Assembly (NCBI GenBank): GCA_951813065.1
Contig: CATOTH010000005.1
Coordinates: forward strand, 62,001-126,000
Direction: 5' to 3'
DNA length: 64,000 bases
Source: an uncultured Bryobacterales bacterium
GTDB lineage: Bacteria; Acidobacteriota; Terriglobia; Bryobacterales; UBA6623
Below are positions 1 to 64,000 of the stretch, piece after piece; positions within the stretch are counted from its first letter, which is position 1; each line of letters begins with the position of its first letter. The position numbers were made by a program, and so were the translations under genes. The notes under the pieces were generated by a model. That model had not been told where the DNA came from. It did not search any database and saw only the letters and a list, made by a program, of their open reading frames with translations.

Positions 1-2219
1 AGGAAGACCGCAGGCCTCGTCGCGCTGGAATTCATGTCAACGATGTAGGCGTTGGGCGGATTGCCGATGAGATACTGCGCATCGCCGAACGGCTCCATGT
101 AGGTGAAGTACAGGCCCCAGCCCGCGCGCAACACGGTCTTGTCGTCGACCTTGTACGCGAAGCCGAGCCGCGGCATGAAGTTGTTCGGATCGGCCTTGTA
201 CCCGGCACGGTCGAAGTTGGAAGTCCCCCGGGACCCGGCCGGAACCAGTACGGGGTTTTCGGGGTCTGTGGTGATGTCGAAGTTGGCCATCCGGTCCCGG
301 ATGTCTGTCCACGGAAGCAACAGCTCGTAGCGGATGCCCAGGTTCAATGTCAGGCGCGAGGTGACCTTCCAGTCGTCCTGGACATAGCCTGCGTACAGCG
401 TCTGGCGGAGATCCACCAGCAAGGGCTTCGAGAATATGTAGCGGTTGGCCCAGCCCAGCAGCATGTCCGCCTGCCCGTCGGTGGTGTACCGGGCGTTGAA
501 CGAATACTGGCCGATCTGGCGGGAGATGTTGAAGATGTTGTTCTGCGACCGGATCAGGTTCCCCCCGACCTTGACAGTGTGCTTGCCCTTGGTCCAGGTC
601 AGATCGCCCACGATCTGGCGGTTCTGGGAATTCCGGTCTACGGGGTTGAAGGACCCCACGCCGACATTGCGATACCCGCTGACGCTCATGAGCGAGAAGC
701 TGCCGAGGGTCGCTGCGGGAGGACCATGAATGCCGTAGGCATCATTGAGACTGAACACCCCAAGCTCCTCAGCCAGCGCCATGGCGTCGGCCACGTTGTC
801 CCGCTTGAACAGCGCGAAATTCCAAACGCCCCGGATCGACATGATCAGGTTGGGCGACCAGATGTGGTTCCATCCGGCACCGGTGTTGTTGCCCTCCACC
901 AACTGGTCGTTGCCGCCGCCGAAAGCGGGTGCCGGCAGGGACAGGGCGGCTGGCCTGACGAAGTCGTGCCAGCTGTAACGCCAGTACATGTTGTCCCGGC
1001 TGGTGATGTTCACATCGGCACGAACGTCCCACTTCTTGACGTCCTCGTTCCGGGGCGACTGGTTGACGAAGTTCGCCGCGAGATCCGCATTCTGCGGATT
1101 CGGATACAGGTTGATCATGGTGTGCCCGACCGAGTCAAAACGGCTCATCGGAATCTGGTTTGCCGGGAACGGCTGGCCCGTGAGAGGATCCATGATCGCC
1201 TTGTTGCGCTGCGTCAGCAGGTCTGAGAAATCGCCGCTGCGCATCCCGGCGGTCGGAATCGTGGACGTGATCGTGCTGGTCTCGCGGATGTCGGTCCACT
1301 CGGCGTCCCCGAACCAGAAGACCTTGTTGCGCCAATCGACCACTTTCGGAATGTAGAGCGGGCCTCCCAGGGACCAGCCGTACTGGTTGCGGCGGAATTT
1401 CGGTTTCGGACGGTCGGCAGGATCGAAGAAGTTCTTCGCATCCATCGCCTCGTTGCGCAGGAAGTGAAACGCAGTGCCATGGAGCTGATTCGTGCCTGAC
1501 TTCGTGGTCAAGTTGATCACCGCTCCCATGGCGCGACCGAACTCGGCGGCGTAGGCGTTGGTCTGGACCTTGAACTCCTGGATCGCATCAATGGACGGCT
1601 GGACCATCTCGGAGCGGCGCTGCGCTCCGGCCAGTTCGACACCGTTGTTGTCCACACCGTCCAGGAGGAAATTGTTCTGTGTCGTCCTCTGGCCACCGAC
1701 GCTGAACCCTCCGAACCGACCGCCGACCGGCTGTACCGTTCCGGCCGAGAGCAGCGCCAGCTGATTGTAGTTGCGGCCGTTGAGCGGCATGTCCACAATG
1801 CGCTGGTTTTCGATCACCTGCCCCTGGCTGGCCTCGACGGTGTTCAACTGGAGCACGTCAGCAGTGACCTCGATCTGCTCGGTGATGGTGCCGACATCCA
1901 TGACAAAGTCGATCTCGGCGTTCTGGCCGACCTCGAGGTTGATGCCATCCCGGATGATCTGTTTGAATCCGTCCATTTCGACGACTATGCGGTACTGCCC
2001 GGGTGGCAGCAGCGGCACAGCGTAGTACCCCGTCTGGTTCGCCTCGGTCTCCCGGACTGCAGCGGTCGCTTCGTTCGTTACGGTAATCTGCGTACCTGGG
2101 ATTACCGACTCTGTCGAGTCTGTAACCCGACCCGTGATGGTTGCCGTCTGCGCAAAGCAGGGCGACGCAAGCGTCAGGACCCCGATTGCCAGCAGCAGTT
2201 TTGTGATGGTTGGTCTCAC
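1..2219 (-). CDS. TonB-dependent receptor with N-terminal regulatory-like domain, C-terminus beyond window
   Basis: About 739 residues are readable, open to the left edge. The start is GTG at 2219, preceded by a perfect AGGAGG with an 8-base spacer. A signal peptide ends near PCFAQ, followed by a carboxypeptidase-regulatory-like fold (ITGRVTDSTESVIPGTQI, then GYYAVPLLPPGQYRI), a plug region (VDMPLNGRNYNQLALLSAG, FLLDGVDNN, EFGRAMGAVINLTTKSG) and a long beta-barrel. By family it is an outer-membrane transporter of the large SusC/oar-like type expanded in Acidobacteriota, probably importing an oligosaccharide, peptide or chelate; the ligand cannot be told. It reads away from the permease at 2525, with about 300 bases between them. 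Confidence 0.93.
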   Translation of the reverse strand, partial: MRPTITKLLLAIGVLTLASPCFAQTATITGRVTDSTESVIPGTQITVTNEATAAVRETEANQTGYYAVPLLPPGQYRIVVEMDGFKQIIRDGINLEVGQNAEIDFVMDVGTITEQIEVTADVLQLNTVEASQGQVIENQRIVDMPLNGRNYNQLALLSAGTVQPVGGRFGGFSVGGQRTTQNNFLLDGVDNNGVELAGAQRRSEMVQPSIDAIQEFKVQTNAYAAEFGRAMGAVINLTTKSGTNQLHGTAFHFLRNEAMDAKNFFDPADRPKPKFRRNQYGWSLGGPLYIPKVVDWRNKVFWFGDAEWTDIRETSTITSTIPTAGMRSGDFSDLLTQRNKAIMDPLTGQPFPANQIPMSRFDSVGHTMINLYPNPQNADLAANFVNQSPRNEDVKKWDVRADVNITSRDNMYWRYSWHDFVRPAALSLPAPAFGGGNDQLVEGNNTGAGWNHIWSPNLIMSIRGVWNFALFKRDNVADAMALAEELGVFSLNDAYGIHGPPAATLGSFSLMSVSGYRNVGVGSFNPVDRNSQNRQIVGDLTWTKGKHTVKVGGNLIRSQNNIFNISRQIGQYSFNARYTTDGQADMLLGWANRYIFSKPLLVDLRQTLYAGYVQDDWKVTSRLTLNLGIRYELLLPWTDIRDRMANFDITTDPENPVLVPAGSRGTSNFDRAGYKADPNNFMPRLGFAYKVDDKTVLRAGWGLYFTYMEPFGDAQYLIGNPPNAYIVDMNSSATRPAVF

Positions 2220-2524
2220 ACCAATTCCCTCCTGATCTCTCAGAATAACATGCCCGAAGTGGCTTGTCCGCGTCAGGAAATCATAGTTCTAATATGTTTA
2301 TTCATAAGCACTTAGGGGACATGATGAATTGCCGATGACGGTTGGAATCAGGTCTTCCGATACGATCAGTCCGCACCGCGCTCATTCACTGCGGATCCGT
2401 GTGCTGCTGATTTGGGATACTGCAGTCAGGACGCTTTCGAATCCGCCCGTCAGATGCCGCTCACCTGACCGTTCGGCGGGCTCGGGTCGGCCCGTCCCAA
2501 GACGTACCAGGTTTTCTTGAGCCG
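2220..2524. other. Divergent intergenic region
   Basis: This spacer separates the leftward receptor from the rightward permease and should hold both promoters. The AGGAGG of the receptor lies just upstream of 2219. A T/A-rich patch around 2280-2310 is the likeliest promoter area, but no confident -35/-10 pair could be assigned. No coding sequence seen. Confidence 0.5.
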
Positions 2525-4891
2525 ATGGACAGCCTGCTCTTGCATTTCAGGTACGCCTTGGGGCGCCTCGGAAGACACCCGAAATCCGCCGCTGTAGTCG
2601 CCAGCAGCCTCGCCTTGGGCATCACCGCCAACACGGTCATGTTCAGCGCATACCGAGCCATCGTCGATCCCAGAGCATTCGCCGGGACCGAGAATCTCGT
2701 TCTCGTTTACGAGTCAGGTAACGAGTCACGCTTGAGAGCGTTTTCGGCACGGGCATACATCGCCCTGGAACGCGAGCAACGGTCTCTCTCCGCCATCGCC
2801 TCGCATCGCTCGAAGTCCTTCAGCATGTCCGACCGCGTTGCTGGATCCGGCATCATTGACACCATGATCGTGAGCCCGGGATTCTTTCAGGCGCTCAAGA
2901 GCCAACCAATACTGGGCCGCCCTTTCGAACCCGCCGAGCACATCAGGGGCGGACGCAAGGCAGTCGTCGTCTCACACAAACTCTGGCAATCGCGTCTCGG
3001 GGCTTTGACCGACGTGATCGGACAGTCACTGAGGTTGGATGGCGATGCGTACGCAATCGTCGGAGTCATGCCGGGAGGGTTCCAGCTGCCCGCGCAAGTG
3101 GATGCATGGCTCCCTGACACCAGTCTTGCCGAGAGCGGTCAGGAACCCATTCTGGAGGTCATTGGCCGGCTTTCGCCTGGTGTGTCGACGCAAGCCGCCC
3201 AGGCGGAGCTGAGCGACGTCGTTGCTCGCGTGACGGGAAGCTCGGAGCGATCCGTCTCAGTGCTCTCCTTCAGCGAACGACTTGCCGGAGTGGGTGCAAG
3301 GACTTCCGCCGGGTTGATGCTCCTCGCCGCCAGCCTGCTTTTGTTGGTCGTGTGCCTGAACGTTGCGAGCATCCAGTCCGCCGATTTCCTGCAGAGACAG
3401 CGCGAGACCGCCACCGCGCTGGCCCTCGGCGGTTCCAGGGCCGCGGTGATCCGGAGCTTCCTGGCGGAAAGCGTAGCGGTGGCAGTCGCAGGTGGCGCTT
3501 TGGGCGCGATCGGAGCCACCTGGACGGTTCGATGGATCATGGCCAGGTTCGAGGGTGAAATGCCCCAATGGATCGAGATCCGGATTGACTGGGAGGCTCT
3601 CCTGTACACGCTCGCGGTCTCCGTGCTGGTCGGCATCGTCGCGGGCCTGCTGCCGGCTCTCCAGTCTTCCCGGGCTCCTTGGCGTGCGCTCCAGGAAGGC
3701 CAGGGTGGAAGCCGCAAGACCGCACTCTTGATGCGGGGCGTGGTCCTGGGGCAAGTGCTGGCCGCGGTTCTCCTGCTGGTCGGCAGCGAGACAGCCATTG
3801 CGGGTCTTCGCTCAACCAGGAACCGGGATCTCGGCTTCGCGGTGGAGGGCAAGCAGGCGATCTCGATCCCCCTGACGCCTGAGCGGTATGCGTCACTCGA
3901 ACCTCGCCTCGAAGCAGTTCGGCAGTTGGTTGCGAGCGTGGGTTCGATTCCCGGCGTGAACCGCCTCGCCGCCGTATACCCGCTTCCGATCAAGGATCGG
4001 TTCAGTTCCGCAGGAATCGCCCTGCCCGGTACCGGTACGGAAACGTCCAGTGCCGAGCCGCGCCGAGCCGCCAGCTACAGGTGCACCCCGCAGTACTTCT
4101 CGGTGATGGAGATCCCCGTACTCGCAGGCGAACCGTTCAGCCGGTCCGGAGACCCGACACCCCGCAACGAGGTCATCCTCAGCGCGAGCCTAGCGCAAGA
4201 GTTGTGGAGCTCCGATCATGCCGACGCCGTCGGACGGTCCGTCGAGATCGCAGGTCAGCTATACGGAGTGGTTGGAGTGGTCGCGGACACTCACCATTCC
4301 CCGAATTCCGTTTCTGGGAATGCTGTGTTCCGGCAGATGGAGTCCGCGCCGACGCGGCGCCTCTCGTTGGTCTTCGATTCAGACCTGCCTCCCGGCAGTC
4401 TCCAGCGATCAATTCGAACGCGTGTCGCCCACTTCGACCCAGCGCTCGGAACCGCGAGCCTGCAGTCGATGCACGATGTTCTCGACACATACATGTCTCT
4501 GGACCAAGCCACGACATTCTCGCTGTCAATCCTGGCCGCTCTCGCCCTGGTGATGACGTTGATGGGAGTCTACGGAATGACCTCGTCCATGGTGGTCTCA
4601 CGAACGAAAGAGCTCGCGATCCGCCGTATCCTGGGATGCTCGAATGCCGAAGTCGCCCGCCTGGTGCTCGAGAAAGTGGCAGGCCTGGGAGTGATTGGCG
4701 TTGTCGCCGGGGCAATCCTGTCGTATCCATTGGTTGCGCTCATCCGGAATGCCGTGTATGGCGTCGGCGACCTCCCGGTCAGCTCAGTCGTGTTCGTGGG
4801 GCTGGCCGTTCTGGGAGCCACCCTCTTGGCCGGCTCGGTTCCCGTCTGGCGGGCCGTCCGGACCGAGCCGTTCGCAATACTGTCCGAATAG
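2525..4891 (+). CDS. ADOP-type ABC transporter permease (duplicated MacB/FtsX)
   Basis: The 788-residue inner-membrane protein has the doubled architecture of the acidobacterial duplicated orphan permease family. A first TM helix (about residues 20-45) is followed by a MacB-like periplasmic domain (MPGGFQLPAQVDAWLP near 180-195) and an FtsX permease block (about 275-400, ending ALQSSRAPWRALQEG). A second periplasmic domain and second FtsX block follow (about 670-785, with SSMVVSRTKELAIRRILG and the terminal WRAVRTEPFAILSE). No ATPase gene lies nearby, which is typical of these orphan permeases. Substrate unknown; MacB relatives move peptides, lipids or drugs by mechanotransmission. It is convergent with the PP-loop gene. 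Confidence 0.9.
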   Translation: MDSLLLHFRYALGRLGRHPKSAAVVASSLALGITANTVMFSAYRAIVDPRAFAGTENLVLVYESGNESRLRAFSARAYIALEREQRSLSAIASHRSKSFSMSDRVAGSGIIDTMIVSPGFFQALKSQPILGRPFEPAEHIRGGRKAVVVSHKLWQSRLGALTDVIGQSLRLDGDAYAIVGVMPGGFQLPAQVDAWLPDTSLAESGQEPILEVIGRLSPGVSTQAAQAELSDVVARVTGSSERSVSVLSFSERLAGVGARTSAGLMLLAASLLLLVVCLNVASIQSADFLQRQRETATALALGGSRAAVIRSFLAESVAVAVAGGALGAIGATWTVRWIMARFEGEMPQWIEIRIDWEALLYTLAVSVLVGIVAGLLPALQSSRAPWRALQEGQGGSRKTALLMRGVVLGQVLAAVLLLVGSETAIAGLRSTRNRDLGFAVEGKQAISIPLTPERYASLEPRLEAVRQLVASVGSIPGVNRLAAVYPLPIKDRFSSAGIALPGTGTETSSAEPRRAASYRCTPQYFSVMEIPVLAGEPFSRSGDPTPRNEVILSASLAQELWSSDHADAVGRSVEIAGQLYGVVGVVADTHHSPNSVSGNAVFRQMESAPTRRLSLVFDSDLPPGSLQRSIRTRVAHFDPALGTASLQSMHDVLDTYMSLDQATTFSLSILAALALVMTLMGVYGMTSSMVVSRTKELAIRRILGCSNAEVARLVLEKVAGLGVIGVVAGAILSYPLVALIRNAVYGVGDLPVSSVVFVGLAVLGATLLAGSVPVWRAVRTEPFAILSE

Positions 4892-5011
4892 TCCTCAACA
4901 AGCGGCACGAGTTGCTTTGCCAAGCTGCCAAGGCCCACGGGGGGTAGGTTCCTGGAAAATCAACACCCCGGGGAGGTGCATCGACGGCGGCGGTTCGGCC
5001 CGCCGTCGGCG

Positions 5012-5752
5012 TCACGGCAACGGCAATATGTCGGCATAGATATATGTCGGGTGAGGATCCGCGGCCGTGGCGCTCTCGTCCTGGTCACCTTGAATCGCGA
5101 TCTCTCGGCGCACCACGGCGCCCGGGCGGGCTGCGATCGGCGAGGAGAACATCGGTCCATCCACAACGCAGGTGTGGAACTCGCCGTTCTCGCCCAGCGG
5201 GTCGACGGCAGCCGGAAGCTCGGAAAGGAGTGTACGGTCAAACCAACGGCCGGCAAAGGCGGCTGGCAGCGCGGATGGGTTGACGGCAGTCACGATCGCC
5301 TTCATCCCGGACTCGATCATCTCCTCGGCAAGGTCGGCGGTGTCTTGTCCCCAGACCGGAAAGAGCGGTACGAACCCTGTTCCGCTGAGCCGGTCCTCCC
5401 GGTAGCGGCGAATGTCTTCGAGGAACAGATCGCCGAAGGCAAGGCTCGACGCGGCCAAGTGCTTCGGAAGCCCCCGCATTCGGTCCAGAAACCTCTCCAT
5501 CGCGGCTTCATATTGGCCGTTTGAGCACGGATACGGTATCGGAATTTCGTACAGCGGTACGCCCAGCCGCAAAGTCTGCTCCTTGAGCATCCAGGCTGGT
5601 GTCGAGTGAATGGACACTCGATCGAAGTCCTGGGTCACGGTCGTGAACACACCGCGAACGTCGAATCGGTCATGCTGCCGACGAAGAGCGCGGAAGGCCC
5701 ATGCGGAGTCCTTGCCCGAAGACCAGGAGACGAGGACAGGTGTGCGCCGCAA
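5012..5752 (-). CDS. Dph6-like PP-loop ATP pyrophosphatase family protein
   Basis: The 246-residue protein has the PP-loop nucleotide-binding motif SWSSGKDSAWA near its N-terminus and the family signature GENGEFHTCVVDGPMF near residues 188-203. These place it in the diphthine-ammonia-ligase-like (MJ0570-related) group. Eukaryotic Dph6 amidates diphthine on EF2; bacteria lack diphthamide, so the bacterial members probably adenylate and amidate another substrate that is unknown here. The start is TTG at 5752 with no good Shine-Dalgarno, and no ATG lies in a better position because the PP-loop begins only a few residues in. It converges on the permease gene and no operon partner is visible. Confidence 0.82.
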   Translation of the reverse strand: MRRTPVLVSWSSGKDSAWAFRALRRQHDRFDVRGVFTTVTQDFDRVSIHSTPAWMLKEQTLRLGVPLYEIPIPYPCSNGQYEAAMERFLDRMRGLPKHLAASSLAFGDLFLEDIRRYREDRLSGTGFVPLFPVWGQDTADLAEEMIESGMKAIVTAVNPSALPAAFAGRWFDRTLLSELPAAVDPLGENGEFHTCVVDGPMFSSPIAARPGAVVRREIAIQGDQDESATAADPHPTYIYADILPLP

Positions 5753-5967
5753 CGAACCACGGTAGCAAGCAGCGGATTGTCGAGGCTCGGAGCGGGCGCA
5801 CGGGGCATCCGTGCGTCAAGACCCGATACAGGGAAATCACCGATGAGGCAGGCAGCCTTGGCCAAGCAACTGCTCAGACGTTGTGCTCCACCGAATGCCG
5901 TCCTGGCCTCAATCCATTTCGAAATCGATCAGATGCCGCATGATCCGAGACCGGTGAAAGGGTCAGG

Positions 5968-8900
5968 CTAGAACAGGAACCGCAGCACCAGGTGGATCTC
6001 GCGGGCATGGCTGTCGTAGACCTGGTCGGGCCGGTCGAACACGGGGTGTCCGGGGATCAGGTTGTTCCGGGTGATGTTGGACGGTACAGCGCGCACGCTG
6101 TTCAGCGATCCTGGCGTGAACTGCGGATGGTTGAGGGCGTTGTAGAATGCGGCGCGGAATTCCACAGCCCTCGACTCTCCGATCGAGAAGCGCTTGCTGA
6201 CGCTGACGTCGAAATTGTTGATTCCGCGTAGCGGCAACGTGTTCCGGCCGCCGTTGGGATGGACTCCCGCGCCGGCCTTCACGTATCGGGCGTTCGGGTT
6301 GTCGGCCAAGTAGCCGACCACGGCTCCGTCGCTGTTGGTCAGCGCAGTCACGTCGCTGCCGAGCCGGTCGGCGCCGTCAGGGTTGACGACGACGCGGTCC
6401 GTTGCGCCGTCCAGGTTGCGGTTGGAATCCAACCCGCTCTGCACCGTGGCATACTGCGGCGACTCCGCCGTGTACATGCCCGAGAAGACCCAGTTTCCGA
6501 ACAGGTTCTTGCGAAGCCAGTGCGGGGACTGCCGGTACCACGGTGCCTCGTAGACCCACGCGAACGTGAAGCGGTGCGTGCGGTCCAAGAACGAGCGCCC
6601 GCGCTCGGCGCGCATGTCCTGGAAGTCCTGCGGCCGGCGCGGGGACAGCAGGGTCGAGAACAGGTCCGCCGTACTGTCGTCGATGTTCTTGCTCCAGGTG
6701 TACGCGCCGATGAACTGGAGGCCGTTGGAAAACCTTCGTTTCACCTCGGTCGCGAGGCCATGATAGATCGAGTTGCCCCGGTTGGGGAACTCGAAGATGA
6801 ACGGGCTGAAGCCGGCCTCGGCGAATTCTGGCAGCGAGATCGGCTGCGCGTCGATGTCGGCCAGGGTGAGTGTGAGCGCGTCCAGTTCGGATTGCGTGGG
6901 GCGCTGGTAGAACGTGGGCAGGGACAGCTGCGGGCCAGCCCGGGCCAGCAGCGGAAGGACGTTCTGCGTGAAGAGCCGGACCCCGCGGGTTCCCAGGTAG
7001 CGCGCCGACAGGGTGTAGTGGTCGGCGACGACCTGCTCGATCCCGAAGTTCCACTGCAGGGAGTACGGCAGATGCTGGTCGGGGATGTAGGTCGATGTGA
7101 GGGAGCGTGCTGCTTCTTCGTCCAGCTGCTCCGGGCGCTGGTCCGGGCGGATTCCGCCGCTCGCGAGGTAGTTCGGCGTGTCGACGGTCGGGTCTCCGCG
7201 GAACGTGTTCTCCAGTTGCGGCGGCTTCTGCAGCTGGCCAAGGTTCGTGAAGTACGCGTCGTAGGCGATGCCGAAGCCCGTCCGAATGACCGTCCTGCCT
7301 TCCGAACCCGGCGAGTACGCCAAGCCGATTCTCGGAGCGAAGTTCCCGAGCTGGGCCCTCGGCACGCCGAAAGTCAGCACCCCCGGAACACTGGAGATCG
7401 CATTCAGCTGCTGCAGTGTGTCCCCGTAGGGTATTCCCTTGTACTCGTGGCGTAGGCCGACGGTCAGTGTCAAGTTCCGTCGGACTTTCGTCTCGCTGCT
7501 GAAGTACGAGTAGAACTCGGTGTTGTTCCCGTGGTATACCCCTCCGCCGGTATTGCGCTCGGCCTGGATATCGGGACTCAGGTCCAGCAGGAAGCGCTCA
7601 AGCGTGGAGTAGTTGTAGTCGCCGCGCTGCCTCTGCACGAACAGTTCTGAAGTGATGTTCCGACGGGCATCCGCACCGAGCTTGAGGGTGTGGCGACCCC
7701 GGACCCAGGTGAGGTTGTTGACGATCTGGTAGGTGTTCTGCACCCCGCTCTGAGGCGAGCCCAGGTAGGGACCGATCTGAATGTCCAGGTCCTGCTCGAT
7801 CGAGATGTTCGGAAACGAGTCCAGTCCCGGAAACTCGAAGTCCCCCGCCGGCAGGGAGTTCGCCGAGCGCGTGTAGGCGAGCCGCGTCTCGTTGAACCAG
7901 TCGGGAGAGAGGGTCCGGAAGTACGAGACTGTCGCGAGGTGCCTGCCGTCCTCGCTCTCGCTCGTAAACGTCGGCAGGTCGGGCACAGAGGCCGGGTCGA
8001 TGGCCGTCGAGGCGTTGCGAATGTAGCGGAACCGAACCTGGTCCCCGCGCTCTCGCGTGTAGTCTGCGCTGGCGAGCGCGGAGCTGTTGCTCTGGTACGC
8101 GGGCACGTTGATGGGCAGGACACCAATCGGGACTTCCGTGCCCAGCACGCTCGTCGAACGGTCCGCCGCCGGGGCCGCCGGAACATAGCGCTTCAAGACC
8201 TCCAGGTTGGTACTCGAGAGACCCTGGATGCGGTCCAGAGCCGCAAAGCCTGCGGCCGTTGGCGAGGAGAATGGGCGTCCCGGGGCCGAAGCGACACCAA
8301 CCGGGTTCATCTGGAAGTTGCCGTAGTAGAAGAGGCGGTTCCGGATGATCGGACCGCCGACCGTGCCGCCAAAGCGGTTGTCGTCCAGTCGCGGGTTCTC
8401 GTCGATGCCACGCCGCTTGTTGGATTCGTCGATCGCGTTGAGGTGACGGTTTGCGAAGTACTCGTACAGGGAGCCATGCAGCTCGTTCGTGCCGCTCTTG
8501 ACGACAGTGTTGAACTGGCCGCCAGTGGAGCGTCCGAACTCTGCGCCGTACTGGTTCTGAAGGAGGGAGAATTCGGCAACGGCCTCGTTCGGCACGTCGA
8601 CGACCCGCCCGGTAACTCCCTTGTCGTTGTTATCGACGCCCTCCACCATGAAATTGTTGTTCCGGGGCCGCTGGCCGCCGATCGACGGGCCCTGGCCGAG
8701 GCCAGTGCCTCCGCTCGAGGCGACGCCGGCTCCTTGCAGCGAGAGGTTGAGCACCCCCAGGGCGATGTCCGAGCTTGGGCTGTAGAGCGCCTGGCGGGCA
8801 TCGAAAGAGCCCCCGATCGACGACGACGTCGTGTCGATCTGGGCGGTCGCCGCCGTCACCTCCACTTCCGTCTCGACACGACCCACTTCAAGGGTGACGT

Positions 8901-9219
8901 TGACCGTGGTCGAGCGGTTGAGGGCGATGGCGATCCCGGACATGACTCTCGGGGAGAAGCCCTCCAACCGGGCAGAGAGCGTATAACTCCCGACCGGGAG
9001 GTTGTTGAACCGGTACGCGCCTCGCGCGTCGGTTTCCCGGTTCCAGATGATCCCCGTGGCCACGTTCTCGACCTCCACGGCGCAAGCGTGAACCGACGCT
9101 CCGGTCTGGTCCAGAACGATTCCGACGAGGTGGCCATCCGCCGCCTGTCCGGTGGCGCGGTCAGGCCACGCCAATGAGAGCCCGAGCAGCGCAGCTGCTC
9201 CGACGAAAACCAATCGCAT
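5968..9219 (-). CDS. TonB-dependent receptor with carboxypeptidase-regulatory-like domain
   Basis: A complete 1083-residue outer-membrane receptor. A signal peptide (about 1-24) is followed by a regulatory-like beta-sandwich (about 30-110; GIVLDQTGASVHACAVEV, GAYRFNNLPVGSYTLSARL), a plug domain (PSIGGQRPRNNNFMVEGVDNN near 175-195; EFGRSTGGQFNTVVKSGTNE) and a barrel that ends in the aromatic LRFLF typical of outer-membrane insertion. The start ATG at 9219 is preceded by a GTAGGGG-type ribosome site. It belongs to the same family as the protein at 1-2219 but is only distantly similar. Ligand unknown. Its upstream side abuts the mobile-element region, which could affect its promoter. Confidence 0.95.
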   Translation of the reverse strand: MRLVFVGAAALLGLSLAWPDRATGQAADGHLVGIVLDQTGASVHACAVEVENVATGIIWNRETDARGAYRFNNLPVGSYTLSARLEGFSPRVMSGIAIALNRSTTVNVTLEVGRVETEVEVTAATAQIDTTSSSIGGSFDARQALYSPSSDIALGVLNLSLQGAGVASSGGTGLGQGPSIGGQRPRNNNFMVEGVDNNDKGVTGRVVDVPNEAVAEFSLLQNQYGAEFGRSTGGQFNTVVKSGTNELHGSLYEYFANRHLNAIDESNKRRGIDENPRLDDNRFGGTVGGPIIRNRLFYYGNFQMNPVGVASAPGRPFSSPTAAGFAALDRIQGLSSTNLEVLKRYVPAAPAADRSTSVLGTEVPIGVLPINVPAYQSNSSALASADYTRERGDQVRFRYIRNASTAIDPASVPDLPTFTSESEDGRHLATVSYFRTLSPDWFNETRLAYTRSANSLPAGDFEFPGLDSFPNISIEQDLDIQIGPYLGSPQSGVQNTYQIVNNLTWVRGRHTLKLGADARRNITSELFVQRQRGDYNYSTLERFLLDLSPDIQAERNTGGGVYHGNNTEFYSYFSSETKVRRNLTLTVGLRHEYKGIPYGDTLQQLNAISSVPGVLTFGVPRAQLGNFAPRIGLAYSPGSEGRTVIRTGFGIAYDAYFTNLGQLQKPPQLENTFRGDPTVDTPNYLASGGIRPDQRPEQLDEEAARSLTSTYIPDQHLPYSLQWNFGIEQVVADHYTLSARYLGTRGVRLFTQNVLPLLARAGPQLSLPTFYQRPTQSELDALTLTLADIDAQPISLPEFAEAGFSPFIFEFPNRGNSIYHGLATEVKRRFSNGLQFIGAYTWSKNIDDSTADLFSTLLSPRRPQDFQDMRAERGRSFLDRTHRFTFAWVYEAPWYRQSPHWLRKNLFGNWVFSGMYTAESPQYATVQSGLDSNRNLDGATDRVVVNPDGADRLGSDVTALTNSDGAVVGYLADNPNARYVKAGAGVHPNGGRNTLPLRGINNFDVSVSKRFSIGESRAVEFRAAFYNALNHPQFTPGSLNSVRAVPSNITRNNLIPGHPVFDRPDQVYDSHAREIHLVLRFLF

Positions 9220-9730
9220 AATGTTCCCCTACTCCTAGCGAGGCACGCCTCAGACCGACAGGGTAAGACATGGATTGCTCGGAAACCGATGTCGATCATC
9301 AACTGCATGATCATGAGACTTGTGGGTTGTGGTTCTGGATGGAAGGTTAACGCTGCGCGTCGAGGGAAATTGAGGCACCGCCCTTCATCCTCACGATCGA
9401 AGAACGGCTTTGCAGAAGGGTGATCGACCCTAGTGATGACCTTCCGGCGGAGGGGCCTGAGTGTAGGGGCCCGGATTATTCCGGCGGTAGGGTAGGGGTT
9501 TTGCTCGGATTATTCTGGCGCCAAACAGGTTGGGAATCGGATTATTGCGGGAATTCGGAACCGGCGTTGATCCCGTTCCGGCATTAGCGCGTTAGCGGCA
9601 GGAGGCCCCGTGCCGGGGCCGGGTGGCGTCGCGGTCCCGGAACGGGGTATGTAATAGGTGGCCCGCGCGTCGACCCGCCGGGCCGTGGCCGGTCCTGGCC
9701 TGCAAGTGCGGTTGCCCACAAGCCTGACCG
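9220..9730. other. Non-coding region between the receptor and the intron 3' end
   Basis: No convincing gene. It should contain the promoter of the leftward receptor close to 9230-9330, the three CGGATTATT repeats, and on the minus strand the 3' exon side of the interrupted group II intron. GC- and purine-skewed stretches (9440-9500) give spurious open frames. Confidence 0.5.
9472..9546. repeat. Three direct repeats of CGGATTATT
   Basis: Exact copies of CGGATTATT occur at 9472-9480, 9506-9514 and 9538-9546, spaced 34 and 32 bases. The first two extend to a shared CGGATTATTCYGGCG. The spacing is close to three helical turns, which suits a protein-binding array or a recombinase/transposase subterminal site. 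No function is assigned. Confidence 0.55.
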
Positions 9731-9884
9731 GTAGAGTCGGGGAGCGGCGCGCCTGCTGTAGCGTGGGGGAGTAGCAGTTCGCCGACCGCTTTCGCGTGAC
9801 GCTGCCGCGTCGTGCCGGTGCCTCAGTCCCTCGCATGGCTGCGTTTCCGCTCCCCGCTCACCGAACCCGCCGTGCGGTTTTCCC

Positions 9885-9914
9885 GCAACAGATGTTGCTA
9901 ACTACATCTGTTGC
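9885..9914. other. 11-8-11 palindrome at the RIT left terminus (candidate recombinase core site)
   Basis: GCAACAGATGT (9885-9895) and its exact reverse complement ACATCTGTTGC (9904-9914) flank an 8-base spacer, TGCTAACT. Two inverted arms around a 6-8-base spacer is the usual architecture of a tyrosine recombinase crossover site. It straddles the boundary between the intron remnant and the left inverted repeat. The right terminus has no counterpart. Confidence 0.6.
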
Positions 9915-9947
9915 GTTATGCAGCCAGCCCGCTTATGTAGCGAAGCG
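9911..9947 (+). repeat. RIT terminal inverted repeat, left
   Basis: A 37-bp repeat starting TTGCGTTATGCAGCC and ending GTAGCGAAGCG, perfectly complementary to 13317-13353. Similarity stops abruptly inside the element after position 9947. Confidence 0.92.
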
Positions 9948-10061
9948 CCCGCAAGTACCGAGAATGCAGTCAGATACGCGCAGAACTCGCTACATATTCC
10001 GCAAGCGCAGCTACAAGGATGCAAGGAATTCCATCAGTTCCGAATCACGGTGCCAACTCGG

Positions 10062-11027
10062 TTAGTTGCCAGGCGAAGGTGTCGGCACATTGTCCGCGCA
10101 GGTGGCCAGAGCCTGAGCCTTCATTTCCAAGTCCACTTCCGCGTATCGATTGGTCGTCTCGAGAGATACGTGGCCCAGCCAAGCCCGGATCGTATTGATG
10201 TCCACGCCGGCACGCAGGAGATGAACTGCCGTTGTGTGGCGCACGGTATGGGGGCTGACACGCTTGCCTGTTAAGGAAGGCGCAACCTTGGCCGCCTTGG
10301 CGACGCTGCGTTCAACGAGCGTGTACACCCCGTGGCGGGTGATGCGCTGGGCGCGGCAGTTCAAGAACACCGGTGCCTCGGCAGGACCTGCAAGACGTGC
10401 GCCGAGCAATTCGCGCAGGGTCTCGGCGGTTCGCGACCAGAGCGGGCAGACCCGGTCCTTGCGCCCTTTGCCTCGGATGAGGACGGAAGGGGCTTCGGCG
10501 AGGCGCAGGTCGGCCACGTTGGTGCCGGCGGCTTCGCTGGCACGGGCTCCAGTGTTGTAAACGAAGAGGAGCAATGCGTAGTCGCGCCGTCCCTGGAGGT
10601 GTCGGCGGTCCGGAGCTGTGAGCAGGGCTTCGATTTCCGGCTTGTCCAAATAAGGCATGACCGGAATCGGCACGCGCCGGAAAGGGATTCCTTGAATACG
10701 TGCGGCGTGCTCGACAAGCTCGGGCTCCTGGCGCCCGATGAAGCGGAATAACGAATGGAAGGCTGCGAGGCGCTGGTTGCAGGTGGCTGGCGCGTTCCCG
10801 CGGCGCTCCGTACAGTCGCGCAGGAACTCGCGCAGCAGTGTGTCGTCGACCTGTTCGACGGTCACGCGAGTGGGATCGGTAGCGTGGCGTTCGTCTAGGA
10901 AGCGGAACAGCAGCCGGATTGCGTCGCGATAGCTTTTTAAGGTGTTCGGGCTGAAGTTGCGGTCGCGGGCGAGTTCCTCGACCAGGAAGCGGCGGACGAA
11001 CGGCCCAATCAGATGTTGCTGGGGCAT
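10062..11027 (-). CDS. ritC: Tyrosine recombinase, third gene of the RIT trio
   Basis: About 321 residues. The start ATG at 11027 (MPQQHLIGPF) overlaps the end of ritB by 19 bases and has AAGGAG seven bases upstream; a longer open frame to 11471 exists, but it would run through ritB and is rejected. The N-terminal SAM-like core-binding domain (RDRNFSPNTLKSYRDAIRLL) precedes a catalytic domain with the first Arg in YNTGARASEAAG, HTVRHTTAVHLL, GHVSLETTNRYAEV and the Tyr nucleophile in RYAEV, so the R-H-R-H-Y set looks complete. It would act with the other two recombinases on the element ends. Confidence 0.9.
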   Translation of the reverse strand: MPQQHLIGPFVRRFLVEELARDRNFSPNTLKSYRDAIRLLFRFLDERHATDPTRVTVEQVDDTLLREFLRDCTERRGNAPATCNQRLAAFHSLFRFIGRQEPELVEHAARIQGIPFRRVPIPVMPYLDKPEIEALLTAPDRRHLQGRRDYALLLFVYNTGARASEAAGTNVADLRLAEAPSVLIRGKGRKDRVCPLWSRTAETLRELLGARLAGPAEAPVFLNCRAQRITRHGVYTLVERSVAKAAKVAPSLTGKRVSPHTVRHTTAVHLLRAGVDINTIRAWLGHVSLETTNRYAEVDLEMKAQALATCADNVPTPSPGN

Positions 11028-11974
11028 GGCATGGCTCCTTCGTCGCCGATATCTGCGTAGCGCTCGAAGCGCTGGGAAGCCTCGGCGAGCAATTCGGGGG
11101 TCATTGAGAGGTAGGCCTGTGTACCCGCGAGGGTGACATGGCCCAAGTAGGTGGCCAGCCACGGCAGGCGGGCTTGCACGTCGGCACCCTCGCGGTACCA
11201 AGCGACGAGCCGGTGTGTGGCAAAGTTGTGTCGCAAATCCTGCAGGCGAGGCTGCCAGCGGGCGGACGGCGGGTTGCAGACATTGGCCTGCTCGCGGAGT
11301 CGCACCCACGCCGCTTCCAGCGAAGCGAGAGAGATCCCGCCGCCTCGGGGCGAAGCGAAGAAGTAGGACCTCTGTCCAGACGGCATGGGCAGCGTCCGGC
11401 GAGCCCGGAGATAGGTCGCCAGTGCCTCGCCCAAAGCGGTTCCGACTGGGACGATTCGGGACTTGAAGCACTTCGAGTCCCAGACGAAGAGCAGACGTGA
11501 GTCAACGTCGACGTCGCAAACACGCAAGCGTAGTCCCTCGCCCGGTCGCAGTCCGGCCCCGTACAGCACGAGCAGGAGCGTGCGGTAGGTTTCCTTGCGA
11601 AGCGGACGAGCGGGACTGTCGAGGATCGAGGTGGCCTCGAGGAGCCGCGCCAGTTCCTGCCGGGAGAAGATGCGTGGGCGGAACGGTCGCGGAACACGCG
11701 GCGGCGATTCCGGAAGAGGCGATGTGGCGATGAGTCCGCGGAGGGCCAGGTGCTTGAAGAAGACCTGGAGAGCGTAGTGCTTGCGCACAAGCCACAGGGT
11801 CGGCGGGCCGCTGCCGCGACAGAAGGCCCGAACGGCCTCGGGCTGAATCTCATCCAGGCCGATGTCGCCCATGGCGCGGCCGAATGCCCGCAGTACGCGC
11901 CCCTCGGCTGCATACCTGGCCCCGAGAGACCGCTTCAGTTCGAGGAATGTGTCGGTCGCTTCGAAGAGGGTCAT
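11009..11974 (-). CDS. ritB: Tyrosine recombinase, second gene of the RIT trio
   Basis: The 321-residue phage-integrase-family protein starts four bases inside the end of ritA (ATGA overlap at 11971-11974), so translation is probably coupled. The catalytic domain shows YGAGLRPGEGLRL (first Arg), LQDLRHNFATHRLV (second Arg; the usual His before DLR is Gln here) and YLGHVTLAGTQAYLSM with the Tyr nucleophile. The His-to-Gln change occurs in some active tyrosine recombinases but could lower cleavage activity. It is part of a single operon with the other two recombinases. Confidence 0.9.
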   Translation of the reverse strand: MTLFEATDTFLELKRSLGARYAAEGRVLRAFGRAMGDIGLDEIQPEAVRAFCRGSGPPTLWLVRKHYALQVFFKHLALRGLIATSPLPESPPRVPRPFRPRIFSRQELARLLEATSILDSPARPLRKETYRTLLLVLYGAGLRPGEGLRLRVCDVDVDSRLLFVWDSKCFKSRIVPVGTALGEALATYLRARRTLPMPSGQRSYFFASPRGGGISLASLEAAWVRLREQANVCNPPSARWQPRLQDLRHNFATHRLVAWYREGADVQARLPWLATYLGHVTLAGTQAYLSMTPELLAEASQRFERYADIGDEGAMPCPSNI

Positions 11975-13233
11975 GCGAGATCTCCGAGATCCTCGAGCGC
12001 CACGAGCCGCAGTGAGGTCAGAGCGACCTTGGCATACGTCCGGGTACTGTCGGGACTACGATGGCCGAGATGGTCACCGGTCTCTTTGAAGCTATGGCCC
12101 GACTCGACGAGATGGCGGGCGCAGGCGTGCCGCAAGCCGTGCGGGCCCCGTCCCTGGCAGGGTGCCTCCCCGACGGGGTAGTGCCGGGCAACGACGTCAT
12201 ACAGCCCGCCTTGCGAAAGCGGCCGGTATGGGGCGCGCAGAGTCAGGAAGAGCGTCCGCTCTGACGAGCGCGGCCGGTGACGCCATACATACTCGGCGAT
12301 CGCCTCGCCGACTGCAGCTTGCAGCGGGACCTGCTGCAATCGCCCGCTCTTGGACCGCATGATCTGAATCCGGTCACAGGCCCAGTCGATGTCGTCCAGG
12401 CGGAGGCGGCGCACTTCGCCGGACCGTACCCCATACACCGAAAGCAACAGGATGATCGCCCTGTCGCGAGCCACCCCAGGGGAGTCTCCGATGGTTCCGT
12501 CAAGCATCCGGCCCACTGTTTCCCAGGCCGGCCCCATCGGCAGTCCCTCGTCCCGATAGACCCGCGGTACCTGGACCGTCGCGGCCAGTCCCGGACGCGA
12601 CCAGCCGCGCTGTTCGCCGTACTCGAACCACTTGCGAAGTGCCGAGGCGGATCGTCTCAGCGAGCTTCGCTTCCAGCGCAGCGAAGCATGCTTGTAATAG
12701 GCGTCTACGTCATCTGCCGAGATCTCATAGAAGTCCAAACGGCGCTGTTTCAGGTATGCGAGAAAGCGTCGGATCTGCCAGCGGCCTGCTTGACGGGTCG
12801 CTTCAGACCGCCAGTGCCGTTCCTGCTGCGTCGAGACAAACTCGTCCAACTTGGCTTCGAACTCTCCAAGGTCCTCGGCGGGCTGGTCGGGTTCCAGTCT
12901 GCCGAGACTCCGCAGGAAATCCGTTGCCACGCAGCGGAAGTTCTCCATGGCCCCTCTCGGGTTGGGATCCTGGTTCCCGCCGCTACGGCGAGAGGCCCAG
13001 TTCCGCGCCAGGATGCGCACCTCGGCTGGGGTGAACGATTGACCGGGCAACAGGACTGGCAGTTCAACCGCAACGCATCGGACGTAGCGCGCTTGGCGCA
13101 GCAAGGTCCTTTGCGAAACGCCTCTTGCAGCCGATTGCTTCAAGTAGGCTGCGCGCTCGTTAGCAAGCGGCGCCTCGCGATGACGGCGAATAACGCCGGC
13201 ATAGAAATAGAGCTCTTCGAACATGGTGAGCAC
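11971..13233 (-). CDS. ritA: Tyrosine recombinase, first gene of the RIT trio
   Basis: The 420-residue protein is the largest and first of the trio, as in known RIT elements. The start ATG at 13233 has an AGGAGGTGCTC-type ribosome site. An N-terminal extension and core-binding domain (WRSEATRQAGRWQIRRFLAY) is followed by a catalytic domain with YGVRSGEVRRLRL, HGLRHACARHLVESGHSF, GHRSPDSTRTYAKV and the Tyr in TYAKV. The catalytic residues look complete. The promoter for the operon must lie in the 80 bases between the right inverted repeat and this start. Confidence 0.92.
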   Translation of the reverse strand: MLTMFEELYFYAGVIRRHREAPLANERAAYLKQSAARGVSQRTLLRQARYVRCVAVELPVLLPGQSFTPAEVRILARNWASRRSGGNQDPNPRGAMENFRCVATDFLRSLGRLEPDQPAEDLGEFEAKLDEFVSTQQERHWRSEATRQAGRWQIRRFLAYLKQRRLDFYEISADDVDAYYKHASLRWKRSSLRRSASALRKWFEYGEQRGWSRPGLAATVQVPRVYRDEGLPMGPAWETVGRMLDGTIGDSPGVARDRAIILLLSVYGVRSGEVRRLRLDDIDWACDRIQIMRSKSGRLQQVPLQAAVGEAIAEYVWRHRPRSSERTLFLTLRAPYRPLSQGGLYDVVARHYPVGEAPCQGRGPHGLRHACARHLVESGHSFKETGDHLGHRSPDSTRTYAKVALTSLRLVALEDLGDLA

Positions 13234-13316
13234 CTCCTATCGGATGCACCATGAACGGCGTCAGCTTATGTTGTCAATCTGCGAGTACGACCGTTGTGTC
13301 TGCAAGAACTTCGCCC

Positions 13317-13353
13317 CGCTTCGCTACATAAGCGGGCTGGCTGCATAACGCAA
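13317..13353 (-). repeat. RIT terminal inverted repeat, right
   Basis: Exact reverse complement of 9911-9947. Immediately outside it (13354 onward, read on the minus strand) lies the 5' arm GAGCCCG of the interrupted group II intron domain V. Confidence 0.92.
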
Positions 13354-14125
13354 CGGGCTCTCCAGCAGGATCATGCCCTTCGCCCACGGGTCTGTTCGTC
13401 CCCGGCGGGAAGCGGCGCACGACCATTGGCCGCGCCTGCCTCTGGAGTGACACTGCTCCGTCTTGTTCCCGTCCGTGCGCGAACCCGGCCGCAAGCCTGT
13501 TGACGCCTTGCCGCCGCCGCTCACCGCTCTGGCTCGCGCCCCGCTCGGTGACCGTTCCCTTCGCTTCCGCATGCGGTGGCTCCGCCGCTCCCGGACTCGT
13601 TGCCGGGGTCCTAGGCTGCGCCACTCCCGGCCTCCTTCGCGCCTTCACTCACCTCTCCTCGCCTGAGGCCCCTTCCCTCCGCCGGCATTACCCGGCCTCC
13701 CCGGTACTACGAGCCTCTCCGCCACCCTGACCGGCCCGGCCTGTCCCTTGCGGGATTCCGGTTGGGCGTGTGCCACGCCACCGACAGGGCTTCCCGTGTT
13801 GCTGCTGTTTCCCTCTCGCGTACATGCCACCGTCACTACCCCGGCGGATCCGACCGGTGCGCACTTCGCTCACTTCCCGGTCGCTGGCAGCCTTCCCCGT
13901 CCTTGTGGCGGGTCGGCTTCCGCATTACATGTTTCGAGGCCTGCTCAACGTTCACTGCTCGTTGCGGCCTGCACGCTCGCTGAACCGCCCAAGGCGGCCC
14001 TTCTGCCCAGAGTGCTTCAGTCCGTTTCGTTACCTTCTCGAACCGCTCCGGTTGCTACCGGCTGGAGCGACAGTTGCCGGACGGGATTCGAACCCGCTAG
14101 GAACCAGCGCCTTCCCACGGCGCAC
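13354..14125 (-). ncRNA. Group II intron 5' segment (domains I to IV and start of V)
   Basis: This 772-base stretch starts GTGCGCC at 14125 and aligns, block by block, with 28678 to about 29150: CTAGCGGGTTCGAATCCCG, the GAGCGGTTCGAG segment, and GGGAAGCCCTGTCGGTGGCG near 13790. The GGTTCGAATCC stretch resembles a tRNA T-arm but no tRNA fold surrounds it. All open frames inside it (for example a 124-codon minus-strand frame) lack reverse transcriptase motifs, and they are taken as non-coding. Confidence 0.7.
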
Positions 14126-14148
14126 ACAAGGAGTATGTTAGCCAGCGC

Positions 14149-14430
14149 GTGTGGAACGACGCAACCGCGCCGGAGTGTCCCTGGTGTCAGTGCCGGCATC
14201 AGTTGGCGCCGCACGGGTTCTATCCGCGGGTGCAGCCACGGGGGGCGCTGATCCGGCGGTACCTGTGCCGGCGGGTGGGGCGCACGGTGAGCCTTTTGCC
14301 AGACTGCTTTGCGGCCCACGTGACGGGCACGTTGGAGGCGGTGGAGGCGGCCGTGCGGGTGGCCGAGGCGGCCGCCACGCGGGCGGCGGCGGTGGAGCGG
14401 GCACGGCCGCCGGGGCAGGGCGGTCTGGCG
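14149..14430 (+). pseudogene. Zinc-ribbon (DUF6431-like) transposase-associated fragment
   Basis: From a GTG at 14149 the frame encodes a zinc-ribbon-like CPWCQCRHQLAPHGFYPR followed by RYLCRRVGRTVSLLPDCF and an alanine-rich helical stretch. This resembles the DUF6431 domain found next to or within transposase genes. The similarity fades after about 14430, while the open frame runs on into the opposite-strand regulator gene, so it is probably a truncated remnant. It lies directly upstream of the intron 5' end. Confidence 0.4.
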
Positions 14431-14474
14431 AGTGCGGACCGCTGCGTTGCACCTGTGGCATCTGCCGTAGCCCG

Positions 14475-14705
14475 TCACGCCGCCTCACCCGCGAGCACGC
14501 GCTGGCGTGCCTCCTCGGCGGCCTCCAGGCGGTCGAGCGCGGCTTTCGCCTTGGCCACGAAGTCGGCGGGAGGCTTGCGGCGCTCGTTCAGGATGGCGCT
14601 CAGCTGCGTCGGGTCCACGCCGAGGACCTGAGCGAGATCTGCTTGCCGTACTCCGAGTTCGACGATGCGGACACGGAGCTTGCGGATCTGTGTGTCAATC
14701 ATCAA
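14475..14705 (-). CDS. Small XRE-family helix-turn-helix regulator (Cro-like)
   Basis: The 76-residue protein consists of one XRE helix-turn-helix (LRVRIVELGVRQADLAQVLGV, then DPTQLSAILNERRKPP) and a short helical tail. It is divergent from the CI-like repressor with only 27 bases between the two starts, so each product could repress the other's promoter, as in phage cro/cI switches. The shared spacer holds two TGATATRTCA palindromes that are the likely operators. Confidence 0.75.
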   Translation of the reverse strand: MMIDTQIRKLRVRIVELGVRQADLAQVLGVDPTQLSAILNERRKPPADFVAKAKAALDRLEAAEEARQRVLAGEAA

Positions 14706-14711
14706 TCCAGA

Positions 14712-14738
14712 TGATATATCAAATCAACTGATATGTCA
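14712..14738. promoter_or_regulatory. Tandem palindromic operators in the divergent Cro/CI-like promoter
   Basis: TGATATATCA (14712-14721, perfect palindrome) and TGATATGTCA (14729-14738, one mismatch) lie 17 bases apart centre to centre in an A/T-rich spacer. The second overlaps the start codon of the CI-like gene, so occupancy there would block its translation start or transcription. Confidence 0.7.
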
Positions 14739-15410
14739 ACAACTTTATCTTATTACCGTGACTATGTGCTAGCTGAGCGCTTGGCAGAGTCACGAAAGCG
14801 AGCAGGACTGGCCCAAGTCGAACTAGCTGCCGCCCTCGGCGACCGCTACAACCAATCGATGATTTCGAATGTTGAGACGGGTCGGTCGGGTCTACTGGCT
14901 GATGGCTTGGTCAGGGCTGCCAAGGCTCTCAGCGTGAGCGCAGACTACCTGCTCGGCCTCACCGACGATCCTGCCCCCGCCGCCGAGCTGTACCGCCCCG
15001 GCGAGGACCCGGACTACTGCGCCCTGCCGTGGAACGAGGCGTTCGGCTCGGCCGGTCCGGGCGCGGTCGTGGACTCGGAGAACGAGGTCCGCGGCGTCGT
15101 CTTCCGCCGCGACTGGCTGCGCCGCAGCGGGATCAACCCCGACATGGCCAGCGTGATCGAGGTCGTCGGCGAGTCGATGGAGCCCACGATCTGCGACCGG
15201 GCGCTCGTCCTGCTCGACCACCAGCGCACCACCCGCCGCGCCAACCGCGTCTTCGCCGTGCGGTCGGAGGACGGGTTGCAGATCAAGCGGATCGCCAAGG
15301 CGGGCGGCGGCTGGCTGCTCGTGAGCGACAACCCGGAGTACGGGCCTGTGCCGTGGCCGCGCGAGGCGCAGGTCGTGGCGCAGGTGATGTGGACGGGGCG
15401 GACGCTGTGA
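14733..15410 (+). CDS. CI/LexA-like repressor with XRE helix-turn-helix and S24 peptidase domain
   Basis: The 225-residue protein has an N-terminal XRE domain (about 12-75; LAQVELAAALGDRYNQSMIS) and a C-terminal S24 domain. The catalytic Ser is S148 in VVGESMEPT and the Lys is about K185 in GLQIKRIAK. An Ala-Gly pair near residues 107-108 is a plausible self-cleavage site 40 residues before the Ser. This is the layout of a temperate-phage repressor that autocleaves when RecA is activated. The ATG lies within an operator. It is probably the master switch of the decayed prophage remains that follow. Confidence 0.88.
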   Translation: MSTTLSYYRDYVLAERLAESRKRAGLAQVELAAALGDRYNQSMISNVETGRSGLLADGLVRAAKALSVSADYLLGLTDDPAPAAELYRPGEDPDYCALPWNEAFGSAGPGAVVDSENEVRGVVFRRDWLRRSGINPDMASVIEVVGESMEPTICDRALVLLDHQRTTRRANRVFAVRSEDGLQIKRIAKAGGGWLLVSDNPEYGPVPWPREAQVVAQVMWTGRTL

Positions 15411-15420
15411 GAAGGGAACG

Positions 15421-16425
15421 ATGAAGCGGATGCATCGGAGAGTGCCGACGGCTGTTGGCCTTGCCGTGCTGGCGCTTGGCGCATCGTGCTCGCTCGAGGA
15501 GACTTTGGAGGAGCTTAAGGTTAAGGTGATTCGCCGCCAGGCGGAGGAGGGCGACGCCGATGCCCAAGCCCATCTCGGAGTAAGGTATCGAACAGGCTGG
15601 GGCGTGACCCAAAACAACGAAAAGGCCGTGGCGTGGGCACGCAAGGCTGCCGAGCAAGGACACGCTGTGGCTCAACTGAATCTCGGCATAGCCTACGCCA
15701 ACGGCCAAGGTGTGCCAGAGAATGACGCGGAGGCTGAGACGTGGGTTCGCAAAGCAGCCGAGCAGGGTCTCGCTCGTGCCCAGCGCAGGCTTGGGTCGAT
15801 GTACGAGAGCGGCGATGGGTTGCCGGAGAACCACGGCGAGGCCGTGAAGTGGTTTCGCAAGGCTGCCGAGCAGGGTGACTCTAGAGCCCAACACAACCTC
15901 GGTTTCATGTACGACCGGGGCGCGGGCGTCGCGGAAGACGATGCGGAGGCCGTGAAGTGGTATCGCAAGGCCGCCGAGCAGGGGTTCGCTGCCTCCCAAG
16001 GCAACCTCGGTTTCATGTATTTCAGGGGCACGGGCGTCCCGAAAGACGATGCGAAGGCCGTGAAGTGGTTTCGCAAGGGCGCCGAGCAAGGGGATGCCAA
16101 CGCCCAAGGCAACCTCGGTCTCATGCACATCATGGGGCGGGGAGCACTAGAGACCGATGCGGAGGCCCTGATGTGGCTCCGTAAGGCCGCCGAGCAGGGA
16201 ATCCCTGCGGGCCAAGCCGGGCTCGGCTTTATGTACCAGCGTGGACGGGGTGTGCCGCAGGATTACGTTCAAGCCTATGCCTGGTACAACCTTTCCGCCG
16301 CGCAAGGGGGCGAAATGGCCGCTAAGTACAAGGACAAGCTCCGCCAACGCATGACCGCCGAGCAGGTCGCCGAGGCGCAGAAGCTCAGCACCGAGCTGTT
16401 CGAGCGGATCAAGCAGTCGGAGTGA
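15421..16425 (+). CDS. Sel1-repeat exported (probable lipo-) protein
   Basis: The 334-residue protein has an N-terminal signal sequence with a lipobox-like end (LALGASC), then at least seven Sel1-type repeats of 36 residues, each with the pattern A..WYRKAAEQG.A.AQ.NLG.MY..G.GV..DD. It starts 10 bases after the CI-like gene and is probably cotranscribed with it. Sel1 solenoids mediate protein-protein contacts in envelope or stress signalling; the partner is unknown. The repeats are so regular at DNA level that all six frames give long spurious open frames. Confidence 0.85.
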   Translation: MKRMHRRVPTAVGLAVLALGASCSLEETLEELKVKVIRRQAEEGDADAQAHLGVRYRTGWGVTQNNEKAVAWARKAAEQGHAVAQLNLGIAYANGQGVPENDAEAETWVRKAAEQGLARAQRRLGSMYESGDGLPENHGEAVKWFRKAAEQGDSRAQHNLGFMYDRGAGVAEDDAEAVKWYRKAAEQGFAASQGNLGFMYFRGTGVPKDDAKAVKWFRKGAEQGDANAQGNLGLMHIMGRGALETDAEALMWLRKAAEQGIPAGQAGLGFMYQRGRGVPQDYVQAYAWYNLSAAQGGEMAAKYKDKLRQRMTAEQVAEAQKLSTELFERIKQSE

Positions 16426-16522
16426 GGGCGGGGCACGTGACGTGGGCGGGAGGACGGTCTGAGGGGGCTGTCTGCCTAGACCGTTGGCGTCTCCACGAAA
16501 ATTCGCCATAGGAGGCACAGAA

Positions 16523-17691
16523 ATGAATCCATGCAAGCTTCTCGCAGGAACGATTCTTTCGATATCGTTCGCCATCGGGATTCCCGACTTGTGTCACGCC
16601 CAGACGGCGCACCATGTGTTGAAATCGACCTCGCCCGGGATCGCGTTAGGGAGCTTCGAACCAATCCTGGCACTTACTCGATCAGGCTCGCTAACATGAA
16701 TCCAGGGAGGATTTATAAGGTTGAAGTTGGTCGATCCGAGAAATATGACGTGCCGCATCTAGACCTAGGTTCAACCACACTAGGGGGTGACGAAAGCGAG
16801 GATGACGGATCGTGCGATAAACTCAAGCAGATTGAAGATAAGCTGCGGAATGCAGGGTCAGAGTTGGAGGTGGCCGCCCTCCTAGCTCAGATTGGGGATC
16901 TTCTAAATGATTGCGAGATTCCCGCGCGTACGGACAGCGTCAAAGAGGTTATTTCGTCGACAAAAGAAGAGGTAGCAGACCTAACCGTTGAACGAAATTC
17001 TCGCAGACCGATAACTGTGCACAGGCTTCCTAAGGAAGGTCAGGTAGCTGAGGATCCTGAACCAACTTGGCAGATTGTCATCTCCAGCCCGGGTGGCAGC
17101 TGGCAGCGAACGTACGGATGGAGGTTCGCTCCCAATCGCGACAAGGAGTACTTCGCGAAACCGCCGAATCCCGCTACCACGCCAGACGGGTCCGGCGGAG
17201 CTCCGGGGTCCGAGGATTCTCCAGGGGCGGAAAGCGTTCAGAACGAGACTACAGAGGGCACACACGCGGAAAACTCTCTTACATCACTCCCAGCCGTGTT
17301 TTGGACATGGTTGCCCCCTGGCCAAAGGTCCCAGCCGATCCAGCATGGGCCCACGGCGGGATTGGGCGTTGCGTTGTCAGCAGGAAGCGCGAATCCATCG
17401 GTATTCGGCGGGTATAGCATTCGTTTCCACCAGAACTGTCGTTTCCACCAGAACATCGGATTCGCGCTTGGCGTTGCGTTCTATCAGCAGAAGGTGCTTG
17501 CCAGCAAGTACGCTGTGGGTGACCCCGTCTTCGGTAGTATTGACTCGGACCAGCTGGCAAGCAAAGCCTAGGGTGCCAACCTTTTCTTTGGCCTGACGCT
17601 TCGATTCGGCTCGGACCCTCGGACGAGGCCGGGTGCGAATGGCGCTGATGACGGTAACGGGTCCAAGCAAGCTTCAGTTGGAGGTAGCTAG
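16523..17691 (+). pseudogene. Exported protein gene with N-terminal frameshift and in-frame amber codon
   Basis: A good start (GGAGG, ATG at 16523) gives a signal peptide, MNPCKLLAGTILSISFAIG ending CHAQTA, but that frame stops at 16699. The rest of the protein continues in another frame from about 16615 (VEIDLARDRVRELR, GTYSIRLANMNPGRIYKVEV), with a disordered middle and a beta-rich end. That frame meets TAG at 17569-17571 and then reads on in frame as GANLFFGLTLRFGSDP, an outer-membrane-barrel-like terminus, to 17691. Two lesions suggest decay, although the body is long and unbroken. Function not recognised. Confidence 0.6.
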
Positions 17692-17813
17692 AGCTCGAAC
17701 GGAGGGGAGGGCGGGCGCTTCCGAATCCGGCCGTCGCGGGAGGCCAGCGTGATCGAGCGGGGCGTCGCGTGGGCGTGGATGGTGGGTGAGTAGCGATAAT
17801 TACGGTCTAGGCG

Positions 17814-18450
17814 ATGGAAAACATACTGAATGCGATCGCTTGGCCAGTTGCGGCAATTATCGGTGCCGTAGTGCTCATGGTGATTTTTCGCAAGCCGCTT
17901 TCAGGTTTAATTGAACGCACCCGAAAGATCAGCAAGGGGGGGATATCGGCTGATCCACCTCTTGAAGCCCAGCAGAGTCAATCCGACAAGGGCCGGGAAA
18001 ACTTTGCGAAACTCTTGGCTGAAATCGGATCTTCCCCTGTCAGAGATGTCCTTGAAGACGGTATTCGCAATGACCTTAAGCAAAAGGGCATTCCAAGCGG
18101 CCCGGATACTGAGAAACTGCTGATTAAGCACTTAGCGGGAACTCAGTTGCTGCTCACTTTCGAGACCATCTATGGCCTGGTTTTTTGGTAATCAGATCAC
18201 CTTGCTTAGGGCACTCAACGAGACTGGTGCAAGCGGCTTGAGCGCCGCCTACGTCAATCGCCACTTCAGAGGGGTCAAGACACTGTATCCAAACGACTTT
18301 GAGCAATGGTCCGTTGAACGCTACTGTCAATTTCTATTTGCTTACAACCTGATAACTCAAACTGAAGGGCAGTTTCATATCACAGCCTACGGGGTCGAGT
18401 TCCTAGTTTGGATGACCCGAACAAGGCGTCCGTCGAATAGGTGGTTCTAA
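17814..18450 (+). pseudogene. Membrane-anchored protein gene split by a frameshift in a T6 run
   Basis: The first frame (17814-18191) encodes an N-terminal TM helix (IAWPVAAIIGAVVLMVIF) and a soluble part ending TFETIYGLVFW. The second frame (18172-18450) picks up seamlessly with FFGNQITLLRALNETGASGL and ends TRRPSNRWF. The junction is a run of six T at about 18180-18185, so the intact gene would give about 212 residues. A one-base homopolymer insertion, a sequencing error or slippage are all possible. The family is not recognised; a single N-terminal TM helix followed by a helical domain resembles small effector or sensor proteins of accessory islands. Confidence 0.6.
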
Positions 18451-18687
18451 CACCGGTGATCAGCGGCAGGGGTGATTAGCCGCGCGAGTGGTTCCATGAT
18501 TGGACAGCTCTGATCCCCTCAACATTCCGATACGCCAGTCCTGCTGAAACCCGAGGCGGACAACTCGGCCGCACCCCTGTGCTCAATGACCTCTCTTAGG
18601 CCATGAATTAATTATTTATTAGGGACTTTTTTGATTTCTGAACTAAAAACGCTTGATAATGCCCGTCTGCGAGGTCATAATAGAAGC

Positions 18688-18894
18688 ATGGACGGAGCGG
18701 AATTCAAGAGACGGGCCAAGCGATACGCCAAGCGCAACGGTCTGAATTACAACCTTGACAAGGCTCGCGGCAAGGGCAGTCACCAAGTCCTGACGATTGG
18801 CGAGCACTCAACGATTGTCAAACAGTCGGAGATCAGCAAGGGCCTGCTTCGGGACATGTTGAACCATCTGAACATCAGGAAGGAGGAATTCTAG
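18688..18894 (+). CDS. hicA: HicA-type toxin (mRNA interferase)
   Basis: The 68-residue double-stranded-RNA-binding-fold toxin has the catalytic His in GKGSHQVLTIG, with the family end LLRDMLNHLNI. The start ATG at 18688 is preferred over a longer frame from 18631, because the HicA fold begins at once. HicA cleaves mRNA until bound by HicB. The stop codon TAG is followed immediately by the hicB ATG, so the pair is translated together. It is slightly longer than the shortest HicA proteins, with a KRNGLNYN insertion-like region. Confidence 0.85.
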   Translation: MDGAEFKRRAKRYAKRNGLNYNLDKARGKGSHQVLTIGEHSTIVKQSEISKGLLRDMLNHLNIRKEEF

Positions 18895-19380
18895 ATGCGA
18901 TACGCCTATCCATGCCAACTCACACCGGAAAAAGATGGAACGGGTGGGTTCCTGGTCACATTCCCAGACATTGCCGAAGCCCGCACCTGCGGCAAGGACC
19001 GTGCCGAGGCTCTGGAAATGGCCGAGGATGCACTGTCGGTAGCCCTCGCGTTCTATGCGAAGCACCGCCGGGACATTCCGACCCCGAGCCCGGTGATGGA
19101 CGGCCAAGAAGTGGTCGCGGTCCAGCCCATCGTGGCTGCCAAGCTCGAACTCTATTCGGCCATGCGACAGCATCGAATCACAAGGGTCGCGCTTGCCGAG
19201 CGCCTCGGACTCAGCCATACCTCTGCAAGCAAGATCGTCGATCCGTACCACCGCTCGCACATCAGCCAGGTCGAGAAGGCGTTGCGGGCAGTCGGACGCG
19301 GCCTAGTCATCGAGGGCCGGGCGATTGCGGTTCGGGACGAGGAGCGGGCCTTGCCCAGGCAGCAGCGGCGCATGGCGTGA
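18895..19380 (+). CDS. hicB: HicB-type antitoxin with C-terminal helix-turn-helix
   Basis: The 161-residue protein has an N-terminal partial RNase-H-like HicB domain (YPCQLTPEKDGTGGFLVTFPD, then AEALEMAEDALSVALAFY) and a C-terminal XRE-like DNA-binding part (ALAERLGLSHTSASKIVDP). It neutralises HicA and represses the operon. Toxin-first order, as here, is typical of hicAB. Confidence 0.88.
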   Translation: MRYAYPCQLTPEKDGTGGFLVTFPDIAEARTCGKDRAEALEMAEDALSVALAFYAKHRRDIPTPSPVMDGQEVVAVQPIVAAKLELYSAMRQHRITRVALAERLGLSHTSASKIVDPYHRSHISQVEKALRAVGRGLVIEGRAIAVRDEERALPRQQRRMA

Positions 19381-19386
19381 CCACGC

Positions 19387-19512
19387 CTAGCCACCGCTCA
19401 TCCCCTCGATGTAGCGGTAGGCGGCCCCGCTGCGCACCATGCCGGCGGTGACGCGCAGCACGCGCCAGCCGAGCAGCAGCGCCTCGGCGTCCTTCTCGCG
19501 GTCGCGCTCGTA
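19387..19512 (-). pseudogene. C-terminal fragment of a phage-type endonuclease
   Basis: About 40 codons in one minus-strand frame, ending TAG at 19387, read YERDREKDAEALLLGW then RVLRVTAGMV, RSGAAYRYIE. This is the C-terminal signature of small VRR-NUC/DUF559-like endonucleases common in phages and islands. Upstream the frame dissolves into low-complexity DNA, so only the tail survives. Confidence 0.55.
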
Positions 19513-19544
19513 GCTGGCCGCCTGCTGCCGTGCCGTTCAGCCCC

Positions 19545-19640
19545 TGCCGGGCCCCGCTGGTGGGACAGGCGGTGGCGCTGGGGCAGGCCGCGGCGGGGCA
19601 GGCGGCCGTGGCGGCGGTGGGGCAGGCCGCGGCGGCGGAT
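19545..19640. repeat. Low-complexity GGC-rich tract with a 15-base direct repeat
   Basis: GGCAGGCCGCGGCGG occurs at 19582-19596 and again at 19621-19635 inside a GGC/GCC-rich run. It forms alanine-rich spurious frames on both strands and probably marks an old recombination joint between island remnants. Confidence 0.6.
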
Positions 19641-19672
19641 GGACCGGCGGCCACGACCTTTCTTCGATCGGG

Positions 19673-20260
19673 TTACGCGGCATCAGGCCGCAGCTGCGCG
19701 TAGACGAAGTCTTCCCAGTGGGCCATCAGTTTCGGCTTCCACGGCGTGCCCGTGCTGGTCGCTTCCCCAGAGAGTTCGCGCTCCCGGCGCAATAGCAGGT
19801 CCAGCGCCCGCTCGGAGCCGTCTTCGTACCAATGCTGGCGGAGCCGCTTGTATTCGTGCGACTGCTGCTCCCAGGCCATCTGCAACTTGACGAACTGCAC
19901 CACCTTCTGGTCTAGATTCGCCGCGAGGGCATAGCCGGTCAGGACGGCCACCAGCAGGCCGAAGGCCGACGGCACCCAGTTCGCCAAGTCGCCGAAGGCG
20001 GTCAGCGCCGCGCCCGAGGAGAGAAGGAACGACAGTCCGATGACGGCCTGCTTGCGCTTCGTGTAGCGGGTTGCAAGATCGGCAAAGTACAGCGAACGCA
20101 CTTCCGCTTCGTGCATCAATCCCCAGACCGTCCCAGCCTGCTCCGTTGTAAGCACCGCCCTAAGTATAGCCTCCGGCCGCTGCGGGTACGGGAACAGGTC
20201 GATGATGCTGCCCACGCCGCGCAGGAAGGTGCGTCGGCGGCCCCCGGAGATCCGATGCAA
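19673..20260 (-). CDS. Two-TM protein resembling SLATT-type effectors
   Basis: The 195-residue protein has an N-terminal soluble helix (LTTEQAGTVWGLMHEAEVRS), two adjacent TM helices (AVIGLSFLLSSGAALTAFG and PSAFGLLVAVLTGYALAAN) and a C-terminal amphipathic helical part (QQSHEYKRLRQHWYED). Two close TM helices followed by a conserved charged helix is the layout of SLATT 2-TM effectors, which are thought to permeabilise the membrane downstream of nucleotide signals in conflict systems. No SMODS, SLOG or TIR partner is next to it, so the assignment is by architecture only. Confidence 0.45.
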   Translation of the reverse strand: MHRISGGRRRTFLRGVGSIIDLFPYPQRPEAILRAVLTTEQAGTVWGLMHEAEVRSLYFADLATRYTKRKQAVIGLSFLLSSGAALTAFGDLANWVPSAFGLLVAVLTGYALAANLDQKVVQFVKLQMAWEQQSHEYKRLRQHWYEDGSERALDLLLRRERELSGEATSTGTPWKPKLMAHWEDFVYAQLRPDAA

Positions 20261-20371
20261 GGAGCCACGGCAGTTCAGACACTCGAAGAAGGCTTAGGAA
20301 CGGAAGAATAAACCGCTCCGCCAGCGAAACACGCGACGGCCTCCTGCGCGTCGAAGTGATACGCTACCCGC

Positions 20372-20733
20372 ATGGCGATTCGATCCTCACTGTTTATCGG
20401 GCTTGCATTTGCTGGTTTCGCTGCAGGCTGGATGTTCCAACCGTTTCCAAGCGCTCACGCACAAAGTGTTGCTGAACGCCAGTTCGAGCTGCACGGTGTT
20501 GCGATGGGCAAACCGTTTTGTTGAACATCCGTACGGGCGACACGTGGCGGCTGGTGACACCCAGCGAGGGACGCACAGGAATGCTTTGGCAATACATGGC
20601 GCTACCACCACGAGTCAATACCATGACAATGGACGGAATGGAGGCTATCCTCGCAGACCGTTCTACAGACCAGGCATCGGTGCAAGCTCGAAGGACGCTC
20701 GTGCTGGAATCCTGGCTTACGAGTGGGCGCTAG
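20372..20733 (+). pseudogene. Small exported protein, frameshifted
   Basis: The ATG at 20372 gives a signal peptide (MAIRSSLFIGLAFAGFAAGW, cleavage near AHAQS) and reaches TGA at 20522. The neighbouring frame continues the protein as LLNIRTGDTWRLVTPSEGR and ends at 20733, so a single-base change near 20510 has broken the gene. The NxxTGDTWRLV motif is common in short uncharacterised exported proteins. Confidence 0.5.
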
Positions 20734-20799
20734 GATGTCGCTCGTTGCGGCAAACACATTCACCCTTCACAAGACGCACCAGGGTATCGGCGTTGGTGC

Positions 20800-21222
20800 T
20801 CACTTCGCCTTCCCACCCAGCTTCTCGACCGACCGCAGCATGCCCATGCCGAGCATCGCCAGCACGAGCTCCATCAGCCCGTCCACCCCAACCGGGTACG
20901 GCACCAGCTCGTCCGTGCGGATCACCTGGCGGCCCCACAGGAAGGCGGCGAGCACCTACTGCGGGACGTAGTGCAGCCCGAGGCACACGCCGCATACCCA
21001 GCCGATAAACGGACGCCAGCCGGCCACCAGGATCGAGCGGTGGGCGGCCTCGATCTTGTTGATCTCGATCTGCGCCTCGCGGGGCCTGGCGAGGATGCGC
21101 TGCTTGACGACCTCGGCGGCGGCCTTCTCGTCCGCCGTCTCCACGAAGCGGTCGATGATGTTGGCGATGCCCTCGGCCGCGCCGATGAACGGCGCTCCGA
21201 TGATCTTGTCTAACACTCCCAT
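20800..21222 (-). pseudogene. 3TM phage/GTA-type holin with an internal amber codon
   Basis: The ATG at 21222 (MGVLDKIIGAPFIGAAEG) leads through a helical region to the family signature AAHRSILVAGWRPFIGWVCG, which identifies the GTA-type 3TM holin family. The frame meets TAG at 20956-20958 and then continues in the same frame (VLAAFLWGRQVIRT to LRSVEKLGGKAK) to TGA at 20800. The full product would be 140 residues. The residues after the TAG are clearly the normal end of the protein, so this is a recent nonsense mutation, or a readthrough codon. Confidence 0.8.
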
Positions 21223-21267
21223 CAGGCCCTCACTCCCACGGATCGCCCGTTCCACGCCACCAGCCGG

Positions 21268-22110
21268 TCAGCCGGCCGCACGTCGATGTGCACGCCCCAG
21301 CGGTAGTAGCCGAGGCCGCGCAGGTCCGGGGCCGTCCCCGCCCATACCCGCCTGAGCCGTCAGAGCCCGGAGGTTCTCCTCCAGTGCCCGCGCTCTCTCG
21401 TCCGCCACATTCGCTCGCTGCTCTGCGGCCTGCTTGGCGCGCTCTGCTGCCAGCCGCCGCCGCTCGGCTTCTGGCAGTGCTCCGTCGAACTCCTCCCCCG
21501 TAGCCGGGTCGCGGAACACTAGCACCGTCGCAGCGGCCTGCCTCTCGCTGCGCATCTCCAATCCCAGCACCGCGCTCCGCAGGTAAACCCGCTCGCCCTC
21601 GCCCGCGACCCGCTCCGCCGGGCTGAAGCGGCCCCCGCTGAGGACATAGCCCTCCAGCGGGCTGCTCATCAAGGCCCCCTGCGGGTCGATCCGCCAGTAC
21701 TCGCGCACCCCGATCCGGGAGTATTCCCGCGCCTTGTGCCGGCCATCCGTGCCCGTCGTCGACGGCGACGCCACCTCCAGCACGAAATCGGGGGGCTTGC
21801 CTTCCTCCCAGACCCTGTACGAACTGCGGTTCCCGCGCCCCACCCCGAACACCACCTGCACATCCGGCTGCAGCTTGGCCGCGTTATTGCCCATCTGGTA
21901 GTACACCATCAGTTCCATCGCCACGAGCACTTCCGAGCGATCCCGGAAGTGCAGGTCCAAAGCTGCCGCAGCCTGCCGCACCGTCACGCCGTGGGCCACG
22001 CTCTGCGCGATCCAATGCCCTTCCGGGTACTCGACTTCGTCGGTCGCCGGTGGCACCGCGGTGGCACCGGGCGAGGCCAGCGCGGGAAGTTCCGTCCGTG
22101 GGGTGGCCAT
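21268..22110 (-). CDS. Uma2-family putative nuclease with C-terminal coiled coil
   Basis: The 280-residue protein has the restriction-endonuclease-like Uma2 (DUF820) core: PDVQVVFGVG, PDFVLEVASPST, then K..EYSRIGVREYWRID, supplying the acidic and Lys active-site residues. After about residue 210 it ends in a charged Ala/Glu/Arg coiled coil, as in many members from cyanobacteria and island-rich genomes. Uma2 proteins are numerous and still poorly understood; some may come from transposons or defence systems. It is next to the holin remnant. Confidence 0.82.
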   Translation of the reverse strand: MATPRTELPALASPGATAVPPATDEVEYPEGHWIAQSVAHGVTVRQAAAALDLHFRDRSEVLVAMELMVYYQMGNNAAKLQPDVQVVFGVGRGNRSSYRVWEEGKPPDFVLEVASPSTTGTDGRHKAREYSRIGVREYWRIDPQGALMSSPLEGYVLSGGRFSPAERVAGEGERVYLRSAVLGLEMRSERQAAATVLVFRDPATGEEFDGALPEAERRRLAAERAKQAAEQRANVADERARALEENLRALTAQAGMGGDGPGPARPRLLPLGRAHRRAAG

Positions 22111-22619
22111 CGTCGAGATGCAGCACTCGAAGGCGCTGCAACCCTCGTGTTCCCGATTATACAGCCGTCATGCCCGGCCAGCTGACACGGTCGCGATGCC
22201 AATCGCTGAGCCCGGCCCGTACGCGGACAGCGCCTCGACAGCGAGACTTGCAGCCAACGTCCATGCCGCAGCGCGACTAGGAGTCTGGCGACGCTGTGCC
22301 TCAAACGGACGAGAGCGGCACTTCGAGTCGCGACTTGACTCAATCGCCAACCGTACGCCGAGACAAGGAGTCTAGACTAATTGGCTTCTCGAGGCTGCCA
22401 TGACCAAGCAATCGCGGTGTCGCCAACTAGTTGCGGAAATCGGCTTGCAATCAGGAGCGCGCGGGTAGATAGGGCCTCAGCAACCCAGCCAACAGGCACT
22501 ACTCAAGCGCGGCCGTCCGGTCCGGTGCGCGCTGCCGGATCGATCCCAGACACTCCCAATCGAAGAGTATGGGACAGGTGCGTTGTGGCGCTTCAAGCGA
22601 AAAGATGGCCCGGAATCAA
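22111..22619. other. Intergenic region without a recognisable gene
   Basis: About 500 bases between the Uma2 gene start and the end of the PIN toxin gene. Short open frames are present on both strands but none has a family signature or a ribosome site. Nothing else seen. Confidence 0.5.
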
Positions 22620-23069
22620 CTACTGATCGGCACTTCCATCTGCGGATTGATGCACGAGCAACTCAGGGAATTCGGACGGCGGTGTGATGATCTTGCACAA
22701 CGGGCCGGGAGCGCGGGAGCGCCTTCCGTCCAAGGTGCAGAGCGGGCAATCGAGTTCCTCAGCAACAGCCACGTACCAAGCGTCATAGCTGGTCAGATTG
22801 GCTCGCAATGTCCAGATTCGCTTCGCAAAGGGTGCGAATTGGAAGAGTTTCAGATCGAATCGCAACAATGTGCGGAAACCTAGTGTCGCTTCAAGGCGCG
22901 AGACTGACCCCGCTTGTTCCAGTCGGCGCAAGACGTTGCAGGCTTCGACCAACACATGTTCTGGGGCTGCCAGCTGGTACCCAGCGACAATGGATCGCGC
23001 CCAAGGTCCTTCCTTGTCCGTGGGCAGAAGGCTCGCGACCAGGACCGAGGCATCGACGACCGCCCTCAC
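22620..23069 (-). CDS. PIN-domain toxin (VapC-like ribonuclease)
   Basis: The 149-residue protein shows the PIN acidic residues: Asp in VVDASVLVASLL, Glu in LVEACNVLRRL, Asp in TSYDAWYVAVAEEL and Asp in LCTLDGRRSR. VapC toxins cut RNA, often tRNA or rRNA. The start overlaps the stop of the upstream antitoxin by four bases (ATGA), so the two are coupled. Confidence 0.88.
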   Translation of the reverse strand: MRAVVDASVLVASLLPTDKEGPWARSIVAGYQLAAPEHVLVEACNVLRRLEQAGSVSRLEATLGFRTLLRFDLKLFQFAPFAKRIWTLRANLTSYDAWYVAVAEELDCPLCTLDGRRSRAPGPLCKIITPPSEFPELLVHQSADGSADQ

Positions 23070-23302
23070 TTTCGGTCCTGGTCGCGAGCGTCCAGGATCT
23101 CACTGGCGGACACGCTCGTGTCCGAAGCCTCCAAGCGCTCTTCGATTTGACGGATCAACTCTTGGTTGGTCGGGAACCCCACAATGCGTTCCAGTTCGCC
23201 CAAGAGGTACGTTTGCATCGACTGCCCCCCCGCTGCAGCTCTCGACTTGAGTACGTCCCGGACCTCTGTCGGCACGTTTCTGATCGTGATCTGAACAGAC
23301 AT
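23066..23302 (-). CDS. Ribbon-helix-helix antitoxin (FitA/VapB-like)
   Basis: The 78-residue protein has an Arc-type ribbon-helix-helix (MSVQITIRNVPTEVRDVLKS, then AAAGGQSMQTYLLGEL) and a C-terminal toxin-binding tail. The ATG at 23302 was chosen over a longer frame from 23500, because the DNA-binding strand starts there. It should neutralise the PIN toxin and repress the operon. Confidence 0.85.
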   Translation of the reverse strand: MSVQITIRNVPTEVRDVLKSRAAAGGQSMQTYLLGELERIVGFPTNQELIRQIEERLEASDTSVSASEILDARDQDRK

Positions 23303-23647
23303 GCATGCAATATACCACAAATGATTGCATTTTGCCAGCATATCCCGATTCGCGGACGCCACGACAGGCCGTTCGGATGAATCGATCAGCCTGGCCGGTA
23401 TACTGCCACGGTCGCGGGCCTGGCAGAACATGAGTCGACGCATGAAGCCAGCCCTGATTGGTTCAAACTGCTGCCCACCCTGCTTGGAGGCAACCTTCAT
23501 GATTGGGGCTTATGTACGAAGGTGCCCCCAATCAATTCCGCAAATCGATCATCCTCGCACGCTCTTCGGAACAGGCCATCCTGAACCGTGAGTCCGCCTG
23601 AAGCCGGTTCCGCAGGATTCGCCGCTGGACGAAGACACGGAGGGGAA
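23303..23647. other. Intergenic region between two toxin-antitoxin pairs
   Basis: Holds the promoter of the leftward pair just upstream of 23302, where an A/T-rich patch (23305-23340) lies. No gene seen in the remainder. Confidence 0.5.
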
Positions 23648-24040
23648 TCACTCAGGAGACTGTGCGCGCAGACCAGCCACCGATGCGGCTCGAAGGATGC
23701 GCTTGTCATAGGCGATGAAGACCGGATCGAACTGAGCAATCCGAAGCGCGCATGCAATCTGAAGAGCATCCAGGCTCCGCAATCCTGCAGGATCGAGCGA
23801 GGCCGCACGCTCGATGACGCCTCGATCGACAGTCACGGTCCCGAGGTTGTGGATCAGCCGGTGCGCCAAAGCTACCCTTCCCGGGTCGCGGCGACGAATC
23901 GCCCTCGGGACTTCCACTGCTGCCAGTTCGCTTGCCATCACCCTCGAATAAGTCCCCAAGGATTGGCGAAGCGCTCCCGATTCGGGCTCTTCCACGATCA
24001 GCTTCACCAATGCCGAGGAGTCGCAGAAGGCAACGCTCAC
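23648..24040 (-). CDS. PIN-domain toxin (VapC-like ribonuclease)
   Basis: The 130-residue protein starts with GTG at 24040 inside the stop of the antitoxin gene (GTGA overlap); a longer frame to 24175 would overlap the antitoxin and is rejected. PIN residues are in AFCDSSALVKLIVEE, AVEVPRAIRR, SLDALQIACALR and IAYDKRILRAA. It differs from the PIN protein at 22620, so the two pairs were acquired independently. Confidence 0.87.
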   Translation of the reverse strand: MSVAFCDSSALVKLIVEEPESGALRQSLGTYSRVMASELAAVEVPRAIRRRDPGRVALAHRLIHNLGTVTVDRGVIERAASLDPAGLRSLDALQIACALRIAQFDPVFIAYDKRILRAASVAGLRAQSPE

Positions 24041-24315
24041 GATCGGTCTTCTCTCAACTCCTGAAGGTACTTGGACGCGCTCCTGCTCGAGTCGATGTCC
24101 CCTTTGGGCGGCTCGATGTCCGACCACGACCCGGCCGCTGGAATCACCACACCGCTCTCGACCAAGCGCTGCCACGCGTCGTCTTCCGCGGCAAGAGGCT
24201 TGAGCACTGCAACGGGCTTGCCTCGGTCAGTCACGGCGAAGACCGAGCCGGTCTTCACCTTGGCTAGATAGACGCTGAGATTCTGGCGTAATTCTCTGAT
24301 GCCAACCCGATCCAT
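24037..24315 (-). CDS. Phd/YefM-type antitoxin
   Basis: About 92 residues starting MDRVGIRELRQNLSVYLAKV, followed by TGSVFAVTDRGKPVAVLKPL, the standard Phd/YefM DNA-binding and dimerisation fold. The disordered C-terminal tail (DIEPPKGDIDSSRSASKYL) should wrap the PIN toxin. An alternative ATG at 24324 adds three residues. A TACTACATG-rich stretch just upstream may hold the promoter and operator. Confidence 0.85.
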   Translation of the reverse strand: MDRVGIRELRQNLSVYLAKVKTGSVFAVTDRGKPVAVLKPLAAEDDAWQRLVESGVVIPAAGSWSDIEPPKGDIDSSRSASKYLQELREDRS

Positions 24316-24473
24316 GTAGCACATGGTACTACATCTGCAAGTGGCTTGATTCTGGAGGTCCCGGCGTGCGTGAGCGACCACCGTCCCGCGCAGCTCGGGC
24401 CGCCGCGGTTGCGCTCGGACGAATCGTCAGGGACGGGCCCGTCGGATAGAATCTGCAAGACGACGAACCACAA

Positions 24474-26126
24474 GTGCTGTACAGAACGCGCAATCGATTT
24501 GTCGGTATGGGGCTGGTCATCGCAGCCGCGGTTGCGGGTCCCGTGTGTCTCGCGCAGAACGTATTCGATGTCCTCATTCGGGACGGCCTGGTGATCGACG
24601 GTTCCGGCAGCCAAGGCTTCGTCGCCGACGTTGGCCTCCGGGGAGACCGAATCTCCCGAATTGGCGACCTCTCGGATTCGACCGCGGACCGAGTCATTGA
24701 CGCGAGAGGACTTGTCGTCGCCCCGGGGTTTATCGACATCCACAACCACTCGGACTTCACGCTGCTGGAAGAGCCCCGTTGCGAGAGCATGATCCGCCAA
24801 GGGGTAACAACCATGGTCCTTGGCGAGGGCGGCTCCGCCGGTCCCGTCAAGGCCGGCGAGCGGGAATGGACCACCCTCGGCGGCTATTTCGACCACGTGG
24901 AACAGCGAGGAGTCGCTGCCAACATTTGCTCCTACGTGGGACTGACGCAGGTCTGGCGGTATGTGAAGGGTGATGCCCTCGAGCCTGCGGACGACGCGCA
25001 AGTCGGGGCCATGGGGGAGCTGGTGGCCGAAGCCATGCGCGAGGGCGCCATGGGCCTGTCGAATTCGCTGCTAATGCCGCCGTCCAGCCTTGTCACCACG
25101 GAGCAGCTGGTCACGCTGGCGAAGGTCGCCGGAGAGCATGGGGGATTATATTCCACCCACATCCGGGACGAGGGCCGCGGCGTGTTCGATGCCGTGGCGG
25201 AGGCTGTCCGCGTCGGCTCCGAAGCACGCATCCGAGTCGACATCATTCATCTCAAGATCGCCGACCAGGCGCTGTGGGGGAGGATGGCCGAAGTTGTGGA
25301 AATGATCGATTCGGCTCGGCGCGCTGGACTCGACATTCGCGCCAACGTGTATCCCTATACGGCCGGCCAGAACAACCTGCGGGCGATCATTCCTCCATGG
25401 GCCCACGATGGCGGCAACGACTCGTTGCTGGAGCGCCTGCGGTCTCCCGCCGCGAGGGCACGAATCAAGCGCGACATCCTCGACCCGGACCAGGACTGGT
25501 ACAACCATTACCTCGCTGTCGGGAGCGACTGGAGCCGCATGCTCCTCGTCCAACTCAGCGGTGCAGCCAACACTTCCTTCGTCGGCCGGAGCATGAAGGA
25601 TCTGATCGAGGCACGAGGCGGCGACCCGTTCGACGTGCTGTTCGACGTCCTCGTCGAGGAGGGGGGCAGCGTCCGGACGGTGTACTTCCACCACCGGGAA
25701 GACGACATGCTCCACGCGCTGCGCAAGCCTTATGTATCTGTGGGGTCGGACGGCGCGGCGATCAGCCCCGGCGGGCCGTCGGGCAGCACCCATCCGCATC
25801 CTCGCTGGTACGGGACATTCCCCCGGGTTCTCGGCCGGTACGTTCGCGAACAGGGCGCCCTTGCCCTTCCGGACGCTGTGCGCAAGATGACGTCTATGAA
25901 TGCCGAGAAACTGGGAATCCTCAACAGGGGGCTGGTTCGCGAGGGCCTCTTGGCCGACCTCGTGGTCTTCAATCCGGACACTATCGCCGACCGCGCCACG
26001 TTCAGCGATCCCCATCAATTCCCGGCCGGCATCCTCCACGTTTTCGTCAACGGCGGGGAGGTATTGACCGACGGCGCACACACAGGGCGACTGCCCGGCC
26101 GGGTAATTCGTCGCAACCGCCTCTGA
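24474..26126 (+). CDS. Exported D-aminoacylase/N-acyl-D-amino-acid deacylase-type amidohydrolase
   Basis: The 550-residue metallo-hydrolase starts with GTG at 24474 and a signal peptide ending near CLAQN. The amidohydrolase-3 TIM barrel carries the metal motif PGFIDIHNHSDF, the family loop EPRCESMIRQGVTTMVLGEG, HLKIAD, and the C-terminal HPHPRWYGTFPRVLGRYV followed by MTSMNAEKLGILNRGLVREG. By family it removes acyl groups from N-acyl-D-amino acids or related dipeptides and dihydropyrimidines; the export signal suggests periplasmic work on cell-wall or environmental D-amino acid derivatives. It is monocistronic as far as seen. Confidence 0.88.
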   Translation: MLYRTRNRFVGMGLVIAAAVAGPVCLAQNVFDVLIRDGLVIDGSGSQGFVADVGLRGDRISRIGDLSDSTADRVIDARGLVVAPGFIDIHNHSDFTLLEEPRCESMIRQGVTTMVLGEGGSAGPVKAGEREWTTLGGYFDHVEQRGVAANICSYVGLTQVWRYVKGDALEPADDAQVGAMGELVAEAMREGAMGLSNSLLMPPSSLVTTEQLVTLAKVAGEHGGLYSTHIRDEGRGVFDAVAEAVRVGSEARIRVDIIHLKIADQALWGRMAEVVEMIDSARRAGLDIRANVYPYTAGQNNLRAIIPPWAHDGGNDSLLERLRSPAARARIKRDILDPDQDWYNHYLAVGSDWSRMLLVQLSGAANTSFVGRSMKDLIEARGGDPFDVLFDVLVEEGGSVRTVYFHHREDDMLHALRKPYVSVGSDGAAISPGGPSGSTHPHPRWYGTFPRVLGRYVREQGALALPDAVRKMTSMNAEKLGILNRGLVREGLLADLVVFNPDTIADRATFSDPHQFPAGILHVFVNGGEVLTDGAHTGRLPGRVIRRNRL

Positions 26127-26651
26127 CTCACCCTGGAATTGCCGATGCGCAGCATACCGGCTCTCCTCGGGCATGCCTTGGCGTCGAATGGCCGCAACGC
26201 GCGAGAGCGGCTGCGTGGCTCCTCATTCCCCAAGTGGTACAACCTTGCGTTGGTCGCATTGCGAGAGCATGGCCATCGATGCTCTTGGCCCGAAGCCCTC
26301 CTGCGTCTTGGGTGTTGCAGTGCATGATCACAATGCGAACGCGCAGGCAACATGGCAGCATTCCGTGGGGAGTCGTGGCCGATCAGGAGGTCGGTCAGAG
26401 TCGTCGAATCCGAGGTTGAAGCGGCTCGGATTGGATTGCGGTTGGATATTGGGCAAGCATCTGGCAGGGCCGTTACAATGGCCGAGTCCCCCGGGCAGCG
26501 CAAAGACTCAGGCTGCCATCGATCACGTCAAAAGCAACTGTTCCATAATCAACTACTTGCACGGGTGATACTTGCATGCCCGGGCCGAACTGCCCACATG
26601 GCCCTTGCCTGAATCGCACCACGAACAAGACATTGGTTGGAGACGTTGTCG
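26127..26651. other. Intergenic region before the fhs gene
   Basis: About 525 bases with no recognisable gene; the open frames in it have neither motifs nor ribosome sites. It should include the fhs promoter close to 26560-26640. Confidence 0.45.
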
Positions 26652-28343
26652 ATGACCTCGATCATGACCGACATCGAAATCGCGCGCCGGGCAAGAGCCC
26701 AGCCTATTCAGGAAGTCGGCTCGAAGCTTGGAATACCAAGCGAGCATGTGCTGCCGTTCGGCCATGAAAAGGCCAAGGTCTCAGGTCAGTTCATCGATTC
26801 TCTTCAAGGGCGGACAGACGGAAAGCTGATCCTGATCACAGCCATCAGCCCAACACCGGGCGGCGAAGGCAAGACCACGACCACGATTGGCCTCGGCGAC
26901 GCCATGAACCGGATCGGCAGGAGGACGGCGATCTGTCTGCGGGAACCATCGCTCGGACCCTGTTTCGGGATGAAGGGCGGCGCCACCGGAGGCGGCTACT
27001 CCCAGGTCGTGCCCATGGACGACATCAACCTCCATTTCACCGGGGACTTGCACGCCATCACAGCGGCCCATAACTTGCTGAGCGCGATGGTCGACAACAG
27101 CGTCTTTTGGGGCAACAAGGCCGGAATCGACGTCCGGCGCGTGGTTTGGCGCCGCGTGATGGACATGAACGACCGGGCGCTACGCCAGATCAATTGCTCG
27201 CTTGGGGGGATCTCCAATGGATTCCCGCGCGAGAGCGGGTTCGATATCACGGCAGCCTCCGAGGTCATGGCAATCCTGTGCCTGGCACGCGACCTCAAGG
27301 ACTTGGAGCAACGGCTCGGAGACATCATCGTTGCCTACCGGCGAGACCGCACACCTGTGTATTGCCGCGACCTCAAGGCGGACGGCGCTATGGCCGTGGT
27401 CCTGAGGCAGGCAATGCAACCAAACCTGGTCCAGACCCTTGAGAACAACCCTGCATTCATCCATGGCGGACCGTTCGCCAACATCGCTCATGGCTGCAAC
27501 TCCGTCGTCGCAACCAAGACTGCGCTCAAGCTCGCCGACTACGTCGTCACGGAAGCTGGGTTTGGCGCGGATCTCGGAGCCGAGAAATTCTTCAACATCA
27601 AGTGCCGCAAGGCCGGACTGAAGCCGGATGCGGCAGTCATAGTCGCGACAGTGCGGGCGCTCAAGATGAACGGCGGGGCCAGCAGGGACGATCTGTCCGT
27701 CGAGGATGTTGGCGCTGTCGAACGAGGATGCGCGAATCTCGGACGCCATATCGAGAACGTCAATCAATTCGGCGTCCCGACGGTCGTCGCAATCAACCAT
27801 TTCGACGGCGATTCGGACGGCGAGATCGCGGCCATCCAAGCGTATGCGAAGGCCCAGCGTAGCGAGGCGGTTCTGTGCAGGCATTGGTCCCAAGGCTCGG
27901 CCGGAGCCGAAGCCCTCGCGCATCATGTCGTGGATATGCTGGAGCAAGACGAGGCCCGGTTCACCCCGCTCTACTCCGACGACCTCCCTCTGTTCGAGAA
28001 GATGCAGACTATCGCGCGGCGGGTCTATCGTGCCGATGACATTGTCGCCAACAAGTCCATCCGTAACCGACTGCGCAATTGGACCAATGCCGGTTACGGA
28101 AATCTCCCGGTTTGCATAGCGAAAACCCAGTACAGCTTCTCGAGCGACCCTAGGTTGCGCGGCACGCCGATCGGGCACACTGTTCCGGTACGCGAAGTGC
28201 GTCTGGCTGCCGGAGCCGGCTTCGTGGTGGCGATCTGCGGTGAGATCATGACAATGCCGGGCCTGCCGCGCGTACCCTCTGCAGAAGCCATGGGCCTCGA
28301 TGACGACGGCTTGGTCGATGGTCTTGACTGGACTCAGGCCTAG
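26652..28343 (+). CDS. fhs: Formate-tetrahydrofolate ligase
   Basis: The 563-residue enzyme makes 10-formyl-tetrahydrofolate from formate, THF and ATP, feeding purine and fMet-tRNA synthesis or the methyl branch of C1 metabolism. The P-loop is in [18 protein letters not shown] (about 70-87). [20 protein letters not shown] follows, and the active-site region includes [14 protein letters not shown] and [14 protein letters not shown]. The C-terminus has the standard [16 protein letters not shown] at 26652 has GGAG nine bases upstream; a TTG 15 bases earlier is less likely. Length is normal. It stands alone; a supply of C1 units for SAM could help the methyltransferase downstream, but no operon link exists. 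Confidence 0.95.
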
Positions 28344-28677
28344 TAGATCAGGTTCTGGCGGTGTGAAACGAAGCACCATTCGCTTTCGGATGGAGAATAC
28401 ACAGCCGGAACCGGAAAACCCTATTCCTCGAATTACGCAGGAGCGGCAAGTCTGCAAATGCGGAAGGAGGATCGGATCGAGCCCTCGAGCCATGCCGACT
28501 GGATGAGGTTTCCGGTAGACCCTCCCATGCCTCGACACCGATTCCCGCCTGCCGCCGTGCTGCGATCCTGTCCGTGTCGTTGTCGGGGAGGAGTCGAAAC
28601 AGCACACCGTGCGCGAAGGGCAAAGTACTCCGTTTCGCAAGTTCCCTAACGTATTTTCCGACTAGCCCATGTTTGTC
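28344..28677. other. Intergenic region before an intron fragment
   Basis: About 330 bases downstream of fhs. No gene and no clear terminator seen. Its right border is the 5' end of the group II intron fragment. Confidence 0.45.
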
Positions 28678-29160
28678 GTGCGCCATGGAAAGGCGCTGTG
28701 TCCTAGCGGGTTCGAATCCCGCCCGGCAACTATTGCTCCAGCCGGTAGCAATTGGAGCGGTTCGAGGAGGTAACGACACGGAATGCCGAAGCACTTCGAT
28801 GGAAAAGGGCCGCCTTTGGGCGGCTCAGCGAGCGTGCAGGCTACAACGCGCATTAGACATTGAGCATGCCTCGAGAAGGGCAACGCGGAAGCCGACCCGC
28901 CGACAAATCGGGGAAGGCTGCCAGCGGCCGGGAAGCGAGCAACGCAAGCACCGGTCGGTTCCGCCGGGGTATTGACGGTGGCATGTACCCAAGAGGGAGA
29001 CAGCACCAACACGGGAAGCCCTGTCGGTGGCGTGCACGCGCCAACCGGGAACCCGTGAGGGCCAGCTTGGGCCGGCAGGGTGGCGGAGAGGCCCGCAGTA
29101 GCGGGGAAGCCGGGTAGTGCCGGTGGAGCGAGGGGGCCTCGGAAAGAGAAGAACCCAAGA
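28678..29160 (+). mobile_element. Group II intron 5' fragment (truncated second copy)
   Basis: It starts GTGCGCCATGG at 28678 and matches the minus-strand intron at 14125 through GTCCTAGCGGGTTCGAATCC, GGAGCGGTTCGAGGAGGTAA, CGACCCGCCGACAAATCGG and GGGAAGCCCTGTCGGTGG (near 29015), with insertions and substitutions. Similarity stops around 29150. No domain V, reverse transcriptase or 3' end follows, so it is a dead 5' fragment, inserted or left behind just upstream of the efflux-P450-methyltransferase operon. Confidence 0.72.
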
Positions 29161-29601
29161 AGGGGGAAGGGACATGGAGACTTTGTCGATAGGCTTCAAG
29201 CATTCGGTTTCCCTCCCTCCTGCTATCCAAGCTACGGGACTTCTGATTGTTACCCCGATGGGACTGACTCCCACTGAACATGCCAGCCTTCGCTGGACAC
29301 ACATCCATACCTGACAAGATCACTGTCCTGCCTTTCTTGGCTCGCTCACCACCACGCCTCTTGAGCGCAGCAGCAGTAGGTGGTTTGCAGCTTCCGCCTG
29401 CACGGCGGCAGCGGAGGGCCTCCCTCCATCTCTTGCGCAGCATGGCCGCGCGGAAGGCCCCCGCCCCCCCGCACGCCTTCGTGGCGCACCCTCGTTCGCG
29501 TACTCGCGAAACGGTAGTCGATTCTCGGTTGACAGCGGTGGGAAACGTGCTGAACCATTAAGGAGGCCATCCCCTTCACGAGCTACCCGGAACAGATCGC
29601 C
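29161..29601. other. Region between the intron fragment and efflux cassette A
   Basis: No gene recognised. The promoter of cassette A should lie here, probably in the last 100 bases. An AAGGAGG-like sequence at about 29561-29567 lies too far (about 35 bases) from the ATG at 29602 to be its ribosome site. Confidence 0.45.
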
Positions 29602-30483
29602 ATGCTGCGCAGCCTTTCATTTGGATCCAGTGTCAGGATCATCATCGTCATCGCGGTAGCTACGTCGGTCGGTGTGACGCTGCTGCTTACACTGGCACCT
29701 GAGCCCGACAGCCGGAAACTGCCTCCCCGGATTCCGTTCGCGCAGACCGCGCGGGTTTCGGCCGGATCGGGTCCCATGCCGGTGTACGGGGCCGGCACCG
29801 TGCGGCCAAGCGCGGAGATCGACATCGCCCCGCAGGTGGGCGGCAGGGTCATCTGGGTGGATACGGGGTTCCAGAGCGAGCGCCGGGTCGAAGACGGCGG
29901 GACGCTGCTCCGCATTGAGGAGGCGGACTACCTGTACCGCCTGCAGGAGGCCGAAGGCAGTCTCGCCTCGCATGCCGTGGAGGTGGTCGTCCCGCTGTCC
30001 GATCCCGATGCGTCGCTGATCCCCGGCCTGCGGGAACTCCAAGCCGGTGACGGAGAGGGAATTTACGTTTGGGACGGATACGTGGACCGCGTCGAGGCGT
30101 CGCTCGACGCACAGACCCGAACCGTCGGTGTGATCGCGCGTGTGTCGGCCCCGTTCAACTCAGGTGCCCCGGCGAGCGGATCCAGTGAGGCCGGCGCCCG
30201 GCCCCCGCTGCTGGTCGGCAAGTTCGTGGACGTAGAAATCGACGGCGTTTCACCGGAGGACTACTTCCGGACACCGCGCACGGCGCTGCAAACAGGCAAC
30301 GAGGTCTGAGCGGTGAGCGTGGCTGGCGTCGTGCGCATCGTTCCAGTCCAGGTGCTGCAGCGCGCGAACGATGAGGTATTCGTGACCGGTCCGCTCGAGA
30401 GTGGCCAGCGATTGGTCACGGGTGGAATTCAGTTCGCCACCGAGGGCATGTGCGTCCAGACCGGAACCGACCTAGTGCGATGA
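29602..30483 (+). pseudogene. RND periplasmic adaptor (copy A), internally deleted and nonsense-interrupted
   Basis: The N-terminal TM anchor and first beta strands (PSAEIDIAPQVGGRVIWVDT) match the intact adaptor at 46612. About 100 residues are missing in frame at about 29965-29975: the whole alpha-helical hairpin and half of the lipoyl domain. TGA at 30307-30309 replaces the Trp codon of EVWVVGG in copy B. After it the same frame continues (VRIVPVQVLQRANDEVFV to LVTGGIQFATEG) to 30483, overlapping the pump gene by ATGA. Without the hairpin it cannot reach an outer-membrane factor, so it is dead as an adaptor. It leads an operon with the pump, P450 and methyltransferase. Confidence 0.85.
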
Positions 30484-33400
30484 GTCCCGACGCAGATCCC
30501 GGGTCGGACGACGACCGCGAACGGTCCGGCCCGATCGCCTACATGGCGAGCAACGGCATTGCGGCCAATCTCCTGATGATGGGCATCATCGCGGCCGGCC
30601 TCGTGTCGCTGACGGGCCTCGATCGCGAAGCTTGGCCTACCACGCCATTTTACCATATCGAAGTCTCGGTGGCCTATCCCGGCGCCACGCCGGAGGAGAT
30701 CGAGGAGTCGATCATCGTAAAGATCGAGGACCAGGTCAGCGGCCTGGACGACGTGAGCGCGGTCAAGTCCGTAGCGTCTCAGGGCATGGCCTCCGTGCGG
30801 GTCCAAATGGATTTCCGTACGGACATGGATCGAGCCCTGGACGACATCGAATCTGCCGTCAATCGCATACAGTCTTTCCCGGCCGGCGCCGAACGTCCCC
30901 AGTTCCGGGAGATGGACAACCGCATGAGCATGATGCGGCTCATCGTCCACGGCGACATCTCCGAGCGCTCGCTGAAGGAACTTGCGTACCAGATCGAAGA
31001 CGACCTCACCGCGCTGCCCTCCGTGTCCCAGGTCGAAGTTAGCGGGGTCCGGAACTACGAGGTCTCTATCGAGCTGCCGCTTCACCGGCTGAGGGCCCTC
31101 GGACTCACGCTCACCGATGTCGCCAATGCGATCCGACGCAGTTCGCTGGACCTGTCGGCCGGCAGCATAAATACCCTGGAATCCCAAGTTCGGGTGCGGA
31201 CCCTCGGGCAGAGCTACGACCAGCAAGACTTCGAGGAGATCCCCCTCCTCAGCGGCCGCGACGGCACGGTCCTGCGCCTCGGAGATATCGCCAAGGTCCG
31301 CGACGGCTTCCAGGAAGCAGACCTGATTGTCCGCCATCAGAACCACCCCGCCCTTTTCGTCGAGGTCTACCGGGCCGGTGGCGAACAGGTGATGGATGTC
31401 GCCACCACCGTGCGCGAGCACATGACAAACGAGGTGATCCCGGCTTTGCCGGACGGCGTGGGTATCACCATGTGGAACGACGAATCCCAAGCCTACGAGG
31501 AACGCGCCAATCTTCTCCTGAAGAACGGTCTGCTGGGCCTGGTGCTGGTGGTGATCGCACTCAGCTTGTTTCTCCAAGTCCGGCTCGCCCTGTGGGTTGC
31601 CTTGGGCATCGCCGTTTCGGGCGCCGGAGCCCTCGCCGTCATGATGGCATTCGACGTGGCGATCAACACCATCAGCCTGTTCTCCTTCGTCCTCGCCATA
31701 GGGATCATCGTCGACGACGCCATCGTTGTGGCCGAGTACATTCAATTCGAACGCAATCGGGGGACGCCCGGGGTCGCCGCCGCGATCCGCGGCGTCAGGC
31801 GGATCAAGGTGCCCTTGACGTTCGCGGTCCTCACGTCGGTGGTGGCCTTCGTCCCGTTGCTGTTTATCCCGGGTGGCGTCGGCGACGTCTGGCGGGCCCT
31901 GCCGATCATCATGATCGCCATGCTGCTGGTTTCCTTGGTGGAATCTCTGCTGGTGCTGCCCAACCACCTGTCACACCTGCCCGGCCCGGAATGGGTTCCG
32001 ACCAATCCCTTCGACCGGTTCTTCTCGCGGCTCCAGAGTGGTGTTGACGCCCAGCTAAACCGGTTCGTGCGGGGGCCCCTGGACCGGGCCCTGCGGTTCG
32101 CCACGGACTGGCCCGAAGTGACGATGGCGGGTGCCGTCGCAATGCTCGTGCTGAGCATCTCCCTGCTGCCCGCGGGGGTCGTTCCCATGACGCTGGCCGA
32201 CGACGTGGAAGGCGATATCGCGACGGTCGTTTTGGAAATGCCCGATGGGGCCACCGCTTCGAGAACGTACGAAGTGGCGCAGGAGCTGGAGGCTGCGGGC
32301 CGCCGGGTCATCGAACGACTGTCTCGCAACCGGCCCGTGGATGCGCCACCGCTGCTGAGCGGCGTCACGGTGACCGTCGGACTGGGATCTAGACTCGAGG
32401 GCGGACTCAACCCGGAGCCCACCCTCAATCCGCAGGCCAATATCGCCACCATAGAGTTCAAACTCCTCGGCGCGCAGCAGAGACGGATCTCCACCGGAGA
32501 GGTCGTGCAGGCGTGGCGGGAGGAGGTGGGTGTTCTGCCCTACGTGCGCGGCATCACCTTCAGCGGCGAGATCTTCACACTCGGGAACCCGGTCGAGGCC
32601 GTACTGTCCCATCCCGACCCGGAGCGCCTCGCCCGGATCGCGGACTCGGTGGTAGCCGGACTCCACAGCGTGGAAGGCGTCTACGACATACGGTCGGATC
32701 ACGCCCGCGGCATCCCGGAGATTCAGTTGGAAATGCGCCCCGAAGCGCGGACCCTCGGTCTCACCCTGCAGGAGTTGGCGGGGCAGGTGCGGGCCGCTTT
32801 CTTCGGCGCGGAAGCTGTCCGAGTGCAGCGCGGCCGGGAAGAGGTCCGAGTCTACGTGCGCCTGCCCGAGGAAGAGCGGAGATCCATTACCGATATCGAA
32901 GGCTACCTGATCCGCACGCCGAGCGGGGGCGAGGTGCCGATCATCAGCGCGGCCGCGCTGAGCCAGGGCGTGTCGCCGTCGGCCCTCCGGCGCAGGGATG
33001 GCCAGCGCGTCGTCACCGTCACAGCGGATGTGGACGCCTCCGTGATCTCCAGCGACGAAGCCAACGATTTCCTGGCCGGTTCGATCCTCGCGGACCTGGT
33101 CGCGACGTTTCCGGACCTGACCTACACGTTCGGAGGTGAACAGCAGCAGCAACTGGAGTCCATCGGCGCGCTGTACCGTGGGTTCGCGGTCGCCCTGATC
33201 ATGATCTTTATGCTCCTCGCCATCCCACTCCGTTCATATGCCAAGCCGTTCATCATCATGGCCGTGATCCCTTTCGGGTTCATCGGCGTGATCTTGGGCC
33301 ACTGGATCCTGGGCGTGGCCCTGAGCGCCGTATCCTTCATGGGGATCTTCGGTCTCAGCGGGGTGGTGGTGAACGATTCCCTGGTCATGATCGACTTCAT

Positions 33401-33686
33401 CGACCAGAAACTCAGCGAGGGGGCCGCGCCGAAAACGGCGATCGTGGAGGGTGCCAAGGGACGCTTCCGTCCCATCATGCTCACTTCCCTGACGACGTTC
33501 CTCGGCTTCATGCCCCTGATCCTGGAGCGCGCAATCCAGGCCCAGTTCCTGATACCCTTCGCCGCGTCGCTCGGTTGCGGCATTCTCTTCACCACGGCTA
33601 TTCTCATGATGGTTGTTCCGGCGCTATACACCATGCACCTGAGTCTGAGGCTCTCGTGGCGCCGTTCCGGTGCGCGTGCCGCGTAG
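30480..33686 (+). CDS. RND efflux pump, inner-membrane subunit (copy A, intact)
   Basis: The 1068-residue pump has the AcrB/HAE fold. TM1 lies near residues 22-42; the first porter domain carries EVSVAYPGATPEEIEESIIV; TM4 has the proton-relay acidic pair in GIIVDDAIVVAEYIQFER. The second half has YTFGGEQQQQLESIGALYRG and FGLSGVVVNDSLVMIDFID, and ends ALYTMHLSLRLSWRRSG. The ATG at 30480 overlaps the adaptor stop (ATGA); a GTG at 30450 is also in frame. It has no lesions, unlike its paralogue at 47823. As part of the operon with P450 and sterol methyltransferase it probably moves a hydrophobic lipid or drug. Since its own adaptor is broken, the one at 46612 is the likely partner. Confidence 0.93.
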   Translation: MSPDADPGSDDDRERSGPIAYMASNGIAANLLMMGIIAAGLVSLTGLDREAWPTTPFYHIEVSVAYPGATPEEIEESIIVKIEDQVSGLDDVSAVKSVASQGMASVRVQMDFRTDMDRALDDIESAVNRIQSFPAGAERPQFREMDNRMSMMRLIVHGDISERSLKELAYQIEDDLTALPSVSQVEVSGVRNYEVSIELPLHRLRALGLTLTDVANAIRRSSLDLSAGSINTLESQVRVRTLGQSYDQQDFEEIPLLSGRDGTVLRLGDIAKVRDGFQEADLIVRHQNHPALFVEVYRAGGEQVMDVATTVREHMTNEVIPALPDGVGITMWNDESQAYEERANLLLKNGLLGLVLVVIALSLFLQVRLALWVALGIAVSGAGALAVMMAFDVAINTISLFSFVLAIGIIVDDAIVVAEYIQFERNRGTPGVAAAIRGVRRIKVPLTFAVLTSVVAFVPLLFIPGGVGDVWRALPIIMIAMLLVSLVESLLVLPNHLSHLPGPEWVPTNPFDRFFSRLQSGVDAQLNRFVRGPLDRALRFATDWPEVTMAGAVAMLVLSISLLPAGVVPMTLADDVEGDIATVVLEMPDGATASRTYEVAQELEAAGRRVIERLSRNRPVDAPPLLSGVTVTVGLGSRLEGGLNPEPTLNPQANIATIEFKLLGAQQRRISTGEVVQAWREEVGVLPYVRGITFSGEIFTLGNPVEAVLSHPDPERLARIADSVVAGLHSVEGVYDIRSDHARGIPEIQLEMRPEARTLGLTLQELAGQVRAAFFGAEAVRVQRGREEVRVYVRLPEEERRSITDIEGYLIRTPSGGEVPIISAAALSQGVSPSALRRRDGQRVVTVTADVDASVISSDEANDFLAGSILADLVATFPDLTYTFGGEQQQQLESIGALYRGFAVALIMIFMLLAIPLRSYAKPFIIMAVIPFGFIGVILGHWILGVALSAVSFMGIFGLSGVVVNDSLVMIDFIDQKLSEGAAPKTAIVEGAKGRFRPIMLTSLTTFLGFMPLILERAIQAQFLIPFAASLGCGILFTTAILMMVVPALYTMHLSLRLSWRRSGARAA

Positions 33687-33716
33687 CGGATCTCGTCTGC
33701 GGCGAGACGGGAACCG

Positions 33717-35363
33717 ATGACTGACATGGCGATAACGGCAGAGACGGTGGAGAGTTCGACGGCCGAACCCCTGAGTTTGGTCGACGAACTCATCCTGATT
33801 CATCTCGACGAGAAGGGAGGCTACTTCCATCAAGTGCCAGGCTGGCAAGTGAACTGCGCCGGCGTCGTCGTCGGAGTGCTGGCGGAACTCTCCTTCCGGT
33901 CGCGGCTCGACTCGGACCTTGCATCCCTGCCCGTCGTGGACCCGCCCGAAGCGGGCGATCCCGTCCTGGACCCCATCCTGAGGGAAATCGTGGACGCACG
34001 GGGCCAACGCACTGCCCGGTACTGGATCGAACGGCTTGCATCCCGTGCGGAGTCGATCATCGAAATGACTCTGGCGCGCCTGGTTGAACGGGAGATCCTC
34101 CAACGCCACGATGGCGAATTCTGGATGCCGGCTGCCACCGTCCTGCATGGGCCACAGTACGGGATGCCTGCGGAAGGTACACCCCAACAGTTCATCAAGG
34201 CGCGCATCGGCAAGGTTGTCTTCGCCGACGAGATTCCCGGCCACAGAGACATCGTCATTGCATGCCTCGTCAATTCGTGCGACGTCTTTCGTCTGATTCT
34301 TGCACTCGATGAGAAGGCAGAGGAGCGCATCAAGTACATCTGCCAGATGGACTTGATCGGTCGGGCCATTGCCGATGCGGTCTCCCGGAACCTCGACGGC
34401 CCGGCCCGTAGGTATTCCGCTCTTTCCAAGAAGATTCCGACGGTTCCGATGCGCCAGCTGCTGGCCAACCCGCATACCCGAGATGGCAACCTGAACACCT
34501 TGTTCGGGAACCTCCCGGAGGAGCACGGCCCGGTGTTCCGTGTCCACCCTCCCTTCTCGGAGCCCATGATCTTCCTGGCCGGACTCGAGACGAACCGCTG
34601 GGTGCACAAGCAGGGGAGCGCGTACCTGAGAACCGAGGACTACTTCAACCACTTCGAGGAGGTGTACGGTGCGGACGACGTCCTTCCCGCCTTGGACGGC
34701 AAGGAACGGGCCCTCAGCGTGCATATCGCCCGACTCCTGCCCAAGTTCAGGGTGAATACCCCGGGCATGAAACGCCGGGCGAGAGTCCTGGACACACTGA
34801 TGGAACGGGTGTTGCAAGGCCATACTTCCGCCCACCGGGCGGACAACCCGCGGAACCTATGGGACGATTCCGTTAGCCTGCACGCGAGCGACCCGCGGTT
34901 TCTCCCGGAGTCCAACCTGCTCTTCGCTTTTTCCGCAGCCTTGATTGCCAGCGTGTACCTCGGCGAAGCGTTCAGCCTCATGGTCTACGCGATGGCGTCG
35001 CGGCTGGACCTGTACGCCAAGATCCAAGCCGAAAAGGATGCCCTGTTCGCCAACGGCGATCCCGCGAAGGAGGACTTCACCCCCGCCAACATCGACGTGA
35101 CGCACCGCTTCCTGCCGTCGCGCAAGAAGCGTGACAGCCTCGGGTCCGCCCCGTACGAGCTGGGCACGCACAGGTGTCTCGGCACAGGGTGGATGGAGGT
35201 GCCCCTAGCGGTCAACCTGCTGATGCTGGCGCACCACTTCACGGTTGAGGTGTCGCCGGCGAAGTACGCGCGGGAACTCCGATTCAATCCGTTTCCGTCG
35301 ATGATGCCGAGCATGAAGCTGAAGTTCCGCATCTCGGAGCAGCGGCGCGAGTTGCCCGCGTGA
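33717..35363 (+). CDS. GPP34-cytochrome P450 fusion (copy A), P450 part degenerate
   Basis: The 548-residue product has a full N-terminal GPP34/GOLPH3-like domain (about 18-225; LVDELILIHLDEKGGYF, LPVVDPPEAGDPVLDPIL, ARYWIERLASRAE, LARLVEREILQRHDGEFWM). The P450 part still has the haem loop YELGTHRCLG (Cys487). Compared with the copy at 51104, two in-frame deletions remove about 75 residues (C-helix HxxxR through about E-helix, near 34715) and about 60 residues (ExxR and following strands, near 35120). Lacking ExxR it should not fold as an active P450. The frame is nevertheless open throughout, so a non-catalytic role for the GPP34 part is possible. Its stop overlaps the GTG of the methyltransferase by four bases. 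Confidence 0.88.
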   Translation: MTDMAITAETVESSTAEPLSLVDELILIHLDEKGGYFHQVPGWQVNCAGVVVGVLAELSFRSRLDSDLASLPVVDPPEAGDPVLDPILREIVDARGQRTARYWIERLASRAESIIEMTLARLVEREILQRHDGEFWMPAATVLHGPQYGMPAEGTPQQFIKARIGKVVFADEIPGHRDIVIACLVNSCDVFRLILALDEKAEERIKYICQMDLIGRAIADAVSRNLDGPARRYSALSKKIPTVPMRQLLANPHTRDGNLNTLFGNLPEEHGPVFRVHPPFSEPMIFLAGLETNRWVHKQGSAYLRTEDYFNHFEEVYGADDVLPALDGKERALSVHIARLLPKFRVNTPGMKRRARVLDTLMERVLQGHTSAHRADNPRNLWDDSVSLHASDPRFLPESNLLFAFSAALIASVYLGEAFSLMVYAMASRLDLYAKIQAEKDALFANGDPAKEDFTPANIDVTHRFLPSRKKRDSLGSAPYELGTHRCLGTGWMEVPLAVNLLMLAHHFTVEVSPAKYARELRFNPFPSMMPSMKLKFRISEQRRELPA

Positions 35364-36415
35364 GCCGCCACCAAATGCGGCTGGGCGATCTGTCGAAATC
35401 GCTGAGGGATGCGTGCCACGGATCGGACGTCGCGCGTCGCGTCCGGCACTTCAACGGCTGGGTTGACCGGGCGGTGCCGGAGGCCGGAGGCGCGGGCGGC
35501 TACGCCCACGCGGAAACGGTCAGGGACTACTACGAGCTTTGCAACGCCTTCATGGTGTGGGGTTGGGGTGAATCCCTGCACTTCGCGCCCCTTACGCCCC
35601 ATGAGAGTCTGGAGGAGTCCAAGGTCCGGCACCAGCGCGCGATGATCGCCCAGCTGGAGTTGGAACAGGGCATGACGGTGATCGACGTTGGTTGCGGGGT
35701 TGGCGGCCCCATGCGCCGCGTCGTCCGCGAGACCGGCGTCAGGGTCGTGGGTATCAACATCAATGAGGTCCAGTTGGCGCAAGCCAAGAAGTTGAACGCT
35801 GAGGCGGGGCTCGATCACCTGGTGGAGTTAGAGAGGTGCAGCTTCACGGACATGAGCGCCATCGAGGACGACACCTTCGACCGGGGTTACGCCATAGAGT
35901 CAACGTGCCACGCGCAGGACAAGCAACGCGCCTTCGCGGAGATATTCCGCGTGCTGAAACCGGGTGCCCTGCTCTGGGGTCAGGAAATGTGTCTGACGGA
36001 CCGGTTCGATCCGAACGACGGTCGGCATCGGGCCGTCAAGCAGAGTCTCATGCGCGGTATCGCGCTGTACGACATCGCCACGTTCGGGGAAGTGGATCAC
36101 GCGCTCGAAGCCGCGGGATTTCAAGTCATTGAGGGAAGGGACTGGGACGTTCAGGAGGGACCCTCCACGCCTTGGTATCAACCCATGGAGAGTCGCCACG
36201 GGACGTTGGGGCACGCCCTCCGAAGGCTTCCGTGGGGCCGCAAGGCGGCCATCGCGGGATCGAAGCTGGCCGAGCTTCTGCGGCTCTTTCCGAATGGCTC
36301 GGCGGAAGTCGTTCGGCTCCTCGATCGAACCGCGGAGGCGTATGTTGCGGGCGGCAAGACGGGTATCTTCACGCCGCTTTACTGTTTCCTGGCCCGCAAA
36401 CCTTCTCAGCCCTGA
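35360..36415 (+). CDS. Sterol C-24 methyltransferase (Erg6/SMT family)
   Basis: The 351-residue SAM-dependent methyltransferase matches Erg6/SMT end to end. Sterol-binding region I is AFMVWGWGESLHF (63-75; yeast YEYGWGSSFHF). The SAM motif is VIDVGCGVGGPMRR (107-120), region III is YAIESTCHAQ (177-186), and TPWYQPM is at 270-276. The C-terminal sterol-MT domain ends GGKTGIFTPLYCFLARKP (331-348), almost the plant/fungal sequence. The family transfers methyl to the C-24 double bond of sterol side chains. It starts with GTG, overlapping the P450 stop (GTGA), so it is cotranslated with the GPP34-P450 and pump. Bacterial SMTs are uncommon. Cycloartenol-, lanosterol- or zymosterol-like acceptors and any repeat alkylation cannot be decided from sequence. 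Confidence 0.94.
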   Translation: MSRHQMRLGDLSKSLRDACHGSDVARRVRHFNGWVDRAVPEAGGAGGYAHAETVRDYYELCNAFMVWGWGESLHFAPLTPHESLEESKVRHQRAMIAQLELEQGMTVIDVGCGVGGPMRRVVRETGVRVVGININEVQLAQAKKLNAEAGLDHLVELERCSFTDMSAIEDDTFDRGYAIESTCHAQDKQRAFAEIFRVLKPGALLWGQEMCLTDRFDPNDGRHRAVKQSLMRGIALYDIATFGEVDHALEAAGFQVIEGRDWDVQEGPSTPWYQPMESRHGTLGHALRRLPWGRKAAIAGSKLAELLRLFPNGSAEVVRLLDRTAEAYVAGGKTGIFTPLYCFLARKPSQP

Positions 36416-37668
36416 AACAACGCCCACCGCCCGGTCGTGAGGTCCGCCTAATCACCATTGCCGTCCGGGCCTTGAGGTGCCATCGCCGAGTCCGAATAGG
36501 AACTGGCGGCAGTATCGGCGGTACTTTCCGATAGGCCCGTCGGCTCGGCACAGCCGGGTTGGGGACCGGTAGCGCTTCCTCTCCCCAATGACCACGTCCT
36601 GCCGGACGAACCCTTTCTTGTGGCAAACTCACCCGGTCGGGGCTGCGCATCTGTCACCCACGCAGTCCCCCTCCGCATTTGTCGGCCGATGAGTAGTTCA
36701 GTATACATGTATGCATCCGCGTTCACCCGCCCTCGCCGCCCGTACCCAGACGCTCGAGACCACAACGCCAGTGCCCGCCGCACCTGCGCAAGGCCACGAA
36801 GCGGTCCCGGTATCCCCCGCATTCGGACGGGACGGAACTCCCGCGAGCACGGCCGTCGCGGACCCGGAGCACGAGCACTGGGCGCAGGGCCTTGCGGGGA
36901 GCGTCCGCGCCACTTCCTCGAGCGTGGCGACGCGCGGAGCGAACCGGGCTGACCGGCGAAGTGAGCCAGTGCGAGGACTGCGGTGTCGTGCTTGCAGGAG
37001 TTGCACTGCAGGGGCTTGCGGGAATTGGGCTGGCCGTGGCTGGTGGAGGTGCGGGCACGACAGATTTCCCGTTGCGTCCAGTGTGGGTTCCAGATGGCTA
37101 CGGCGCATTGCTGCTCGCTTCCGAAGATTGGCAGCGATACTGTGAAGCTGGTGCCCGCCTTCAACCCAACTTCGCCGTATTGGACCCTATAAACTTTTCT
37201 AAATCAGATAGTTGCAGACTCAGTGATCGCGATTGGGAATGCGTTCGGCGAATTGCCTCACGACGCGGGAGGCTGGTATTTCACACGGCGATCTTCAATA
37301 GTTCCAAAGCTCAACACTCCCCTTAGCGATTGGCTGCAGGACCTGAGAATCCGTCTACGGAGCGAACTGAGGCCTTCTTAGGGATGATGCCGGATCCTGG
37401 GGGGATTTCGGATTGACATAGCACGGATGGAACAGAGGTATCGACCGCGGCCAGATGTGGGCATTAAGGCCCCGGGTGATGAGACAGGCGCAGCCCGGGT
37501 GGCTTGCGGTCCCTGAGACTGGCCGCTAGAGACTGGGAATTGGCGGTGGCGGGAGCACCGGTGATTGCAGTGCCGAATCGAATTCCATGGCCATGAAGTG
37601 GCACGGCCAGATGGCCTCAATGGTTCGCGAAGACGGAGCGCCAGAGTGCTGCTAGTATCAAACCAAGG
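36416..37668. other. 1.25-kb region without a supported gene
   Basis: Open frames on both strands (the longest about 238 codons on the minus strand) have Arg/Pro/Ala-rich composition typical of shadows in GC-rich non-coding DNA and no family motif. A plus-strand stretch at 37090-37200 reading EDWQRYCEAGARLQ might be a gene relic. No terminator was identified for the upstream operon. Confidence 0.5.
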
Positions 37669-38319
37669 ATGGTTTCCAGGTTAATTCGAACGGTCCTTGC
37701 CGCTCTGGCAATCACAATCATCTCAACGGCAGTGCCGGGCGCCCGCGCCGACGAATTCTCCAAGCAGGAGATCATTTCGAAGATCCTTGATGTAACGCAA
37801 AGGGAAAGAGTGGTCGATCAGCTATATGGGGCGGTGGCCGAACGGATCGTCAGCCAGGTCAAGACCCGGCACCCGGAAGCGGATAAAGAGATGGAATCGC
37901 GTTTCCTCGAAATTGCACAAGAGGGTCTCGCGGATCTCAAGACTGACGTACGACGCTTGGACTTGCGGATTTGGGCCAAGCACTACACCGAGCAGGAACT
38001 CGGGGAGATGCTCGCCTTTGTCGAGTCCGACACAGGACGAAAGTCAATGGAGATGGGGCTTGGGCCAGCGCAGGGCACTGTGGGGTGGGGTAGGCCGGAC
38101 ACAGGGGAGTCTGGTCCTTGGGTCGAGAGACATTTCTACGAATACTTCACCGAGGAAGAGTTTGCGGAGTTGTCCGCGTTCCTTGAGTCCCACACAGGGC
38201 GCAAGGCCATTGAGACCGCGCCCATCCTGGCGCAGGAATTCGGGGCTTGGATCCAGCAGGAGATTGGGAAGTCGACTCCCCGGATCGAAGCCAGGATCAG
38301 GGCTCTACTCGCGGAATAG
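37669..38319 (+). CDS. Exported DUF2059-type protein with duplicated core motif
   Basis: The 216-residue protein has a signal peptide (VLAALAITIISTAVPGARAD) and a helical body with the DUF2059 signature twice: KHYTEQELGEMLAFVESDTG then RKSME, and EYFTEEEFAELSAFLESHTG then RKAIE. Normal members have one. DUF2059 proteins are periplasmic or secreted and of unknown role. It resembles the protein at 58449, and a signal-peptide stub at 43041 is a third relative, so the family tracks the duplicated blocks of this locus. Confidence 0.82.
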   Translation: MVSRLIRTVLAALAITIISTAVPGARADEFSKQEIISKILDVTQRERVVDQLYGAVAERIVSQVKTRHPEADKEMESRFLEIAQEGLADLKTDVRRLDLRIWAKHYTEQELGEMLAFVESDTGRKSMEMGLGPAQGTVGWGRPDTGESGPWVERHFYEYFTEEEFAELSAFLESHTGRKAIETAPILAQEFGAWIQQEIGKSTPRIEARIRALLAE

Positions 38320-38826
38320 ACCGGTTGGGATCCCTTGGCAGGGGTGCGTGAACGGCGTTTCCGGGCGTCGTTCCCCAATACCTCGAACATTGATTGGCGC
38401 CAGAGGCCGCGCGAAAGTCCCGGCGGACTCCGTCGTCGGCGCGATACACGAAAAGCACCGTCCCGCGAATCGTGATCGCTGAGGTTCTCAGGCAATCTGT
38501 TGTTCGCTTGGAAGTACCGCGGAGCACAAGCGGCGTGACCCACTGCCTTGTCACCATCATGCGCGCACCTGCCTTCCCCGTCGCGAGACAAGCACTAGAG
38601 TGACACGGCTGGCTTCTTGCGGCGGGCACTAGCGGGTATTGGTCACCACACCGCGCGAGTCACAAGGGGACGCCTTCGGCCTGTGACGGCATGGGCAAAC
38701 GGACGAGATCGAGTGATCAAGAGCGGTTTGACGGATGGTCGGCAGGGTTAGGATTCGATGATGGAACGCAACCACCGCCTCGCACCGCCCGGTCCCGCTC
38801 GTACAGCACGGCAGGCGTGAATCACA
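38320..38826. other. Upstream region of exported helical-repeat protein A
   Basis: No gene. Bases 38725-38765 (CGGTTTGACGGATGGTCGGC, then GATTCGATGATGGA) align with 44365-44410 upstream of the paralogue at 44473, so the regulatory region was duplicated along with the gene. No consensus promoter could be fixed. Confidence 0.5.
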
Positions 38827-40722
38827 ATGCACAGCCTGCGTAGAGGTCCGATTTCACTTGCAGCGGTCATTCTCACTGGGGGCCTGCACCTGAACGGGCA
38901 AGAGCAACCCTCAGTGGAGCCAGACAGGGAGTACACCGAGGGCCAGACACAGGCGATTGATCGCGTTGATGAGCTGTCGGAACTCTTGTTGGGTATGCCC
39001 TGGACCCCGGCAGTGGTCAGTACTCTGTCACGGCTGGGAAACGTCTCCTGCCGGCACGACAAGAAACTCGGCATTCGGGTATTCGAGAAGGCGTATGCCG
39101 TTTCCGCTGGCATAGACTTCGACCTTAACGAGGAGTCCTCCGTCCTTCTGCTGTCGACACTTATGTCGAGAGCGTCGAACTGTCATCCCGAGTTCGGGGT
39201 CAGGTCCCCGACCGGTCGCGAGGACTTGCCAAGACTTCAGCCTCGGGCACGCCTCAGCACCACTTGGGACGCCGTGAGGACAAACCCTGCTGCGGCTGCC
39301 GGCTTCGCATACGATGTCGCGGAAGCGTTCTCCGACCTGGACACCTGGGGACAGCGCAGCTTTGTCTCGGCACTCACCAGCCTGAGGCAACCCCGGCCAG
39401 CAGAAGCTGACGCCGTGTTTCAATACGCTCTAGGGAAGGTCGCATCATCGGGGTCGGTCGCAGAGCTCTTCGCGCTCGGAAACTACGTCTTTGGCCCGCG
39501 GGAGACGAAACCAGGTTTCGATGTCATCGCAGTGACGCCGCTGGCAGAGGGCACCATTTTTGGCTTCGCGGGAACCCGACCAGGAGTCCCCGAGGAACTG
39601 GCGAGCCTCTACATCACGTCGTCAAGTACAGCCCTTGCCCGCCTAGGAGCCCTGGAACAAGAAGACATCCTAGCTTTCGGGTTAACGAAGCAACTGGAGT
39701 CCTTGGCGAAATCGCACGCTCCCCATCAGGTGCCGACCCTTGCGAGCCTCTTGGCCGATCAACAGGCAAGACTGGACCAAGCCCAGAGCCTGTCCGCAGG
39801 AGCGGAACGCGTTCGTCGGTCGTTGTCCGGCAAGCCATTGGCCAGACTTGAGGAGCAGATTGACTCAGCTCCCGATGAGCCCACCAATGCCCGGCTCCGA
39901 TTCCATCTGGCGTACGTCAAGATTAGCAATGGCCACCTGGAAGAGGCGCGTAGGGTAGTGGCGGAGCTGGAGGACGAGATCCGGCCGCCATTGCTCGATA
40001 TCATTGCCCTGAAGGAAGTCCAGCAAGCGATCGGCGAGGGCGATCTGGAGGCAGCCCGTCTCGGACTCTCTACGCTGAACGACAAGCTCCACCTGGTCCT
40101 GGCGGCCCTCAGCCTCGCCTCGGCCCACTGGAACCTGTCGGACGAGTCCGGCAATCGCCGCGAGAAGGACTCGCAGGCTGCGGCCGATGCTATCCAGCTG
40201 GCGGGCAGCGCGACGGCACAGATCCCTGACGACATTCGTCCGAAGATCCGAGTGGGGATTGCGGAAACCCTGGCACGTACAGAGCGATTCGGAGAATCGC
40301 TCGCGGCACTCGAACTCGCGGTGCAGGAATTCAACACAGCTCAGCAAGCCGAGAAAAACCGCGACGAACCGCTTTCGGTCAGCGTATACGACACTGGTGC
40401 TGTGTACGCGACGGTTACTCGTGACAATTCGCCCAGGCAATTCCACCTCCTACCGCGACGGGAGCAGATTGCGAACTTTCCCGGTGCCGTCCTTCGACTC
40501 TCGGAATCCCCGGAGCCAGAGCTTGACCGCTTGGAAGGGATCGTAACGCGGGTCGTCAATCGGCGATTGCGGACAAGCGGACTTCTAGCCATCGCTGAGG
40601 GTACCCTCGCCGGGGCGTTTCGCCCAGCGAATGAACCGTTGACGGAGCCGGCGAACAGCGACGAACCGGACAAGCAGACGCCAGGCTCGTCCTCAGCGGA
40701 CGATCAAGAAGCGCCCGACTAG
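38827..40722 (+). CDS. Exported helical-repeat protein of unknown function (paralogue A)
   Basis: The 631-residue protein has a signal peptide (ISLAAVILTGGLHLNGQE) followed by a long all-helical body, DEPTNARLRFHLAYVKISNG, EEARRVVAELEDEIR and GDLEAARLGLSTLNDK, that looks like degenerate TPR-type repeats. A C-terminal beta-rich tail and acidic end (PDKQTPGSSSADDQEAPD) follow. The paralogue at 44473 is similar over its entire length. No characterised family is recognised. It lies downstream of a DUF2059 gene inside the sterol/efflux locus, which suggests a periplasmic or secreted accessory role, but that is inference from position only. Confidence 0.88.
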   Translation: MHSLRRGPISLAAVILTGGLHLNGQEQPSVEPDREYTEGQTQAIDRVDELSELLLGMPWTPAVVSTLSRLGNVSCRHDKKLGIRVFEKAYAVSAGIDFDLNEESSVLLLSTLMSRASNCHPEFGVRSPTGREDLPRLQPRARLSTTWDAVRTNPAAAAGFAYDVAEAFSDLDTWGQRSFVSALTSLRQPRPAEADAVFQYALGKVASSGSVAELFALGNYVFGPRETKPGFDVIAVTPLAEGTIFGFAGTRPGVPEELASLYITSSSTALARLGALEQEDILAFGLTKQLESLAKSHAPHQVPTLASLLADQQARLDQAQSLSAGAERVRRSLSGKPLARLEEQIDSAPDEPTNARLRFHLAYVKISNGHLEEARRVVAELEDEIRPPLLDIIALKEVQQAIGEGDLEAARLGLSTLNDKLHLVLAALSLASAHWNLSDESGNRREKDSQAAADAIQLAGSATAQIPDDIRPKIRVGIAETLARTERFGESLAALELAVQEFNTAQQAEKNRDEPLSVSVYDTGAVYATVTRDNSPRQFHLLPRREQIANFPGAVLRLSESPEPELDRLEGIVTRVVNRRLRTSGLLAIAEGTLAGAFRPANEPLTEPANSDEPDKQTPGSSSADDQEAPD

Positions 40723-41190
40723 TGGGGCGGTTGCCGCTTCTGACGGTATTGGGTTCAGACGATTCCGGCGTATCTCAATCTCGGGCCTGCAATCGGCTCG
40801 AGGCGTGACGCCTGCAGCCAAACGGTTCCCCGCCGAGTGCCAGCCAGGACAATTGGGGATCAACTCGACGGTCTCAATACCAAGTCCCAAAGCCGACTCT
40901 ACCTAGGGACCGGGCGTTTCACCACCGTAACCGAACGTCGCTCCAGGGAGCCCTGGGGCACCACGAAACCGTCCCCGCAAGAGCTTCGGCCCCAAATATG
41001 AGTTGGGCTCAACGTCGTTTGCAATGCCCGTTCCCATGAGCGAGTGCAGCCTGGTGCTCGGGTTGGCACTGGCTATGCTAACCGCACACAACCCCTTCTG
41101 GCGCTTCACGACAATGGGCTGCCGGAATGTCGTTCGATGATGTCGCGGACGATGATAGAGTACGAGCCCTGAGGGGAGCGAAGCGCGACG
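40723..41190. other. Intergenic region between helical-repeat protein A and the FAD enzyme
   Basis: The first 50 bases (GCTTCTGACGGTATTGGGTT) align with bases just after the stop of the paralogue (46370-46400), where the copy reads CTAACGGTATAATGTTGG; the duplicated block thus extends past the gene. The rest shows no gene. The FAD gene promoter should lie at about 41080-41170. Confidence 0.5.
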
Positions 41191-42549
41191 ATGCCGAGAA
41201 GGGTTGCCATTATCGGTGGGGGAGTCTCGGGGCTGGGGGTGGCCTGGGCACTGTACCAGCACGGCGCTCGATTCGATTTTCGACTGTTCGAAGCGCAAGC
41301 TCAGGTCGGGGGTAATGCCGTCACCGCCGATATGCCGCAAGCGGATGGAACCTCGATTCCGTTTGATATTTCCGTCACCGCGTGCATTCCCTCCGTTTAC
41401 CATCACATCCTTCTGATCATGCAGCAACACGGTATCGAGTTGGTCGATACCAGGTTCAGTTACAGCGTGAAGTATCGCGGCGGCGTCTACGCTCATGACT
41501 TTGACTCCGACATCAGAAGGCAGTTGCAACCGGAAATCGAGAGATTCCAGAAGGTCCTGAGACATCTAAAGCGGTTCGGCCGGCTCACCAGATCCAGGTC
41601 CAGACTGCTCAGTGCGCTCAACCCGTTCAACTACGTCAGTATGGGGACGGTTCTAAACTTGGGCAGGTTCTCCGGGGATTTCAGATACAAGATCCTGAAG
41701 CCCATGTTCGTCAACTTCCTGATGGCCACGAACGTGTTCGACATGCCCGCGTCCCTGTTTGCTCGGTATCTGGAGTTCTTTGACATCGAAACCGCAACGC
41801 CGATGCAAACCTGGGACCGTGGAACGCGGCGTATCTACGAAAGCCTTTCGGCTCCCTTCCGGGACAAGATCTACCTTGAGCGACCGGTTCGAAAAGTGTA
41901 TCGACGTCGCTCGGAAGTGGTCGTGGAGGACGAAGACGGAAGGACAGAGACGTTTGATGACGTCGTCTTCTCGTGCAACGCGAATCAAACGCTAATGATT
42001 CTGGACAAACCGACATTCCTGGAGGGCTTTCTTCTCTCGTCGATACGTTACGAGAGTGAACTGCACAACCATACGGTCGTTCACTCGGACGGCTCGATTC
42101 TTCCGGACAGCGATGTCAAGCCACTCGCCACCCGAAGCAACCATATCGAGCAGTACGGTGTGCGACCTGATAATTATGAAATCACCTATATCATGCACAA
42201 CCAGCAGCCTTGGGCGAGTCGATCGGACAAGCCATGCCTGGTGACCTACAACCCGATCAGCTGCATCGATGAAGGCAAGATCATCAAGAAGTGGTGGTTT
42301 CAGCACATCGTGCACGATGTGCCTCACGTGGCCTTTCTGGTCCATTTGTTTCGCTTCGTTCAGGGCAAGAGGCGAACTTGGCACTGTGGCGCCCATACTC
42401 TGATCAACAGCCAGGAGACCTGTTTCGTTTCCGGCCTCGTTACGGCGCGACAGATCGGAGCGGACTATCCATTTCAGGATTCTGAAGCAAGGAAGTGGTT
42501 TAATTTCTACGGGCGCATGATGTACGGTTGGCGCTTCAGAAAGGCGTAG
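41191..42549 (+). CDS. FAD-dependent oxidoreductase (COG2907-type, amine-oxidase-like fold)
   Basis: The 452-residue flavoprotein starts with the dinucleotide-binding motif RVAIIGGGVSGLGVAWAL. FRLFEAQAQVGGNA follows, then the FAD-fold closing region (DDVVFSCNANQTLMIL) and the C-terminal WHCGAHTLINSQETCFVSGL motif typical of COG2907 proteins. That family is often encoded beside cyclopropane-fatty-acid-synthase-like SAM methyltransferases that alkylate double bonds. The presence of an SMT, which also alkylates a double bond, suggests that it reduces or isomerises the methylated product, for example a 24(28)-methylene group; this is inference. It has its own promoter region and no overlap with neighbours. 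Confidence 0.85.
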   Translation: MPRRVAIIGGGVSGLGVAWALYQHGARFDFRLFEAQAQVGGNAVTADMPQADGTSIPFDISVTACIPSVYHHILLIMQQHGIELVDTRFSYSVKYRGGVYAHDFDSDIRRQLQPEIERFQKVLRHLKRFGRLTRSRSRLLSALNPFNYVSMGTVLNLGRFSGDFRYKILKPMFVNFLMATNVFDMPASLFARYLEFFDIETATPMQTWDRGTRRIYESLSAPFRDKIYLERPVRKVYRRRSEVVVEDEDGRTETFDDVVFSCNANQTLMILDKPTFLEGFLLSSIRYESELHNHTVVHSDGSILPDSDVKPLATRSNHIEQYGVRPDNYEITYIMHNQQPWASRSDKPCLVTYNPISCIDEGKIIKKWWFQHIVHDVPHVAFLVHLFRFVQGKRRTWHCGAHTLINSQETCFVSGLVTARQIGADYPFQDSEARKWFNFYGRMMYGWRFRKA

Positions 42550-43040
42550 ACGAGGGCTTGCCCGGCGCGGCGGGGGCAGGTCCTGCAGGCGCAGCCTGCC
42601 GGTCTTCGCGTCCGTGCAGACCGCGCGGGAGCAAGAGAGAAACAAACCCCGGCCCATTCGGTGCGCCTGGCTGATCAGCCAGCACGTCATTAAGCGTGAC
42701 AGCTTCACCAGCGTGGACGATTTGGTCGTTTGCGTTCACGCGCCCATGCTGGGGTGCAACCGGGACGCAAGTCCATTCGTGTGGGTCGCGACTGCGCGGT
42801 CCGTCCTCGACAAGATCGAAAGGTTATCCACACGGGTTTCCGACTCGGGACACTGGTTGCGAACAACTGTTGGAGGGAATCCGGGTTCGACAGATCCCCA
42901 TCCATGCCTCACCATGGGACACAGGTATCCCTTGTGGCTCGTCCAATGCCCTCCGGACTCAGTGATTCGCCCAGACCATTGCCGGATCGGTCCTGCCGGC
43001 GAGCCAAAGTTGTGTTTGTATCAGTCTTGACGAGGATTCA
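42550..43040. other. Intergenic region after the FAD enzyme
   Basis: About 490 bases, no supported gene. Frames with arginine-rich translation are treated as shadows. Confidence 0.45.
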
Positions 43041-43166
43041 ATGTCAATTCGAATGATTCTTGCCGCTCTGGCAATCGCTCTCATCGTAGTCGCCATCGTG
43101 GCGACCCTGGCCATTCGGTCATCGGCCCGGAGCCAGAACGGCGCCGGCCGGCCCGCAACGGATTGA
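43041..43166 (+). pseudogene. Signal-peptide stub related to the DUF2059 genes
   Basis: A 41-codon frame, MSIRMILAALAIALIVVAIV onward to TGA at 43166. Its first 30 bases match the beginnings of the DUF2059 genes at 58449 (ATGTCAATTCGAAT) and 37669 (CTTGCCGCTCTGGCAATC), but the DUF2059 body is absent. It may be a truncated third copy or, less likely, a small membrane protein. Confidence 0.5.
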
Positions 43167-43374
43167 TCGCGAACAGCGCACGCCCTGTTTCCGGACTACC
43201 GCGCGCCGCCCAACCTCGACGAGCCAGCGCAGATGGAGCCTTCTGACCGGGCGCTGCGGCAAGCATGGGACAGATCTCGAGCCCTCTCCGCTGGATGCCC
43301 TCCAGGGTTGCCAGAACCCTCTCTGTCGCAAACACTGAAGCCCGATCGCCCCCAGCACAACTCCCACGAAGCGC

Positions 43375-43565
43375 ATGGGCGTCTCCTGCATCCTCCGGCG
43401 GTGGTGATTGCAGTGGCGGTCGTCACGGGCGTTGAGTGCCGTGCTAGACGACGATGACTCTCGCCAGCCAAGCAGTGCGTTCTCCGCGCAGACGGCCGGC
43501 AAAGTTGGGTTGAGTTGAGCAAGTTTGGCGGCCGATGACGATCGGGGTACCGTTCGAAGAGCCGT
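43375..43565. repeat. Degenerate copy of the upstream region of helical-repeat protein B
   Basis: About 190 bases align with 44235-44420: TCCTCCGGC, GGGCGTTGAG, then AAAGTTGGGTTGAGTTGAGC, AAGTTTGGCGG and GGGTACCGTTCGA. It precedes no helical-repeat gene; the cupin gene at 43708 follows instead. It therefore looks like a leftover promoter from a further duplication whose gene was lost or replaced. Confidence 0.6.
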
Positions 43566-43707
43566 CCATTGCTGCTTGTGCTCTTAGCTGCTCAATCGAG
43601 TCGTCATTCCAGCTTCCACCGCTCGGTCCGCAGACTCCCTGCTAGGGTCGGAGAGCATTTCGTGGTTGGGCTATAGTGGGCCATTACGAGCTTGGGAGGG
43701 CACAGCA

Positions 43708-44136
43708 ATGCAAGACCGCAGATTCTTCTTTGCGATGGCATCGGCCGCCGTGGGGGCGACGATGGCGCCCGGCGGCACGCCGGGCGCCCAAGCCGCGATC
43801 GGTGCCGCTGTGAAGACGGGCGGCAAGGCAGAGAAGCTTGAGCACCCTTTCGGTGTACAGCACATCTACTACCAGGGGCCGACCAACGAACTGAGCGTGT
43901 TTGAAGGGGGCAGCCTACGGCTGAAGCCCGGAATGGAACCGCACCCTCCCCACAAGCACCCGGAAGAGGAGATCATGCTTGTGACAGAGGGCGGCGGAGA
44001 GATTTACGTGCAGGGCGAGGTGACCCAGGTCGGCCCCGGATCGATGATGTATACCAACGCCAATGAACTCCACGGCATCAAGTGCATCGGAGCCGAACCG
44101 CTGCTGTTCTATTACTTCAAGTGGCTGAAGTCCTGA
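43708..44136 (+). CDS. Small exported cupin-domain protein
   Basis: The 142-residue protein starts at ATG 43708 with GGGAGGG ten bases upstream; a longer frame from 43666 lacks a ribosome site. A short N-terminal export-like segment (RRFFFAMASAAVGATMAPGG) precedes a cupin barrel. The metal-binding pattern is PHPPHKHPEEEIMLVTEG, with the second-motif His in NANELHGIK. Single-domain cupins may be dioxygenases, isomerases or binding proteins; nothing specifies the substrate here. It sits between two copies of a duplicated intergenic repeat. Confidence 0.8.
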   Translation: MQDRRFFFAMASAAVGATMAPGGTPGAQAAIGAAVKTGGKAEKLEHPFGVQHIYYQGPTNELSVFEGGSLRLKPGMEPHPPHKHPEEEIMLVTEGGGEIYVQGEVTQVGPGSMMYTNANELHGIKCIGAEPLLFYYFKWLKS

Positions 44137-44234
44137 AGGCGGCGCTCCACTTGTCGATTCGAAGGCATCCGGGCGATGGCCGAGGCGCAGAGTGCAGATC
44201 GCAAGGTTGACTCGAGGGGCGAGAAGCCCGGAAA

Positions 44235-44420
44235 CCTCTTGCGTCCTCCGGCAACGATTGTAGTGGAGGATGACTCGGGCGTTGAGATCCGTGCGAGATG
44301 GCATTGACTTTCGGGAAGCGCTCAAGCGGCGCGCGGCCAGCCGGAGAAAGTTGGGTTAAGCTGAGCAAGTTTGGCGAATGGTCACCATAAGGGTACGGTT
44401 CGATCATTGACGGCTGGCTC
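44235..44420. repeat. Upstream region of helical-repeat protein B, duplicated at 43375
   Basis: The partner of the repeat at 43375-43565, including AAAGTTGGGTTAAGCTGAGC followed by AAGTTTGGCG. It continues with ATGGTCACCATAAGGGTACG, which also resembles the upstream of paralogue A. It probably contains the promoter of the gene at 44473. Confidence 0.6.
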
Positions 44421-44472
44421 GGCCGCCCGGCACCCGATCCCGTCTATCCGGAACTGCTGGACACGCCTCGGA

Positions 44473-46359
44473 ATGCGCCGGCTGCGCCCATGTTCTCTCG
44501 TACTGGCGGCGGCCCTCTTCGCCGGAGGCGTGCACCTGAACGGGCAGGAGCAGCAGGCGGATCCCCCTGAGCGGGAATACACCGACAACCAGGCAGAGGC
44601 AATCGATCGGGTTGATCAGCTCTCGGAGCGTCTTTGGGGCATGCCTTGGAATGGTGGCGTTGTCAATGCCCTGTCACGGCTGGGGACGGCAGCCTGTCAG
44701 CATGACAAGGACCTTGGCATTCGGGTTTTCGAGAAGGCCTATTGGGTCGCCGCGGGCATCGACTTCGACTTGAACGAGGAGTCCTCGATTCTGGTCTTGT
44801 CCAGTCTTGCGCAAGCAGCATCGAGATGTCATCCCGAATTCAGGCTCAGGTCACCGACTGGCCGCGGAGACCTGCCAAAACCAAGGGTTTGGACCAGCCT
44901 CAGGGCCACGCTGACTGCCGCGAAGACAAACCCTGCCGCGGCTCTCGGCTTCGCACAGGATCTCGCGGAGACCTTCTCCGACTTGGACAACTTTGGACAA
45001 CTCGGCCTTGTCTCCACCCTCACAAAGCTGCGGCAGCAGCGGCCAAATGAGGCTGACGCCGTGTTTCTACACGCGCTGCTGAATGTCACGACGTCGGTGT
45101 CCGTCCCAGGTCTCTTCACTCTCCGAAGCTACGTCTTTGGCCCCCTGGGGGTGGAACCAGGCTCCGATGCCGTCGGGGTGACGCCCGTCCTGTCCGAGGG
45201 CGACGTGTACGGTATCTCGGAGACCAGACCGGGAATTCCGAGCGAACTGGTAAGCCTCTACCTCGCATCCTCAAGCGAGATTCTTGCCCGCGAGGCAGCG
45301 CTGCCTCGCGATCGTCTCCTGGCATTCGGGTTGACGAAGCAACTTGCGTTGTGGTCGGACTCGCACGCTCCAAACCAGGCCCCGACTTTTGCGAGCCTCT
45401 TGGGCGCTCAGCGTGCAGCGTTGGACCAAGATCAGCGCCTGCCGGTGCTGAAAGCAAGGGGTCAGTCCCCTTCCGGCAATCCCGCGATCGGACTCGAAGA
45501 GGAGATTGAGTTGGCACCCGACGAGCCGACAAAGGCCAAGCTGCGATTCAACCTGGCGTCCGCCAGGCTTCAAGAAGGGGACTTGGAAGGGGCGCGTGAA
45601 ATCGTGGCGGATCTGGAGGACGAGATCCGTCGGCCGTTGCTCGAAATCATTGCCCTGGAGGAAATCAGAAAAGCGATCACTGAGGGTGATCTGGAGGCAG
45701 CCCGTCTAGGACTCTCGACGTTGAGTAACAATCTCCACCTGGTTCTGGCGGCTCTGGGCCTGTCGTCTGCCCATTGGGACCTCTCTGAGGGGTCCGGCGA
45801 CCGACATGGGCAGGCTGCGCTCGAGGCAATTCATCTCGCCAATAGCGTGACAGCTCAGCTCCCCGAACACATTCGTCCAAATCTTCGCCTGGCGATCGCG
45901 GGAGGCTTGGCACTAACCGAGCAATTTGAAGGATCGATGGCGGCACTCGAACTCGCTGTACAGGAATTCAACACAGCTCGGGAACGTGAGACGCGGCCCG
46001 ATGGCGCTCTTTCCGTCAGCGTGTCCGTTTCAGGTACTGTGCTGGCGACGATCACTCGTGGCGAACGGTCCAAGGTCTTCAGCCTTCTGTCGTCACGGGA
46101 GAGGATCACGAACTTCCCTGGTGTAGTCTTTCAACTCTCGACCGCACCGGAGCCAGACTTCGACCGCCTGGAAGGGATCGTGACAGGGACCGTCGATCCT
46201 CGCTTGCGGACAGGCGGCCTGGTGGCAATCGCCGAGGGGGCCCTCGCAACCGCGTTTCGTCCGGGACAGGAACCGCCGAGGGAGTTGAAAGACCAAGACA
46301 GACCGTCCGATGCTGCGCCGAGGTTGCCTTCAATCGACGATCAAGAACTGCCCGACTAG
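44473..46359 (+). CDS. Exported helical-repeat protein of unknown function (paralogue B)
   Basis: A 628-residue paralogue of the protein at 38827, collinear throughout: signal peptide LVLAAALFAGGVHLNGQEQQ, REYTDNQAEAIDRVDQLSER, GIDFDLNEESSILVLSSLAQ, DEPTKAKLRFNLASARLQEG, ESMAALELAVQEFNTARE-like blocks and the acidic end IDDQELPD. ATG at 44473 aligns with the start of paralogue A; the open frame 34 codons longer has no counterpart there. It lies directly upstream of the intact RND adaptor and could be part of the same block. Both copies are intact, in contrast to the pump parts. Confidence 0.88.
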   Translation: MRRLRPCSLVLAAALFAGGVHLNGQEQQADPPEREYTDNQAEAIDRVDQLSERLWGMPWNGGVVNALSRLGTAACQHDKDLGIRVFEKAYWVAAGIDFDLNEESSILVLSSLAQAASRCHPEFRLRSPTGRGDLPKPRVWTSLRATLTAAKTNPAAALGFAQDLAETFSDLDNFGQLGLVSTLTKLRQQRPNEADAVFLHALLNVTTSVSVPGLFTLRSYVFGPLGVEPGSDAVGVTPVLSEGDVYGISETRPGIPSELVSLYLASSSEILAREAALPRDRLLAFGLTKQLALWSDSHAPNQAPTFASLLGAQRAALDQDQRLPVLKARGQSPSGNPAIGLEEEIELAPDEPTKAKLRFNLASARLQEGDLEGAREIVADLEDEIRRPLLEIIALEEIRKAITEGDLEAARLGLSTLSNNLHLVLAALGLSSAHWDLSEGSGDRHGQAALEAIHLANSVTAQLPEHIRPNLRLAIAGGLALTEQFEGSMAALELAVQEFNTARERETRPDGALSVSVSVSGTVLATITRGERSKVFSLLSSRERITNFPGVVFQLSTAPEPDFDRLEGIVTGTVDPRLRTGGLVAIAEGALATAFRPGQEPPRELKDQDRPSDAAPRLPSIDDQELPD

Positions 46360-46611
46360 CCAAGCGATTGCGGTTCCTAACGGTATAATGTTGGCTCAAT
46401 TCTGGTGCCCCTCACTCACAGCTCTCGACTTGCGTTGAGTTATGGCGTTCGCAGGCAATGCCTTCATTCATGGAGCGCAGACCAGTCAGTACGGCTTGGA
46501 GTCACGCCAACGGTATTCCCTCCGAACACCGGCGCCGGACGCTCCTTGAGCGCTGACGCCTCCTGCGCGACGGTCCAGCAAGCAGCACCAGACTCCACCA
46601 GGTAAACCAGC
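46360..46611. other. Region between helical-repeat protein B and adaptor B
   Basis: Contains a perfect TATAAT at 46384-46389 but no fitting -35, about 220 bases before the adaptor start. No gene. It may hold the adaptor-pump promoter. Confidence 0.4.
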
Positions 46612-47826
46612 ATGCACAGAGGAATCGGCTACTTGCTTGCAGCTGCCATTCTGGGCGGCTCCGTCTGGCTGGCAACCTACCTGGTGTCCTTGGCACCCGA
46701 ACCTGAGCGTAGCGAGCCACCGCCCCCAATCCCGTTTGCGCGAACCGCGCCGGTCGTGGCCGGCTCAGGTGCCATTGCTGTGCACGGAACCGGAACAGTG
46801 CGGCCCAGCGCGGAAATCGACATTGTCCCGCAGGTCGGCGGCCGCGTCGTATGGACGGAGCCCGGATTCCAGAGCGGGGGGCGCGTCGAGGCGGGCCAGC
46901 CGATCTTCCGTATCGAGGATGCCGACTTCGTGAATCATGTGCGGGAAATCGAGGTGGCTATCGAAGCCCGGCAGGCGGAACTTGCTGTGATTCAGGAGGA
47001 GGCCGCGTTCGCCCGCAGCGAATTCGAGAAGTACTCCCGCCTGCGGCAAGAAGCCGGTTCTACGGTGTCCGAGGCAGGTCCCCTAGCCCTCCGAGAACCC
47101 CAGCTGAAGGCGGCCCAAGCCGCGCTGGACCGCGAGGGTGTCCGGCTGGCCGCTGCCAAGCTGGCGCTCTCCCGCATCGAAGTGCGGGCCCCCATGGATG
47201 GCTATGTGCTTGACGAGTCGCTGGAAACGGGGCAGCTTGTGACCGCTGGCCAGTCCGTCGGACGGCTGATCGCCGCCGACGCTGTCGAGGTGATCGTGCC
47301 GCTGTCCGACGCCAGCGCAGCCTTGATTCCGGACCTGTGGAAGCTTCGGGCTGGAGACGTCGAGCGACAAGTGGCCGCACGCGTAATTGCCAGGTACGGC
47401 GACGGAAGCTACGCCTGGAAGGGATACGTGGACCGGACCGAGGTGTCGCTCGACGAGCGGGCACGGACGATTGACGCGATCGTGCGCGTGCCCAACCCCT
47501 TTTCCCCCGGCACCCGGGTGACCGGGACCGGTGGCTCCGGCAGCCCCCCGCTGTTGGTGAGCAAGTTTGTGGAATTGGAGATCCAGGGCGTTGCGCCGAA
47601 GAGCTATTTCCGGGTGCCGCGACCGGCATTGCGGCCTGGCAACGAGGTTTGGGTGGTGGGCGGCGACCGGAAGGTGAGTATTGTCCCAGTGCGTGTCCTG
47701 CAGCGCGTCAACGATGAAGCCGTTGTAGTCGGCGCTCTTGAAGAGGGGCAATTGGTCGTCACGGGCGGAGTTCAGTTTGTCACCGAAGGGATGGTTGTAC
47801 AGACGGGGGCCGGCCTGGCGCAATGA
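46612..47826 (+). CDS. RND periplasmic adaptor (membrane fusion protein, copy B, intact)
   Basis: The 404-residue adaptor has an N-terminal membrane anchor (YLLAAAILGGSVWLATYLVS), a first lipoyl half (PSAEIDIVPQVGGRVVWTEP), an alpha-helical hairpin (about 108-185; REIEVAIEARQAELAVIQEE through LKAAQAALDREGVRLAAAKL), a second lipoyl half (IEVRAPMDGYVLDESLETG) and beta-barrel and membrane-proximal domains ending VTEGMVVQTGAGLAQ. It should bridge an RND pump to an outer-membrane factor. Its stop overlaps the pump B start (ATGA), but that pump is a pseudogene, so it probably serves the intact pump at 30480 and the NodT-type factor at 56852. Confidence 0.92.
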   Translation: MHRGIGYLLAAAILGGSVWLATYLVSLAPEPERSEPPPPIPFARTAPVVAGSGAIAVHGTGTVRPSAEIDIVPQVGGRVVWTEPGFQSGGRVEAGQPIFRIEDADFVNHVREIEVAIEARQAELAVIQEEAAFARSEFEKYSRLRQEAGSTVSEAGPLALREPQLKAAQAALDREGVRLAAAKLALSRIEVRAPMDGYVLDESLETGQLVTAGQSVGRLIAADAVEVIVPLSDASAALIPDLWKLRAGDVERQVAARVIARYGDGSYAWKGYVDRTEVSLDERARTIDAIVRVPNPFSPGTRVTGTGGSGSPPLLVSKFVELEIQGVAPKSYFRVPRPALRPGNEVWVVGGDRKVSIVPVRVLQRVNDEAVVVGALEEGQLVVTGGVQFVTEGMVVQTGAGLAQ

Positions 47827-50800
47827 GCCAGAACGAACAACAACCAGCGGACACAGGCGAACCGATCGCCTACATGGCGAACAATCGTGTCGCTGGGGGG
47901 CTTGGAGCGACAGGCCTGGCCAATCGTCCCCTTCAATACCGTTGAAGTGTCCGTGGCCTATCCGGGTGCCACGCCCGAGGAGGTGGAGGGGTCGATCGTC
48001 GTCGAGATCGAGGAGCAGGTCGAGGCGCTGGCGGATGTCAAGGCGGTCGAGTCCTTGGCGGCACCGGGGATCGCATCGGTCCGGGTCGAATTGAATACCG
48101 GGGCGGACATCGACGAGGCCATGGACAAAATCGAGTCCGCCGTCGGCCTCATCCACTCGCTTCCCGGCGCAGCCGAGCGTCCCAAGTTCAGGCAAATGAA
48201 CAACCCCGCACGGACATGATGCGCCCGATCGTCTTCGGCGACATCCCCGAGCGCTCGCTGAAGGAACTGGCCCACCAGATCGAAGACGAATTGGGGACGC
48301 TCCTCAGCCTGTCCCATGTCGAGACGACCGGGACTAGAAACTACGAGATCTCGATCGAAGTGTCGCTCGCCCGATTGCGCTCCCTCGGACTGACGCTCGA
48401 CGATGTCGCGGACGCGGTCCGCCACAGTTCCCTCGACCTTTCGGCCGGCAGAATCGACACGCGGGAGGCCGAGGTACACGTCCGGACCATCGGCCAGAAC
48501 CACGATCAGCTCGATTTCGAGGCGATCGTCGGTATCGCCCGGGAAGACGGCACGGTCGTGCGCCTCGGAGGTATCGCCGACGTGCGCGATGCCTTCCAGG
48601 ACACCGACCTGATCTTCCGCCACCAAGATCGGCCGGCAGGCTTCGTGGAGGTCTACCTGGCCGAGGGCGAGCAGGTGATGAATGTCCCCGAAGCCGTCCA
48701 CAAGTACACCGCGAACGTGATTACTCCATCCTTGCCTGATGGCGTCGGGATCACCCTCTGGAACGACGACTCCCAGACCTACTCGGAACGTCTCGACCTC
48801 CTCGTCAGAAATGGTCTTTTGGTCTCATCCTGGTGCTCATCTCGCTGGCCCTGTTTCTTGAGATTCGGGTCGCGCTGTGGGTCGTCGCCGGCCTGATCAC
48901 CTCGGGCCTCGGGGCCTTGGCCGTGATGCTGGTGCTCGACCTCGCCATCAACACGATTTCACTGTCCGCATTCGTCCTGGGCATCGGCATCATCGTCGAC
49001 GACGCCATTGTCGTGGCCGAGCACATCCACTACGAACGCATGAAGGGCGTGCCGGGAGTCGTGGCGGCGATCCGCGGCGCGCAACGGATCAAGGGTGCGT
49101 TGATCTTCGCGGTTCTCACTTCAGTGGCGGCGTTCACACCACTGCTCTTCATCCCCGGCGGCATCGGAGAAGTGTGGACCGCGTGGCCAGTGATCATCAT
49201 CGGCATGCTGCTGATCTCGCTGGTCGAGGCGCTCCTGATTCTGCCGAGCCACCTGTCCCATTTGCATGGACCGGAGTGGGTGCCCACCAATCTCGGGGAT
49301 CGGTTCTTCTCGTCCATCCGAGGTCTTGTGGATCGTCTGCTATCCGCCTTTGTGAACGGCCCCGTGGATCGCGCGTTGCGCTTCGCGACGGATCAACCCG
49401 CCGTCGTGGTAGCGGGGGCGATCGGCCTGCTCGTAGTCAGCCTGTCCCTGGTGCCGGCAGGCATTGTCCCGACGACCTTCGCCGACGTCGTGGAAGGCGA
49501 CTTTGTCACGGCCAATCTCGAAATGCCGGACGCGACACCCGCAGAACGGACCCTCGAGGTGGCTATGTAACTGGAGCAGGCCGGACGGCGAGTTCTGGAT
49601 CGCCTGAACCAGGACAGGCCGGACGGGGCGCCGGCGCTGCTGTCGGGCTCGACCGTAACCGTCGGCGAGAGACCTCGCGTGGAGAGGGGTGGGCTCGACC
49701 CAACCCCCACCGTGAATCCGCAGGCCAACATCGCCACCGTCGAATTCAAGCTCTTGAGTGCCCAGGAACGGGACTTGTCCACAATCGCCGTCATACAGGC
49801 CTGGCGGGAGAAGGTCGGGATCCTCCCTTACGTCCGGGGGATCGCCTTCAGCGGGGAGGTCATCAATCTCGGCCGCCCCGTGGAGGCTGTGCTGTCGCAC
49901 CCGGACCCGACGCACCTGAACGAATTTGCGGACTCGGTCGTCGACGGCCTCCGCACCGTGGCAAGCGTCTTCGATGTGAGGTCCGACCATACGCCGGGCG
50001 TCAGGGAGATTCAGCTATCGTTGCGGCCGGAGGCGCGAACGCTCGGCCTTACGGTCGAGGAACTGGCAAAGCAGGCGCGGGCGGCGTTCTTCGGCGTGGA
50101 GACGCTGAGAGTACAGCGTGACAGGGAGGAGGTCCGGGTCTACGCCCGACTCCCCGACCAAGAGCGCGATTCGATCACTGATGTCGAGGGCTACCTGATC
50201 CGCACACCGTCGGGCGGTGAGGTGCCGCTGAGCCACGTGGCATCGATGAGCATGGGCACTTCGCCTCCAGCAGTCCGGCGCAAGGACGGTCAGCGGGTGG
50301 TCACGGTAACGGCAGATGTGGACGAGAACGTGATTTCCGGCGGGGAGGCAAATGACATCCTCGAGAACACGATCCTTGCGCTACTGATCGCATCCGCCCC
50401 TGGGCTGACCTACTCCTTCGGAGGCGAACAGCAGCAGTTAGAGTCGCTGGACGCCCTGTATCGCGGCTTCGCGCTGGCCATGCTTGCCATCTTCGCGCTG
50501 TTGGCCATTCCCCTGAGGTCCTACCTCAAACCGTTCATCGTGATCGCCATCATTCCGTTCGGCCTTGTGGGCGTCGTTCTCGGCCACCTCGCGCTGGGAG
50601 TCGCCACTAGTGCCGCATCGTTCATGGGCTTCTTCGGACTCAGCGGAGTCACCGTCAACGATTTGCTGGTCATGATCGACTTCGGGAGGGCGCCACTCCG
50701 AAGAAGGCGATCGTCGAGGGCGTCAAAGGCCGCTTCCGTCCCATCCTGCTGACCTCGGTGACCACCTTTCCCGGCTTCACTCCGCTCATTCTCGAACGCG

Positions 50801-50958
50801 CCATCCAGGCCCAGTTCCTGGTCCCCTTCGCCGTCTCGCTCGGGGTCGGCATCATGGTCACAACCGGGATCCTGATACTGCTTGTGCCGGCACTGATGGC
50901 TATCTATCTGCGGGTCAACTCGCGTCGCGTGGCAGCGGCGGCCGCCCGGTTTCACTGA
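47823..50958 (+). pseudogene. RND efflux pump inner-membrane subunit (copy B), multiply disrupted
   Basis: Nearly the full pump sequence is present but spread over three frames. Lesions versus copy A: loss of TM1 with frame change near 47890; frameshift near 48210 (MNNPARTD vs MDNRMSMMRL); frameshift near 48815; nonsense TAA at 49568-49570 (QELE replaced); deletion with frameshift near 50685 (MIDFIDQKLSEGAAP region). Conserved blocks remain, including GIIVDDAIVVAEHIHYER and YSFGGEQQQLESLDALYRG. Loss of TM1 and five separate lesions rule out a functional pump. Confidence 0.92.
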
Positions 50959-51103
50959 CCCCCCAGTCGGGCGCCAAGCCCGTCGCCCTTGAACCGGACC
51001 CACGTTCGCGGGGCAAGGGTGCGCAAGCATTCTCGACGAGGTCCGCCGCGGCAGGCCTTGACCTACCTTTTCCCGACGGGGACGGCGATGGACGTTGGCG
51101 TGC

Positions 51104-53125
51104 TCAGACGGTATTCGTGACTTGAGCGACGCGGAACTTCATCTTCTTGTTGGGGGCGGCTGTCGGGAACGGATTGATGGCAAGTTTGTAGTTCTCCGGC
51201 AGCACGTCGAGCTTTACGTGGTACGCGATGAGCAGGAGATTGACGGCCATCTGAAGTTCGACCCAGCGACTTCCGAGGCAAGTGTGCGTGCCTAGGCCAT
51301 AGGGGGCGTAGGCGCCCGGCGTCACATGCTCTGCCCGATCCCACAAGTAACGGTCGATGTCGAATTTCAGTGGATCCTTGAACAGGTCGGGGGCGTAATG
51401 CGATGCAGTCTGGCACACCAATAGTCGGGTCTTGGGAAGCAGTTCGAAGCCTTCGACGATGCACGGGTTCATGACCGTCCTCAACTGCCAGGGAATCACG
51501 GGGTACAAACGTTGGGACTCCAGGCAGAGGCGGTGAGTGACATCGATGGCCTCGAGGGTGAACTCCTCCGCTTTCGGTTCACGACCGCCGCCGAAGAGCG
51601 CCTCGGCTTCTCGATGGATCCTCGAGTACACATCCGGGTGCCGCACCATGCAATAGACTGCGAAGCCGAGCGCGCTGCCGAGATAGATACTGGCGACCAT
51701 TGCCGCCACAAACGGGAACCTGATGTCCGTTTCCGGAAGGAACTGCGGGTCGTTTCGATGGAGTTCGAGAAATGCGTCCGCAAGATCTCTTGGCTTCCCC
51801 TTCCGCTGCGCCGGCGTGTGCGATGCCTGGATCGCTTCGTGGAGTTCGAGAACGCGCTTGCGCGCACGCTTCATCCTCGGCGTCTTCAGCATGAATTTTG
51901 GCAGCGCGCCCTGAACCTCGGTGACAAGCGCCCGATGTTCATAGGCAAGCAGTTCGTCGACGTAGTGGCTGCAATCCACTCCGATCGTCAGGCCCGAGAC
52001 CTGACGGCTCATGTGGTTCTGGAAGGTCTTGGTGACCCGGAAAACGTCACCTTCGCTCCATGAACCGATGGATTGCTTGCAGTGGGAGATCAATTCCGGT
52101 AGCCGTCGCGCAAGCGCGGCACGGGAATAGGCGCTCTGCAGCGACTTGCGCATCTTGTAGTGTTCCGCGCCATCCATGCTTGGTAGGGTGCGGGATGCGC
52201 CGAACACCCGTTCGAGACCCTCGATATAGTCCTTCGAGCGAAGGTAGAACCGACCATGCCTGTTGACCCACTGATTGGTTTCTGGCCCAATCAAGGCAAC
52301 CACGGTCTCGTTGGCCATAGTGAAGGGAGCCTGAACGACCGGTCCGTACTTCTGGAAGATGCCGTACATGGCCTTTGGAATATTGCCCGTACGGAAGTCA
52401 CGCTGTCGCAGGATGTCGATGAAACTGAGCTTCGGGATCGGTTTGGGTTGGAGAACACGGCGGGTCTTCGGTTTGACGGAGCTCTCCCGGACTGCGCTGG
52501 CAACCGACCGCCCGACAAGATCGAGCTTGGCGACCGTCTGGATCCGCTCAAGCTTGGCCTGGTAGTCTTCGGGCGAGAGCACCAGCTTGAACCCGTCGCA
52601 TGTGTGCATCAAAGCGACGAGAATGGCGTCGCGCGGATCCGGGATGATGTCGTCCAGGATGACGCTCAGGACTCTCGCTTTGGCTTCCTGGCGGATCGTG
52701 CTGTCGGAGGCGGGATAGCTTCCCGAACGTGAGACGTGGCTCGAGAGCGTCCAGAATCCGCCGCTCTCGTGTTCGAGAATCCCCCTCTCGACTAAGCGGT
52801 CGAGCGTGACTGTGACGATTTCCTCGGAACGGGCCGCGTTTCGTTCTACCCAGTATTGCGTCTCCGAGTTCTCCTGGGAATTGGCGATTTCCTCAAGCGT
52901 CGGGTCAAGCAGACTGTCTCCGGTTGGACTGGAATCAATCACAAAGAGCGCATCCAAATCGGTGTCGATGCGACTCTCCAGCGCAAGATCGGCGATTACG
53001 GCACCTGCCATGACACAGGAGAAATCCCAGTTCGGAACCATTTCAAGGTAGCCGCTCTGTTCGTTGAGCATGAGCAGGATCAGCTCTTCGGCAAGGCGTA
53101 CTGGAGACTCGACAGTTGTGCTCAT
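51104..53125 (-). CDS. GPP34-cytochrome P450 fusion (copy B, complete)
   Basis: The 673-residue fusion has a GPP34/GOLPH3-like domain (about 8-225; RLAEELILLMLNEQSGYLEM, FVIDSSPTGDSLLDPTLEE, TQYWVERNAARSEE, TLDRLVERGILEHESGGFW) and a full P450 (about 240-665). P450 marks are the C-helix HYKMR, the I-helix region AAMVASIYLGSALGFAVY, ExxR as ESQR (536-539), FDIDRYLWDR and the haem loop YGLGTHTCLG with Cys616. The I-helix lacks the usual acid-Thr pair, implying unusual oxygen activation or substrate-assisted chemistry. GOLPH3 binds phosphoinositides and enzymes at membranes; here the domain may dock the P450 at the membrane near its lipid substrate. No ferredoxin gene is adjacent. It faces the Rieske gene divergently. 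Confidence 0.92.
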   Translation of the reverse strand: MSTTVESPVRLAEELILLMLNEQSGYLEMVPNWDFSCVMAGAVIADLALESRIDTDLDALFVIDSSPTGDSLLDPTLEEIANSQENSETQYWVERNAARSEEIVTVTLDRLVERGILEHESGGFWTLSSHVSRSGSYPASDSTIRQEAKARVLSVILDDIIPDPRDAILVALMHTCDGFKLVLSPEDYQAKLERIQTVAKLDLVGRSVASAVRESSVKPKTRRVLQPKPIPKLSFIDILRQRDFRTGNIPKAMYGIFQKYGPVVQAPFTMANETVVALIGPETNQWVNRHGRFYLRSKDYIEGLERVFGASRTLPSMDGAEHYKMRKSLQSAYSRAALARRLPELISHCKQSIGSWSEGDVFRVTKTFQNHMSRQVSGLTIGVDCSHYVDELLAYEHRALVTEVQGALPKFMLKTPRMKRARKRVLELHEAIQASHTPAQRKGKPRDLADAFLELHRNDPQFLPETDIRFPFVAAMVASIYLGSALGFAVYCMVRHPDVYSRIHREAEALFGGGREPKAEEFTLEAIDVTHRLCLESQRLYPVIPWQLRTVMNPCIVEGFELLPKTRLLVCQTASHYAPDLFKDPLKFDIDRYLWDRAEHVTPGAYAPYGLGTHTCLGSRWVELQMAVNLLLIAYHVKLDVLPENYKLAINPFPTAAPNKKMKFRVAQVTNTV

Positions 53126-53663
53126 GGCCCTCCAATCCAGTTCGGATGGCTCAATTCCGGGGCACTTGCCAGCCGTCGGTCAGCCGGACGCTCCCTGCAT
53201 CGAGCCTGCGCGATCCGTGTTGCGTCGCTCCCGACCGGTGATGGACCCACCATCGCGAAGCCGGCCGGGCGAGCGAACGCTTGCTTCCATTCACCTCCTA
53301 GCATACTCCTTCTCTATCCCCTGACAATGCCGAACTGGCAGTGATCCTGGCGTTCAGGACCGCCGTGACAAGCCTCACGAACCGCAGGCCCGTCGGGCCG
53401 CTGGCTCCGTCTCCCTCAGACCCTCGGTCGGCGATCATTGCAACACAAGGGGTCCGGAGGGTCGCAGGACACCGCCTCGCACCAAGCCCGAAACGGTGTC
53501 AGCCACAGCCAGCCGGAGTAGCTTCGCCCCGCCCATGGTGTTCTTCCCTGTGCAGCCCTTCCCGTGCCCTGAGATACTATGAACAAACATATTCTGCCGT
53601 TCTTGAGCCGGTCGGCCGGGCTGAAACAGACCGAGCCGCCAAACCATTGATTCTCGGTGTGAA
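53126..53663. other. Divergent regulatory region between P450 B and the Rieske oxygenase
   Basis: About 540 bases between two divergent starts. TACTAT at 53575-53580 could be a -10 for the Rieske gene, but no -35 matches. No supported gene and no match to the TetR palindrome CAAACGTTTG was found. Confidence 0.45.
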
Positions 53664-54737
53664 ATGCAGGCAAGGCGAATCGAGCGGAGCACCATCTCGT
53701 CGCTCCCACCGTTTCCCGAGGGCTGGTTCTTCGTCGCCACCCGTCAATCGATCCTGAAGGAAAAGCTGATTCAGAAGACTTGGCTGGGCGAAGACATCAT
53801 TGCCTGGTGCGACGGCGAAGGCCGCATCTGCGTGGCCGACGCGGTGTGCCCGCATCTGGGCGCCGACCTTGGGCCTGCAGGCGGAGCAGTGGTGCGCAAT
53901 GGCTGCCTTGTCTGTCCGTTTCACGGCTTCGAGTACGACGCAACCGGCCAATGTGTCGCCACGCCCTTCGCCCCAGCACCGAAGTCCGCGAAGCTGAAGG
54001 TGTACGAGACGCGGGAACTTCTGGACATGGTCTTTGCCTGGTGGGGAATCGACGGACGGCCGGCGCAATGGAACCTTCACGCTGACCCGCCGGTCGGGCC
54101 CGAGTGGAGCGAATTGGAATTCCGGTCGGTCCGGTTTGCCGGCCATCCCCAGGAAACGACCGAGAATTCGGTGGACCTGGCCCACCTGCGATATGTGCAC
54201 GGATACGACAACGTGGGCCGGGTCGGTCCGGTATCGGTAAACGGAGCGTTTCTCCAGAGCTGCTTTGACTTCAGGCGCAGCCAGTGCGTCGCCGGAATCG
54301 TGGACATCGTGTTCGATGTCTCTGCCATCACCGAAATCTATGGACTGGGTTACTCATTCGTCAACATCCGCGAGCACTCCATCGGCATGGATTCGCGCCT
54401 GTGGGTCCTCGCCACCCCTGTGGACGGCACGCTCATCGAGGTGACACTGGTTGGGCAGGTGCGAGAAATGCGGAAACCGAAGCGGCCGATCGTGGGCTTG
54501 AGATTCCTCCCGCTGAGCCTGCGTGCCCGGATGATGAACAAAGTCATCTTGTCGGCGCAGAAGCGCGACGTTCTTCAGGATGTGGTGATCTGGGGACGGA
54601 AGCAGTACCAGTCCCGACCACGGCTCTGCCAGTCCGACGGCGAGATCGGAATGTTTCGTCGCTATTGCTCGCAGTTCTATTCGGATCTTTCGGATACCGG
54701 CCAGGAAGTGCCCGAAAGACGGGCCGTTCCGGTATAA
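53664..54737 (+). CDS. Rieske non-haem iron oxygenase, alpha subunit
   Basis: The 357-residue protein binds a [2Fe-2S] Rieske cluster through C62-P-H64 and C84-x2-H87 (VCPHLGADLG and LVCPFHGFEYD). Its mononuclear iron site is in ENSVDLAHLRYVHGY (D171, H174, H179). The length, a single alpha-type subunit with no beta subunit gene, and the VCPHLGA...CPFHGF pattern are like the monooxygenases that act on sterols and steroids (KshA, DAF-36/Neverland, SdmA-type). It could hydroxylate, desaturate or demethylate the ring system. No reductase gene is adjacent. The assignment to steroid substrates is inferred from the family and the neighbouring SMT. Confidence 0.88.
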   Translation: MQARRIERSTISSLPPFPEGWFFVATRQSILKEKLIQKTWLGEDIIAWCDGEGRICVADAVCPHLGADLGPAGGAVVRNGCLVCPFHGFEYDATGQCVATPFAPAPKSAKLKVYETRELLDMVFAWWGIDGRPAQWNLHADPPVGPEWSELEFRSVRFAGHPQETTENSVDLAHLRYVHGYDNVGRVGPVSVNGAFLQSCFDFRRSQCVAGIVDIVFDVSAITEIYGLGYSFVNIREHSIGMDSRLWVLATPVDGTLIEVTLVGQVREMRKPKRPIVGLRFLPLSLRARMMNKVILSAQKRDVLQDVVIWGRKQYQSRPRLCQSDGEIGMFRRYCSQFYSDLSDTGQEVPERRAVPV

Positions 54738-55188
54738 CGGCTCTTGGCGCCGCCATGCAGACTTGTTTCCCGGGTGTGCGAAGGCTCGCTCTGGAAGGTC
54801 CGGGATCGGCCTTGGAGCCCGGCACGCTCCTTCGATCTGTGAATCGACTTGGGAAGGGTCACTCCGGGGAAGCTCCACTTCCTCGAAGGTGGGCTTGAAG
54901 CCGAGGAGGTCCGAAGGGGCTCGAACCGATTTCCGGACGCTTGCGCGCGAAGGGCCAGCCACGAGAGCAAGCTCGATTGAACCAGCTCCGATTCCGGGGA
55001 AGCGCCGTCTGACTTGTTCGAAATGTGCGACTTAGCTGTTGGACTGACTCTCGGCCCGAGGCCGCGGTTTTGGTTTGCTAGCATGAGGTCGCGAAACTCT
55101 CCCGGCTCCCTGGCGGAAGTTGTCGCGAAATCGGAAGCGGCGACGCGCGCAGTGTGGAGGCGGTGGATTCGCGAGGAGGCCCGTCGCA
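54738..55188. other. Intergenic region between the Rieske and thioredoxin-like genes
   Basis: About 450 bases; no gene supported. AGGAGG at 55174-55179 is the ribosome site of the next gene. Confidence 0.45.
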
Positions 55189-55944
55189 ATGCTGTCACCT
55201 ATCAACCCGGACCAAGACCGGACTGATCGCGAGCAACTCTCACAGGTTGCGACTGCGGTCAAGGAGATGGCCGGCCAAGTCAGGTCGATCAAGATTCTGG
55301 CAATCGTCTATGTGGTAGCCACCATCTCGATCAGCGTGGGCACGACCGCACTAACGATGTCCGGGTTCTTCATGAAACACATCCGGGAGGAACTGGATGC
55401 AACTCGGAGTTCGGATGATTCGAGCCCCGGCGCGTCGGCCTCGTCATCAGCGGGGGATGCCTCGGCGTCCGGAGACGATGACTTGCTCTCGGCGGGTGAC
55501 AGCATTCCCGCAATCAAGCTGCAGGATGCGGACAGCAGGGTCTGGACCAACAGCGATTGGGAAGGCAAGTTGGTGCTGCTCAACTTTTGGGCGACCTGGT
55601 GCGCCCCGTGTCGCAGGGAGATGCCCTATTTCGATGAGGCTCAGAAAAAATACGCCGAGTCCGGCTTCACCGTGATCGCGATTTCCGTCGACCGGAAGGG
55701 GTGGGAGGTCGTCCGGCCCTATCTGGCCGAGCTGCAACCTTCGTTTCCAGTACTGCTGGCCGACGAGAACACCCGGAAGAGCTTCGGCACGATCAAGAGT
55801 CTGCCGACCACTTTCTTCGTACATCGCAATGGCAGGGTCCACGCGAGACACGTAGGTTCGCTTTCGAAGACCCACCTGGAGAATCACATCCAATCCCTGC
55901 TCTCAAAGGACCCACTGCGGAAGCCCCCCTCGCACACTACCTGA
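55189..55944 (+). CDS. Membrane-anchored TlpA/ResA-like thioredoxin
   Basis: The 251-residue protein starts at ATG 55189, nine bases after AGGAGG. A cytoplasmic stretch, one TM helix (ILAIVYVVATISISVGTTAL) and a Ser/Asp-rich linker lead to a thioredoxin domain with FWATWCAPCRREMPYF. The redox pair CAPC, then VIAISVDRKGWEVVRPYL and cis-Pro in SLPTTFFVHRNGRV, fit the TlpA/ResA group facing the periplasm. Such proteins reduce disulfides for cytochrome c maturation or cofactor insertion. In this locus a redox-maintenance role is possible but unproven. Confidence 0.85.
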   Translation: MLSPINPDQDRTDREQLSQVATAVKEMAGQVRSIKILAIVYVVATISISVGTTALTMSGFFMKHIREELDATRSSDDSSPGASASSSAGDASASGDDDLLSAGDSIPAIKLQDADSRVWTNSDWEGKLVLLNFWATWCAPCRREMPYFDEAQKKYAESGFTVIAISVDRKGWEVVRPYLAELQPSFPVLLADENTRKSFGTIKSLPTTFFVHRNGRVHARHVGSLSKTHLENHIQSLLSKDPLRKPPSHTT

Positions 55945-56124
55945 CGGGACCGCGGCGTCCGTCAGGCACGCTATCCAAACGAGCCTCGATGGCGTTGGGA
56001 TCCGATCTGGCGTGAAGACAGAACCCGGAACGCGGCGGGTGTTCTCGCGAACGCAGTCCGCCCCCAGGAACTCGAAGGGCGGCGCCACCAGAGGGCCATG
56101 ATGCCAAGCAGGCCATTTCAGCGG

Positions 56125-56168
56125 TTGACAGCGCCACGGCGAGCCCATATCCTTCAAACAAACGTTTG
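56125..56168 (+). promoter_or_regulatory. TetR-gene promoter with overlapping palindromic operator
   Basis: A consensus -35 TTGACA (56125-56130) and a -10 TATCCT (56148-56153) are separated by exactly 17 bases. A perfect 10-base palindrome CAAACGTTTG (56159-56168) covers the expected transcription start and the TTG/GTG start area. This is a typical autorepression layout, with transcripts leaving little or no leader. Confidence 0.72.
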
Positions 56169-56849
56169 GATGAAGCCGTGCCCCAGGCCGTGGAAACCAA
56201 GGACCTGATTCTCGACGCCGCGGAGCTGCTGTTCAGCGAGAACGGAGTCGAGGGTGTGTCCCTGCGTGCGTTGACCAGGGAAGCGGGCGTCAATCTCGCT
56301 TCCGTCCACTACCACTTCGGTTCGAAGGAGGCGGTCGCTCGAGCCGCGTTCTGCCGCCGGGTTCGCCCGATCAATGCCGAGCGTCTCGAGATGCTAGACA
56401 GAATCGAGCTTGAGGGTGCCGCGGACGTCGAGGGCATCCTGACCGCTCTGTATTCGCCCGTCCTCCGACTCGCACGGTCGCCTGTCCACGGCAGAAGGTT
56501 CATGAGACTCTGCGCGCGCTTCTACAGCGAACCGGGGAAGTACCTGGAATCGGCATTCGAGGAAGAGTTCTCCGAGGTCATCATGCGGTTTGAGCGCGCC
56601 TTGCAACGAGCCCTGCCCGAGCTGGCGCAACCGGACCTGCGACGGCGCATGCACTTTGCAGTCGGCGTGATGGTGCACACGATGCTCGATTCAAACCGCA
56701 CTCGGCAATGGACCGCCGGAGCATGCGATCCTTTAGACACGGACGGGACGCTCGATGCCATGGTGCGGTTCGTCGCCGCCGGCTTCCGCGCCACAGCGAA
56801 GGGCAGCACCCTCGCCGCAGGGATTCAGGGAACGACCCAGGCAGCCTAA
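56166..56849 (+). CDS. TetR-family transcriptional regulator
   Basis: The roughly 225-residue protein has the N-terminal helix-turn-helix LILDAAELLFSENGVEGVSL then RALTREAGVNLASVHYHFGS, the standard TetR recognition region. The C-terminal ligand domain with FARFY-like helices (RRFMRLCARFYSEPGKYLES) resembles the AcrR/CerR-type group with a TetR C-terminal domain. The start is TTG at 56166 or GTG at 56178. The stop TAA is two bases before the outer-membrane factor ATG, so it almost certainly controls that gene. A lipophilic ligand such as the pump substrate is plausible. A palindrome in its own promoter suggests autoregulation. Confidence 0.88.
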   Translation: MDEAVPQAVETKDLILDAAELLFSENGVEGVSLRALTREAGVNLASVHYHFGSKEAVARAAFCRRVRPINAERLEMLDRIELEGAADVEGILTALYSPVLRLARSPVHGRRFMRLCARFYSEPGKYLESAFEEEFSEVIMRFERALQRALPELAQPDLRRRMHFAVGVMVHTMLDSNRTRQWTAGACDPLDTDGTLDAMVRFVAAGFRATAKGSTLAAGIQGTTQAA

Positions 56850-56851
56850 AG

Positions 56852-58282
56852 ATGAGTGTTCGAATTGCAATCACCCTATCCGCCGTTCTGATGGGCGCCT
56901 GTTCGAAACCGGTGCAGTTGCCCGTTCATCAGTTCAAGGTCCCGGCGCCAGAGACTTGGCAGGGAGCCGAGACAGAACCCCTGGCTCCCGGCGCCGACTG
57001 GTGGACCTACCTGGACGACCCGGGCTTGGACGCCGCAATCCACAAGGCGCTCGGCTGCAGCCAGAACCTGCGCGCCGCCACCGCCAGGATCGAGGTTGCC
57101 ACGCAGGAGCGGCTCATCGTGGACGCCTCCGACTGGCCGGAGATCAGTGTCGGTGCCAATCGCCTGCGCCAGCGCCAGAACTTCGTCGGGCTTCCATTTC
57201 CGGGCCTTTCCGATGAAGTTCTCAAGAGCACGTACTCGAGCGCGGGACTGACGTTCAACATCGCCTGGGAGGCCGACCTCTGGAACCGACTCAGTTCGCA
57301 AAAGCTCGCCGCCGACGCCGGCATCACCGCAAGGGAGGCGGACCTGCTTGCCGTCCGTCTCTCCCTGAGCGGGCAGGTGGCCAAGGCATGGTTCGCGGCC
57401 GTCGAGGCCCATGCCCAGCTCAAGGCCGCGCAGGCGGTCGTGAAGCATCTGGAAACGGTGGCGGAATGGACCCAGGAACACTACCGGTACGGATCGCGGG
57501 CATCCGTGGACGTGCGGGTCGCCGAGAGCGAAATCGAGAGGGCGCAGTCGACAGTGCGGGAGCACGAGCGAGCACGCGACCTCTTTGTGCGCCAGGTCGA
57601 GGTCCTGGCTTGCGAATATCCCGCGGGAGAGCGGGCACCAGAGGCGGCGTTGCCGAGTCTGCCGCCGCAAGTGCCCGCAGGCCTGCCCTCGGAACTGATC
57701 CAGCGAAGACCCGACCTGATTGCTGCCGAACAGGCCCTGCTGGGTGCGGACGCCCGGATCGTGCAGGCGAGGGCTGCGTTGCTGCCGAGCTTCGCGCTGA
57801 CAACAGCCGCCGGCACCGCCAGCAACAAGCTACTGGACCTCGTGAACCCCAACTTGCAGGCGTGGAGCTACGCGCTCGGATTCGCCCAGCCCCTCTTCAA
57901 CCGCGGGCGCTTGAAGGCGAACGTGCGGGCAACGGAGGCGCGCTCCCACGAAGCGGCCGCAAACTACGAGAGCCTCATGTGGAAGGCCTACCTGGAAGTC
58001 GAGTCGGCCCTAGCGTCGGAGGCGACTCTGCGGAACCAGCAGAGCTTGCTGCGCGACTCTCAACAAACCACCCGGGAGGCGATCGAACTGGCCGAACAGC
58101 GTTATGCGGCGGGAATGGGAGACATCTTCACGATCCTCGCCCTGCAGCGGGCCATTCTCGAGACGGAGAGCGCGGTGCTGGGCCTCCAGCGGGCCAGGAT
58201 CGACAATCGCGTCGACCTGCACCTCGCACTTGGGGGCAGTTTTGACGACCCGCCGCCCATCCAGCCAGCTCAGGACCCCTAG
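56852..58282 (+). CDS. NodT/TolC-type outer-membrane efflux lipoprotein
   Basis: The 476-residue protein has a lipoprotein signal (ITLSAVLMGACSKP). The NodT-type pattern follows: DWWTYLDDPGLDAAIHKAL, then the two related halves (RAATARIEVATQERLIVDAS, and a second set with RPDLIAAEQALLGADARIVQ) that form the alpha-barrel. It ends QPLFNRGRLKANVRATEA and an amphipathic repeat (LAEQRYAAGMGDIFTILALQ). It forms the exit channel of a tripartite RND pump. The only intact outer-membrane factor in the window, it would combine with the adaptor at 46612 and the pump at 30480. It is translationally coupled to the TetR gene. Confidence 0.92.
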   Translation: MSVRIAITLSAVLMGACSKPVQLPVHQFKVPAPETWQGAETEPLAPGADWWTYLDDPGLDAAIHKALGCSQNLRAATARIEVATQERLIVDASDWPEISVGANRLRQRQNFVGLPFPGLSDEVLKSTYSSAGLTFNIAWEADLWNRLSSQKLAADAGITAREADLLAVRLSLSGQVAKAWFAAVEAHAQLKAAQAVVKHLETVAEWTQEHYRYGSRASVDVRVAESEIERAQSTVREHERARDLFVRQVEVLACEYPAGERAPEAALPSLPPQVPAGLPSELIQRRPDLIAAEQALLGADARIVQARAALLPSFALTTAAGTASNKLLDLVNPNLQAWSYALGFAQPLFNRGRLKANVRATEARSHEAAANYESLMWKAYLEVESALASEATLRNQQSLLRDSQQTTREAIELAEQRYAAGMGDIFTILALQRAILETESAVLGLQRARIDNRVDLHLALGGSFDDPPPIQPAQDP

Positions 58283-58398
58283 ACCGATCGACAAGCCCTG
58301 AACACCGGCCTGCCGCCCCGTTAGGCCGGGGACACCTCGGAGCCTACGATGCGTATGCCGCCGCGAACAAACACCAAGACCTGGAATGCAAAATTCTC

Positions 58399-58442
58399 TT
58401 GACAACCAGGGAATACGTAGTAAGGTAAACCAAATCCGGAGG
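58399..58442 (+). promoter_or_regulatory. Promoter and ribosome site of the DUF2059 gene
   Basis: TTGACA (58399-58404) and TAAGGT (58421-58426) are spaced 16 bases, followed by GGAGG (58438-58442) six bases before the ATG at 58449. A simple, fairly strong constitutive-type promoter. Confidence 0.6.
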
Positions 58443-58448
58443 TTCCGT

Positions 58449-58949
58449 ATGTCAATTCGAATCGTCGCTGCCACTTCGGCAATCGCGTTAATTTGCTTGT
58501 CGGCGCCGCTGGCTCGTGCGGACGAAGCCTCGAAGCAGAAGGTCCTCTCGGAGCTGATCGAGGCCATGCAATACGACAAGATGATCGATCAAATGGGCGA
58601 TGTGACCGCCAGCCAACTCGTCGGTCAATTGAAGACCAAGCATCCGGACATGGATGCGGAGACGGAATCCAAGCTTCGCGAATTGGCACGCAACTACTTG
58701 TCTGAACTCATGGGCGATATGGATTCCATGGTGGCGGGGATCCTGTCAAAGCACTTCACCGAAGAAGAGCTACACGAGATGCTTGCCTTTCATCGGTCAC
58801 CCGTTGGGCAGAAATCCCTTGAGAAGATGCCGCTGATCATGCAGGAGAGTATGGCTTGGGCTCAACAGAAGACGATGACATCGATGCCCAGCCTCACGGA
58901 AAAAATGCATGCGGTGATAGACGAAATGGAGACCAAGTCCGGCCAATGA
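58449..58949 (+). CDS. Exported DUF2059-domain protein
   Basis: The 166-residue protein has a signal peptide ending APLARADE and a single DUF2059 domain with the signature KHFTEEELHEMLAFHRSPVG and QKSLEKMPLIMQESMAWAQQ. ATG at 58449 matches the ribosome site; the frame from 58386 is longer but has none. It is the canonical relative of the double-motif protein at 37669 and of the stub at 43041. Function unknown; the repeated association with the efflux/sterol locus suggests an envelope role. Confidence 0.88.
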   Translation: MSIRIVAATSAIALICLSAPLARADEASKQKVLSELIEAMQYDKMIDQMGDVTASQLVGQLKTKHPDMDAETESKLRELARNYLSELMGDMDSMVAGILSKHFTEEELHEMLAFHRSPVGQKSLEKMPLIMQESMAWAQQKTMTSMPSLTEKMHAVIDEMETKSGQ

Positions 58950-59260
58950 GTCCATGCGTGACCCCTCCCCGCCCGCCTTTGGCGGCATCGCCGTCTCACA
59001 GTTCCACAGCTTCGGGTTAGCGTTAGCGATTACAGTGGCGCAAGTCCGCCTCCGGACGCTCCATGGCGCTTCGTCGAGGCCGTTGGCTCGACCTTGGCTG
59101 CGACCAGGGAGATCCGGTCGCAGCGCATAGAAACACCGCTGGCGCCGCCACACTGACAACTGCCTCGACTTGATCGGATTGCGGCTCAGGGATGTCCGGG
59201 GCTTGTGCACAGGAGGTCCAGGACCTGCGCCCGGTGTACCCTGTATCGAGACGTGTCCCG
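58950..59260. other. Intergenic region before the amidohydrolase
   Basis: About 310 bases with no supported gene. Includes the putative promoter for the amidohydrolase. Nothing else seen. Confidence 0.45.
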
Positions 59261-60331
59261 ATGAGATTGCTTCCCTGCTTGCTCGCCTTGCTCGGCACCG
59301 GCGCCATGGCCCAAGACCTGAGCGTTGAGGAATGGGAGCCGCGCTCGACGCTGGTGGTGGACGAGCACGAAGTGCCGCGTGCGAAGTTCCCGGTCATTGA
59401 CGTCCACAGCCATCACCGGGGCTCGATCAGTGAGGCCCGCCTGGACGCCATCGTCGGGGAGATGGACGCGCTCAATCTCGCCGTCCTCGTCAACCTCAGC
59501 GGCGGCTACGGCCAGCGGCTCCGAGCCGCGGTTCAGAATTTCCGCCAACGGCACCCGGGACGGTTCGCGGTCTTCGCCAATCCTGATTTCGGCGGCATCG
59601 GTACTGCAGGCTGGCCAGAGCGAGCCGCCCGCCAGCTAGAAGAGGACGTCGAGGCCGGAGCTCAGGGACTGAAGATATTCAAGAGCTTCGGCATGAGTGT
59701 GCGCGATCCCCAAGGCAGGCGCGTGCCGGTCGACGACCCTGCCATGGACCCCCTGTTCCGCACCTGCGCCCGCCTGAAGATACCCGTGCTGATCCACGTC
59801 GCGGACCCTGCCGAGTTCTGGGCACCACAGGATTCCCGGAACGAGCGCTGGCTCGAACTCAAGCTCCGGCCCCGCCGCAAGCAAGAAGCGCCGCCAAGCT
59901 TCGAAGACCTGATCGCTGAGAGGGATCGGATGCTGAAGCGGCATCCGGATGTGAACTTCATCCTGGCGCACATGGGCTGGCAAGGTAACGACCTGGGCAA
60001 GCTGGGGGCGCTGCTGGACGAACATCCGAATGTCCACGTCGACATCGCGGCCGTTCTCTACGAGCTGGGCCGAATCCCGTTCAGTGGCCCGGAGTTCGTG
60101 AACCGTTACAAGGACCGCGTCCTATTCGGGAAGGACTCCTACGAACCAAGCGAGTTTCCGTACTACTGGCGCGTGCTCGAGACCCGCGACGAGTACTTCG
60201 AGTACTACCGTCGCTACCATGCCCACTGGCGGCTGTATGGTCTCGGTCTGCCGGATGACACCCTGAAGCACATCTACTGGAAGAACGCCGTGCGGCTGAT
60301 TCCGGGAATCGACGCCTCGTTGTTCGAATGA
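59261..60331 (+). CDS. Exported amidohydrolase-2 family protein
   Basis: The 356-residue protein begins at ATG 59261 with a signal peptide (MRLLPCLLALLGTGAMAQDL); the in-frame start 23 codons earlier would spoil it. The amidohydrolase TIM-barrel metal sites are DVHSHH, the His in IPVLIHVADP, the HMGW near 245 and the Asp in FGKDSYEP. The ACMSD/TIM-barrel family covers decarboxylases and hydrolases of aromatic and lactone substrates. Paralogues with the ending HIYWKNAVRLIPG are common in Acidobacteriota and Planctomycetes. Substrate unknown. It is convergent with the DinB-like gene. Confidence 0.85.
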   Translation: MRLLPCLLALLGTGAMAQDLSVEEWEPRSTLVVDEHEVPRAKFPVIDVHSHHRGSISEARLDAIVGEMDALNLAVLVNLSGGYGQRLRAAVQNFRQRHPGRFAVFANPDFGGIGTAGWPERAARQLEEDVEAGAQGLKIFKSFGMSVRDPQGRRVPVDDPAMDPLFRTCARLKIPVLIHVADPAEFWAPQDSRNERWLELKLRPRRKQEAPPSFEDLIAERDRMLKRHPDVNFILAHMGWQGNDLGKLGALLDEHPNVHVDIAAVLYELGRIPFSGPEFVNRYKDRVLFGKDSYEPSEFPYYWRVLETRDEYFEYYRRYHAHWRLYGLGLPDDTLKHIYWKNAVRLIPGIDASLFE

Positions 60332-60677
60332 GGCAAGGGCAGCGCGACGCGCTCAAGCCATAGGCTTGCCAGGGTTCGCCTGGATCCATCAACTGTGCTC
60401 CGGGCATCCCACGCCTCGCGGATTGGAGAGTCGACGAACTGCCCCATTCAATAGCTGGTCTGACGCGAACCGGCCTGGAAAGGCTCACCCCGACGTGATC
60501 GCGGATTCGCAGGAAGAAATCGCCGAGTCCCAGCAATCGGCGGCTGTTCTGCATGCAGCAACGTCCGCGCGGACGCGCCCATTTTGGAATCCAGACGCTC
60601 CCGCACGGGACTGGGGCAGACGACGGGCGCTCTGCTCGCGCCGAGCAGGATTTGGCTGGATCTAGGGTCAGACCGGA
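60332..60677. other. Convergent intergenic region
   Basis: About 345 bases between two convergent genes. No gene recognised and no clear bidirectional terminator hairpin identified. Confidence 0.45.
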
Positions 60678-61187
60678 CTAGCGGCCTTCGCTGGACGGAG
60701 GCACAAGCCCGTTCGCGCGCATGTGCACTGCCATCTGCGCATACTCGTGCTCGATGTGAATGGTGTTGCCGTACAGTGTCCCGAGGCGGGACCGACTGCG
60801 GCGCCTGCCTTCGATCATCTCGGATGCCCTGGCGTCGGTGAGCGAGTTGTAGGCACCATCGCACTCCGCCGCGGCAGCTTCGAGAGCGGCAAGCAAGTCA
60901 GCCTTTGAGCTAGACCCATTGACACCGGCCCGCTTCCGTTCGCCCATGTATCCGGAGCAGACCCCCAGTGCAGCATTGGCGGTATGTGCCACCAAGTCCC
61001 CGAAACTCTGGCTCTCGGGGGCGGGCTTGTAACTGTAGTGCTCCTCGGGCATCTTGTTGGCAGCGGCCACAACCAGGTTGTTCGTGCGGTTCCATGCCTG
61101 CCTGGCCTCAGTGCTCAGCGGATCCTCTTGCGCCAGAAGCGCGCAAGTGAGCCCGGCACCCAGCATGACCATCAATAACGTTCGCAT
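60678..61187 (-). CDS. Exported DinB-superfamily protein
   Basis: The 169-residue protein has a signal peptide (LLMVMLGAGLTCALLAQEDP) and a four-helix DinB/YfiT-like bundle with the metal-type His set in LVAHTANAALG and HIEHEYAQMAVHMR. The ATG at 61187 has a GGAGGGAC ribosome site; the longer frame to 61412 reads through the divergent promoter and is rejected. DinB-like proteins are thiol- or metal-dependent transferases; the role of exported members, frequent in Acidobacteriota, is unknown. Confidence 0.8.
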   Translation of the reverse strand: MRTLLMVMLGAGLTCALLAQEDPLSTEARQAWNRTNNLVVAAANKMPEEHYSYKPAPESQSFGDLVAHTANAALGVCSGYMGERKRAGVNGSSSKADLLAALEAAAAECDGAYNSLTDARASEMIEGRRRSRSRLGTLYGNTIHIEHEYAQMAVHMRANGLVPPSSEGR

Positions 61188-61441
61188 TCTTTGTCCCTCC
61201 AACTTGACCGTCACTAAGACTGATTTTAGCCCGGCGGTACGGTCGGGCCGTCCGAGCACCGTCAGTGTAGCTTCGAAGGCAGTCCAAATCAACCCTTCCA
61301 CGGCGCTGCGACCCACGCTCTGGAGTCCCCTGCTGCCATTCGACCGCGAGAAGGCCGAGGCGACTTGGCAAAGCCCTGTACAATCCGTTGCCAGGGACAA
61401 CCGATATCTCATAACCTAGGCTTCGGGTGGCGACTCCAGCA

Positions 61442-62425
61442 ATGTTGAACCGCCGTGAAATCCTGGCGTGCCTTTCCGTCCAGCCGTTGGCGCGCGCGGC
61501 GGCGCCGATCCCGACGGGAGCCAAGCCGGTCAGCCACGGAAGAATCAATGCCGGAGAAGGGCCCGTGTGGCATCCCCGGGGCGTCCTGTATTTCTCCGGC
61601 CGCAATCGCATCACGCAGCGTGACGCAGCTGGCAATGTCAGCGTGTATCGCGAGAACGCCGGTTCCAATGGTCTGCTGATCGACAGGCAGGGCCGGCTGA
61701 CGGTCTGCGAGGCCCGCAGCCGCCGCGTGACGCGTACGGATTCCGGCAGCGCGACAACTGTTTTGGCAGACGTTTTCCGGGGGAGGCGGTTCAACTCCCC
61801 GAATGACTTGACGATCGACTCGCAGGGACGGATTTACTTCAGCGATCCGCGCTACGGCGCACGCAGCAGCATGGAAATGCGCGACTCCTCGGGGCACCTC
61901 GTGGAGGGCGTGTATCGGATCGACGCGCCTGGACAGGTCGCCAGGATCATCTCGCACGAGGTCGACCGTCCGAACGGACTGCTTGTCTCGCCCAAGGATG
62001 AGTACCTCTATGTCGCCGACAACAACAATGACACCGTCGGAGGGGCTCGGAAGCTGTGGCGCTTTCCACTGCTCAACGACGGTTCGATCGACTCCGCTGG
62101 CCGTGAGCTGATCTTCGATTGGCTCGAGGGTCGCGGGCCGGACGGCCTGGAGATGGACCAAGCTGGCAGGCTGTTCGTGGCGGCCGGCCGGAACCGGCCC
62201 AATCCCCCGTTCGAGTCAGCGGATCGCTACCAGGGCGGCGTGTACATCCTCTCGCCCGCAGGCGACCTGATTGACTTCGTCGCCATCCCTGTGGACGAAG
62301 TGACTAACTGCGCCTTTGGCGGCACCGACTGGAAGACGCTGTTCATTACCGCGGGCGGCGAGTTGTGGAGCATTCCCACAACCTCCCCCGGATGGGTGCC
62401 CTACCCTCGAGACCGTCCGATCTAG
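61442..62425 (+). CDS. Exported SMP-30/gluconolactonase-family protein
   Basis: The 327-residue beta-propeller protein starts at ATG 61442 (MLNRREILACL; an in-frame ATG lies 15 bases earlier) with a twin-Arg-like signal. The SMP-30 metal residues are E in NAGEGPVWHPRG, N in FNSPNDLTIDSQGRIYFSDP and D in GRGPDGLEMDQAGRLFV. The family hydrolyses sugar lactones or organophosphates with a divalent metal. Divergent from the DinB-like gene. The exact substrate cannot be told. Confidence 0.85.
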   Translation: MLNRREILACLSVQPLARAAAPIPTGAKPVSHGRINAGEGPVWHPRGVLYFSGRNRITQRDAAGNVSVYRENAGSNGLLIDRQGRLTVCEARSRRVTRTDSGSATTVLADVFRGRRFNSPNDLTIDSQGRIYFSDPRYGARSSMEMRDSSGHLVEGVYRIDAPGQVARIISHEVDRPNGLLVSPKDEYLYVADNNNDTVGGARKLWRFPLLNDGSIDSAGRELIFDWLEGRGPDGLEMDQAGRLFVAAGRNRPNPPFESADRYQGGVYILSPAGDLIDFVAIPVDEVTNCAFGGTDWKTLFITAGGELWSIPTTSPGWVPYPRDRPI

Positions 62426-62680
62426 CCAACCATGCTCTTCCCGGCGCATGGCCCCTGGTTGGATCGTCGCGCCGCATCCAATCATCCATTCATCTTGATT
62501 GCTAGGCCCGGCCAGCAAGAAATGCAGTTTGCCGGCCGCCGCTATCGAAGCTTGGAGCGACTGGGGAATCCTCAGGCGCAGGCGAGGGCCGCCACGTGCT
62601 CGCGGCAATGCATGGCGCCACTCCCAACAAATCACACCGAGTCGCCTGGTCTCAGCCCTTGCTAAATTGATGTGGGTCCA

Positions 62681-63103
62681 ATGGTTCCGGAATTCACGGT
62701 TGCCAACTATAGCCAGGTGATCAAGCATGCGCTCGACGAATCCGAATGCTATCGGATGCTCATCCACGATCTTCCGCGTCGCTTCCATGAAGCAGATCGC
62801 GAGCAGCAGGCACGGGCGCTCGAGCCGGCCCCGCCGCTGACAGGCACTCGCTGGGATGCCTTGCTCGCCGGTATGGCTGAGCACCTGGCAATGCTGCACG
62901 AGCACCCGATTCAAGGCTGGATGAACGAGCGCGAACGATTCCTCGACCTGACTTGGATCCTGTCCGAGGGCAATCCAGTGCTCGTCTCGCGGTCACTCAT
63001 CGACAGCCCGGCGGCGTTCTTGCGGCACGGAGCCCTTCCCGACCCGCGAGATCTCGACGATCGCGGCGGAGAACGACCCGATGCGTGCCTTGTCCCACGA
63101 TGA
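62681..63103 (+). CDS. Uncharacterised protein upstream of a nucleotidyltransferase toxin-like gene
   Basis: The 140-residue protein begins MVPEFTVANYSQVIKHALDE and is mainly helical, with a C-terminal RDLDDRGGERPDACL tail. It overlaps the next gene by 23 bases in a different frame. Position and size fit an antitoxin-like partner of DUF6036 nucleotidyltransferase proteins, but the sequence itself is not recognised. Confidence 0.6.
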   Translation: MVPEFTVANYSQVIKHALDESECYRMLIHDLPRRFHEADREQQARALEPAPPLTGTRWDALLAGMAEHLAMLHEHPIQGWMNERERFLDLTWILSEGNPVLVSRSLIDSPAAFLRHGALPDPRDLDDRGGERPDACLVPR

Positions 63104-63611
63104 AATCGTTGACGCCTTCAAGGATCTCTCTGATCGCTTGGGGCGGAAACGGGTCAAGGCCCATATCTACATAGTGGGCGGAGCCGCGATCGCGCTCGCT
63201 TTCCGGCGGAGCCGCCGGACTTTCGATGTCGACGCCCTGATCCTGGAGGGCCATGGCGCAGTGCTCGAAGCGTCTCGCGAAGTCGCGCGCCAGCGCGGTT
63301 GGCCCGACTCGTGGCTCAATGAACAGGCAACGACATACTTGCCCCTAAACCCGGACCAGCGCGCAAAGACCGTCTTCGCTTCTTCGCATTTGGTCGTCAC
63401 AGGCGCTTCGCCCGAGCACTTGCTAGCCATGAAATTGCGGTCCGGACGCCAGGCCGATTTGACGGATATCGCTACGCTCGTCGATGTGCTGCAGTTGAGT
63501 ACAGCGGAGGAAGTATTCGGCGTCCACGACGCAGTGTTTCCCTCGCAGCCGATCGGCGAGGAACAACGACGGGCTATTGAGTTCTTCCTTCAGTCGCATC
63601 GGAAAACGTAA
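63081..63611 (+). CDS. DUF6036-type nucleotidyltransferase-fold protein
   Basis: The 176-residue protein has the nucleotidyltransferase pattern YIVGGAAIALAFRRSRRTFD, with the acidic VDALI pair, and the conserved LLAMKLRSGRQADLTDIATL. Such proteins are often one half of toxin-antitoxin or AbiE-type abortive infection pairs. It probably forms a unit with the gene that overlaps it upstream. Confidence 0.78.
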   Translation: MRALSHDEIVDAFKDLSDRLGRKRVKAHIYIVGGAAIALAFRRSRRTFDVDALILEGHGAVLEASREVARQRGWPDSWLNEQATTYLPLNPDQRAKTVFASSHLVVTGASPEHLLAMKLRSGRQADLTDIATLVDVLQLSTAEEVFGVHDAVFPSQPIGEEQRRAIEFFLQSHRKT

Positions 63612-63648
63612 CCGACCCCTTGTCGGCGTTGACGGGGGTAGAGGCAAG

Positions 63649-63765
63649 ATGTCCGGTCGGCGCAACACCATGGTGTTCATCGCGGCCCCTGCCGTGGCCG
63701 CGGTAATGGCGTCGATGCTGGGCGGGTCGATGATCTGGGCCCTGGGGCGGCGCGCACGGAGTTAA
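63649..63765 (+). CDS. Possible 38-residue single-TM protein
   Basis: ATG at 63649 with a GAGG five bases upstream gives MSGRRNTMVFIAAPAVAAVM and a TM-like helix ending ALGRRARS. It is short and unconfirmed; a chance open frame is possible. Confidence 0.3.
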   Translation: MSGRRNTMVFIAAPAVAAVMASMLGGSMIWALGRRARS

Positions 63766-64000
63766 CGAGGACCGCGCCTTGGTCTTCGTCACGACCTGCA
63801 GTCCGAGTCCGGATTCCTTTGGACAGTTGCGTCCAGGCGACAATCGGCACGCCAATTCGGTCTTCGCGTTGGAGGCTGAGAACCTCGTGATCGTGATGCG
63901 GGCCGGAATAGCCCAGCTTGCTGGCTATCGTTCTCTCCGCAGTCATGCTCGGTTTCTCCCAACGGCTTCAGGGCTGACCCGGGATTCAGCGCTCGTCGAA
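63766..64000. other. Right window edge without a supported gene
   Basis: A minus-strand frame (63677-63946, beginning MTAERTIASKLGYSG with GGGAG upstream) cannot be confirmed as a gene and turns Arg/Pro-rich toward its end. Nothing else seen. Confidence 0.35.

What the first reader, a model, noticed from the sequence alone, without database searches (positions are those of the whole stretch)
29602..36415. Bacterial sterol C-24 methyltransferase in one operon with a P450 fusion and an RND pump
The protein at 35360 carries every SMT landmark: sterol-binding region I (WGWGESLHF), DVGCGVGGPMRR, YAIESTCHA and the sterol-MT C-terminal domain ending GIFTPLYCFLARKP. Its GTG overlaps the P450 stop, the pump lies 30 bases upstream of the P450, and the adaptor overlaps the pump. 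Coupling C-24 alkylation of a sterol to RND export in one bacterial operon is, to my knowledge, not an established system. It would matter for sterane biomarkers and for symbiont-made sterols.
Basis: partly seen in the sequence, partly recalled or inferred. Interest (0 to 1): 0.92.

Follow-up and report, generated by a model that had tools for sequence, protein, structure and literature searches.

The report
Mobile sterol-methylating cassette of sponge symbionts
This bacterium, probably a sponge symbiont, carries part of a gene cassette that seems to chemically remodel sterols it cannot make itself and move them with a membrane pump; related cassettes have spread among many unrelated symbiont phyla, and the methylating enzyme has an altered active site, so which position of the sterol it methylates is an open and testable question.

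Summary
The SMT-like gene (35360-36415), an intact RND pump (30450-33686) and their operon-like packing are real. Three details change. (1) The SMT keeps the Sterol_MT_C domain and SAM motifs but not every landmark: Tyr81-Glu82 of Region I (yeast numbering) is Met-Val; Met81, Gln108, Gln223 and Met225 are invariant in 86 relatives, so C-24 chemistry is not secured. (2) The adjacent P450 is a GPP34-P450 fusion with deletions that remove ExxR, and the adaptor is truncated; both look dead. Intact copies, a KshA-type Rieske oxygenase and an OEP lie at 46.6-58.3 kb. (3) The genome (an acidobacterium by rpoB) has no squalene epoxidase or OSC-type cyclase, so de novo synthesis is unlikely. Over 80 related loci in at least nine phylum-level lineages, nearly all apparently sponge MAGs, the SMT travels with the fusion P450 (70), Rieske (60), a FAD oxidase (43) and exactly one of three RND-superfamily transporters (60; never two). 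The window's SMT is 91% identical to a Gemmatimonadota one but about 65% to its congeners': lateral transfer. Bacterial SMTs and laterally spread sterol clusters in sponge symbionts are published; I found no description of this cassette or SMT clade.

The parts
29602..30309 (+). Degenerate RND periplasmic adaptor (MFP'), 235 aa: hairpin deleted, in-frame TGA where relatives have Trp; the frame then stays open to about 30483
   Evidence: Alignment with 405-aa relatives; three-frame translation; TIGR01730 31 bits against cutoff 95
30450..33686 (+). Intact AcrB-type RND permease, 1078 aa
   Evidence: PF00873 538 bits; 83-88% identical to many relatives in sponge MAGs; dN/dS 0.23
33717..35363 (+). 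Degenerate GPP34-cytochrome P450 fusion, 548 aa, two in-frame deletions, no ExxR
   Evidence: Pfam; alignment; ExxR in 59 of 60, this one missing; dN/dS 0.66 against 0.29 for intact copies
35360..36415 (+). SMT-A: SAM methyltransferase with sterol-methyltransferase C-terminal domain and remodelled Region I
   Evidence: PF08498 58 bits; 91% aa identity to L060; motif table; dN/dS 0.34
41191..42549 (+). FAD-dependent amine-oxidase-like flavoprotein, 452 aa, conserved cassette member
   Evidence: PF01593; within 10 kb of SMT-A in 43 of 80 loci, up to 90% identity; nearest solved structure LkcE
46612..47826 (+). Intact RND adaptor of the lineage's own cassette, 404 aa
   Evidence: HlyD_3; 71% to the same-genus G004 copy
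47823..50928 (+). Second RND permease, broken: several frames, in-frame stops
   Evidence: Four ACR_tran fragments; tblastn pieces in three frames with two stops
51104..53125 (-). Intact GPP34-cytochrome P450 fusion, 673 aa (ExxR and heme Cys present)
   Evidence: PF05719 127.6 and PF00067 117.6 bits; 76% to G004 and G017 copies
53664..54737 (+). Rieske oxygenase with KshA_C catalytic domain, divergent from the P450
   Evidence: PF00355, PF19298; KshA is the nearest solved structure; 60 of 80 loci
56708..58282 (+). Outer-membrane efflux protein (OEP), possible third pump component
   Evidence: PF02321 126 bits

Best explanation
The region is a composite of two copies of one laterally moving sterol-remodelling cassette. 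An imported copy (SMT-A, intact RND; dead adaptor and P450) sits beside the lineage's own copy (intact adaptor, GPP34-P450, KshA-type Rieske, OEP; dead RND). Together they leave about one complete set. Shown: gene content, deletions, lateral origin of the SMT, linkage across phyla, absence of squalene epoxidase and OSC matches in this genome. Inferred: the cell takes up sterol from its host or neighbours; the Rieske and P450 oxidise it, the flavoprotein changes an oxidation state, SMT-A adds a SAM methyl group, an ERG4/ERG24-like reductase coded elsewhere (G000:C1) removes a double bond, and the RND pump moves the product to the outer membrane or out of the cell. Which carbon is methylated is not determined.
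For: Sterol_MT_C over its cutoff. SMT-A joins SMT-B and Erg6, stem support 100. In Nitrospirota loci SMT-A lies beside SE-OSC fusion, ERG24 and SMT-B genes. An ERG4/ERG24 reductase occurs in the SMT-A genomes of the genus (5 of 5; also in 1 of 6 without), adjacent to a second Rieske/KshA paralogue in this and other genomes. Cassette linkage: P450 70, Rieske 60, flavoprotein 43 of 80. Transporter rule: 29 AcrB-type, 23 MMPL, 8 second MMPL type, none with two; both MMPL types carry a sterol-sensing-domain match. No squalene epoxidase; own cyclase is SHC type, DTDDTA. SMT-A also in G001, G015 and G017, which show no full cyclase. HGT.
Against: No biochemistry. RND pumps of the AcrB type carry many substrates. 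KshA-type Rieske enzymes and P450s act on non-sterols too. The lack of squalene epoxidase rests on one Pfam model and a 95.6% complete genome. Sterol uptake was not identified. Region I changes could mean a non-sterol substrate.
Confidence: 0.6

Rival explanations
1. Canonical C-24 sterol methyltransferase, acting on acquired desmosterol-like sterols; the pump exports 24-alkyl sterols. This is a special case of the best explanation.
Against: Met81, Gln108, Gln223 and Met225 invariant and Val82 in 78 of 86 SMT-A, while C-24 chemistry is held to need the aromatic Region I Y81EYGWG86 (PMC6997595). I could not see whether any tested SMT belongs to this clade.
Confidence: 0.35
2. SMT-A methylates another position, for example C-4 of 3-oxo sterols as nematode 4-SMT (STRM-1) does, within a set that resembles nematode sterol processing (DAF-36 Rieske, P450, dehydrogenase, 4-SMT).
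For: Nematode 4-SMT also lacks the Region I aromatic signature and uses diet-derived sterols; the cassette holds a KshA-type Rieske, a P450 and a flavoprotein.
Against: Analogy only; no nematode sequence could be aligned here; Trp85 and an aromatic residue at 83 are kept in SMT-A.
Confidence: 0.2
3. The substrate is not a sterol but a hopanoid or other terpenoid lipid.
For: This genome has a squalene-hopene cyclase; the active site is remodelled.
Against: SMT-A is present in G001, G015 and G017 (93-99% complete), which show no full SHC; linkage with ERG24, SE-OSC and KshA-type genes.
Confidence: 0.15
4. Steroid catabolism or detoxification: Rieske/KshA and P450 begin degradation and the pump expels toxic steroids; the methyltransferase is incidental.
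For: KshA is the closest solved Rieske; steroid degradation genes were surveyed in metagenomes of many environments in a paper that also treats sponges (PMC5790920, listing and abstract only).
Against: P450 and Rieske sit beside the methyltransferase in 70 and 60 of 80 loci; the ring-degradation genes were not searched for.
Confidence: 0.1
5. The pump is a generic drug efflux system that happens to lie beside the SMT.
For: AcrB-type family; NCBIfam names are multidrug efflux.
Against: 60 of 80 loci have exactly one RND-superfamily transporter of three types, often directly in line with SMT or P450 (MMPL-SMT 15, RND-P450 15, RND-SMT 8).
Confidence: 0.1

Closest known systems
Sterol 24-C-methyltransferases of uncultured bacteria (Brown et al. 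2023, PMC10070321)
   Same: SMT superfamily with Sterol_MT_C, found in sponge-symbiont metagenomes, some in sterol gene clusters
   Different: SMT-A clade has an invariant Met81/Gln108/Gln223/Met225 signature; this genome has no SE or OSC match; the paper's main text does not mention P450 or transport. Whether any tested enzyme is SMT-A is unknown to me.
Clusters of steroid genes (ERG24-CYP51-LSS) in Ircinia symbionts (Kelly et al. 2022, PMC9531527)
   Same: Sterol genes in ten phyla of sponge symbionts with lateral transfer; SMT noted as enriched and as a flanking gene
   Different: Those are de novo clusters; the cassette here is GPP34-P450, KshA-type Rieske, flavoprotein, SMT-A and transporter, mostly in genomes without a strong squalene epoxidase match (38 of 50). 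In five loci the cassette lies close to an SE-OSC gene.
BstA/BstB/BstC sterol transporters of Methylococcus capsulatus (PMC10942540)
   Same: RND-superfamily protein tied to sterol genes
   Different: BstA is an MMPL/HpnN-type protein; the window's pump is AcrB-type with adaptor. MMPL proteins take its place in Chloroflexota cassettes.
Nematode 4-SMT (STRM-1) with DAF-36 (PMC6997595)
   Same: SMT relative without the Region I aromatic signature, acting with a Rieske oxygenase on acquired sterols
   Different: Animal pathway; homology to SMT-A beyond the superfamily not tested.
KshA, 3-ketosteroid 9-alpha-hydroxylase
   Same: Rieske plus KshA_C domains; nearest solved structure
   Different: The sequence match covers mainly residues 16-179; function here unknown.

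Membership tests
SMT superfamily (Sterol_MT_C proteins) | Class I SAM-binding domain plus PF08498 C-terminal domain over cutoff | tested here: met
   58 bits against 21.7; SAM motif DVGCGVGGP
SMT superfamily (Sterol_MT_C proteins) | Closer to other SMTs than to small-molecule methyltransferases | tested here: met
   Aligns full length with SMT-B and Erg6; non-SMT solved structures match only the SAM domain and no NCBIfam small-molecule model reaches its cutoff. No tocopherol methyltransferase row was available for the tree.
Canonical sterol C-24 methyltransferase (24-SMT) | Aromatic/acidic Region I Y81-E82-Y83-G84-W85-G86 | tested here: not met
   M-V-W-G-W-G in the window; Met81 in 86 of 86 SMT-A. 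Yeast sequence recalled from memory, checked only by its Pfam profile.
Canonical sterol C-24 methyltransferase (24-SMT) | SAM-dependent alkylation at C-24 | not testable with these tools
   Needs an enzyme assay
De novo bacterial sterol pathway | Squalene epoxidase and oxidosqualene cyclase in the genome | tested here: not met
   No PF08491 match in G000; own cyclase SHC type; genome 95.6% complete
Functional cytochrome P450 (copy at 33717-35363) | K-helix ExxR and heme-binding Cys | tested here: not met
   ExxR deleted, Cys kept
Functional cytochrome P450 (copy at 51104-53125) | K-helix ExxR and heme-binding Cys | tested here: met
   ESQR and GLGTHTCLG present
Tripartite RND efflux system | Permease, adaptor and outer-membrane factor | tested here: inconclusive
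   Intact permease (imported), intact adaptor (own copy, 13 kb away) and OEP are all in the window but from different copies
BstA sterol transporter | MMPL/HpnN-type RND, NCBIfam NF045600 | tested here: not met
   Window pump has no BstA match; an MMPL counterpart in L118 matches weakly, 30 bits against 1400

The most novel reading that the evidence does not exclude
SMT-A is a new sterol methyltransferase type that methylates a position other than C-24 (ring A or a terminal side-chain carbon). It acts inside a mobile cassette with which many unrelated sponge symbionts remodel acquired host sterols and move the product with interchangeable RND-superfamily transporters. It could thus be a bacterial source of unusual sponge sterols.
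Probability: 0.27. Interest if true: 0.88.

Novelty: new variant of a known kind. Interest (0 to 1): 0.68.

Why it matters
Alkylated steranes serve as fossil markers of sponges and algae. A methyltransferase cassette shared laterally by many symbiont phyla, mostly in genomes without squalene epoxidase, would mean that sponge sterol profiles are partly set by bacteria that modify host sterol rather than make it. It also gives a defined gene set with which to ask which unusual sponge sterols are bacterial, and a test case for sterol transport by RND-superfamily proteins, where three transporter types replace each other next to the same enzymes.

Tried and rejected
De novo sterol synthesis in this genome: rejected (no SE match, SHC-type cyclase). 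Hopanoid methylation: disfavoured (SMT-A genomes without SHC). Small-molecule methyltransferase: rejected. A single fixed operon: rejected; order and strand vary among relatives. Chance neighbourhood: rejected. The 16S gene could not name the organism; rpoB placed it with Acidobacteriota. In that tree three rows (L087, L094, L079) seem to have been read in a wrong frame and are to be ignored. Literature: no paper found on a GPP34-P450 fusion in bacteria. A search for MAG-series names in papers gave nothing useful. Supplementary tables of PMC10070321 were not available, so its tested SMTs could not be mapped onto the SMT-A and SMT-B clades. No structure was predicted, since it would not settle regiochemistry.
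Full report
CHECK OF THE OBSERVATION. 35360-36415 encodes 351 aa with a class I SAM domain and the Sterol_MT_C domain, 58 bits against a cutoff of 21.7; it is the only such gene in the 5.59 Mb, 95.6% complete genome. 30450-33686 is a complete AcrB-type RND permease. SMT start and P450 stop overlap, and pump and P450 are 30 bases apart. The adaptor ORF ends at 30309, 140 bases before the pump, because of a TGA where relatives have Trp; past it the frame stays open into the pump start. It also lacks about 100 residues of the hairpin region.

THE ADJACENT P450 IS A WRECK. 33717-35363 is a fusion of a GPP34 (Golgi phosphoprotein 3) domain with a cytochrome P450. Against full-length relatives of about 675-700 aa it has two in-frame deletions, the second of which removes the K-helix ExxR. 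All 59 other aligned members keep ExxR. Its dN/dS against L060 is 0.66, against 0.29 between two intact copies, while the SMT (0.34) and pump (0.23) look constrained.

A SECOND HALF OF THE CASSETTE. Testing which window genes recur near SMT relatives drew attention to 41191-42549 (FAD amine-oxidase-like) and to 46612-58282: an intact adaptor, an RND gene broken into several frames, an intact GPP34-P450, a Rieske oxygenase with the KshA_C domain, and an OEP. The intact P450 and adaptor are 71-77% identical to those of relatives in the same genus or family, but about 30-55% to the degenerate copies. The simplest reading is two cassette copies with reciprocal decay: imported pump and SMT kept, own adaptor and P450 kept. 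That the products of the two copies work together is inference. Long-read errors could explain the frameshifts in the second RND gene, not the large deletions.

WHERE IT COMES FROM. An rpoB tree places this genome with Acidobacteriota (100/99), sister to Acidobacteria MAGs that also carry the cassette. Yet the SMT is 91% identical (93% over about 1.3 kb of DNA) to that of a BD2-11 MAG (L060), which rpoB puts in Gemmatimonadota, and only 64-66% to the SMTs of its own genus and family. The SMT tree pairs the window with L060 (98) among Gemmatimonadota and other Acidobacteriota, far from its congeners. Lateral transfer is the plain explanation. The sponge origin of this genome is inferred from its relatives; its source is not recorded in the data I saw.

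HOW WIDE. The best 80 loci in genome contigs are 65-91% identical, and by record names nearly all belong to sponge MAG series (reading series names as sponge hosts is partly from memory, though sponge species that fit several of them are listed in PMC8163846). By titles and rpoB they span at least nine phylum-level lineages. Several lie on contigs of 1-4 Mb, so misbinning cannot explain all. Within the order, SMT-A, the fusion P450 and the Rieske gene are confined to the window's family among 61 genomes. In a phylum-wide sample SMT homologues at E below 1e-50 occur in 15 of 396 genomes and 4 of 211 genera.

THE CASSETTE AND THE TRANSPORTER RULE. Within 10 kb of SMT-A: GPP34-P450 in 70, Rieske/KshA in 60, flavoprotein in 43, ERG4/ERG24-like reductase in 12 of 80 loci, many of them cut by contig ends. 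Sixty loci hold an RND-superfamily transporter and each holds one type only: AcrB-type 29, MMPL 23, a second MMPL type 8. Both MMPL types carry sterol-sensing-domain matches over the Pfam cutoff. The types follow lineage (MMPL in Chloroflexota), so the 60 are not independent, but three types meeting the same enzymes argues that transport belongs to the function.

WHY STEROLS. In Nitrospirota the cassette lies beside SE-OSC fusion, ERG24 and a second SMT (SMT-B). The relative G003 has SMT-B with ERG2, an SE-OSC fusion, ERG24 and a Rieske gene in one locus. In this genome an ERG4/ERG24-like reductase lies at G000:C1:698306-699376 with a second Rieske/KshA gene directly beside it (699534-700541); the pair is conserved in G004, G009 and G010. 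Within the genus the reductase is found in all five SMT-A genomes and in one of six others.

NO DE NOVO ROUTE HERE. No squalene epoxidase match in G000 or in six other SMT-A genomes of the family. The cyclase has the SHC motif DTDDTA, while the G003 fusion has the OSC motif VTDCTA. Of 50 SMT-A genomes elsewhere, 12 have a strong squalene epoxidase match, nearly all in long frames typical of SE-OSC fusions, a fusion already known (PMC10070321). Most SMT-A bearers therefore seem to depend on acquired sterols, with the caveat of MAG completeness.

WHAT THE SMT DOES. Against yeast Erg6 (sequence recalled from memory; its Pfam profile is as expected) SMT-A keeps Trp85, His90, Asp125, Glu195, His199 and the C-terminal FTP, but Tyr81 is Met in 86 of 86, Glu82 Val in 78, Glu108 Gln, Tyr223 Gln and Trp225 Met in all. 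SMT-B keeps Tyr or Phe at 81, Glu82, mostly Tyr223, and an aromatic residue at 225. Cation-pi chemistry of C-24 methylation is assigned to the aromatic Region I, and nematode 4-SMT, which lacks it, methylates C-4 of 3-oxo sterols (PMC6997595). Two aromatic positions remain in SMT-A, so C-24 is not excluded. I put sterol or steroid as substrate at about 0.75 and C-24 specifically at about 0.35.

VERDICT. Bacterial SMTs, sterol-cluster HGT in sponge symbionts and RND-superfamily sterol transport each have precedents; their combination with a GPP34-P450 fusion, a KshA-type Rieske and a remodelled SMT clade in one mobile cassette I did not find described in the library searched.

Noticed in passing
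L033 (G003:C72) 255-9449: Relative in the same genus with a compact sterol locus: SMT-B, ERG2/Sigma1R, 1207-aa squalene epoxidase-OSC fusion, ERG4/ERG24 and a VanA-type Rieske oxygenase.
   Followed up: partly
L054 (G000:C1:698306-700541): ERG4/ERG24-like reductase beside a second KshA-type Rieske gene, far from the window; the pair is conserved in congeners.
   Followed up: partly
window 51104-53125: The intact fusion P450 lacks the usual I-helix acid-alcohol pair (YLGSAL; Asp in 50 of 59 aligned copies), which may mean unusual chemistry.
   Followed up: no
L163 (G004:C9:51715-55962): rpoB lies in an open frame of 2946 codons, perhaps an RpoB-RpoC fusion.
   Followed up: no
L038, L035, L039 beside SMT-A: In congeners SMT-A is flanked by a polysaccharide lyase 8 protein, a beta-lactamase-family protein and an AMP-binding enzyme (Pfam run on L038 only).
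   Followed up: no
L060 and L105 record labels: Some labels disagree with rpoB: BD2-11 (L060) is filed by NCBI ranks under Pseudomonadota but groups with Gemmatimonadota; Latescibacterota L105 groups with Gemmatimonadetes L110.
   Followed up: partly
window 38827-40722: 631-aa ORF without any Pfam match between SMT and flavoprotein; not part of the conserved cassette.
   Followed up: no
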